A stretch of DNA of 34,098 nt, from assembly GCA_938041655.1 (NCBI GenBank), contig CALISW010000180.1:1-34098 (forward strand). The letters are read 5' to 3'. The stretch comes from an uncultured Thiotrichales bacterium (GTDB lineage: Bacteria > Pseudomonadota > Gammaproteobacteria > CAZUMV01). Positions 1 through 34,098 of the stretch are shown piece after piece. The notes under the pieces are model-generated. The model was not told where the DNA came from, did no database searches, and worked only from the letters and a program-made list of their open reading frames with translations. Numbering within the stretch: the first letter of the stretch is position 1; every line of letters begins with the position of its first letter. The position numbers were made by a program, and so were the translations under genes.

Positions 1-84
1 TTGTGAAATTTTATTATTCAAATTTTAATAAAATATTCACTAGAATGCCAATCTGTAATCAATAGCACAGAGATTTTTGCTCAA

Positions 85-2295
85 ATGTCTTTAAATAGCA
101 GCGTGAGTATTCCCTCAGAAATTTCAGGCGACCAGATTTCGAATTTGGTCGTGGATCCCATATTTTCTGACTTCATCAACAATGAAGTGTTGCCTTTAAC
201 GGGCGTTAACCCAGATAGTTTCTGGTCTAACTTCTCAACTTTAGTGCATGAATATTCAGGAAAAAATAAAGAACTTCTGGCTAAAAGAGAAGTCTTGCAA
301 AAGCAGGTTGATGAATGGCATCAGAATCACGAATACTCTGAGCAAACGCGTCATGAATATACTGAGTTTCTATCTGAGATTGGATATCTGGAGCCTGAAG
401 TCGATGATTTTGCGATTGAAACAGAAAATGTTGACGCAGAAATAGCCACTATTGCTGGTCCCCAGTTAGTTGTACCGCTTAAAAATGCACGTTTTACCCT
501 GAATGCTGCCAATGCTCGTTGGGGCAGCTTGTATGACGCGCTCTATGGCACAGACGTACTCCCACCTTTGGCAGATTTGCAGCCTGGCTATGATAAGCGT
601 CGAGGCGCGCAAGTCATTGCCTATGGTCGCGATTTTCTGGATGAAATATTCCCATTGGCCAAGGGGTCTCATCGAGATGTCACTTCTTACAGTATTTATT
701 ACGATCATCTGGTAGCAGGTTTACATGATGATGAGGTTACTGGTCTTAAGACTCAGGATCAGTTTGCTGCCTACGCCGGTGGCAAGGCAACACCAACTTC
801 AATCCTGCTGAAGAATAACGGTTTGCATGTGGAGATAGAAATTGATCCGCATTCTACCGTTGGGCGTGACGATCCGGCATCCGTCAGTGATATTTTAATT
901 GAATCTGCAGTCACCACTATTGTTGATTGCGAGGATTCTGTAGCGGCTGTTGATTGTGAAGACAAGCTGGAGGTTTATCGAAACTGGCTTGGTTTAATGA
1001 CGAGCGAATTGAGCGAGACCTTTAACAAAGCTGGAAAAGAAGTAACACGAAAGCTGAATCCTGATCGTGTTTACACCGCGCAGGGTTCTACCTCAAAAGA
1101 CGACTATGTGGTTCCCGGTAGAAGTTTGTTATTTATTCGTAATGTTGGTTTGTTGATGAGTTCTGACATTGTTCGACTGAAAAATGGCGACAACATACCT
1201 GAAGGCATACTCGACACAGTGGTGACTGTTCTGATTTCCCAGCTGGATTTACACAAATCATCTGGCTTAAGAAATAGTCGCACCGGCAGTATCTATATTG
1301 TAAAGCCGAAGATGCATGGTCCGGAAGAAGTCGCATTCTCATCAGAATTGTTTGCGGCGGTTGAAAAACTATTTGGGCTTGAACGAAACACCGTCAAGCT
1401 CGGTATCATGGATGAAGAGCGTCGCACTACAGTTAATTTGAAAAATTGTATTCATGCGGCGAAAGAGCGAGTGGTATTTATCAACACCGGTTTCCTCGAC
1501 CGCACTGGAGATGAAATACATACCAGTATGCAAGCGGGTGCTTTTTTGCCCAAGGGCGAGATCAAACAACAACCATGGATTGCTGCCTATGAGGACTGGA
1601 ATGTTGATATAGGTCTGGCCTGTGGTTTGCAGGGTAAGGCGCAAATTGGCAAAGGCATGTGGCCAATGCCGGATGAAATGGGTCAGATGATGGAACAGAA
1701 AGTTTCACATCCTTACGCTGGCGCCAATACGGCCTGGGTACCCTCACCAACTGCAGCAACCTTACACGCTTTGCATTATCACTACGTGGATGTATTTGAT
1801 GTGCAAAATCAGTTAAAGCGTCGTGAATGTGCATCACTACAAGATATTTTAACTATTCCATTAATGACAAAAGACCAGAAATTATCAGCGGACACTATCC
1901 AGCAAGAGCTCGATAACAATGCTCAGGGAATATTGGGTTACGTTGTGCGCTGGATTGAACAGGGCGTAGGTTGCTCAAAAGTTCCGGATATTCATGATGT
2001 CGGTTTAATGGAAGACCGGGCCACCTTAAGAATTTCAAGCCAGCACATTTGTAACTGGCTCTATCATGGTATTTGCACAAAAGAGCAGGTGATTGAAACC
2101 ATGCAGCGAATGGCTGTCATTGTGGATCAGCAGAATGCCTCGGATGCAGAGTACCAAAATATGGCGCCAGACTTTGACAACAGTATTGCTTACAAAGCAG
2201 CACTGGACCTTATTGTTAAGGGTGCAGAACAACCCAGTGGTTATACCGAGCCACTACTGCACGCCTATCGCGTGCGAGCTAAACAGCAGCATTAA
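85..2295 (+). CDS. glcB: Malate synthase G
   Basis: Condenses glyoxylate with acetyl-CoA to malate, the second step of the glyoxylate shunt, in the cytoplasm. The 736-residue length matches the large single-chain G isoform (about 720 residues), not the shorter A isoform. Recognisable segments are the [20 protein letters not shown] region, the [15 protein letters not shown] segment near residue 285, and the C-terminal [16 protein letters not shown] block typical of the family. The ATG at 85 is preceded only by a weak purine stretch, so the start is likely but not certain. Isocitrate lyase follows 42 bases downstream in the same direction, so the two shunt enzymes probably form one operon. Only 84 bases of upstream sequence are visible and they hold no copy of the island operator described below. 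Confidence 0.96.
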
Positions 2296-2337
2296 TTATT
2301 TTTACTTTTTATTTTATATAGTACACGGAGAAATACG

Positions 2338-3936
2338 ATGGCCAACTACCACCAGGAAATAAGCAACGCGGCTGATGTTATAGCCAGTAACGGTTCAACA
2401 TGGGAAGCAATTTCACCCGAGAATGTGGCGCGTATGCGTTTACAAAACCGTTTTAAAACAGGATTGGATATTGCGCGTTATACCGCCGGTATCATGCGCG
2501 CCGATATGGCGGAATATGATAAAGATCCTTCAGCTTATACTCAGTCACTGGGTTGTTGGCATGGTTTTATCGGTCAGCAGAAAATGATCTCGGTTAAAAA
2601 GCACTTTGGTACCACCAAAGGGCGCTACCTGTATCTTTCTGGTTGGATGGTTGCAGCACTACGTTCAGAGTTTGGTCCATTGCCTGATCAGTCAATGCAT
2701 GAAAAGACTTCGGTGACAGACTTGATTGCGGAGCTGTATACCTTTCTAAAGCAGGCTGATGCACGCGAGTTGCGTCACTTGTTTGCGGATCTTGATGCAG
2801 CCAGAGAAGGTGGTGATGAAGTCGCGATCAAGGCGGCAGAAAAAAGTATTGATGGTTTTGAAACCCATGTGGTACCTATCGTTGCTGATATCGATGCCGG
2901 TTTTGGTAATGAAGAAGCTACTTACTTACTGGCCAAACAATTTATTGAGGCGGGTGCTTGCTGCATACAAATCGAAAACCAGGTATCTGATGCGAAACAG
3001 TGTGGCCATCAGGATGGTAAGGTGACAGTGCCTCATGAGGATTTCCTGAGCAAAATCAATGCAGTTCGTTATGCCTTTATGGAGCTGGGTGTTGATGACG
3101 GTTTAATCGTCGCCCGTACTGACTCCCTCGGTGCCGGCCTGACCCAGAAGATTCCAATTTCAACTGAGCCTGGTGACCTGGCTGACCAGTACCGCAACTT
3201 CATTGATGGTGATGAGCTGTCTGCTGAAGAAGCTGCCAACGCTGGTGATATTTTAATGTCGCAGAATGGCAAGTTGATCAAGCCGCATCGTTTACCGAAT
3301 GGTCTGATTCGTTTTAAGCCGGATACCGGTGTTGACCGTGTGGTACTTGATTGTATTACCTCACTGCAGAACGGTGCTGATCTGTTATGGATCGAAACCG
3401 AGAAGCCGCATATTGGTCAGATTGCAGAAATGGTGAATCGTGTGCGCGAAGTCATGCCTTCAGCCAAGCTGGTGTATAACAACAGCCCTTCATTTAACTG
3501 GACCCTGAACTTCAGGCAGCAAGTTTTTGACGCTTGGACTGAAGAGGGTAAAGACGTGAGTGGCTATGTTCGTGATCAGCTGATGAGTGTTGAATATGAT
3601 GATACTGAATTGTCAGTTGAAGCCGATGAGCGTATCAAGAGCTTCCAGGCAGATGCAGCGCGTGAGGCTGGAATTTTCCACCACTTGATTACTTTGCCTA
3701 CTTATCATACCGCCGCATTATCAACAGACAACCTGGCTAAAGGTTACTTTGGTGATGAAGGAATGCTAGCGTACGTGCAAGGTGTGCAGCGTAAGGAGAT
3801 TCGACAGTCACTTGATTGTGTCAAGCACCAGGATATGTCTGGCTCGAATATTGGAGATGATCACAAAGAATACTTCTCTGGTTCTCAGGCACTCAAAGCC
3901 GGTGGTGCTAAAAACACTATGAATCAATTTTCGTAA
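2338..3936 (+). CDS. aceA: Isocitrate lyase
   Basis: Cleaves isocitrate to glyoxylate and succinate, the first glyoxylate shunt step. The product is 532 residues, the longer form known from Pseudomonas, not the roughly 435-residue E. coli form. The catalytic signature appears as KQCGHQDGK, with Cys-Gly-His in the usual place, and the preceding VADIDAGFGNEEATY stretch supplies metal-binding acidic residues. The start ATG has a clear ribosome binding site (CACGGAGA). It follows glcB closely and ends before a strong hairpin terminator, so glcB-aceA looks like a self-contained two-gene unit. Acetyl-CoA released by the neighbouring catabolic island would be assimilated through it; that link is inference from proximity. 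Confidence 0.97.
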   Translation: MANYHQEISNAADVIASNGSTWEAISPENVARMRLQNRFKTGLDIARYTAGIMRADMAEYDKDPSAYTQSLGCWHGFIGQQKMISVKKHFGTTKGRYLYLSGWMVAALRSEFGPLPDQSMHEKTSVTDLIAELYTFLKQADARELRHLFADLDAAREGGDEVAIKAAEKSIDGFETHVVPIVADIDAGFGNEEATYLLAKQFIEAGACCIQIENQVSDAKQCGHQDGKVTVPHEDFLSKINAVRYAFMELGVDDGLIVARTDSLGAGLTQKIPISTEPGDLADQYRNFIDGDELSAEEAANAGDILMSQNGKLIKPHRLPNGLIRFKPDTGVDRVVLDCITSLQNGADLLWIETEKPHIGQIAEMVNRVREVMPSAKLVYNNSPSFNWTLNFRQQVFDAWTEEGKDVSGYVRDQLMSVEYDDTELSVEADERIKSFQADAAREAGIFHHLITLPTYHTAALSTDNLAKGYFGDEGMLAYVQGVQRKEIRQSLDCVKHQDMSGSNIGDDHKEYFSGSQALKAGGAKNTMNQFS

Positions 3937-3957
3937 TTCTTGAATAGCATGTATCTT

Positions 3958-3980
3958 ACGGGCCTTCGGGCCCGTTTTTT
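3958..3980 (+). terminator. Rho-independent terminator after aceA
   Basis: A perfect 7-base GC-rich stem, ACGGGCC paired with GGCCCGT, closes a TTCG tetraloop and runs into six T. It lies 21 bases after the aceA stop and 15 bases before the rraA start, so it ends the glyoxylate shunt transcript. Confidence 0.92.
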
Positions 3981-3994
3981 ATTGGAGAGAGAAA

Positions 3995-4492
3995 GTGAAC
4001 ATAAGTACACCAGATATTTGTGACGAGTTTGAAAAGGAATTGGATAGTGGTGAGCTACGCGTGCTTGAGTCTCTGTTTGTCTCCTATGGCAAGAACCAGC
4101 AGTTCTCAGGCCAAATAGTCACGGTAAGCTGTTTTGAAGATAACTCTAAAGTAAAACAATTGGCTGGCGAGAAAGGTGAGCAGCGGGTGATGGTCGTTGA
4201 CGGAGGTGGTTCTCGTCAAAAAGCATTGCTGGGCGACATGATTGCCGCGAATGCAGTTAATAACGGCTGGGCTGGATTTGTATTTAATGGGGCGGTTCGT
4301 GATGTTGATGCGCTCAACGATCTTCCACTCGGTGTTCGTGCTCTGGGCAGTGTGCCGGTTAAAACAGAAAAGCTAGATAGGGGAGAGATTGGTGTACCGG
4401 TATCCTTTGCTGGTCATACCATCAAGCCGGGTGAGTGGTTGTATGCGGACAACAATGGAATCTTAATCTCATCCAGACAGCTCTTAACATAG
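3995..4492 (+). CDS. rraA: RraA-family protein (ribonuclease E activity regulator)
   Basis: The 165-residue protein has the RraA length and fold signature. It starts near STPDICDEFEKELDSGELRVLESLFVSYG, has the VDGGGSRQKALLGDMIA loop in the middle, then FNGAVRDVDAL, and ends near GEWLYADNNGILIS. RraA binds RNase E and inhibits it; related proteins are 4-hydroxy-4-methyl-2-oxoglutarate aldolases with the same fold. The N-terminal sequence and length favour RraA proper. The start is GTG at 3995 with a GGAGAGA ribosome binding site. It sits just downstream of the aceA terminator and is convergent with the CMD-fold gene, so it probably has its own promoter or relies on read-through. It is likely a housekeeping gene at the edge of the catabolic island. 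Confidence 0.88.
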   Translation: MNISTPDICDEFEKELDSGELRVLESLFVSYGKNQQFSGQIVTVSCFEDNSKVKQLAGEKGEQRVMVVDGGGSRQKALLGDMIAANAVNNGWAGFVFNGAVRDVDALNDLPLGVRALGSVPVKTEKLDRGEIGVPVSFAGHTIKPGEWLYADNNGILISSRQLLT

Positions 4493-4510
4493 AGCATAGC
4501 TGCCCGAGCT

Positions 4511-5065
4511 TTAACCAAACGGGCAATATTCCTCACGTTCAACCAGGTCCATTACAAACGAAAGTTTTGCCATACCGCCAATAACGCCCATCACTACACC
4601 TAACTCACAGATTTGTGCATTATCAAAATGTTTACTGAGTCGATCATAGAGTTCCTGGTCGAGTCGTCCATCGTGATTGGTTAGCACCATCTGGTCAGCA
4701 AACTGTAATACAGCTAATTCGTCTGCATCAAATACACTGTAGTCATTGTTCTGCAATGCCGTAATTTTTTCATCAGGGATGCCGGCTTGTTTGCTACCGG
4801 GAATATTCTGCAGGTTGCAAGTACGGCAACCATGCGTCAGTGACAAGCGCAGGCGCACCAGCTGTTTGTATTTTTCATCGACACGGCCAGCAAAGAATAT
4901 TTCGCCGTAGAATTTCTGCATCACAAATTCGAGTAGTTCGGGAGCTTGAGCAAACACTTCAACAAAACTTGCGTCGCCAGTTAATTGATTCAGTGTGTTT
5001 CTTATTTCACTGATTTCGGGTGACATCTCATCGGGTGATATTTTGTTCATGGGGCTTGCTGGCAT
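4511..5065 (-). CDS. Carboxymuconolactone decarboxylase-fold (AhpD-like) protein
   Basis: This is a CMD/AhpD-fold protein. The core around RLRLSLTHGCRTCNLQN carries a CxxC pair followed by a helical C-terminal half. The ORF track extends to 5170, but the extra N-terminus reads through the palindromic operator and promoter. The ATG at 5065 has an AAAGGA ribosome binding site nine bases upstream, giving a 184-residue protein beginning MPASPMNK, which I prefer. Members act as peroxide or thiol-disulphide reductases, or as decarboxylases and lyases on lactones. The CxxCxxxH peroxidase signature ends in Asn here (CRTCNLQN), so a classic AhpD peroxidase mechanism is doubtful. It is divergent from the GST-fold gene across a shared operator (5118-5143), with a candidate -10 (TATGCT) at 5099-5104. 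Confidence 0.8.
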   Translation of the reverse strand: MPASPMNKISPDEMSPEISEIRNTLNQLTGDASFVEVFAQAPELLEFVMQKFYGEIFFAGRVDEKYKQLVRLRLSLTHGCRTCNLQNIPGSKQAGIPDEKITALQNNDYSVFDADELAVLQFADQMVLTNHDGRLDQELYDRLSKHFDNAQICELGVVMGVIGGMAKLSFVMDLVEREEYCPFG

Positions 5066-5117
5066 AGCGCTAAATCCTTTGCTGTTGACTCTGTAATTAG
5101 CATAGACCAAAGCCGAT

Positions 5118-5143
5118 AAAAAAACAGCCATGGCTTTCTTTTT
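5118..5143. promoter_or_regulatory. Palindromic operator 1 (CMD / GST divergent promoters)
   Basis: An A-tract, then ACAGCCATGGCTTT, then a T-tract, symmetric around CCATGG at 5130/5131 with two mismatched base pairs over 26 bases. It shares its 14-base core with five other sites in the window. On the minus strand CTGTTT (5122-5127) lies 17 bases from TATGCT (5099-5104). On the plus strand TATACT (5158-5163) lies at the matching distance for the GST gene. The site therefore covers both -35 regions, as expected for a repressor. The TetR protein encoded at 15736-16371 is the obvious candidate ligand (inference). Confidence 0.72.
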
Positions 5144-5189
5144 TATTGGTCGCTCTCTATACTGAATCAATCACTCGCGAGGTTTCTCA

Positions 5190-6101
5190 ATGTCTGATCT
5201 GATACTGCATCACTTTGATGCATCACCGTTTGCTGAAAAAATACGACTCGTCTTTGGCTTGAAAAATCTGGCCTGGAGTTCCGTTGATTTGCCGATGATT
5301 ATGCCCAAGCCTGATCTGACGGCTTTGACGGGAGGTTATCGCAAAACTCCTGTGCTGCAAATCGGTGCTGAGATCTATGTTGATACCGCGCTAATAGCAG
5401 ATGAACTGGAGCGACGTTACCCTGAGCCAACCCTGTATCCTGATGGCAATAAGGGTATGTATAAAGCTCTCGCGTTTTGGAGTAATAATAGTTTTTTCCA
5501 GCCTGGTGCTGGCCTGTCTATGGGGGTCAATGACCAAGTGCCCGATGAGGTGCTTGATGACCGATTTTCATTTTTTAATTTCATGGACTTCGATGTTCTT
5601 GAGGATGAAATACCTTATTTGTACGAGCAGTTTTTGACGCATGCCAGTTTTGTCGAGACACAGTTGAGCGACGGCAGACAGTATTTATTTGGTGATCAGG
5701 TTTCCTGGGCTGATGTAAATGCCTGGTTTGTGTTCTGGATGGCACATGGAAACATTCCACCGATAGAGAAGTATTTTTCAAAATTAACAAACGCAGTCGC
5801 ATGGGAAAAACGCATAGCGAGTGCTGGTTATGGTCAGCGCAGCGAGATGTCAGCCAGTGAGGCGCATGCTATTGCCAACAATACAGCCGCTGAGTCAGGC
5901 ACGGGTGTAGAGTCGTTGTACCAGCCTTTTACAGAAGGGCAGATAGTAAGCGTCGCTGCTGAAGATTATGGTAAAGACGCCGTGACTGGGAAATTGATCA
6001 CTCTGACACAAGAGCAAATAAGCATTAACCGCGATGATCCTGTGGCGGGTAATGTGAATATCCATTTCCCCCGTGCCGGCTTTCGTGTGATTGCGAAATA
6101 A
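5190..6101 (+). CDS. Glutathione S-transferase-fold protein with extended C-terminus
   Basis: The N-terminal 80 residues form a thioredoxin-like GST domain: LILHHFDASPFAEKIRLVF has the Ser-Pro-Phe active-site region, then RKTPVLQIGAEIYVDT with the cis-Pro and glutathione-contacting segment. A helical GST C-domain follows. At 303 residues it is about 80 longer than a typical GST, and the tail from about residue 235 (GQIVSVAAEDYGKDAVTG onward) looks like a small separate beta-rich domain. GST homologues in catabolic clusters perform dehalogenation, ether cleavage, isomerisation or epoxide opening with glutathione; which one cannot be told here. The ATG has a GAGG ribosome binding site. An ABM-like gene follows 28 bases later, and operator 1 lies 47 bases upstream. 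Confidence 0.82.
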   Translation: MSDLILHHFDASPFAEKIRLVFGLKNLAWSSVDLPMIMPKPDLTALTGGYRKTPVLQIGAEIYVDTALIADELERRYPEPTLYPDGNKGMYKALAFWSNNSFFQPGAGLSMGVNDQVPDEVLDDRFSFFNFMDFDVLEDEIPYLYEQFLTHASFVETQLSDGRQYLFGDQVSWADVNAWFVFWMAHGNIPPIEKYFSKLTNAVAWEKRIASAGYGQRSEMSASEAHAIANNTAAESGTGVESLYQPFTEGQIVSVAAEDYGKDAVTGKLITLTQEQISINRDDPVAGNVNIHFPRAGFRVIAK

Positions 6102-6129
6102 ATTCGATTAGTAAAGAGGAGAAGTAGTT

Positions 6130-6414
6130 ATGATGTCTTTTATATCCCGTATGACCATCAAACCGGAAATGGAGGAGCAGTTCATTGCTTGTTGCAAGAA
6201 GTTGGAAGAGCATGTACATGCTAATGAGCCTGATACATTGATTTATCAGTTTTATCGTTTGCGTGAGCCCAATCAGTTTGCCGTAGTTGAATCTTTCACC
6301 ACAGAAGAGGCAGAAGAAGCGCATCAAAATACTGATTATTTTAAAGCGGTAGTGCCTGATCTGGTCGAGTGTCTGGACGGTGAGTATGTCAGAGAATATC
6401 TCGACGATTTATAA
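6130..6414 (+). CDS. Antibiotic biosynthesis monooxygenase (ABM)-like small protein 1
   Basis: A 94-residue ferredoxin-like (dimeric alpha/beta barrel) protein. Landmarks are the first strand FISRMTIKPEMEEQF, the HANEPDTLIYQFYR segment and EEAHQNTDYFKAVVPDL. These match the ABM/YgiN family, whose members are cofactor-free quinol monooxygenases or ligand-binding scavengers. It has a paralogue in this window at 13510-13800 with the same EPxTLxY and EAHQ features. Two ATG codons, at 6130 and 6133, are both usable behind an AGAGGAG ribosome binding site. It is the second gene of the GST operon and converges on SDR1. Confidence 0.8.
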   Translation: MMSFISRMTIKPEMEEQFIACCKKLEEHVHANEPDTLIYQFYRLREPNQFAVVESFTTEEAEEAHQNTDYFKAVVPDLVECLDGEYVREYLDDL

Positions 6415-6423
6415 CTAGTAGGT

Positions 6424-6451
6424 ACCCGCATACCTGTACAGGTATGCGGGT
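6424..6451. terminator. Perfect 28-base palindrome between convergent genes
   Basis: ACCCGCATACCTGT is followed immediately by its exact reverse complement. It lies 9 bases after the ABM-like stop and 7 bases before the SDR1 stop, so a bidirectional transcription stop is the simplest reading. The U-tract is weak on both sides (TTGATGTTTT on the plus strand), which leaves some room for another role. Confidence 0.6.
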
Positions 6452-6458
6452 TGATGTT

Positions 6459-7211
6459 TTAAAAGTTAATCATTGCTCCGCCGTCTACATTCAAGCCCAG
6501 TCCGCTAATAAATTGAGCCGCATCGGCTGCCAGGAATAGAGCGCAGTAAGCAACTTCTTCTGGATCACCCAGTCTTCCTATAGGTGCTTTGTTTTCCCAG
6601 TAAGCCTTGAACTCGGGATCATCCATGAATGGCTCTGAGAGCGCGGTAATGATCGACCCGGGTTGTAAATAATTGACTGTGATCTGATGTTTGCCTAGGT
6701 CGACTGCCATACCCTTGGTAAGACCCGCAACCGCATGTTTGGACATGCCGTAGATTGAAAGCATCGGCCCGCCCATGTCTGACATGATTGAACCGAGATT
6801 AATAATTCTGCCACGCTCCTGTTTTTTAAGGTGGGGGAGTGCCGCTTGTGAGATGCGGAATATTGAATTCACATTGACCTGAAAGATAGTCATCATTTGA
6901 TCATCAGTAAGATCTTCAAACTCACCACCGATAGCTATACCGGCATTGTTGACGAGAATGTGCAGCCTGCCGAACTTTTCTATGCAGCCGGCAACAATTT
7001 GTGCTGGTGCATCAGCATCGGTGATGTCTTTTTCCAGGCAGCCAATGTTTTCACCAACATCAAATTGGCTGGTTAAATTCTGGTTTGGTAAATCCACCAA
7101 AAATACTTTGGCTCCATGTTCCAGATAAGTGTTGGCAATTGCACGTCCTATGCCGCTAGCGGCACCGGTAATGATCGCGACTTTATTTTCGAGTGAGAGG
7201 GTAGCGCTCAT
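6459..7211 (-). CDS. Short-chain dehydrogenase/reductase 1
   Basis: Classical 250-residue SDR, an NAD(P)-dependent oxidoreductase. It has the cofactor motif TGAASGIG near residue 15, a conserved NNAG at about residue 88, and the catalytic Ser in NLGSIMSD with Tyr and Lys in YGMSK. The acidic residue after the second strand (FLVDLPN) favours NAD over NADP. The C-terminus ends GLNVDGGAMINF, as is common in the family. Substrate is not determinable, though oxidation of a ring or side-chain alcohol fits the context. It lies downstream of the TonB receptor gene in the same direction, but a terminator-like hairpin sits between them and no island operator precedes it, so its expression may depend on read-through. 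Confidence 0.9.
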   Translation of the reverse strand: MSATLSLENKVAIITGAASGIGRAIANTYLEHGAKVFLVDLPNQNLTSQFDVGENIGCLEKDITDADAPAQIVAGCIEKFGRLHILVNNAGIAIGGEFEDLTDDQMMTIFQVNVNSIFRISQAALPHLKKQERGRIINLGSIMSDMGGPMLSIYGMSKHAVAGLTKGMAVDLGKHQITVNYLQPGSIITALSEPFMDDPEFKAYWENKAPIGRLGDPEEVAYCALFLAADAAQFISGLGLNVDGGAMINF

Positions 7212-7242
7212 AATATCTTTCCTGATTCGATAAATTTTTGAT

Positions 7243-7273
7243 AAAAAAAGACCGGCATCAAGCCGGTCTTTTT
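7243..7273. terminator. Rho-independent terminator after TonB receptor gene
   Basis: The stem GACCGGC/GCCGGTC with a five-base loop is flanked by seven A on the left and five T on the right, so it can act in both directions. It lies 22 bases after the receptor stop on the minus strand and just in front of SDR1. Confidence 0.88.
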
Positions 7274-7295
7274 GTTTGCTTTACTGCGATACAAA

Positions 7296-9695
7296 CTAGT
7301 CGCAGTATTTAGCACCAAACTCGATGCCGTAGGTACGTGGAGCACCGTAGTTAGAGAATTCCCACAAGACACCAACCGCTTGAGAGGCTGTCTTGTAGCG
7401 ATCATCTGTCAGGTTTTTACCAAACAGCGAAACGTGGTAACAATCATTCTCGGATGTCCAGGTAAGGTTGGCGTTCAAAAGAGTACGCTCTTCCAGAATA
7501 GTATCGAAATCTGGTCCGAGATCGTCATTGTAGTAGTAGGTGTTTTCGTCTTCGTAGTTGAATGAGGCGTTCCAGCGCAGGTTCGCACCACTGTGCAACG
7601 CCTGATTGTAAGTGAAGTCGATACCAGCAGTAATCTCCGGAGCACGTACTACAGGGCGGCCACTCAAGTCTGTTTCTGCGATACCATCAAAATCTCTGTC
7701 GAGTAGAAACTCATCGTATTCAGCGTCGAGGTAACCGATGTTGGCACTGATAGTGGCATTGTCGCCAACGATGAAGGTCGCTTCAGTCTCAAGTCCACGC
7801 GTTGTTACTTCAGCTGCGTTAAAGGTAATAGTTTCCTGGAACGCTGTGCCTGGTAATGATACGACGGTACTACGTTGGAAATCTTCGTATTCCATTTGGA
7901 AGGCTGTCATATTTAAACGGAAACGGTCTGAGATATCTGCTTTGAAACCAACTTCGAAGTTGATCACGGTTTCAGGATCATAGGCTTGAATTGGGAAGGC
8001 ACCAGCAGAACCCGCCTGGTCATTATAGCCACCACTCTTAAAGCCGGTAGCGACAGTACCATAAAGGAAGAAGTCATCAGTCATTTCGTATGAACCAGTA
8101 ACGCGCCAGGTTGGCTCGGTCCAGCTATCTGAGTCGGTATTTACGAAGCCAGCACCTTGGCTGAAATCTGCGCCATTTAGCGGGTTTTCAATCGCTGCTG
8201 CAATCCATGCTGGATCAGGGTTGATGAACGAGATTGGTAAACCAATTCGACTAATGAAATCTTTTTCTTCATCAGAATAACGAATACCGGCACCAATCTG
8301 GAATTTATCGCTCACATCAAATGTGAAGTCAGCGTAAAGCGCAGTCGAGGTTGAGTCTTGAGCATTACACAGTAATAACGGGGTGCTGTTATCAAGCACG
8401 CCAGGGTTGGCTGAACCAAAAAACTCGGTCAAACCCAGTTGTTGTAATACACAGAATTCAGCGTCATTTTGCTGGTAATACGCACCGGCAACATAGCTTA
8501 ATGCGCTGTCAGCATTGCTGGCGATGCGAATCTCTGCCTGGCTGGTTTCACGGTTATCGTCACGGGTCGCCGCGAAGAATGATTCATAGCTGGTTCCCAG
8601 GTATTCGTTTGGCAGTCTTGATTCTTGCTCGCGGTAACCGACATTGGCGCTTAGCGTGTGCGCGCCTAGTTCATAGTCTACATTCAGGTAGATGCCATCG
8701 GCATCAACGCGTTGTTGTCCATCTAAACCTACGATCGAGCTATTGTGTATGCCGGCTTGATTTAGCGGGTCACCTGAAGTAACACCAGAGAAGCCGAACA
8801 GTGACGCCAGCATGCCTGAGCCTGCTGGTGTTGTGTTAATGACTGGTACTGGATCACTACTATCGCGAATCATTTCAAATTGGAGTAGGGCATTCAGTTG
8901 GTCATTTGGTTCCCATAAGAACTTCAATCGACCAGAGAACACATCTTTGCCACCTAGATCACGTCCATCACCAGTTGGTGTGGTACCAACTGCAGCCAGA
9001 GCATCTTGCAAAGAAGCGCCAAAAGCATTGGTGATTGGGCCGTCTACTTTACCATTACGGTAGTAGCCGTCTGACTTCTGCCAGATACCGGCGAAGCGCA
9101 TCGCAAAGTTTTCGCCGAGCGGGTAGTTGGCTGCCGCTTTAAAATCAGTCATGCCGTAGTTACCAACACGCAAGCTGGCTTCCAGGTCTGTTTCACACAT
9201 TTCCGGTCTTTTGGTACGTACAACTACCGCGCCGGTTGTGGCGTTCTTACCAAACAGCGTGCCTTGAGGTCCACGTAGAACTTCCACAGACTCAATATCA
9301 AACGGCTCGAGTAGTTGTGTTTGTACGTGTGGGACAACAAAGTCGTCCATTAGAACCGAAACTTTCGGATCGAAGTATACGATGATGTCAGTCTCACCAG
9401 CGCCACGAATAGCAAAGGATGCTGCGTTAAAACCGGTTACGGTGGCTGCAGAGAAGTTAGGGACTAGTGAAGCAACCTCACCAATATCGCTTGAGAATAA
9501 TTTTTCAAAGGCTTCCTGACTTACACTGGTCACTGAGACCGGCGTAGTTTGCATGTCGGTCTCACCACGACGTGTGGCGGTAACAACAATTTCTTCTAAA
9601 ACGGCTTCTGCCAGTGCAGACAATGGCAGAGCCATAAGTACTGCCAGGAAGATAGATAGAGCAAGGCTCTTCTGTGTGGTGTTCTTTTGTAACAT
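7296..9695 (-). CDS. TonB-dependent outer membrane receptor
   Basis: A 799-residue TonB-dependent receptor for energised uptake across the outer membrane. It has a signal peptide (hydrophobic SLALSIFLAVLMALPLSALAEA), then a TonB box in EEIVVTATRR. A plug domain follows with the SVEVLRGPQGTLFGKNATTG motif, then a long beta-barrel ending in the aromatic-rich GIEFGAKYCD. The final residues are not the usual terminal Phe. The start has a GGGGAAAG ribosome binding site. It is divergent from Rieske oxygenase 1 across the strongest operator palindrome, so receptor and first oxygenase are probably co-controlled. The absence of siderophore genes nearby and the surrounding catabolic genes suggest import of the pathway substrate and not of iron (inference). 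Confidence 0.95.
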   Translation of the reverse strand: MLQKNTTQKSLALSIFLAVLMALPLSALAEAVLEEIVVTATRRGETDMQTTPVSVTSVSQEAFEKLFSSDIGEVASLVPNFSAATVTGFNAASFAIRGAGETDIIVYFDPKVSVLMDDFVVPHVQTQLLEPFDIESVEVLRGPQGTLFGKNATTGAVVVRTKRPEMCETDLEASLRVGNYGMTDFKAAANYPLGENFAMRFAGIWQKSDGYYRNGKVDGPITNAFGASLQDALAAVGTTPTGDGRDLGGKDVFSGRLKFLWEPNDQLNALLQFEMIRDSSDPVPVINTTPAGSGMLASLFGFSGVTSGDPLNQAGIHNSSIVGLDGQQRVDADGIYLNVDYELGAHTLSANVGYREQESRLPNEYLGTSYESFFAATRDDNRETSQAEIRIASNADSALSYVAGAYYQQNDAEFCVLQQLGLTEFFGSANPGVLDNSTPLLLCNAQDSTSTALYADFTFDVSDKFQIGAGIRYSDEEKDFISRIGLPISFINPDPAWIAAAIENPLNGADFSQGAGFVNTDSDSWTEPTWRVTGSYEMTDDFFLYGTVATGFKSGGYNDQAGSAGAFPIQAYDPETVINFEVGFKADISDRFRLNMTAFQMEYEDFQRSTVVSLPGTAFQETITFNAAEVTTRGLETEATFIVGDNATISANIGYLDAEYDEFLLDRDFDGIAETDLSGRPVVRAPEITAGIDFTYNQALHSGANLRWNASFNYEDENTYYYNDDLGPDFDTILEERTLLNANLTWTSENDCYHVSLFGKNLTDDRYKTASQAVGVLWEFSNYGAPRTYGIEFGAKYCD

Positions 9696-9780
9696 TGACT
9701 TTCCCCTGATTTATAGATGTATTTACGCGTGGATATTTTCCACTATTTACGGGTATTCTACCAAGCAAATAGTAGCGCAA

Positions 9781-9820
9781 GGCAATTAAAAAAACAATCA
9801 GGATTGTTTTTTTAATTGCC
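9781..9820. promoter_or_regulatory. Palindromic operator 2 (TonB receptor / Rieske 1 divergent promoters)
   Basis: A 40-base palindrome with 19-base perfect arms and only the two central bases unpaired. The core is ACAATCAGGATTGT within seven-base A and T tracts. It aligns in register with operators 1 and 3-6. On the minus strand TTGTTT (9792-9797) lies 17 bases from TACTAT (9769-9774), a candidate receptor promoter overlapped by the site. On the plus strand it ends ten bases before the Rieske 1 -35 box. A terminator role is unlikely because it sits between divergent starts. Confidence 0.72.
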
Positions 9821-9830
9821 TTGCCATAAA

Positions 9831-9859
9831 CTGACAAATATTGGCTTTCTACCTATACT
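9831..9859 (+). promoter_or_regulatory. Sigma-70-type promoter of Rieske oxygenase 1
   Basis: CTGACA, a 17-base spacer, then TATACT: five of six and five of six consensus bases. It is placed 50 bases before the ATG, which has a GAGGTG ribosome binding site. The -35 box lies within the first copy of an imperfect direct repeat (ACTGACAAATA...), whose second copy begins at 9861. Confidence 0.65.
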
Positions 9860-9908
9860 GACTGACAAATAGCCATTTCCTACCCAATATCATCTTTGAG
9901 GTGAAACC

Positions 9909-11270
9909 ATGAGTGATGATGCGACAACCAATCAATATGTTATTAACCCTGATGCCCCCGCTGAATCTTTAGAAGCCAAGCAGCCTTGGGTCGATAATGG
10001 TGTGGATATCGTATCGCCAGATCGATATTACTCTAGTGAGTTCAAGTCTGAAGAGTGGAACAAGCTATGGCCGAAGGTCTGGTTAATTGCAGGTGTTGAA
10101 TCTGATCTGCCAGAATTAAATGACTATTTTGTTTTTGATGTTGGGCATGAATCCATCATTGTCAGCCACACTAAAGAAGGTATACAGGCTCACTATAACG
10201 TGTGTAGTCATCGTGGCAACCGTCTGGTGCGTGAGGAAAGGGGCAACAACAAACAGTTTACCTGTCCGTTTCATAGCTGGCGTTTTAGTAATCAAGGCGA
10301 ACTGAAGTTTATAACTGATCGTCATACTTTCAGAGAAGAGCTGGTCTGTGATAACCCTGGTCTGACGCCGGTGAATTGCGTGGTGCATGCCGGCATTATC
10401 TTTATCAACATGTCCGATAATCCACCAGATATAAAAGAGTACCTTGGTTTGCCAGAAGGTTACCTTGAGGCCTATCAGGTACATAAAATGAAGGTCGTGC
10501 GTCATCAGCGTGTTGAATGGGATGCCAATTGGAAAACAGGCATCGATGCGTTTTATGAAACCTACCATTTGCATGCGGTGCACCCGGAAACCGCTGGCGT
10601 AATGGGTGACCTGAATGTTCAGTATGATACTTTCGAAAATGGTGCCAGTCGCATGATAGTACCTATTGGCGTGCCTACCGTTCGTGCCCGCGATCAGGAT
10701 GCTATGAATGAGGGTCTGGACTGGATGCTGTCTACTGTGGGTATTGATCCGGCTACTTTCGAGGGAGGGGCGCAGGAAGTTCGTGCCGCAATACAAAAAG
10801 CCAAGCGCAAGAATGCTGCCGAGCAGGGTGTTGATTATTCCCAGCTGACCGATGGTCAACTAACCGATAGCTGGGCAACCGGTGTTTTTCCGAATGTGCA
10901 AATGGGTATGCACGCTGAGGCTGTGTTCTTGATGCGGTTCCTGCCACATGCGACTGACCCCGAGAAATTTTATTACGATACGATGACCTTGATGCACCCA
11001 ATCACTGACCCGAGTCATCAAGCGCCGGCCTGGATGGGTTTGCCGGAAGATACAGATCTCAGCGGTAAAACCAGAGAAAACATGGTGGAAATCCAGAGTG
11101 ACGATAATGAGGCATTAGGTATTGTACTGGCACAAGACTCCGAGCTTATTCCTGTGGTACAACAGGGGATACGGTCGCGTGGTTTCAAAGGACCAATTTG
11201 GGGAGAGCAAGAGCAGCGATTGAGGCATTTTCATGCGGAGCTTGATCGCTATCTCAACGACGAGAAGTAA
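9909..11270 (+). CDS. Rieske non-heme iron oxygenase, alpha subunit (1)
   Basis: Catalytic subunit of a ring-hydroxylating or related oxygenase that uses O2 and externally supplied electrons. The N-terminal Rieske [2Fe-2S] domain has CSHRGN (Cys99, His101) and CPFHSW (Cys119, His122). The mononuclear iron site is in the C-terminal domain at DAFYETYHLHAVH, with bridging Asp213 and ligands His220 and His225. At 453 residues it has the usual length. It is most similar within the window to Rieske 3: both share the LTDxQLTD and ATDPxK(F/M)Y(Y/F)D segments and the same spacing of ligands. No beta subunit, ferredoxin or reductase is present nearby. It has its own promoter and is divergent from the TonB receptor gene; it ends 3 bases from the convergent MaoC gene. 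Confidence 0.93.
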   Translation: MSDDATTNQYVINPDAPAESLEAKQPWVDNGVDIVSPDRYYSSEFKSEEWNKLWPKVWLIAGVESDLPELNDYFVFDVGHESIIVSHTKEGIQAHYNVCSHRGNRLVREERGNNKQFTCPFHSWRFSNQGELKFITDRHTFREELVCDNPGLTPVNCVVHAGIIFINMSDNPPDIKEYLGLPEGYLEAYQVHKMKVVRHQRVEWDANWKTGIDAFYETYHLHAVHPETAGVMGDLNVQYDTFENGASRMIVPIGVPTVRARDQDAMNEGLDWMLSTVGIDPATFEGGAQEVRAAIQKAKRKNAAEQGVDYSQLTDGQLTDSWATGVFPNVQMGMHAEAVFLMRFLPHATDPEKFYYDTMTLMHPITDPSHQAPAWMGLPEDTDLSGKTRENMVEIQSDDNEALGIVLAQDSELIPVVQQGIRSRGFKGPIWGEQEQRLRHFHAELDRYLNDEK

Positions 11271-11273
11271 CTT

Positions 11274-11726
11274 TTAGTCTACCTTACGTTTTTCTACCAG
11301 GTTGTGGCTGCGAAAAGTTAACACCACTTGATCATCCTGATTGAGTACCTGGTAGTGAAACAGGGCATGACCCCGCCAGGGTTTGCTTGAATCTCTTAGC
11401 TCGAGTATTTCAGAAGTCGCGTAAATTTCGTCATCCGGTCTTAGCGGTAGTGGCCAGCGCACTTCGTCCCAGCCAAAGCCGCAGACAAAAAAAATATCAC
11501 CATTGATTTGGTGATCAAGTAAGCGCCACAAGGTTGCTGTATAGGTTCCCGGTGCAATCACATCTTCAAAAATCGAGTCTTTGGCTCCTACCTCGTCAGC
11601 ATGAAAATATTGGGGGTCATATTTGTTGGCATATTCCAGTAATTCTTTTCTGGTGACGCGCATGCTTTTAGATGAACCCTTCATGCCAACCTTAAGATCT
11701 TCATAGTAGCGTTTTTGCATATTCAA
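11274..11726 (-). CDS. MaoC-like hot-dog hydratase/dehydratase
   Basis: The 150-residue single hot-dog domain carries the hydratase 2 signature: NKYDPQYFHADE supplies the catalytic Asp and His, followed by the IAPGTYTATLWRLL helix. MaoC-type enzymes add or remove water at 2-enoyl-CoA double bonds, giving (R)-3-hydroxyacyl-CoA; some act on mesaconyl- or other branched CoA esters. The N-terminus has Met codons at positions 1 and 3, and I keep the first. It is divergent from the acyl-CoA ligase gene over operator 3, with a candidate -10 (TACAAT) at 11754-11759, so ligase and hydratase are likely co-regulated. The pairing fits a beta-oxidation-like treatment of a CoA-activated intermediate. Confidence 0.87.
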   Translation of the reverse strand: MNMQKRYYEDLKVGMKGSSKSMRVTRKELLEYANKYDPQYFHADEVGAKDSIFEDVIAPGTYTATLWRLLDHQINGDIFFVCGFGWDEVRWPLPLRPDDEIYATSEILELRDSSKPWRGHALFHYQVLNQDDQVVLTFRSHNLVEKRKVD

Positions 11727-11772
11727 TGATTTATTTTGCAGTTAATAATCAGGATTGTAGCGTATACAGAAT

Positions 11773-11794
11773 AAAAACAGCCATGGATGTTTTT
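11773..11794. promoter_or_regulatory. Palindromic operator 3 (MaoC / CoA ligase divergent promoters)
   Basis: AAAAACAGCCATGGATGTTTTT-type palindrome: 22 bases with one mismatched pair, centred on CCATGG at 11783/11784. The ACA-N8-TGT core is identical in geometry to the other five sites. A TACAAT -10 for MaoC starts 24 bases from the centre on the minus side. On the plus side a TATGCT lies at 11807. Confidence 0.74.
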
Positions 11795-11845
11795 TAGCAT
11801 TTTGTGTATGCTTTTTATATACAAATTCCTCTTGTGAGCACTGAT

Positions 11846-13492
11846 ATGTCGCGTGAAAAATATTCATTCTCTACCGATACATTAGGCGGCATGCTGCTGG
11901 AAATGAGTGCTCGTTTGCCAGATGCCGACGCACTGGTTTTCCCGGATCAAAAGCGAAGTTTCAGTCAGATCACCGAAGATGCAGTTAACAAGGCCCGCAG
12001 TTTGCAAGCACTGGGTGTGAAGCCCGGGGATCATGTTGGTATTTTATTGCCAACCTGCATGGACTTTCCCGAGGTTTTTTTTGCTGTGTCTCTTTGCGGT
12101 GCAATCGCTGTTCCGGTCAACACACGAAATCAGTATAGAGAAATTGCCTATCTGGTCGGGAACGCTGAACTGGTGTGCCTGTTCACCACCGATATCGTCG
12201 AAGATCACGTGCACTTTGCCGAACGAGTAACCAAGGCATTGCCCGGTTTGGAAAAACAGAAAGACACCAAGGCTCTATCTTTAAGTGACTATCCTGCACT
12301 CAAGTCACTGGTCTATCTGGGTAGCAGCGAAGCTCCCGGGTTTCTATCAGAAGCCGAGTTTGATGCTCTGGCCGAAACTTCAGATGAAGAGCGAGTCTAT
12401 CAATCTGCTGCCGAGGTAGATCCCGATTCACCTGGCTTGATGCTATACACCTCGGGAACTACTTCAAACCCCAAGGGGTGCCCGATCAACCATCGTTCAA
12501 TGCTGGATAATAGCCGTGCGCTGGCCGAACGATATGAGCTTAGCGGGTCTGATAAATTCTGGTCGCCTCTGCCGCTCTGTCATATTGCAGGAATACTACC
12601 GATGCTGGCAATATTTGCTGAAGGTGGTAGCTATCAAACTATGTCCTACTTTGATACCACCATTGCGCTCAAGATGCTGGCGGATAATAAGATAACGGCT
12701 GCTTACCCTTGCTTCGTGACCATAATTTCTGATCTGGTTAATCATCCGGAATTCCCGAATACAGATTTGAGTGCTATTCGGGTGATGAATAGCAACTTTG
12801 CAGTTCAGCCAAAAGAACTGGCAGAAAAAGTGGCGGCGGTTATGCCTAATGCTATTCAGGTGGGCACCTTTGGCATGACAGAAACCGCTGGTACCGTATG
12901 CACGAGCCGTCTGAGTGATCCACTCGAGACTCGTTTGACCAGGCTTGGTGTTCCGTTGAAAGGCTGGGAAGTCAAAATTATTGACGCTGAGTCGGGTAAA
13001 GAGGCGGCAACCGGTGAGCGTGGTGAAATTGCAGTGCGTGGCACTTCTGTATGTAACTGTTATTACAAAGATGAAGAGAAAACTGCCGAGTCATTCAAGG
13101 GCGGCTGGTTCTTTACTGGTGATGTAGGTTCGCTGGATGAGCAGGGGCAGATTATGTTCCATGGCCGTTTGAAAGATATGTTGAAGGTCGGTGGGGAAAA
13201 TGTTGCTGCTGCCGAGATCGAGGCGCATTTACAAACGCATCCGGCTGTGAAATTAGCACAAGTAGTTGGTGTGCCGGATGCGCGCATGGGCGAAGTCGCC
13301 GCAGCTTGTCTTGAATTACATGATGATCAGTCGGTATCATCGGATGAGATTATCGAGCATTGCAAAGGCGAGATTGCCAGTTTCAAAATTCCACGTTTTG
13401 TCAGTGTGGTTGCTGAGTGGCCTATGTCCACCAGTAAGATTCAAAAATTCAAGTTACGCGATCATGTCATTAGCGAACACAATTTAAGTTAA
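11846..13492 (+). CDS. Acyl-CoA ligase (AMP-binding, ANL superfamily)
   Basis: ATP-dependent activation of a carboxylic acid to its CoA thioester. Motifs in order are the phosphate-binding loop LMLYTSGTTSNPKG, the GTFGMTETAGT adenine-binding motif, GWFFTGDVG, the hinge GRLKDMLKVGGENV, and the catalytic Lys region STSKIQKFKLR at the C-terminus. The ORF track starts at GTG 11804, inside sequence just after the operator; GTG 11834 and ATG 11846 are alternatives. I chose the ATG (MSREKYSFSTDT) because homology-like sequence begins there and it leaves room for a promoter, but none of the three has a good ribosome binding site. Genes for an ABM-like protein and a PQQ dehydrogenase follow closely, so the three form an operon. 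Whether the substrate is aliphatic or aromatic is not clear. Confidence 0.9.
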   Translation: MSREKYSFSTDTLGGMLLEMSARLPDADALVFPDQKRSFSQITEDAVNKARSLQALGVKPGDHVGILLPTCMDFPEVFFAVSLCGAIAVPVNTRNQYREIAYLVGNAELVCLFTTDIVEDHVHFAERVTKALPGLEKQKDTKALSLSDYPALKSLVYLGSSEAPGFLSEAEFDALAETSDEERVYQSAAEVDPDSPGLMLYTSGTTSNPKGCPINHRSMLDNSRALAERYELSGSDKFWSPLPLCHIAGILPMLAIFAEGGSYQTMSYFDTTIALKMLADNKITAAYPCFVTIISDLVNHPEFPNTDLSAIRVMNSNFAVQPKELAEKVAAVMPNAIQVGTFGMTETAGTVCTSRLSDPLETRLTRLGVPLKGWEVKIIDAESGKEAATGERGEIAVRGTSVCNCYYKDEEKTAESFKGGWFFTGDVGSLDEQGQIMFHGRLKDMLKVGGENVAAAEIEAHLQTHPAVKLAQVVGVPDARMGEVAAACLELHDDQSVSSDEIIEHCKGEIASFKIPRFVSVVAEWPMSTSKIQKFKLRDHVISEHNLS

Positions 13493-13509
13493 TTAACGCA
13501 GGAGTATTT

Positions 13510-13800
13510 ATGAAAACTTTCGTTGCAACCTTATATGTAAAACCGGAAAAAGCGGCCGATTTTGAACGCTTGCAAACCGAGTTGTCAGAACTCACTCATA
13601 AACATGAGCCAGGTACGTTGGTTTACGATGTAATTCGTCATGCAGAAAAAGCGAATACCTACATTGTTTATTCACGATTCAAAGATGAGGCTGCCTTTGA
13701 AGCTCATCAAGCCAGCTCTTTTCATGATGATCTGGTGCCACCTATCATGGAATGTTTGTCCGATGAAATGGATCTCCAGTTCTATGAGGCGATAGCCTAG
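13510..13800 (+). CDS. Antibiotic biosynthesis monooxygenase (ABM)-like small protein 2
   Basis: A 96-residue ABM/YgiN-fold protein, paralogous to the one at 6130. Shared features are the first strand TFVATLYVKPEKAADF, HEPGTLVYDVIRH, and FEAHQASSFHDDLVPPIMECL. The family acts as cofactor-free oxygenases on quinols or anthrones, or as small ligand-binding proteins. A good ribosome binding site (CAGGAG) precedes the ATG. It lies 17 bases after the CoA ligase stop, and the next gene starts one base after its own stop, so it is firmly inside the ligase-ABM-PQQ operon. Two family members in the same regulon suggest successive quinol-type intermediates or two expression contexts for one activity (inference). 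Confidence 0.82.
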   Translation: MKTFVATLYVKPEKAADFERLQTELSELTHKHEPGTLVYDVIRHAEKANTYIVYSRFKDEAAFEAHQASSFHDDLVPPIMECLSDEMDLQFYEAIA

Positions 13801-13801
13801 A

Positions 13802-15718
13802 ATGAAAAAGCTCACCGTTTATTGGGTAGTGTTTTTTTTGCTGCTTATGTCTGCCTGTCAAAAGCAGGAGCAGCAGGAAAAGGTGGTTGCTGCAGGCGAT
13901 GAGAATGTAGAGAGTAATACCATCTCCGGGAGTGAATCTGTAGCAGTAGCAACAATAGACGGTGAGGCTATTTATGCAAGCAATTGTGCGGTTTGCCATG
14001 ATGGTGGTATTGCAAAGGCGCCACACAAAACATTTCTTGGTCTGATGACGTCAAATACGATTTACAAATCGATGGACGAGGGTTTGATGCAACAGCAGTC
14101 CGCTATGCTCAGCGATGAGCAAAAGACAGCAGTCGCCGAGTATCTGGGTGGCCCTTTGGGGATGGCAAATGCCAAGCCTGATATGTGTGCAAAATCTGTG
14201 TTTGATCGTGAGCAGTTGCCATTGAGTAAAGACATGGGCTTTGACCTGAAAAAGACCCGTTTTCAACCAGCCAATGTATCAGGTCTGAGTAAGGATGATG
14301 TGCCCAAGTTGAAACTCAAGTGGGCATTTGGTTTTCCATCTGCGATCAGAGCGCGCTCGTTACCATTATTAGCTGGCGGGTTTTTGTATGTTGGTAGCCA
14401 TGACGGCACCGTCTATGCGCTGGACCCCGACACTGCCTGCGTCCACTGGACCTTCGCAGCAGCTGCCGAAGTGCGTACAGCCTTAACCACCAATGACTGG
14501 AGTGTCGGGGAGGCTGATCAAACACCAATGCTCTATTTTGGTGACATCATTGCCAATGTGTATGCGGTTAATGCAGCGACGGGTGAGCTAGTCTGGAAAA
14601 CCAAAGTAGATGATCACGATAATGCGACGGTCACAGGTTCACCTGTATTTCATAATGATCGTCTTTATGTGCCGGTGTCTTCTTTGGAAGTGGCTAGTGC
14701 CGCTGATAACAAGTATGAGTGTTGTACCTTCCGTGGTTCAATGTTGAGTCTTGACGCCAATAATGGTGACCAGCTATGGAAGACTTACACTATTGAAGAA
14801 GAGTCAAAGCCTACCTATAAAAGTACTGTTGGGACGCAATTCCATGGCCCTTCAGGCGCGCCAATCTGGAATAGTCCCACCATCGATGTTAAACGTAATG
14901 TTCTTTATGCCGGTACCGGCGAAAATTACTCATCACCCGCAGATGGTGCCAGCGATGCGATTTATGCTTTTAACCTCGATACCGGCAAGGTTGTATGGCG
15001 TCAGCAGGTAACGGCAAATGATGCCTGGAACATGAATTGTGAGATGGAAGTGAAAGAAGGTTGTCCGGAAGAAGATGGACCTGATTATGATTTTGCCGCA
15101 TCGCCGATGTTGATTGATTTGCCCGATGACAAGCAGATAGTGGTTGCCGGACAAAAATCTGGTTGGCTGTATGGTATGGACCCTGATCAAGAGGGGGCTA
15201 TTCTCTGGAAAAATCGAGTTGGTCGTGGTGGTGTGCAAGGTGGTATTCACTTTGGTATTGCGGCAGAAGGAACGCGTGTTTATGTTCCGGTAACTGATTT
15301 TGATGGGCCGCCACCATTTGGTGACGATTATGGCGACGCAAAAGTGCGGCCTGGTATTTACGCCGTAGATGCAAGTAATGGTGAGTTCCTCTGGAAAGCG
15401 CCGCATCCGACTGATGTTTGTAACGGGCGAGATTTTTGTGATCCGGGTGTGTCAGCTGCAGTAACAGCTATTCCCGGTGTTGTGTTTTCGGGTGGCATGG
15501 ACGGCGTGATGCGCGCCCACGACGGTGCCAGCGGTGAAGTGATATGGAAAGTGAATACCGCGGTTGATTACGAAACAGTCAACGGGGTAAAAGCACAAGG
15601 TGGTTCATTCGGTGGTCCGGGTCCAACAATAATTGATGGCACCATGTATGTGAACAGCGGCTACGGCATGTACTTCCATATGCCGGGAAATGTGTTACTT
15701 GCTTTTTCTGTTGATTGA
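13802..15718 (+). CDS. Cytochrome c-PQQ lipoprotein dehydrogenase (polyvinyl-alcohol dehydrogenase-like)
   Basis: Predicted periplasm-facing lipoprotein alcohol dehydrogenase of 638 residues. The N-terminus MKKLTVYWVVFFLLLMSAC is a signal peptide with a lipobox and lipidated Cys19. A small cytochrome c domain follows with CAVCH (Cys62, Cys65, His66). The rest is a PQQ-type beta-propeller with repeated blocks such as GSHDGTVYALDPDT, VYAVNAATGELVWK and IYAFNLDTGKVVWR. Heme first, then propeller, is the order found in polyvinyl-alcohol dehydrogenases; most quinohemoprotein alcohol dehydrogenases place heme at the C-terminus. It would oxidise a secondary or primary alcohol and pass electrons from PQQ to heme. 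No PQQ biosynthesis genes are visible. A GAGG ribosome binding site overlaps the end of the ABM gene. Confidence 0.88.
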   Translation: MKKLTVYWVVFFLLLMSACQKQEQQEKVVAAGDENVESNTISGSESVAVATIDGEAIYASNCAVCHDGGIAKAPHKTFLGLMTSNTIYKSMDEGLMQQQSAMLSDEQKTAVAEYLGGPLGMANAKPDMCAKSVFDREQLPLSKDMGFDLKKTRFQPANVSGLSKDDVPKLKLKWAFGFPSAIRARSLPLLAGGFLYVGSHDGTVYALDPDTACVHWTFAAAAEVRTALTTNDWSVGEADQTPMLYFGDIIANVYAVNAATGELVWKTKVDDHDNATVTGSPVFHNDRLYVPVSSLEVASAADNKYECCTFRGSMLSLDANNGDQLWKTYTIEEESKPTYKSTVGTQFHGPSGAPIWNSPTIDVKRNVLYAGTGENYSSPADGASDAIYAFNLDTGKVVWRQQVTANDAWNMNCEMEVKEGCPEEDGPDYDFAASPMLIDLPDDKQIVVAGQKSGWLYGMDPDQEGAILWKNRVGRGGVQGGIHFGIAAEGTRVYVPVTDFDGPPPFGDDYGDAKVRPGIYAVDASNGEFLWKAPHPTDVCNGRDFCDPGVSAAVTAIPGVVFSGGMDGVMRAHDGASGEVIWKVNTAVDYETVNGVKAQGGSFGGPGPTIIDGTMYVNSGYGMYFHMPGNVLLAFSVD

Positions 15719-15735
15719 GCCTGAAACTGCTTCAG

Positions 15736-16371
15736 TTATTTTAGATCTTTAGCTTGGTCAATCAGCGATTGTATCTTGGCTTCGAGTTGTTCGATTAATA
15801 GTCTTCGAATAACTGGGTCAGGTGGATTGAGGTCATTCGCCATGCCCTCGAGTATGTAACGGGTCAGGTGCATTACCACATCGTAAGCGACGGGTTTATT
15901 ATCCCATTCAGGAAATAGCTCCATACCCATACGCATATATTCTTTTTCAAAGCTCTTTTGTTTCTTGTGCAAAACATCGGCAAGTTCAGGGTCACGCCGT
16001 GCGGCAATGGTCAGTTCCGAAAAAGCCATAAACATCGGCTTGCGGTTTAGCTCGTCATACGAATCAATAGCAAACTGGACTCTGTCCTCGGGGTGTAAAT
16101 CAAGGTCAGTCAGAGAGTTTTTAAACGCGTTTAAACGTCGCTCATGCAGGTAGTCAATAGCATGCCGAATTATGGCTTTACGAGAAGGGTAGTGATGCCG
16201 CATCGCGCCTCTGGATAAACCAGAAAGCTCGGAAATTTTCAGATCAGTAGTATTGTGATAGCCGTACTTAACGAAACATTGCAGAGTGGCCTTGAGGATT
16301 GCGTTGCGTGTTGACTGACTCTTGCGAGCTTGTAAGCCTGACGGTGATCTGGATTTTTTTGCAGTAGCCAC
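15736..16371 (-). CDS. TetR/AcrR-family transcriptional regulator
   Basis: A 211-residue TetR-type regulator. The N-terminal helix-turn-helix spans about residues 20-65: RNAILKATLQCFVKYGYHNTT, then ISELSGLSRGAMRHHYPSRKAI with the recognition helix. The C-terminal ligand domain is helical and not assignable. The start is a GTG with a poor ribosome binding site. On the minus strand, TATACT (16403-16408) and CTGTTT (16426-16431) form a promoter with a 17-base spacer, and operator 4 lies over the -35, so it likely represses itself. It is the only transcription factor in the window, and its gene is the centre of an island with six copies of the same palindrome, so I infer that it is the local repressor. 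Convergent with the PQQ gene, 17 bases apart. Confidence 0.92.
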   Translation of the reverse strand: MATAKKSRSPSGLQARKSQSTRNAILKATLQCFVKYGYHNTTDLKISELSGLSRGAMRHHYPSRKAIIRHAIDYLHERRLNAFKNSLTDLDLHPEDRVQFAIDSYDELNRKPMFMAFSELTIAARRDPELADVLHKKQKSFEKEYMRMGMELFPEWDNKPVAYDVVMHLTRYILEGMANDLNPPDPVIRRLLIEQLEAKIQSLIDQAKDLK

Positions 16372-16422
16372 TGTTGTTAACCATATGCGCTGTTGTGTTC
16401 TCAGTATAACAACCGGTCAGAA

Positions 16423-16446
16423 AAAAAACAGCCATGCTTGATTGTA
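16423..16446. promoter_or_regulatory. Palindromic operator 4 (TetR / SDR2 divergent promoters)
   Basis: The left half, an A-tract plus ACAGCCA, is identical to operators 1 and 3, while the right half (TGCTTGATTGT) is degraded. It overlaps the -35 of the TetR gene (CTGTTT, 17-base spacer, TATACT) on the minus strand. It also covers TTGTAA at 16442-16447, a possible -35 for SDR2 paired with TAATAT at 16465-16470. A weaker site is common for an autoregulated repressor (inference). Confidence 0.62.
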
Positions 16447-16491
16447 AATGTGAAACGCCACTGCTAATATTTTAATACAAGGAGAAAACTC

Positions 16492-17262
16492 ATGGCAAAA
16501 CTCACAGGTAAAGTGGCTCTGGTAACCGGAGCCGCATCAGGATTAGGCAAAGCTGATGCAGAAATGCTGGCAAAGTCTGGCGCAACGGTTTATTTAACAG
16601 ATGTGAATGACAGTGTTGGAAAAAAAGTAGCGGCTGCAATTAACAAGAAATATAAAAACAAGCGTGCTTATTACATCCATCACGATGTGGCGAGCGAGAA
16701 AAACTGGAAGTCAGTCATTGCCTCTATCAAGCGTCGTTCGAAAAGACTCGATGTGCTGGTTAACAATGCTGGCGTAGTTGTGGTCGCAACTCCGGAAACT
16801 ACCACATTAAAAGAATTCAGATTTGCTAATTCTATTATGTCTGAGGGTGTATTCCTGGGTTGTAAATATGCAATCCCGCTGATGAAAGAAAAGGGCGGAG
16901 GTTCAATTATCAATATGTCTTCAGTTGCATCACATGTTGGTTACCCGGTATTTTTTGCCTACTCAGCAGCCAAAGGTGCAGTGCGCTCCATGACTAAATC
17001 AATCGCGGTTCATTGTCAGGCGATGGGCTATAACATTCGTTGTAACTCGGTTCACCCAAGTTCAATTGACACCCCGATGATTGCAGAAGCTAATGAGAAG
17101 TTGGGCATTAATCCTGATGATGCCGCTGATGGCGATATGATCGGAGTTGGTTCGCCGGAGGATGTAGCGAACTTGGTGGTGTTTCTGGCATCAAAAGAGT
17201 CACAATTTATCAATGGTTCCGAGTTAGTCATTGATAACTCGTTGACAGTTAATCCGCTCTAG
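16492..17262 (+). CDS. Short-chain dehydrogenase/reductase 2
   Basis: A 256-residue classical SDR of the hydroxysteroid-dehydrogenase-like type. The cofactor loop is TGAASGLG near residue 13, with an acidic end of strand two (YLTDVND) favouring NAD. NNAGVVVV follows, then the catalytic Ser in NMSSVASHVG and Tyr/Lys in YSAAK. The SSIDTPM segment after the active site is the substrate-loop region. An AAGGAG ribosome binding site precedes the ATG. It is transcribed away from the TetR gene over operator 4, so it may be the most directly controlled enzyme. It is followed by a strong bidirectional terminator, so the unit is monocistronic. Lysine-rich surface segments (KKYKNKRAYY, KRRSKRL) are a minor peculiarity. 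Confidence 0.9.
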   Translation: MAKLTGKVALVTGAASGLGKADAEMLAKSGATVYLTDVNDSVGKKVAAAINKKYKNKRAYYIHHDVASEKNWKSVIASIKRRSKRLDVLVNNAGVVVVATPETTTLKEFRFANSIMSEGVFLGCKYAIPLMKEKGGGSIINMSSVASHVGYPVFFAYSAAKGAVRSMTKSIAVHCQAMGYNIRCNSVHPSSIDTPMIAEANEKLGINPDDAADGDMIGVGSPEDVANLVVFLASKESQFINGSELVIDNSLTVNPL

Positions 17263-17282
17263 AGACTAGCTGATCATTTAAC

Positions 17283-17317
17283 AAAAAGGGGAGTGCATGC
17301 ATGGCACTCCCTTTTTT
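17283..17317. terminator. Bidirectional rho-independent terminator (SDR2 / SDR3)
   Basis: The stem GGGAGTGC/GCACTCCC with a seven-base loop is flanked by an A-run on the left and six T on the right. It sits in the 72-base gap between the convergent SDR2 and SDR3 genes and can end both transcripts. Confidence 0.92.
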
Positions 17318-17334
17318 CGTCTGTATAAAAGATG

Positions 17335-18231
17335 TTAGTCTTTATAAATATTTTTAAAGCGGTCGGGAACGCCGCCTGGCCAGGCGTTACCCCAGTGTTG
17401 CATGCCACCATCTATTGTCAGTTCTGCACCCGTTATAAATTTACCCGCATTTGAACCTAGATAAATGACGCCCTCAGCTACATCGCAGACATCACCAGTT
17501 TTCAGCATCGGGTTTGAGTTCATGAAATTGTTTTGAACCTCTTCGCTGTAAACCTCAAGGCCATTGGATGCAATCGAACCAGGGGCGAGACAATTCACTC
17601 TGATATTATGTTCGGCCCATTCGGTTGCGACTGAACGCGTCAATGCAAGCACGCCGGATCTTGCGGCAGCGGTGTGTGCGACTTGTGGCATGCCACGACG
17701 CACGTTGGCGATAATGTTGACGATGTTTCCAGCCTGTTCATGCTTGCGCCATAGCTGTGCCGCTCGTTGCATCATGTACCAGGTGCCATTGAGATTTAAA
17801 TCAATCACGGCATTCCAGCCATTAATTGAAAAGTCTATCGCTGGTTGTGGAAACTGGCCGCCACTGTTGTTAACCAGAATATCTATGCCGCCATGGTCAT
17901 CCCAAATAGCTTGCATCATCTCGGCAACTTTTTCCGGCTCTCTGATATTGACAGTATAACTATGCACTGTTTTCTTCAGATGCTTTTTAACTCCATTGAT
18001 AGTGCCGTCGAGGTTGTCCTGATTACGACTGCATATGATGACGGTGGCACCGCAGCGCGCCATCAGATAACTAATGCCTCTGCCTATGCCGGTACCGCCA
18101 CCTGAGACCAATACGGTTTTTCCTGCAAGGCAATTTTCTTTGTAAACGGTAGGATAGGTGGCCAGCTCTTCGTCGTTAAGATCCCAGCGTTGACTGATAC
18201 CAGCGTCTTTTGAATTTGAATCAGTCGCCAT
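17335..18231 (-). CDS. SDR3, 2,4-dienoyl-/trans-2-enoyl-CoA reductase-like
   Basis: A 298-residue SDR with cofactor loop SGGGTGIG at about residue 43 and NNSGGQFPQP in place of NNAG. The usual YxxxK is absent: the aligned segment reads VAHTAAARSGVLALTR. That pattern resembles the peroxisomal enoyl-CoA/2,4-dienoyl-CoA reductase subgroup, where the active site is rearranged, and RVNCLAPGSI follows as in that group. I therefore call an NADPH-dependent reductase of a 2-enoyl- or 2,4-dienoyl-CoA; an exact substrate is not claimed. Its start overlaps the thiolase stop by 11 bases, making it the last gene of the Rieske 2 operon, before the strong terminator. It would remove a conjugated double bond before or after thiolytic cleavage (inference). 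Confidence 0.83.
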   Translation of the reverse strand: MATDSNSKDAGISQRWDLNDEELATYPTVYKENCLAGKTVLVSGGGTGIGRGISYLMARCGATVIICSRNQDNLDGTINGVKKHLKKTVHSYTVNIREPEKVAEMMQAIWDDHGGIDILVNNSGGQFPQPAIDFSINGWNAVIDLNLNGTWYMMQRAAQLWRKHEQAGNIVNIIANVRRGMPQVAHTAAARSGVLALTRSVATEWAEHNIRVNCLAPGSIASNGLEVYSEEVQNNFMNSNPMLKTGDVCDVAEGVIYLGSNAGKFITGAELTIDGGMQHWGNAWPGGVPDRFKNIYKD

Positions 18232-19429
18232 GATATTGTCCTACTATAGAGACGGTACATACGTTTCGGTTGGGTAAGCCGCCCAGGTTATGCGTCAAAC
18301 CCAGTTGTGGATCTTTAAGTTGTCGTTTGTCAGCACGTCCGTGCATTTGTAAGTACAGCTCATAGATCATGCGTAAGCCTGTTGCGCCGATAGGGTGGCC
18401 AAAACATTTAAGGCCACCATCAATTTGACAAGGTAGTTCACCATCGCTGTCGAATTTCCCATCCAGCACATCGTGTACCGCTCTACCTTGTTCGGATACT
18501 TGCAGATCTTCCATGGTGACGATTTCTGTCACTGAAAAACAGTCGTGTACTTCAAATAGATCCAGCTCTTTTGCCGGGTCACTAATACCAGCTTCTGCGT
18601 AAGCATTTTTTGCTGCAATACGTGCGGTCAGGGCATAACTGCCATCCCAGCTTTTGTGTGCCAGTTCGACGCCGTTACTGGCAGATAACTGCAGGGCTTT
18701 AATGCTGACCAGAGTACCCGTTTTGCCAAGATGTGCTGCCATCTCTGGCGTGGTCACGATGGCACAGGCAGCACCATCACTGACACCACAGCAGTCATAC
18801 AGACCTAGTGGATAAGAGATCATTGGCGCTTGCATGGCTTGTTCTTTTTCTATGGTCTTTTGCAAATGTGCTTTTGGGTTTAGTGAGCCATTTTGATGAC
18901 TCTTCCATGAAACATGCGCCATTGCTTCCTTAAGGGTATCCATATCCAGTTTGTTTCTGCTGGCATAGGCGCTGGCAAATTGTGCGAATGAACCCGGTGC
19001 AGTGCTGCCCGGTAACCACAAGTCTTCAAAAGTACCTTTGGTTCTCTCGGGTAGACCGGCATAACCTGTATCTTTTAATTTCTCGACGCCCATTGCGAGC
19101 GCAATATCGCATGCGCCGGCGGCAACTGCGTAGGTCGCTGCGCGCAGCGACTCGGTGCCGGTGGCGCAAAGGTTTTCTACACGCGTGACTGGTATGTTGG
19201 GTAGGCGCAAGGCTTGCGACATGGGGATGGCGGATTTACCGACATTTTGTTCATCAAAAAATACGCCAAGCCAGCCTGCTTCTATTTGTTCTTTTTCAAT
19301 GCCGGCATCAGTAATGCATTCATTAAATGCTTCGAGCATGAGTTCTTCGGGTCCGGCGTCCCAGCGTTCACCGAACTTGCTGCAACCCATACCAATAATG
19401 GCAACTTTATCTTTAATGCCCCTACTCAT
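18221..19429 (-). CDS. SCP2-type thiolase / acyltransferase
   Basis: A 402-residue thiolase-fold protein of the SCP-x/Ltp2/PhlC type rather than a classical degradative thiolase. The nucleophile is Cys88 in VENLCATGTESL. His295 in FEVHDCFSVTE and His345 in CFGHPIGATG complete the likely active site, with HNLGG near the C-terminus. Members either cleave 3-ketoacyl-CoA, act as retro-aldolases on sterol side chains, or transfer acetyl groups to carbon as PhlC does; the last two types work with a DUF35 partner. Here a DUF35 domain is fused to the immediately upstream gene, and the two genes overlap by ATGA, so a physical complex is likely. It is the third gene of a four-gene operon. Confidence 0.9.
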   Translation of the reverse strand: MSRGIKDKVAIIGMGCSKFGERWDAGPEELMLEAFNECITDAGIEKEQIEAGWLGVFFDEQNVGKSAIPMSQALRLPNIPVTRVENLCATGTESLRAATYAVAAGACDIALAMGVEKLKDTGYAGLPERTKGTFEDLWLPGSTAPGSFAQFASAYASRNKLDMDTLKEAMAHVSWKSHQNGSLNPKAHLQKTIEKEQAMQAPMISYPLGLYDCCGVSDGAACAIVTTPEMAAHLGKTGTLVSIKALQLSASNGVELAHKSWDGSYALTARIAAKNAYAEAGISDPAKELDLFEVHDCFSVTEIVTMEDLQVSEQGRAVHDVLDGKFDSDGELPCQIDGGLKCFGHPIGATGLRMIYELYLQMHGRADKRQLKDPQLGLTHNLGGLPNRNVCTVSIVGQYHGD

Positions 19430-20868
19430 GATTCACCTGCTGGTGCTGCTTTCCAGAAATAACGACGGAAGCCTCTCAATTGATCAATGTCTTTTATTCT
19501 AAAGCGGGGCGTTACTTGTACACCTACTGCCAGTTCACCTACTTCAAAATCAGTGAATTCCATCATCACGTTGGCACCATTATCAAATTGGACGTTGCCG
19601 TATTTCAAAGGTGGGTTGGTACTGTGAGCCAGCCAGTCTTCGGTAAAGGATTTTACTTGCGCACTTTCATTTTGCAGGCAGTATTCCTGTTGTGTTTCAT
19701 AGGCACCACAGTCAGGGTTGACGCAAAGTTTCGCCATCGGGAATTGAATAGTTTCGCATGCCTCACAACGACCTCCGATGAAGGTGTTAATGCTTCTGCG
19801 TTTGCGATAGTAAACCGACATGGCGGTGCGGTTGTCGCGCTCAGCGCGCATTCCCCAGTCCATATCTAGTAGTTGTTTGTTGGAGAGATAGCGGGTGTAA
19901 CTCTCTACTGTGGTGCCATCACTGATGGACTGCATCTTTGATTGTTGTTGTTTTAATTTGGCGGTGGTTTTCAGCAAGATGGCGTCTGCACCCTGGCCAA
20001 AACCAATTAACAGAATAGTTTGATCCGGCTTGGCGCTGAGTAATATCTGGTGCAGCATCACTAGTGGGTGAGCGCAGCCACAGATACCTGTGATATTGAT
20101 CAGGTTGTCTGCCAGTTTGGCGTTATCCAATCCTGCTTTTTTAGCCAGTGCGCCGGCGGTTCTGGTATTGCTTAATGGTAGCACCAGATGGTCAATGGTG
20201 TCCGCAGCTACTTTTGCTTTGTCGAGCAACTTTTTAATCACCTTGGGTAGTATCTGGTTGATGCCTTCATCGCGAACCCAGCGTTCTTCGTATTGATAGT
20301 TGTGGGGCTGTTGCGGGGTACGATAGTGATCGACTAAATCAATTGAGATGGACTCAGCGGCAATAAAGGCCGCTATTGGATTTGATCCGGTGACCACCGC
20401 AGCTGCGCCATCTCCATCAATCATTTCAGCGGGGTTGCCTGCTTTTGGAATACAGGCATCTGAAGCAATTAACAGGGATTGAGTGTTGCTAGCATCTTGC
20501 TGTAGTTGTCGGAGCAGGGCAGAAGTGCCAGCACGCATTGATGAGCTGACATCAAGTGTTGTGACCGAGTCATTCAGGTTCACTGCTTCACCGATTAAGG
20601 TGGCATGTTGTCGGTCAATGAATGGTGCGCTGGTTGAGGCAAAAGTTAGTGATTGTATTTCGTCATTGTCGTTTTGTAACAAGCAATCATTGCCAGCACT
20701 AACTGCCATAGTTATCGGGTCTTCATCGCTGCTGCAAAAAGCCCGCTGGCCTTTGGCACGAGCTGCTAGTCCGGGGTTAACCCAGTTGTGAGCCTGGGCG
20801 ATAGCGGTACGCTGTAATCTCAACCGAGGTATTGATATGGCACTGGCTGTGATTCCAAAATCAGTCAT
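19426..20868 (-). CDS. HMG-CoA synthase-like protein fused to DUF35 (Zn-ribbon/OB-fold)
   Basis: A 480-residue two-domain protein. Residues 1 to about 320 follow the HMG-CoA synthase/KAS III fold: GITASAISIPRLRL start, DGDGAAAVV, GFGQGADAILLK. Residues about 350-475 are DUF35, with a zinc ribbon (Cys368, Cys371, Cys382, Cys387) and an OB fold (VKSFTEDWLAH, VMMEFTDFEVGELAVG). The position of the catalytic Cys, FACKAGT in archaeal enzymes, reads SSMRAGT here with Met111. The usual active-site His region reads LPLSNTRTAG, so this half looks catalytically inactive. In archaea thiolase, HMG-CoA synthase and DUF35 form one complex, and in PhlACB an inactive thiolase-fold subunit pairs with an active PhlC. 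A structural or channelling subunit for the adjacent thiolase is my best inference. Its start overlaps the Rieske 2 stop (TAATG). Confidence 0.85.
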   Translation of the reverse strand: MTDFGITASAISIPRLRLQRTAIAQAHNWVNPGLAARAKGQRAFCSSDEDPITMAVSAGNDCLLQNDNDEIQSLTFASTSAPFIDRQHATLIGEAVNLNDSVTTLDVSSSMRAGTSALLRQLQQDASNTQSLLIASDACIPKAGNPAEMIDGDGAAAVVTGSNPIAAFIAAESISIDLVDHYRTPQQPHNYQYEERWVRDEGINQILPKVIKKLLDKAKVAADTIDHLVLPLSNTRTAGALAKKAGLDNAKLADNLINITGICGCAHPLVMLHQILLSAKPDQTILLIGFGQGADAILLKTTAKLKQQQSKMQSISDGTTVESYTRYLSNKQLLDMDWGMRAERDNRTAMSVYYRKRRSINTFIGGRCEACETIQFPMAKLCVNPDCGAYETQQEYCLQNESAQVKSFTEDWLAHSTNPPLKYGNVQFDNGANVMMEFTDFEVGELAVGVQVTPRFRIKDIDQLRGFRRYFWKAAPAGES

Positions 20869-22082
20869 TATTCTTCAATATAATCCGAAAGTAGTTCTGG
20901 CAATCGTAACGCGGTATCGATGTTGTCTTTGCCGATGCGTCGGTCGAGTTCTTCATGCCAATAGTAGATGCGTCGTTCCTGATAGTTTAGCTTCATGCCC
21001 TTTAGGGATTTAGCGCCGATAGATTTTTGTATCTCTTCAGCAAACTGAGTATCTTCTTCTAGAATGCGTTCAAAGTTTTTAATGCGCTTTACCCAGGTTT
21101 CAGTCAGCGGTTCCGTTTTGGCTTCCGGTCCAAACCAGATGACCTCAATGTACATGCTGTCAGTTCCCTTGGGCCAGAATAGCAAGAAAGGCACACCAGC
21201 AGGATCTATTGGGGCGACTAAATTCGGGAAGAAGTTATAAGAGCAGTTATTGGTTAAGGGGATTTCTGTAATGGTTTCAATCTGCTTCATGTCGACAGTA
21301 CCAGGGTCGACCCAGTCGTCGCGTCTCCATGGGGTAATCATGCGCGAGTGGCCATTTTTAAACAGACTGATATGGCAGCCACGGTGGTCGAGGAATCTGT
21401 CGACGGTGTTTTTGTGGATTGAGGGCAGGTGATAGACCTCAAGAAAGGCATCCATCAATACTTTAACATTGCAGTTCACGGTAAAGCCGTCACGATGAAT
21501 GAAGTGCAGGTTTTCAGGTTGCATCTGGGCAAAGTCATCAGCCAGAGGACCGAGATGTTCCAGTAACGGTTCGGCATTCAGATCTTCATTAACGAATATC
21601 CAGTTGCCCAACTGCTCTACGCGCACAGCATTCAGGGAATGGCATTTGGTGTCGAGCCCGACAAAATCACGTTTGTCTCTAAGGCGAATCAGATCCCCTT
21701 GCAGATTATAAGTCCAACCGTGGTAACCACAGACGAGACTACGTTTAACCGAGCCGGCTGCATCGCGCACAATCGGTGCGCCACGATGTCGGCAAGTATT
21801 ATAGAAAGCGTTGATCTGATCATTCTCATCTCTGATCAGAACGATTGGGGCACTACCATGTTCCCATAGCATGTAATCGCCCGTACTGGGGATCTCATCT
21901 GTGTGTCCGGCGAACAGCCATGCTTTTTGCCACATTAGTGCTTGTTCGGCATCCAGATACTCGGGGTCGTTATATCTGCCCTTGGGAACTTCGGGAAACA
22001 TTGGAAAGTCTGCAGGGGGCTCTTTGCGCTGTTTTTCGTAGGCGATGCCATCACGAATTTTATTGCTGGATTCCTGATCCAT
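20868..22082 (-). CDS. Rieske non-heme iron oxygenase, alpha subunit (2)
   Basis: A 404-residue Rieske oxygenase catalytic subunit. The [2Fe-2S] ligands are in CRHRGA (Cys97, His99) and CGYHGW (Cys118, His121). The iron-site segment is DAFLEVYHLPSIH with Asp211, His218 and His223. It is more distant from Rieske 1 and 3 than those are from each other, and shorter by about 50 residues, so it probably acts on a different intermediate. The ATG has an AGGGG ribosome binding site. It is the first gene of the coupled operon with the HMGCS-like/DUF35 protein, thiolase and SDR3, controlled from operator 5. A short inverted repeat (22110-22126) lies in its leader. No dedicated electron-transfer partner is visible. 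Confidence 0.92.
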   Translation of the reverse strand: MDQESSNKIRDGIAYEKQRKEPPADFPMFPEVPKGRYNDPEYLDAEQALMWQKAWLFAGHTDEIPSTGDYMLWEHGSAPIVLIRDENDQINAFYNTCRHRGAPIVRDAAGSVKRSLVCGYHGWTYNLQGDLIRLRDKRDFVGLDTKCHSLNAVRVEQLGNWIFVNEDLNAEPLLEHLGPLADDFAQMQPENLHFIHRDGFTVNCNVKVLMDAFLEVYHLPSIHKNTVDRFLDHRGCHISLFKNGHSRMITPWRRDDWVDPGTVDMKQIETITEIPLTNNCSYNFFPNLVAPIDPAGVPFLLFWPKGTDSMYIEVIWFGPEAKTEPLTETWVKRIKNFERILEEDTQFAEEIQKSIGAKSLKGMKLNYQERRIYYWHEELDRRIGKDNIDTALRLPELLSDYIEE

Positions 22083-22109
22083 ACTGTACCCCTGAAAGAA
22101 TGTGTAATG

Positions 22110-22126
22110 ACGAGACTAAGTCTCGT
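22110..22126. repeat. Short inverted repeat in the Rieske 2 leader
   Basis: ACGAGACT, one base, AGTCTCGT: perfect eight-base arms. It lies 27-44 bases upstream of the Rieske 2 ATG and downstream of the putative -10 (TAGAAT on the minus strand at 22139-22144). It is therefore probably in the untranslated leader or near the start point: a second operator or an mRNA hairpin. Confidence 0.55.
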
Positions 22127-22155
22127 TAACTGACTGGAATTCTAACAAAAATTAA

Positions 22156-22179
22156 AAAAAACAACCACGACTGTTTTTT
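22156..22179. promoter_or_regulatory. Palindromic operator 5 (Rieske 2 operon)
   Basis: A-tract, ACAACCACGACTGT, T-tract. The outer ACA and TGT and the A/T tracts match the other sites, while three central base pairs do not pair. The candidate -10 TAGAAT (22139-22144, minus strand) starts about 24 bases from the centre, the same geometry as operators 1, 3 and 4. It lies in the 145-base gap between E1 beta and Rieske 2. Confidence 0.6.
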
Positions 22180-22227
22180 ATTTTATTGTGATCTGAATAC
22201 GATTGCCAGAGTAGTTAGTTTTAAACT

Positions 22228-23235
22228 CTAAGCCAGTGTTTTGCGTATTGCTGCCTCGATGTGAGCAGGGCCGGGAACATAGGCGCGTTCCAGTTCTCTG
22301 GCAAAAGGTACCGGGGTATGTGGCGCAGAGACTTGTTCTATCGGTGCTTTGAGCGAAGCAAAGCCCTTACTAGCAACCATGGCTGCAATATCAGCCGTTA
22401 AGCCACAGCGTGGAGGTGATTCATCTACCACTACCAGCCTGCCAGTTGCCTCAACACTTTCCAGAATGGTTTCTTCATCCAGAGGAGAGCTTGAACGAGG
22501 ATCTACCAAATCGCAGGTAATGCCTTCCTCTGCCAGCTTATCGATAACTTTAATAGCAAATTTAACGCTGCGACTGAAGGCAACTACAGTCACATCATCA
22601 CCTTCGCGAGGCATATCAGCTTCACCGATAGGTACCGTGTAAGGCTCATCCGGAACTTCGCACTTGTCGTTATAAAGCCCTTTATGTTCGAAGAACAACA
22701 CCGGATCATCATCTCGAATTGCACTGATCAACAAGCCTTTAGCATCATAGGCGTTGGACGGCATCACAACTTTGAGCCCTGGCACCGAGGTCATCATTTG
22801 GTACATGGTTTGTGAATGTTGTGCGGCCATATTCATACCGGCTCCTGTCGGTAACCTAACCACTACCGGGCAGGTGGTTTTACCACCAAACATATATCGG
22901 AATTTTGCCAGCTGATTAAAAATCTGGTCCATGCTCACGCCAATGAAATCGGCAAACATCAGTTCGGCGATAGGGCGCATGCCTGCCAGTGCAGCACCGT
23001 TGGCGGCGCCAATTATGGCTGATTCGGAGATGGGGGTATCAATGACTCGATCCACCCCGAATTTATTCACCAGGTCTTTGGTGACGCCAAAGATACCGCC
23101 GGCGGCATCAACTACTCCAGCGCTACCTGCTTGTCCACCGGAAACATCCTCGCCGAGAATGAAGACGCGTTCGTCTCGTTCGAACTCCTGATGCAGTGCT
23201 TCGTTTAAAGCATCTCGATAGGTTTTAATAGGCAC
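22228..23235 (-). CDS. TPP-dependent 2-oxoacid/acetoin dehydrogenase E1, beta subunit
   Basis: A 335-residue E1 beta (transketolase pyrimidine plus C-terminal domain) of the pyruvate/acetoin dehydrogenase type. It opens YRDALNEALHQEFERDERVFILGEDV and continues with DTPISESAIIGAANGAALAG, RLPTGAGMNMAAQHSQ and a C-terminal domain with VVDESPPRCGLTADIAA. It pairs with E1 alpha, whose stop lies 13 bases upstream. The start is GTG with an AGAAGGAAG ribosome binding site. Together they would decarboxylate a 2-oxo acid or cleave an acetoin-like compound using thiamine diphosphate. No E2 lipoyl acyltransferase or E3 follows, so partners must come from elsewhere, or the enzyme works alone. Confidence 0.92.
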   Translation of the reverse strand: MPIKTYRDALNEALHQEFERDERVFILGEDVSGGQAGSAGVVDAAGGIFGVTKDLVNKFGVDRVIDTPISESAIIGAANGAALAGMRPIAELMFADFIGVSMDQIFNQLAKFRYMFGGKTTCPVVVRLPTGAGMNMAAQHSQTMYQMMTSVPGLKVVMPSNAYDAKGLLISAIRDDDPVLFFEHKGLYNDKCEVPDEPYTVPIGEADMPREGDDVTVVAFSRSVKFAIKVIDKLAEEGITCDLVDPRSSSPLDEETILESVEATGRLVVVDESPPRCGLTADIAAMVASKGFASLKAPIEQVSAPHTPVPFARELERAYVPGPAHIEAAIRKTLA

Positions 23236-23248
23236 AGTCTACTTCCTT

Positions 23249-24208
23249 CTAATAATTGATATAAACATCTTCAAGTACATCAGCGGCGACCGGACGTGGT
23301 GCGGCGCGAGCCGCAGTGACAGCGTCATCGATCAATTTCATCACTTCTTCATCGGCGCTGTTAAGTTCAGCTTCCGAGAGTGATTGATCAGCGATAACTT
23401 TTGCTCTAAAGATTTTCAGGCAGTCCTGATTTTCGCGTATGTCTTTGAGTTCTTCTTTGGAGCGATAATTTTGCGGGTCACCAACATAGTGTCCAAAGTA
23501 GCGAGGGCATTCTGCGTAGATGGCAGAAGGACCATTGCCAGCATTGGCGTGTTCAATTGCTTTTTGGGTGGCGTCATATACTGAAAAGAAGTCAGCGCCA
23601 TCGGCAGTAAACACTGGCATACCAAACCCTTCGGTACGCTTGAGTAAGTCGCCACCTACTGCGTAATCTGCACCGGTGTGTTCGCCATATCCATTATTCT
23701 CAAATACAAACACTGATGGTACCTGGAGTACTACTGCGAGATTCATTGCCTCGAAGACTGTGCCTTGATTGGAGCTGCCGTCGCCACTAAATGATACTGC
23801 TACATTTTTATCGCCACGTTGTTTGATTGCTATCGCAGCACCCACTGCGAGTGGTGGTCCTCCACCGACGATGCCATTGGCGCCGAGTATGCCTCGATCA
23901 AAGTCGGCGATGTGCATAGAACCACCTTTACCTTTACACAGGCCTTCGGTGGAGCCGTAAATCTCTTTCATCATGTCTATTACGTCACCACCCTTGGCGA
24001 TGCAATGGCCATGGCCGCGATGGGTGCTGACGATATAGTCCTTGTCATCAAGCGACTCACAGACCCCAACAGCAACAGCTTCCTGGCCTGCATACAAGTG
24101 AGTAAAACCGGCTATTTCACCCGTCGCAATTTCCACATTCAGGCGTTCTTCAAATTCCCGAATGGTTTTGAGTTGAGAGTAGGCTCTCAGGAGTTTATCT
24201 TTGTCCAT
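23249..24208 (-). CDS. TPP-dependent 2-oxoacid/acetoin dehydrogenase E1, alpha subunit
   Basis: A 319-residue E1 alpha of the AcoA/PdhA type. The TPP-binding motif runs from GDGSSNQGTVFEAMNLA to ENNGYGEHT. The family segments FTHLYAGQEAVAVG, STHRGHGHCIAKGGD and GKGGSMHI are all present. The length fits acetoin dehydrogenase E1 alpha (about 325 residues) better than the longer mitochondrial-type PDH. Final products would be an acyl group bound to lipoyl or an aldehyde. It is the first gene of a two-gene unit reading from operator 6; the ribosome binding site is weak (GGAA, distant). Context suggests it processes a C2-C5 keto fragment of the island's substrate (inference). Confidence 0.92.
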   Translation of the reverse strand: MDKDKLLRAYSQLKTIREFEERLNVEIATGEIAGFTHLYAGQEAVAVGVCESLDDKDYIVSTHRGHGHCIAKGGDVIDMMKEIYGSTEGLCKGKGGSMHIADFDRGILGANGIVGGGPPLAVGAAIAIKQRGDKNVAVSFSGDGSSNQGTVFEAMNLAVVLQVPSVFVFENNGYGEHTGADYAVGGDLLKRTEGFGMPVFTADGADFFSVYDATQKAIEHANAGNGPSAIYAECPRYFGHYVGDPQNYRSKEELKDIRENQDCLKIFRAKVIADQSLSEAELNSADEEVMKLIDDAVTAARAAPRPVAADVLEDVYINY

Positions 24209-24303
24209 GATTGATCATCTATTCCGAAGTTAATGAATGGTCGTACAGGGAATACATTATAAATTTCTATTATTTATTTGCCTGCTTTTGACAACAGGTT
24301 CTT

Positions 24304-24326
24304 GTTTTAACTATATCAGTTAAAAC
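24304..24326. repeat. Inverted repeat at the E1 alpha promoter
   Basis: GTTTTAACT, five bases, AGTTAAAAC: perfect nine-base arms in 23 bases. It overlaps the best -10 candidate for E1 alpha (TATAGT on the minus strand, 24310-24315) and lies beside operator 6, without resembling it. A binding site for a second regulator is plausible. Confidence 0.55.
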
Positions 24327-24335
24327 TGCAAAAAC

Positions 24336-24353
24336 AAACATTCATGGCTGTTT
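24336..24353. promoter_or_regulatory. Palindromic operator 6 (E1 alpha / SDR4 divergent promoters)
   Basis: AAACATTCATGGCTGTTT: the outer AAACA/TGTTT arms pair exactly and the CATG centre is kept, with two inner pairs mismatched. The right half, CATGGCTGTTTT, is identical to the consensus. It lies in the 242-base gap between the E1 alpha and SDR4 starts; the rest of that gap holds the inverted repeat at 24304-24326 and plausible -10 boxes, and no small ORF I would support. Confidence 0.64.
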
Positions 24354-24450
24354 TGTATTATACTTCTAGAATGGCTTTTGGGTTGTGTTTCTGGCGCTGA
24401 TCGAGTGCTGCTAGATAACAACTTCAACACATCATGTTCAGGAGAAAAAT

Positions 24451-25212
24451 ATGGATCTGGGGTTACGGGATAAAAAAGCAATTATTACTGGCGGTACTAA
24501 AGGTATTGGCAGAGTAATTCTTGAGTTGCTGATCAATGAGGGATGTAACGTCGCTACCTGCTCACGATCAATTGAAGATGTTAACAAGACCATAGACAAG
24601 TGTTCGACTCGACGAGCTGAAGTGTTTGGTGATGCCTGTAACGTCAGTGATAAAGAAGAGTATGAAGGCTGGATTGATGCCATGGTCGAAAAGATGGATG
24701 GTGTCGATATTTTTATACCTAATGTTTCTGCTGGTGGTGGTATGGACAGCGAAAAAAACTGGTGGAAGAATTTTGAGACCGATGTGTTGGGCACGGTCAG
24801 AGGTTGTGAGGCGGTGTTACCACACATGAAGAAGCAGAGTAGTGGTGCGATCACGATGATCAGTACCACCGCGGCGGTTGAAACATTCGGTGGACCTATG
24901 GCTTATAACGCCATGAAAGCGTCGCTCATTACTTATGCAAAGCAGCTTTCTCAATTTATAGGGCATGACAATATACGAGTGAATACTGTCTTGCCTGGCC
25001 CGATTGAATTTCCTGGTGGCAGTTGGGAAATGATCAAGGACACCATGCCCAAGTGGTATGACAAGATCATTAGTGATCATCCCAGTGGCAGACTCGGCAC
25101 ACCGGCTGAAGTCGCTCAATGTATCGTGTTTCTTTCCAGTCCTGCTGCATCGTGGGTGACAGGAAGTAATCTGGTCGTTGATGGTGGTTTCACCAAGCGT
25201 GTTCAGTTCTGA
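24451..25212 (+). CDS. Short-chain dehydrogenase/reductase 4
   Basis: A 253-residue SDR. The cofactor loop is TGGTKGIG near residue 13, with CSRSIEDV after strand two suggesting NADP preference. The NNAG position reads NVSAGG, an unusual variant. The catalytic Ser lies in ISTTAAVETFGG, with Tyr and Lys in YNAMK. C-terminal NLVVDGGFTKRVQF is family-typical. A CAGGAG ribosome binding site precedes the ATG. It is the first gene of an operon with Rieske 3, whose start follows its stop within three bases, and the CoA-transferase-like gene. An SDR next to a Rieske oxygenase is the classic arrangement for cis-diol dehydrogenation after ring hydroxylation, although the SDR could equally oxidise a simple alcohol. 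Confidence 0.9.
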   Translation: MDLGLRDKKAIITGGTKGIGRVILELLINEGCNVATCSRSIEDVNKTIDKCSTRRAEVFGDACNVSDKEEYEGWIDAMVEKMDGVDIFIPNVSAGGGMDSEKNWWKNFETDVLGTVRGCEAVLPHMKKQSSGAITMISTTAAVETFGGPMAYNAMKASLITYAKQLSQFIGHDNIRVNTVLPGPIEFPGGSWEMIKDTMPKWYDKIISDHPSGRLGTPAEVAQCIVFLSSPAASWVTGSNLVVDGGFTKRVQF

Positions 25213-25215
25213 TTG

Positions 25216-26589
25216 ATGGCTAAAAAAACATACAAAGATATCCCGCGTGTTAGTGAGGCGGTTGATGGTGGTACACCGGTAGATCATGTGCCGCCAGGTG
25301 ATCTCGGTTACGAGCGGATACCGAAAGAAAAGTATATTTCTGCTGAATATTACGAGCAGGAATGGCAGCAGATGTGGTCAAAAGTCTGGTTGCTAGGCTG
25401 TCTCGAAAGAGATCTGGAAGAAGCCGGTAGTTATGTCTGTACCGAAATAGGTCGTGAGTCGGTAATTCTAGTGCGACAACAATCAGGTGAGATCAAGGCG
25501 TTTTTCAATGTTTGTCCGCATCGAGGGAATCGTCTGGTTGAATCGGGCATGGGTGAAACCGAAGAACTGTTTACCTGTGGCTATCATGGCTGGCAATACA
25601 AGCTCGATGGACGCTTTAACCGCATACCCAATGCCGAGCTTTTCCCTCAAGGCAAGCCTTGTGACGGCCTGTCTGAGCTGCCCTGTGAAACGTGGAACAA
25701 CTTTGTCTGGTTTAGTCTCGATAAAAATGCAATTCCATTTGATGAGTACATGGCTCCGCTAAAAAAACATTTTGAGCCCTATCATTTTGATCGTATGGTC
25801 ATGACGCGTGACGTCACTATGGAATGGCCATGCAACTGGAAAACCTCAGTCGATGCATTTAACGAAACCTATCATGTTGCTGCTACGCATCCGCAACTGA
25901 AATGGTATCTGGATGACATGGACATCCAGATCGATTGCTATGATCGTCACTCGCGTTATCTGGTGCCATTTGGAGTTACCAGTCCTCATATTGACCGGGT
26001 TCCTGAAGTACCGCCACCGCTCAAGTTTATGCTCACCGAGGCTGGTCTTGATCCGGCGGAGTGGTCGGGGCATGTTGATGGTATTCGTGAAGCCGTACAA
26101 AAACAGTTGCGCGAGCACGCTGGTGCTGAAGGGCGTGATTATTCGGATTTAAACGATGACCAGCTCACAGATGATTACAATTATCTTGTTTTTCCGAATG
26201 TGACGTTTAATACGCATGCGGATCATTTGATGTTGTTTCGCCATCGTCCACATGCAACAGATCCCAACAAAATGTATTTTGATGTATGGATGTTGGAGTA
26301 CATTGTTGATGAAGATGAAATGCCTGAGTATCGTCCGAGGCATAAATTCCACGAGTACGGCAGTAAATCGCTGGGTATGGTGATCGACCAGGATGGTTAT
26401 AACTTGCCACGTGTGCAACAAGGAATGAACAGCGCCGCCTATGACGGCTTGTGGTTGGGTGATCTTGAGGTTCGAATTCGACATTTTCACAAGACGCTTG
26501 ATGATTATGTGTCGAGCGATATCGAGGTTACTGAAGTAGAAGATGAGCCAACCGGTTTTCGGTCGTTGATTCAGAAGCTGGTTACGTGA
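25216..26589 (+). CDS. Rieske non-heme iron oxygenase, alpha subunit (3)
   Basis: A 457-residue Rieske oxygenase catalytic subunit. Counting from the ATG at 25216, the [2Fe-2S] ligands are Cys100/His102 (CPHRGN) and Cys121/His124 (CGYHGW). The iron site is DAFNETYHVAATH with Asp213, His220 and His225, the same positions as in Rieske 1. The ORF track starts at TTG 25213, directly after the SDR4 stop; the ATG one codon later is the likelier start, probably translationally coupled. Rieske 1 and 3 look like paralogues specialised for related substrates. C-terminal acidic extension DIEVTEVEDEPTG is not shared with Rieske 1. No beta subunit or electron-transfer gene follows. Confidence 0.92.
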   Translation: MAKKTYKDIPRVSEAVDGGTPVDHVPPGDLGYERIPKEKYISAEYYEQEWQQMWSKVWLLGCLERDLEEAGSYVCTEIGRESVILVRQQSGEIKAFFNVCPHRGNRLVESGMGETEELFTCGYHGWQYKLDGRFNRIPNAELFPQGKPCDGLSELPCETWNNFVWFSLDKNAIPFDEYMAPLKKHFEPYHFDRMVMTRDVTMEWPCNWKTSVDAFNETYHVAATHPQLKWYLDDMDIQIDCYDRHSRYLVPFGVTSPHIDRVPEVPPPLKFMLTEAGLDPAEWSGHVDGIREAVQKQLREHAGAEGRDYSDLNDDQLTDDYNYLVFPNVTFNTHADHLMLFRHRPHATDPNKMYFDVWMLEYIVDEDEMPEYRPRHKFHEYGSKSLGMVIDQDGYNLPRVQQGMNSAAYDGLWLGDLEVRIRHFHKTLDDYVSSDIEVTEVEDEPTGFRSLIQKLVT

Positions 26590-26633
26590 TGCTTTGGCTT
26601 CTTCCTTATTCACAGAGTTAATCTGGCCTGACA

Positions 26634-27845
26634 GTGGACTATTCAGATATTTATAATCGCTTTGCCAAAGGTGATTCGATCTATATTCCTGGTAATTCAG
26701 GTGAGCCAAGAGCTTTTGTTGAAGCCTTGGCGGCCGTTTCAGATTTGCCAGAAATAAGTGTTACTCATACCTTTATACCCGGTGTTAATACAGCGCCGTT
26801 AGCGACTAGTGATAATAAAATTATCGAGCATGCTTTTTTCCCCAGATCAGGAAAACAGCTTAATTCAGATCGAATACTGTTTAACCGAGACTCGTGGATG
26901 GGTGTTTTTCGTTATCTGGAGCAACAGCAATTTGATTGGTTGGTGATGCAGCTTTCTCCACCGAATAAAGATGGCATGTGTTCGTTGGGTACCAGTATTG
27001 AATTTTTGCCCTTACTCTTGCAGCGCAGTAATAAAGTGATTGGCATTATTAATCATCAGGTTCCGTTTATTACCAATGCGCCTGCTATCAAGCTCGATGA
27101 GCTTGCCTGCAGCATTGAATGTGATGAGCCACTGGTCAGTGTTGGCTCTCCAAGATCGGATCAGGCCTCTAGCAGAATCGCTGAGCACTTGACTACACTG
27201 ATAGATCGAGATTCGGTTTTACAAACGGGAATCGGAAATATCCCTGATATTTTTTTAAGTAGTCTCACGCAGCATACCGGCCTCAAATTTCAATCAGGCA
27301 TGTTGTCCGACGGATTTCTAGAACTTCATGATGCCGGGGCGCTGGCATCAGATTTTGATCACAGCTGCACTTTATGCCTGGGCTCCAATAAATTTTACCA
27401 GCGCCTGCCGGACCTTAATAATTTATCGTTAGTGCCGGTTAATATCAGTCACGCGTTACCATCAGAAGATACTACAGAAAATTTCCTGGCGATAAATAGC
27501 GCCTTGCAAGTTGACTCTAATGGACGAGCGAACCTTGAGTTTCTTGGCGACCGGCGCGTCAGCAACGTAGGCGGCGCTCTTGATTTTTCCCAGCGTGCCA
27601 ACAGGGGTGAGCATTCACTCAATGTGATTGCTTTGCCGGCAACAGCTGGTAATGGAAAATATTCAAGAATTGTTTCACAGCTTTCCATGCCTGAACATGA
27701 CTCTCTTGCAGGTACGCACGTTGATCGAGTAGTGACCGAATACGGTATTGCTGACCTGAGTGGAAAAACCAAGCGCCAGCGTGCAATGGCATTGATAGAG
27801 GTGGCAGCGCCAAAATTCAGGCCAGGATTGGAAAAAGCACTCTGA
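26634..27845 (+). CDS. Acetyl-CoA hydrolase/CoA-transferase-family protein
   Basis: A 403-residue member of the acetyl-CoA hydrolase/4-hydroxybutyrate CoA-transferase family. It has DWLVMQLSPPNKDGMCSLG in the N-domain, the LQTGIGNIPD loop, and the C-terminal ATAGNGKYSRIVSQL and DRVVTEYGIADLSGKT blocks. In characterised members the catalytic Glu lies in an HTEM(x)SDG-type motif. Here the same place reads QSGMLSDG, so the Glu is missing and the usual covalent glutamyl-CoA mechanism is doubtful. It starts with GTG. It is last in the SDR4-Rieske 3 operon, 44 bases after the oxygenase. A CoA-recycling role or hydrolase fits the pathway, but a divergent activity or a non-catalytic protein must be considered. 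Confidence 0.82.
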   Translation: MDYSDIYNRFAKGDSIYIPGNSGEPRAFVEALAAVSDLPEISVTHTFIPGVNTAPLATSDNKIIEHAFFPRSGKQLNSDRILFNRDSWMGVFRYLEQQQFDWLVMQLSPPNKDGMCSLGTSIEFLPLLLQRSNKVIGIINHQVPFITNAPAIKLDELACSIECDEPLVSVGSPRSDQASSRIAEHLTTLIDRDSVLQTGIGNIPDIFLSSLTQHTGLKFQSGMLSDGFLELHDAGALASDFDHSCTLCLGSNKFYQRLPDLNNLSLVPVNISHALPSEDTTENFLAINSALQVDSNGRANLEFLGDRRVSNVGGALDFSQRANRGEHSLNVIALPATAGNGKYSRIVSQLSMPEHDSLAGTHVDRVVTEYGIADLSGKTKRQRAMALIEVAAPKFRPGLEKAL

Positions 27846-27943
27846 AGACAGATCAACAGTATTTGAGGCGAATAAATTAGATCATCTTGAACGTAATGAG
27901 ATAGAATTGGTCAGATAAATATAACGATTGTGAAGGGTTTCCA

Positions 27944-28777
27944 GTGCAAAAAATTTCAAGGTTGACACAAATAGCGCTACTTACAGCGTCTCTCAGTATT
28001 GCTGCAGTTCTACCAAAGGTTGCCAATGCCACAATCGTAGAAGTGCAAACGGTGCTAGGTAGTTTTCAGGTCAATCTAACAGATGAGGCCACGCCTGAAA
28101 CTGTCGCTAATTTTCTGACCTATGTTAACGACTCCAATTACACTAACTCGATTTTTCATCGCTCCGTTTCCGACTTTATTGTCCAGGGCGGTGGATTCGT
28201 TTTTGACAGTGTCACCCCGATTGTTGCGATCGAGTCGAACGACCCGGTTACCAATGAAGCACAGTTTTCGAATTTGCGCGGTACTATCGCCATGGCAAAG
28301 GTTGCAGGTGATGCAGATAGTGCGACCAGCCAATGGTTCATTAATTTAGCTGATAACAGCGCCAATCTTGATGCTCAGAACGGAGGCTTTACGGTTTTTG
28401 GTGAAGTGGTGGGTGATGGTATGGATGTGGTGGATGCTATTGCTGCACTGTCTATATTTGCGTTTCCTGCGCCACTCGATGAAATTCCACTGATTGATTA
28501 TTCAGCTGATGACCCAACTGATGATACTGCTTTACTCAACGAGACCAATCTGGTCATTGTTAATGCAGTAGTTGTAACGGATGCAGCCGTTGATTCAGGT
28601 GCAAATCTGGATTTAGCCACTAATACATTGATCATCGAGTTTTTAGAGGAGCAGGAACGACTCCGCTTGGAACAAGAAGAACGCGACAGAATTCTACGTG
28701 AAAATCGAGCTTCCGGATTAGGCATGCCTTGGTTGCTAATGCTTGGACTGGTATTTTGGGTTCGTAGAATCAGATAA
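27944..28777 (+). CDS. Secreted cyclophilin-type peptidyl-prolyl isomerase with C-terminal membrane tail
   Basis: A 277-residue exported cyclophilin. A signal peptide ends near ANA (residue 29). The isomerase domain spans about residues 30-205, with FHRSVSDFIVQGGGF and MAKVAGDADSATSQWFINLADN, and the Phe/Gln pocket residues are present. After it comes an acidic/arginine-rich helix (EEQERLRLEQEERDRILREN), then a short hydrophobic segment, LGMPWLLMLGLVFW, ending in VRRIR. That tail has the layout of protein-sorting tails: a small-residue motif (ASGLG), one transmembrane stretch, and terminal arginines. It resembles a GlyGly-CTERM-like or simple membrane anchor. The GTG start has an AAGGG ribosome binding site. 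It lies just outside the operator-bearing island. Confidence 0.88.
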   Translation: MQKISRLTQIALLTASLSIAAVLPKVANATIVEVQTVLGSFQVNLTDEATPETVANFLTYVNDSNYTNSIFHRSVSDFIVQGGGFVFDSVTPIVAIESNDPVTNEAQFSNLRGTIAMAKVAGDADSATSQWFINLADNSANLDAQNGGFTVFGEVVGDGMDVVDAIAALSIFAFPAPLDEIPLIDYSADDPTDDTALLNETNLVIVNAVVVTDAAVDSGANLDLATNTLIIEFLEEQERLRLEQEERDRILRENRASGLGMPWLLMLGLVFWVRRIR

Positions 28778-28918
28778 CTACCATCATGGTTGATCCAGAC
28801 AGCCGTTAGTTATCACAACAACTTGATCCTGATCACTAAATCCTACGTATATCAGTAATATAGATGCTTTACCCAGCGTAAAGTCTTATTATATTTTGTG
28901 ACACACAGGGATATGTGA

Positions 28919-30757
28919 ATGCTGCAACACCTTTCGAAAATTTTCTGTTTCCTCTTGCTGATGAGTTCGGTACATTCTGTCATGTCCGAAGAAGCAACTA
29001 CTGAGGTTCTACCAGAGCCAACCGTTACAATTGACAGTGAAATAGAATCTCCTTCGATATTGGGCGTGCTTGAAGAAATTGTAAGCCCTGCCAGAAAAGT
29101 AGACTCTTTAATCCAGGAAAAACTCAAAGTTCTAGGTGTTGAAACGCTTGAGGATTTTATCAAGTTACACATGCGACTGGAGGAAAGTCGTTCCGAAGCA
29201 GAATATGAGTTGCGTCGATCAGTATCTGAGCCTGAGCAAGATCGTTTACGCGCCCAAATCTCAACACTCGAACAACAAATCACCGCCAATGAAGCACGCT
29301 TCGAAGAGATTGCTACCGGGGTCAATCTCTCCTTAAACAGCGAAAGTACAGAGAACCTGAATTTCACCCAGAACCTTCAGCTTTTGATTGACCCTTTATT
29401 TAAAGCCTTGCTGCAATCGACTGAAGGTATTCGGGTAAAAGCAGATATTGTTGAAGATATAAATAACTATGAGTTAACTCTGGCTCAGGCTGATCGTGCG
29501 GTAGAGAATCTGGGCGTATGGCTAGAACGAGATCTTAACGAAGAAAGCCGAACCAGACTAACCGAGTTGTTAAGTCGCTGGGAAAACCAGCAGCTTGAAA
29601 TGTCTTCCAACCTGAAAGCATCGCAATTGCAGTTGCAACAACACGAGGCTGAAAAACTATCGGTCGGTGATAAATTTGGGCTAAACCTTAAACATTTTTT
29701 CCAGACCCGCGGTTTGTATTGCGTATTGGGATTGCTCTCATTTTTTCTAGTGCTGCTGTTATGTAATTTACTCTATCGCGGCATAATGAAGTTTCCATTT
29801 TTTGCTGATGGTAATAGAAGTTTTAACGCGCGCCTATTTGATTTGGCTTATAAGGCGACTTCAGTGCTGCTTGCTTCGCTCGCACCACTGGCTACGTTTT
29901 ATATGTTTGAAGACTGGGTCATGTTCAGTATTGGTCTGTTGATTGCATTTGGCGTGCTTTGGTCATTGCGGAATGTGATTCCTAATATGTGGCGGCAAGG
30001 GCGATTATTATTAAACATTGGCGCTGTCAGAGAGGGTGAAAGAATAAATTATTCGGGCCTGCCTTGGCGAGTCAAGACATTGAATATCTTTAGTGAGCTT
30101 GAAAATCCAGAAAATAAATTACGTTTACGGGTGCCAGTTGAGAATTTATTGGGTTTGACCTCAAAGCCTGTACAGACATCTGAGTCTTGGTTTCCGTGTA
30201 AAAAAGGGGATTGGGTGATTTTATCTGACGGTTTTCGAGGAGAGGTGACAGCAATTTCAATCGAGTTTATCGATATTCATGATCGCGGCTCGTCAACTAG
30301 AACCTATCCTATGCAGGACTTTCTAGCCTTGAGCCCGTTAAATATTTCGGAGTCCTTTCGTCTTAAGGAAACCTTAGGCATTAGCTATAGCCACCAGCGT
30401 GATAGTACCAATAGAGTGTTAGGTTCACTAAAGCGATTCATAAAGCAGAAGGTTGCTGATGAAGGTTATGAGCCTCATGTGAGCAACCTCTTGGTAGAGT
30501 TTGAGCGCATGGGTGATTCTTCTCTCGACATTACCGTCATTATGGATGTCGATGGATCACAGGCATCGCTTTATAATCGAATAAAGCGAGCGATGCAACG
30601 TTGGTGTGTTGATGCGAGTAGTGAGTTTGGTTGGGAGATACCGTTCCCGCAACGCACTCTACACGTCATACATGAAGCTAAAAAGCAGGAGTATGGACAG
30701 GCTGACCTCTTCACAGAAGAAGCTAACTTAATAGATGAGAGCGAGGCGGCTGAATAG
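28919..30757 (+). CDS. MscS-family mechanosensitive channel-like protein with periplasmic coiled coil
   Basis: A 612-residue predicted inner-membrane protein. It has a signal peptide (residues 1-23), then a roughly 230-residue helical periplasmic region rich in Glu/Gln/Leu with coiled-coil character (ERSR-like repeats around residues 85-135 and 185-245). Three transmembrane segments follow at about 266-286, 312-330 and 333-353. The C-terminal part carries an MscS-like beta domain (KKGDWVILSDGFRGEVTAISIEFIDI) and a cytoplasmic alpha/beta domain. The usual glycine/alanine-rich pore helix is not obvious: NVIPNMWRQGRLLLNIG is where it would lie. It may therefore be a regulatory or highly diverged member. 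No obvious partner; convergent with ispG, which ends one base away. Start ATG at 28919 has no strong ribosome binding site. Confidence 0.65.
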   Translation: MLQHLSKIFCFLLLMSSVHSVMSEEATTEVLPEPTVTIDSEIESPSILGVLEEIVSPARKVDSLIQEKLKVLGVETLEDFIKLHMRLEESRSEAEYELRRSVSEPEQDRLRAQISTLEQQITANEARFEEIATGVNLSLNSESTENLNFTQNLQLLIDPLFKALLQSTEGIRVKADIVEDINNYELTLAQADRAVENLGVWLERDLNEESRTRLTELLSRWENQQLEMSSNLKASQLQLQQHEAEKLSVGDKFGLNLKHFFQTRGLYCVLGLLSFFLVLLLCNLLYRGIMKFPFFADGNRSFNARLFDLAYKATSVLLASLAPLATFYMFEDWVMFSIGLLIAFGVLWSLRNVIPNMWRQGRLLLNIGAVREGERINYSGLPWRVKTLNIFSELENPENKLRLRVPVENLLGLTSKPVQTSESWFPCKKGDWVILSDGFRGEVTAISIEFIDIHDRGSSTRTYPMQDFLALSPLNISESFRLKETLGISYSHQRDSTNRVLGSLKRFIKQKVADEGYEPHVSNLLVEFERMGDSSLDITVIMDVDGSQASLYNRIKRAMQRWCVDASSEFGWEIPFPQRTLHVIHEAKKQEYGQADLFTEEANLIDESEAAE

Positions 30758-30758
30758 T

Positions 30759-31970
30759 TCAGGCGTACGTTCTCGCAATGTACTGATCGATAATAGACTG
30801 AAATTCTGAGGCAATGTTTTCGCCCTTCAGGGTCACATCTTTTTCCCCATCAATATAAACAGGCGCAACCGGTTTTTCTCCAGTGCCTGGAAGGCTTATG
30901 CCAATGTTGGCATGTTTGCTTTCTCCAGGGCCATTAACGACACAACCCATCACCGCAACCGACAGGTTTTCGACACCTGAGTATTGTTGCTTCCACTCCG
31001 GCATTTTATCGCGCAGATAATGTTGTATGTCCTGTGCGAGCTCCTGAAAATATTCACTGGTGGTTCTACCGCACCCGGGGCAGGCTACTACGGCTGGTGT
31101 GAAGGCTCGCAAGCCCATGGTTTGCAGGATTTCCTGAGCGACGATAACTTCCTGCGTACGTTTGCCGCCAGGCTCAGGAGTCAGCGAGATTCTTATGGTG
31201 TCACCGATACCTTGTTGCAACAATACTGCCAATGCGGCGGTTGATGCGACGATGCCTTTACTACCCATGCCGGCTTCTGTTAGACCGAGGTGCAAGGCGT
31301 AATCAGACTGTGCTGCCAGGGATTGATAGACTTCAATCAGATCCTGCACACCACTCATTTTACAAGACAGTACAATTTTATTTTTAGCCAGTCCGAGTGA
31401 TTCAGCTCGGGCAGCACTTTCCAGTGCAGAGGCAATCACCGCTTTTTTGGTGATGGTTGAAAGTGCCTCGGGTTGATCAAGTGTTGCATTTTTATCCAGC
31501 ATGCGCGCCAGAAGTTGTTGATCCAGCGAACCCCAATTAACCCCGATGCGAACCGGTTTGTCATGTTCGCGGGCAATCTCGATCATTTGATCAAACTGTT
31601 CATCCCGCTTCTTACCACGGCCTACATTACCCGGATTGATACGATACTTTGAGAGCAGTCGCGCACAATCGGGGTTCTCTTTAAGTAGTTTATGGCCGTT
31701 GTAATGAAAATCGCCCACTAGCGGTACGCTGCAGTTCATGTCCTGCATGCGTTTAATGATTTCAGGTATCGCGGCGGCAGAGTCTTGATTGTTGACGGTC
31801 AGTCGAACCAGTTCAGAGCCGGCTTGCGCTAGCTCGGTTACCTGAATGGCGGTACGTATCGCATCGGCAGTGTCTGTATTGGTCATCGATTGTACGACGA
31901 CAGGCTTGCAGCCACCGACAACAACACCACCAATATCTACGGCTTTTGTCTTAACTCTCTCAAGGCTCAT
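30759..31970 (-). CDS. ispG: 4-Hydroxy-3-methylbut-2-enyl diphosphate synthase (flavodoxin/ferredoxin-dependent)
   Basis: IspG/GcpE of the MEP isoprenoid pathway, converting methylerythritol cyclodiphosphate to HMBPP with a [4Fe-4S] cluster. It begins with [19 protein letters not shown], contains the TIM-barrel part with [27 protein letters not shown] and [11 protein letters not shown], and ends with the cluster domain: CPGCGRT and [16 protein letters not shown] supply the three Cys ligands. At 403 residues it is a little longer than E. coli IspG (372) but within the range of proteobacterial forms. It is the last gene of a minus-strand series rimO-MATE-ispG, seven bases after the MATE gene. 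It is a housekeeping gene. Confidence 0.97.
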
Positions 31971-31977
31971 ATTGAAA

Positions 31978-33345
31978 TTATAGCTTTACTTGGGCGGTTG
32001 AGCTATGCGGATAATCACGCGCCGTGGTAATCAGTTTTTTCATTAGAATGATTGCAACAATACCCAGGCCAACACACATCGCTGTCCAGTAGCCAAAGGC
32101 GCCATTCAGCATCGGGTATGAACTGTTTTTTGAAAGCAGATAGCCCATTGGCGCTGCAATTATCCAGAACCCGATGAATTGAATAATCACAGGTGATTTG
32201 GTGTCGAGATAAGCACGTAAACCATACAAGGCTGTTACTTGCATGGCGTCGGCAAATTGAACAACAGCGGCAAAGACTAGCAGTGTTGCGGCCAAGGCAA
32301 TCACATCAGGATCGTTACTGAACAACGCCACTATTTCGTGACGAAACAGAATAAATATAGCGGAACAGACCAGAGAGACAGCCACGCCGATTTTAATTCC
32401 TGTTTGGCACGTGTCCTTGGCTTGCTGATAATGATCGCGACCCAGATGGTGTGATGCTCTAATCGTAATCGCCTGACTCAGGCCATGATAGATCATATAC
32501 GTTGCAGAAGCGGCCGCAATGGCTACGGCATGTGCGCCTGCATTGATCGCACCAAAATACACAATCATAACGGCGGCACCACTGAAAAACCCCATTTCAA
32601 TCAGTACCGAGAGTCCCATAGGAAAGCCCAGTTTGATGATTTTTATAATTTCTGATTTATTCGCCGTTTCAAAATGATCAGTCAATGTTATGTTGTGCTT
32701 TTTCAAAGCCAGCCACAGGCAAACAAAAAGGCTGAGCATGATAAAGGATTGAATCGCAACGGTGGCAACCGCGCAACCTACACTGCCAAGGCGAGGTGCC
32801 CCCAGATAGCCGTGTACCAGAATGATGTCCAGAGGAATATTGATGAGAAATGCCAGTAAATTCACAATTAACACGGGAACCGTCCACGTCATTGATTCCA
32901 GTGATGAGCGTAAGCCGGCAACCATGCAAAGCACAAAGCCGCTCAAAGACATCACGGCTGTATAGCTGGTAGCAATGCGCTGTATTTCAGGGTCAAAATT
33001 TGCACGGCTGAGTAACTGGGAGGCGCAATAGATAAAAGCCATGCAGAATATGCCAACCAGTACACAAGTCCATAAAACCTGCTGTATCTGTGATGCCATT
33101 TGATTCAGACGGCCCGCTCCGAAGTGACGGCTAACCAGTGGAGCAGCGGCAAAGCCAATCGCAAAGAAAGAGTAAATGATGATGTGGGTAACATTACTAC
33201 CCAATGTCATGCCAGCGAGCTCAACAGTGCCAGCTCGTCCAGCAACGATTACGTCAGTAATCCCCATGCCGATGATGATTAACTGACTCATGGCGATGGG
33301 CAGCGCCAGCCGCATCAGGGATTTTGCTTCACTACCGAAAAACAT
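31978..33345 (-). CDS. MATE-family multidrug/toxin extrusion transporter
   Basis: A 455-residue integral membrane protein with about twelve hydrophobic segments in two halves, typical of the NorM branch of MATE exporters. The N-terminal half has [39 protein letters not shown], the characteristic first-helices sequence, and the second half repeats the layout after [21 protein letters not shown]. These transporters expel cationic or toxic compounds using sodium or proton gradients. The ATG lies two bases after the rimO stop, and ispG follows after seven bases, so it shares a transcript with housekeeping genes. It could protect the cell from aromatic substrates, but that is speculative because it is outside the operator set. 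Confidence 0.93.
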
Positions 33346-33347
33346 GT

Positions 33348-34098
33348 TTAAGCCACAGTTGCGATCAAATCGTACTGGTCTGCATCGGTAATGGTGACTT
33401 GTGCAAATTCGCCAATCGGTAGTTGTTGGTCAGTGATGATAACCGCGCCATCAATTTCGGGAGCATCGGCGGTGCTACGGGCAATACTGTTACCGTCTTG
33501 ATGAGCATCCACTAGAACCGTTATATTTTGCCCGATTTTCTCTTGTAACAGCTCGGCGCTGATGGTTGCTTGCAGGGTCATCAGCCGGTCGTAGCGATCT
33601 TGTTTGATCTCTTCCGGCACACTATCGGGTAAGTCATTGGCGGTGGCACCATCAACCGGCGAATACATAAAACAACCCAGGCGATTGATGCGCGCTTCTT
33701 TAAGAAAATCGAGCAGCTCTTCAAACTCTTCTTCAGTCTCGCCGGGAAAGCCAACAATGAACGTGCTGCGAATCGTGATTTGTGGGCATATCTCGCGCCA
33801 GGCATTGATACGTTCAAGCATGCGAGCAGACTTTGCCGGTCTTTTCATCAACCTCAAGATTCTTGGGCTGGCGTGCTGCATGGGAATATCAAGATAGGGC
33901 AGGATTTTGTTTTCTGCCATCAAGGGAATCAGTTTGTCCACATGTGGGTAAGGGTAAACATAGTGCATGCGTATCCACATACCCATTTCGCCCAGTGCCT
34001 CAGCAAGCGTTTGCAGGTTTGACTTGAGCGGCTTACCATCCCAAAAGCCGGTCTGGTATTTGGTATCAACACCGTAAGCGCTGGTGTCTTGAGAGACG
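33348..34098 (-). CDS. rimO: Ribosomal protein S12 methylthiotransferase (3' part, runs off window end)
   Basis: The C-terminal portion of RimO, a radical-SAM enzyme that methylthiolates the Asp of ribosomal protein S12. The ORF track begins at Met 33986, but the same frame stays open to base 34097, with [14 protein letters not shown], a hallmark of RimO, before it; the gene therefore continues past the window. Visible parts are the radical-SAM barrel ([52 protein letters not shown]) and the C-terminal TRAM domain ending [17 protein letters not shown]. The N-terminal UPF0004 domain and the CxxxCxxC cluster motif lie outside. It is the first visible gene of rimO-MATE-ispG. Confidence 0.95.

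Follow-up and report, generated by a model that had tools for sequence, protein, structure and literature searches.

The window analysed here is a 34,098-nucleotide stretch of contig CALISW010000180.1 (GenBank assembly GCA_938041655.1), from an uncultured Thiotrichales bacterium. It contains, on the reverse strand, an overlapping set of four genes, whose features are the following:

20868–22082, reverse strand: Rieske oxygenase alpha subunit, first gene of the set
19426–20868, reverse strand: fusion protein of 480 residues, an inactive HMG-CoA-synthase/PhlA-like domain plus DUF35 (zinc ribbon and OB fold)
19909–20868, reverse strand: N-terminal HMG-CoA synthase (HMGCS)/KASIII-fold domain of the fusion (residues 1 to about 320), dead according to residue replacements and fold match
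20536–20538, reverse strand: codon of Met111, at the position of the HMGCS nucleophile (profile alignment to Cys114 of 6ESQ chain I)
19429–19797, reverse strand: DUF35 module of the fusion, about residues 358–480 (zf-ChsH2 match, profile match to 6esq_E and PhlB, invariant cysteines)
18221–19429, reverse strand: SCP2-type thiolase of 402 residues, NF004810/PRK06157 (662.6 bits against a cut-off of 403)
19166–19168, reverse strand: thiolase nucleophile Cys88 (ENLCATG), invariant in 65/65 relatives
18536–18547, reverse strand: thiolase HDCF motif, residues 295–298, invariant in 65/65
18392–18400, reverse strand: thiolase GHP motif, residues 344–346, invariant in 65/65
17335–18231, reverse strand: short-chain dehydrogenase/reductase (SDR), enoyl-CoA reductase type; its best match among solved structures is peroxisomal trans-2-enoyl-CoA reductase (1yxm, 2e-47)

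The fusion starts where the Rieske gene ends, in a TAATG junction, and shares a 4-base overlap of the ATGA type with the thiolase, which in turn overlaps the SDR gene; the two central reading frames thus lie, overlapping, where the initial annotation had placed them. Degradation-type genes of the window comprise the Rieske oxygenase, an acyl-CoA ligase, a MaoC hydratase and the SDR, and no acyl-CoA dehydrogenase was present among the window genes examined.

The N-terminal part of the fusion matches the archaeal-type HMG-CoA synthase model NF003274 (2.3e-39) with 135 bits, under the curated cut-off of 244, and also gives an ACP_syn_III_C match (1.5e-8). The AlphaFold2 model of the fusion (pLDDT 92.6) has PhlA (5m3k), archaeal HMGCS (6esq) and MucA as nearest solved folds, and PhlA and MucA are also the best sequence matches of this domain. 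These fold matches bear out the three-part parallel with archaeal thiolase/HMGCS/DUF35 complexes and with PhlACB drawn in the initial annotation. In the C-terminal part, the zf-ChsH2/DUF35 match of the window protein taken alone (2.3e-4) falls just under the Pfam cut-off, but the module matches 6esq_E and PhlB in profile comparison, its OB fold ends in YFWK, and the four cysteines of its zinc ribbon (C368-x2-C371...C382-x4-C387) are kept in all 77 aligned relatives. The protein therefore has both features of DUF35, zinc cysteines and OB fold.

We mapped the former active site by aligning a profile of 77 fusion sequences to archaeal HMGCS (6ESQ chain I). Cys114 of the synthase corresponds to Met111, Glu82 to Thr79, the catalytic His to Pro231 and the catalytic Asn to Ile262. 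This alignment and the residue counts at position 111 (Gln in 56 sequences, Leu in 9, Arg in 8, Met in 2, Ser in 2, Cys in none) confirm that SSMRAGT and LPLSNTRTAG are the former Cys and His regions, and that the catalytic residues have been lost, as originally proposed. Pro231 is found in 66/77 fusions, and the His and Asn sites are replaced in nearly all, so that the loss concerns the whole family and not this genome alone. With all four catalytic residues absent and too low an NF003274 score, the fusion does not qualify as an HMG-CoA synthase. A substitute cysteine elsewhere in the pocket would have changed this picture; Cys263 and Cys265, which lie after the former Asn position, occur in only 9/77 and 2/77 sequences and are thus not a conserved replacement nucleophile.

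Loss of the active site does not seem to reflect decay. Between sister genomes, dN of the HMGCS-like domain is 0.128 against 0.026 for the thiolase, and its dN/dS, although computed with saturated dS, is well below 1, which suggests that purifying selection maintains the domain. Given this ratio, the open frame in the aligned loci and the retention of the gene together with the thiolase, we rejected the idea of a decaying pseudogene. The domain might instead have acquired an altered activity of its own. In KS-Q domains, for example, a Gln replaces the Cys and the enzyme decarboxylates its substrate, and both the Gln of 56/77 fusions and the purifying selection would suit such a function. We nevertheless regard it as very unlikely: the window protein has Met at this position and others have Leu, Arg or Ser; decarboxylation would also require the His and Asn, which almost every sequence has exchanged for other residues; and in PhlACB, where PhlA is likewise without the catalytic Cys and Glu, the substrate is contacted by PhlC residues only (PMC6392133).

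Of 274 genomes of the class, 8 carry the fusion gene, and the same 8 carry the thiolase gene, in equal copy numbers. In a wider sample the thiolase lies immediately downstream of the fusion in at least 77 of 84 loci, the exceptions being mostly contig ends or start calls, and the two form an obligate pair. At least 558 related loci were found in one genome set; no relative was found in viral contigs. The observed pair is thus confirmed, but it belongs to a large bacterial family and is not unique to this locus. A full-text search of the literature returned no characterized HMGCS-DUF35 fusion with a thiolase, beyond an unassigned gene of the estradiol edc operon discussed below.

The thiolase is assigned to the SCP2 type (NF004810/PRK06157) by its score and motifs. 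Its SCP2-type active site is complete, with Cys88, His295 and Cys297 (HDCF) and His345 (GHP), identical in 65/65 relatives; the Cys and two His noted at first are therefore retained, and these motifs support the earlier placing of catalysis in this subunit. The structure model has only moderate confidence near the active-site loops (pLDDT about 45). Its closest solved relatives are an acetyl-CoA acetyltransferase (7yvy, 3.7e-56), the archaeal acetoacetyl-CoA thiolase (6esq_A, 1.8e-48) and SCP2-thiolase (6hsj, 7e-43), the match to PhlC being far weaker (9e-20).

This last point bears on the closest architectural parallels, PhlACB (PpATase of Pseudomonas protegens, PDB 5M3K/5MG5) and MucABC (PDB 9VBO/9VBT, for which we found no paper), which also combine a dead HMGCS-like subunit, a DUF35 protein and a thiolase-fold subunit with a nucleophile Cys. 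In these complexes, dead subunit and DUF35 are two distinct polypeptides, whereas they are fused in the window. PhlACB and MucABC carry out acyl transfer independently of CoA in antibiotic biosynthesis, and the shared parts, the dead PhlA-like subunit and the PhlA and MucA folds could mean that Cys88 likewise passes an acyl group to a carbon nucleophile. We consider this improbable. As judged from a PhlC-like protein of Priestia and a MucC-like protein of L. plantarum, PhlC and MucC carry LYDMG or LYDQG at the HDCF site, and their GHP is either changed to GHV or missing. Both motifs are retained in the window thiolase and throughout the 65 aligned sequences. Moreover, in a quick tree with SH-aLRT support only, the fusions form a clade separate from PhlA/MucA (SH-aLRT 97 and 99), and NRPS genes accompany the PhlA/MucA-type loci while degradation genes accompany the fusion loci. 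The window system thus shares the three-part composition of PhlACB/MucABC, but neither the PhlC-type active site nor membership of the PhlA/MucA clade.

The Rieske gene directly upstream raises another possibility. Rieske oxygenase genes neighbor the pair in 11 other loci, and Rieske alpha/beta genes lie beside it in R. opacus PD630 and Variovorax SRS16; these Rieske-linked loci are scattered over poorly supported forks of the quick tree, in which the window fusion sits on a long branch. The ipf cluster (CoA ligase, Rieske, thiolase-like and DUF35 proteins) degrades ibuprofen by a retro-aldol route (PMC9195938). By analogy, the Rieske enzyme would hydroxylate an aryl-acyl-CoA and the complex would cleave acyl-CoA from the 3-hydroxy intermediate, as in IpfDE or in steroid side-chain degradation by Ltp2-ChsH2 and Sal-Shy, degradative aldolases in which a thiolase-fold subunit is bound, or presumed bound, to DUF35. 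However, these retro-aldolases have no HMGCS-like domain, no nucleophile Cys and no GHP, and YDxF/Y instead of HDCF: Cys88 and GHP are missing from IpfD and from the Ltp2-like protein of strain ES2-1, both of which have YDAF, and in CtSal a Gly takes the place of the Cys (PMC12329534). Rieske-adjacent pairs, including those of PD630 and SRS16, keep Cys, HDCF and GHP, so that a retro-aldolase has only a slim chance of being correct. Of the three chemistries first envisaged, retro-Claisen cleavage survives, and acylation and retro-aldol cleavage are disfavored by the thiolase motifs.

A further relative is the archaeal thiolase/HMGCS/DUF35 complex (6ESQ), with three components, the same HMGCS fold and a closely related thiolase with matching motifs. 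Its HMGCS is active (Cys114, Glu82), is separate from DUF35 and yields HMG-CoA, unlike the dead, fused domain of the window. The motifs do not fix the direction of the reaction, archaeal acetoacetyl-CoA thiolases with similar sites running synthetically. That the archaeal counterpart is biosynthetic (PMC6392133), and that NCBIfam names the window thiolase 'acetyl-CoA acetyltransferase', might point to a condensing acetoacetyl-CoA thiolase complex supplying another product. We find this highly improbable, as the host genome (85% complete) contains no HMG-CoA synthase above the curated cut-off, and oxygenases, ligases and beta-oxidation enzymes populate the clusters. In sulfate reducers, moreover, the HMGCS-like-DUF35 fusion continues into a 3-hydroxyacyl-CoA dehydrogenase, and into SCP2 in one case (HMGCS-like-DUF35-SDR in L042; HMGCS-like-DUF35-SDR-SCP2, 909 residues and adjoining a thiolase, in L069), which fits the degradative order.

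The degradative setting suggested initially is likewise borne out by genes at the related loci. Among 59 loci with long flanks, 38 have an acyl-CoA dehydrogenase, a MaoC/MFE-2-type hydratase or dehydrogenase, or an enoyl-CoA hydratase, about one third having no recognized core beta-oxidation gene, and an enoyl-CoA-reductase-type SDR neighbors the pair in 9 other loci. Cultured bacteria with the whole set of Rieske, fusion, thiolase and SDR genes include Eilatimonas milleporae, Niveispirillum lacus and N. cyanobacteriorum. Benzoylsuccinyl-CoA thiolase BbsAB (PDB 7PXP) is also a catabolic thiolase with a DUF35 subunit, but it lacks an HMGCS-like domain, and the window thiolase scores 122 bits against a cut-off of 750 for the BbsB model. 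In the edc operon of Novosphingobium tardaugens, an 'HMG-CoA synthase' (EGO55_13555) adjoins a thiolase (EGO55_13550), a likeness based on annotation (PMC7793797), and the edc homologs of strain ES2-1 are a dead-site fusion (DIAHSLRAGA) adjoining a thiolase with Cys, HDCF and GHP. The edc pair is distant from that of the window (29% and 43% identity), has no Rieske gene and serves a steroid pathway. The authors of that study gave EGO55_13555 no assignment, as they saw no sense in a condensing enzyme in this operon (PMC7793797); on the annotation and the ES2-1 homologs, the family includes it.

We thus propose, with a probability of about 0.7, that the pair is a 3-oxoacyl-CoA thiolase complex that works by thiolysis (retro-Claisen cleavage) and has a PhlA-like scaffold without catalytic activity. 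Next to the residue loss and retention, the obligate pairing and the dehydrogenase fusions of relatives, which are read from the sequences, the physical complex, its direction and its substrate are what we infer. The two proteins would be one enzyme, a thiolase with a permanent partner. In it, the DUF35 module would connect thiolase and dead domain in the way that PhlB connects PhlC and PhlA; both modules of the fusion would contribute to the CoA/substrate cleft, the chemistry being confined to the thiolase. With residue roles taken from SCP2 thiolases, Cys88, activated by His345, would attack a 3-oxoacyl-CoA at its 3-oxo carbon, the HDCF residues Cys297/His295 would protonate the leaving acetyl-CoA (or propionyl-CoA) enolate, and a second CoA would remove the shortened acyl group from Cys88. 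In the window, this reaction would serve an oxygenase-dependent degradation pathway; the family as a whole most likely acts in catabolic routes, releasing acetyl-CoA or a similar unit from 3-keto intermediates.

Many genes of degradation operons annotated as 'HMG-CoA synthase', 'OB-fold domain-containing protein' or '3-oxoacyl-ACP synthase III C-terminal domain', labels that have muddled pathway assignments, would gain a role that can be tested, that of the half of a thiolase that does no catalysis. A motif rule separates the members: Cys/HDCF/GHP for thiolases, LYDxG for acyltransferases and YDxF for aldolases. Until now, antibiotic acyltransferases were where the dead-synthase architecture was known; it would now also have a place in pathways that degrade steroids and other bulky compounds. 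More tentatively, and with somewhat less than an even chance, the cavity of the pseudo-active site may be a substrate chamber or second site for bulky steroid, terpenoid or aromatic 3-oxoacyl-CoAs, the dead HMGCS-DUF35 protein being an obligate enzyme part in a large unrecognized family of bacterial catabolic thiolases. If true, this would account for the orphan 'HMG-CoA synthase' genes seen in degradation operons.

Three different Rieske oxygenase alpha subunits are encoded in a 17-kb part of the window and, together with SDRs, a PQQ-type dehydrogenase, a TonB receptor and an acyl-CoA ligase, form a degradation island. Between one of these Rieske genes and an SDR gene sit FUS, the fusion of an HMG-CoA-synthase (HMGCS)-like domain to DUF35, and the thiolase THI:

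7296-9695, TonB receptor
9909-11270, Rieske oxygenase alpha subunit
11804-13492, acyl-CoA ligase
13802-15718, PQQ-type dehydrogenase
17335-18231, SDR, nearest solved relative peroxisomal trans-2-enoyl-CoA reductase
18221-19429, minus strand, THI (402 aa), overlapping FUS
19426-20868, minus strand, FUS (480 aa), HMGCS-like + DUF35
20868-22082, Rieske oxygenase alpha subunit
25213-26589, Rieske oxygenase alpha subunit

Rieske-FUS-THI-SDR is a translationally compact unit in which all four genes abut or overlap (Rieske/FUS junction TAATG; FUS/THI ATGA; THI/SDR overlap of 11 bases). We also saw E1 alpha and beta subunits of the 2-oxoacid/acetoin dehydrogenase type just upstream of the Rieske gene and in the same direction (22228-24208), with no E2/E3 beside them; E1-type homologues occur near the fusion-thiolase pair in two related loci (L055, L059). 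At the left edge (85-3936), malate synthase G-like and isocitrate lyase-like ORFs, identified by inspection, adjoin the island, an arrangement to be expected for a pathway with acetyl-CoA as a product.

The initial annotation had placed a fusion with a dead active site beside a live thiolase, and this proved correct. FUS matches the archaeal-type HMGCS model at 2.3e-39, under its curated cut-off, and contains the DUF35 zinc ribbon. A profile built from 77 FUS-type sequences and aligned to solved structures had as top relatives PhlA (3.4e-53, 1.6e-51), archaeal HMGCS (6ESQ_I, 2.5e-43) and MucA (9VBO_A), its DUF35 portion matching 6ESQ_E and PhlB. The HMGCS catalytic positions are occupied in FUS by Thr79, Met111, Pro231 and Ile262; this alignment has a cysteine at position 111 in 0/77 sequences and most commonly a glutamine (56/77), while the four zinc cysteines are invariant. 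The AlphaFold2 model of FUS (pLDDT 92.6, pTM 0.93) is closest to the solved folds of PhlA (5MG5) and archaeal HMGCS (6ESQ), with target-based TM values of 0.84 and 0.87-0.88, respectively. PhlA itself carries Gly115 and Cys83 at the positions of the HMGCS Cys and Glu, and the substrate contacts of PhlACB involve PhlC residues only (PMC6392133). Comparison of the window with its sister genome gives a dN about five times higher for the dead domain (0.128) than for the thiolase (0.026), with purifying selection still acting on the former and dS saturated. No HMGCS above cut-off was found in the host genome (85% complete).

With 662 bits, THI is well above the NF004810 cut-off of 403, and Cys88, HDCF (295-298), GHP (344-346) and His380-Asn381 are invariant in all 65 thiolase sequences. 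Its nearest solved structures are acetyl-CoA acetyltransferase 7YVY, an archaeal acetoacetyl-CoA thiolase and SCP2-thiolase, with PhlC far behind; in SCP2 thiolases, the Cys/HDCF/GHP residues have a role in thiolytic cleavage (PMC12329534). Motifs tell three chemistries apart. Whereas THI has HDCF, PhlC-like (Priestia PhlACB-like operon) and MucC-like (L. plantarum) proteins have LYDMG or LYDQG. Neither Cys88 nor GHP is present in IpfD, which belongs to ibuprofen degradation, or in an Ltp2-like protein of strain ES2-1, and both proteins have YDAF. A check of nine additional plasmid-borne members, among them distant ones of Rhodococcus and Novosphingobium, showed Cys, HDCF and GHP kept in every one.

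FUS and THI are an obligate pair. Among 274 genomes of the window's class (FUS E <= 1e-20, THI E <= 1e-60), both occur in the identical eight genomes and in no others, with agreeing copy numbers when the sister genome's FUS gene, split over two contigs, is counted once. The phenomenon is broader than the single-window reading allowed: a scan with one genome per species gave at least 558 related loci, and THI lies immediately downstream in 77 of the 84 with a recovered fusion (window included), the exceptions being mostly contig ends or start-codon calls. At one locus (L099) the two genes are 1.8 kb apart, and at another (L028) no thiolase was found at the fusion locus. L028 and L034 comprise a contig placed in Candidatus Kuenenia and one of a Rhizobium MAG whose fusions hardly differ; the Kuenenia contig is probably misbinned. 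Because the fusions form a clade distinct from PhlA/MucA and from archaeal HMGCS in a quick tree, their dead site may reflect either shared or parallel loss, the tree being compatible with both. The three-part architecture is known, and what is new is this variant of it.

The Rieske-FUS-THI-SDR order is repeated, whole or mostly, in 11 other loci, including those of Eilatimonas milleporae, Marinicaulis, Niveispirillum lacus and the PS1 clade, and also on an N. cyanobacteriorum plasmid; frequent companions are an acyl-CoA ligase, a CoA-transferase, a second Rieske oxygenase, a small quinol-monooxygenase-type protein and a TonB receptor. The window encodes a 403-aa CoA-transferase/hydrolase-type protein (26634-27845; Pfam match to the C-terminal domain only). 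Members of its family follow the pair directly in Azoarcus, Castellaniella and a betaproteobacterium; in Haliea one lies nearby. Plasmid clusters of Variovorax SRS16 and Rhodococcus opacus PD630 combine Rieske alpha/beta, the pair, enoyl-CoA hydratases and an acyl-CoA dehydrogenase, with a CoA ligase in addition in PD630, and possibly represent unassigned pathways for aromatic or alicyclic acids; most zinc-ribbon cysteines, too, are gone from the fusion of SRS16.

Three kinds of evidence speak for thiolysis of a 3-oxoacyl-CoA. First, in sulfate reducers (Desulfobacteraceae-type genomes) the fusion protein extends into an SDR of the MFE-2 3-hydroxyacyl-CoA dehydrogenase type, so that the dead synthase shares one polypeptide chain with the enzyme that would form the 3-oxo group:

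L069:9995-12721, extended fusion of 909 aa, including an SCP2 domain and followed by the thiolase
L042:1155-3524, extended fusion
L098:7254-9316, extended fusion

Second, 59 loci have long flanking sequences, and 38 of these contain genes for acyl-CoA dehydrogenase, MFE-2-type hydratase/dehydrogenase or enoyl-CoA hydratase. Third, on a plasmid of Novosphingobium sp. ES2-1 the pair lies inside an edc-like (estrogen degradation) cluster. Among the options first proposed for the complex, retro-Claisen thiolysis is favoured over acyl transfer and over retro-aldol cleavage, both judged less likely. The simplest reading of these sequences is that FUS would act as a non-catalytic scaffold of the thiolase. 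In N. tardaugens, the counterpart 'HMG-CoA synthase' EGO55_13555, which adjoins thiolase EGO55_13550, was left without an assigned role, since the estradiol pathway offers no sensible place for a condensation step (PMC7793797); the main value of the present reading is a testable answer to this stated puzzle in steroid degradation.
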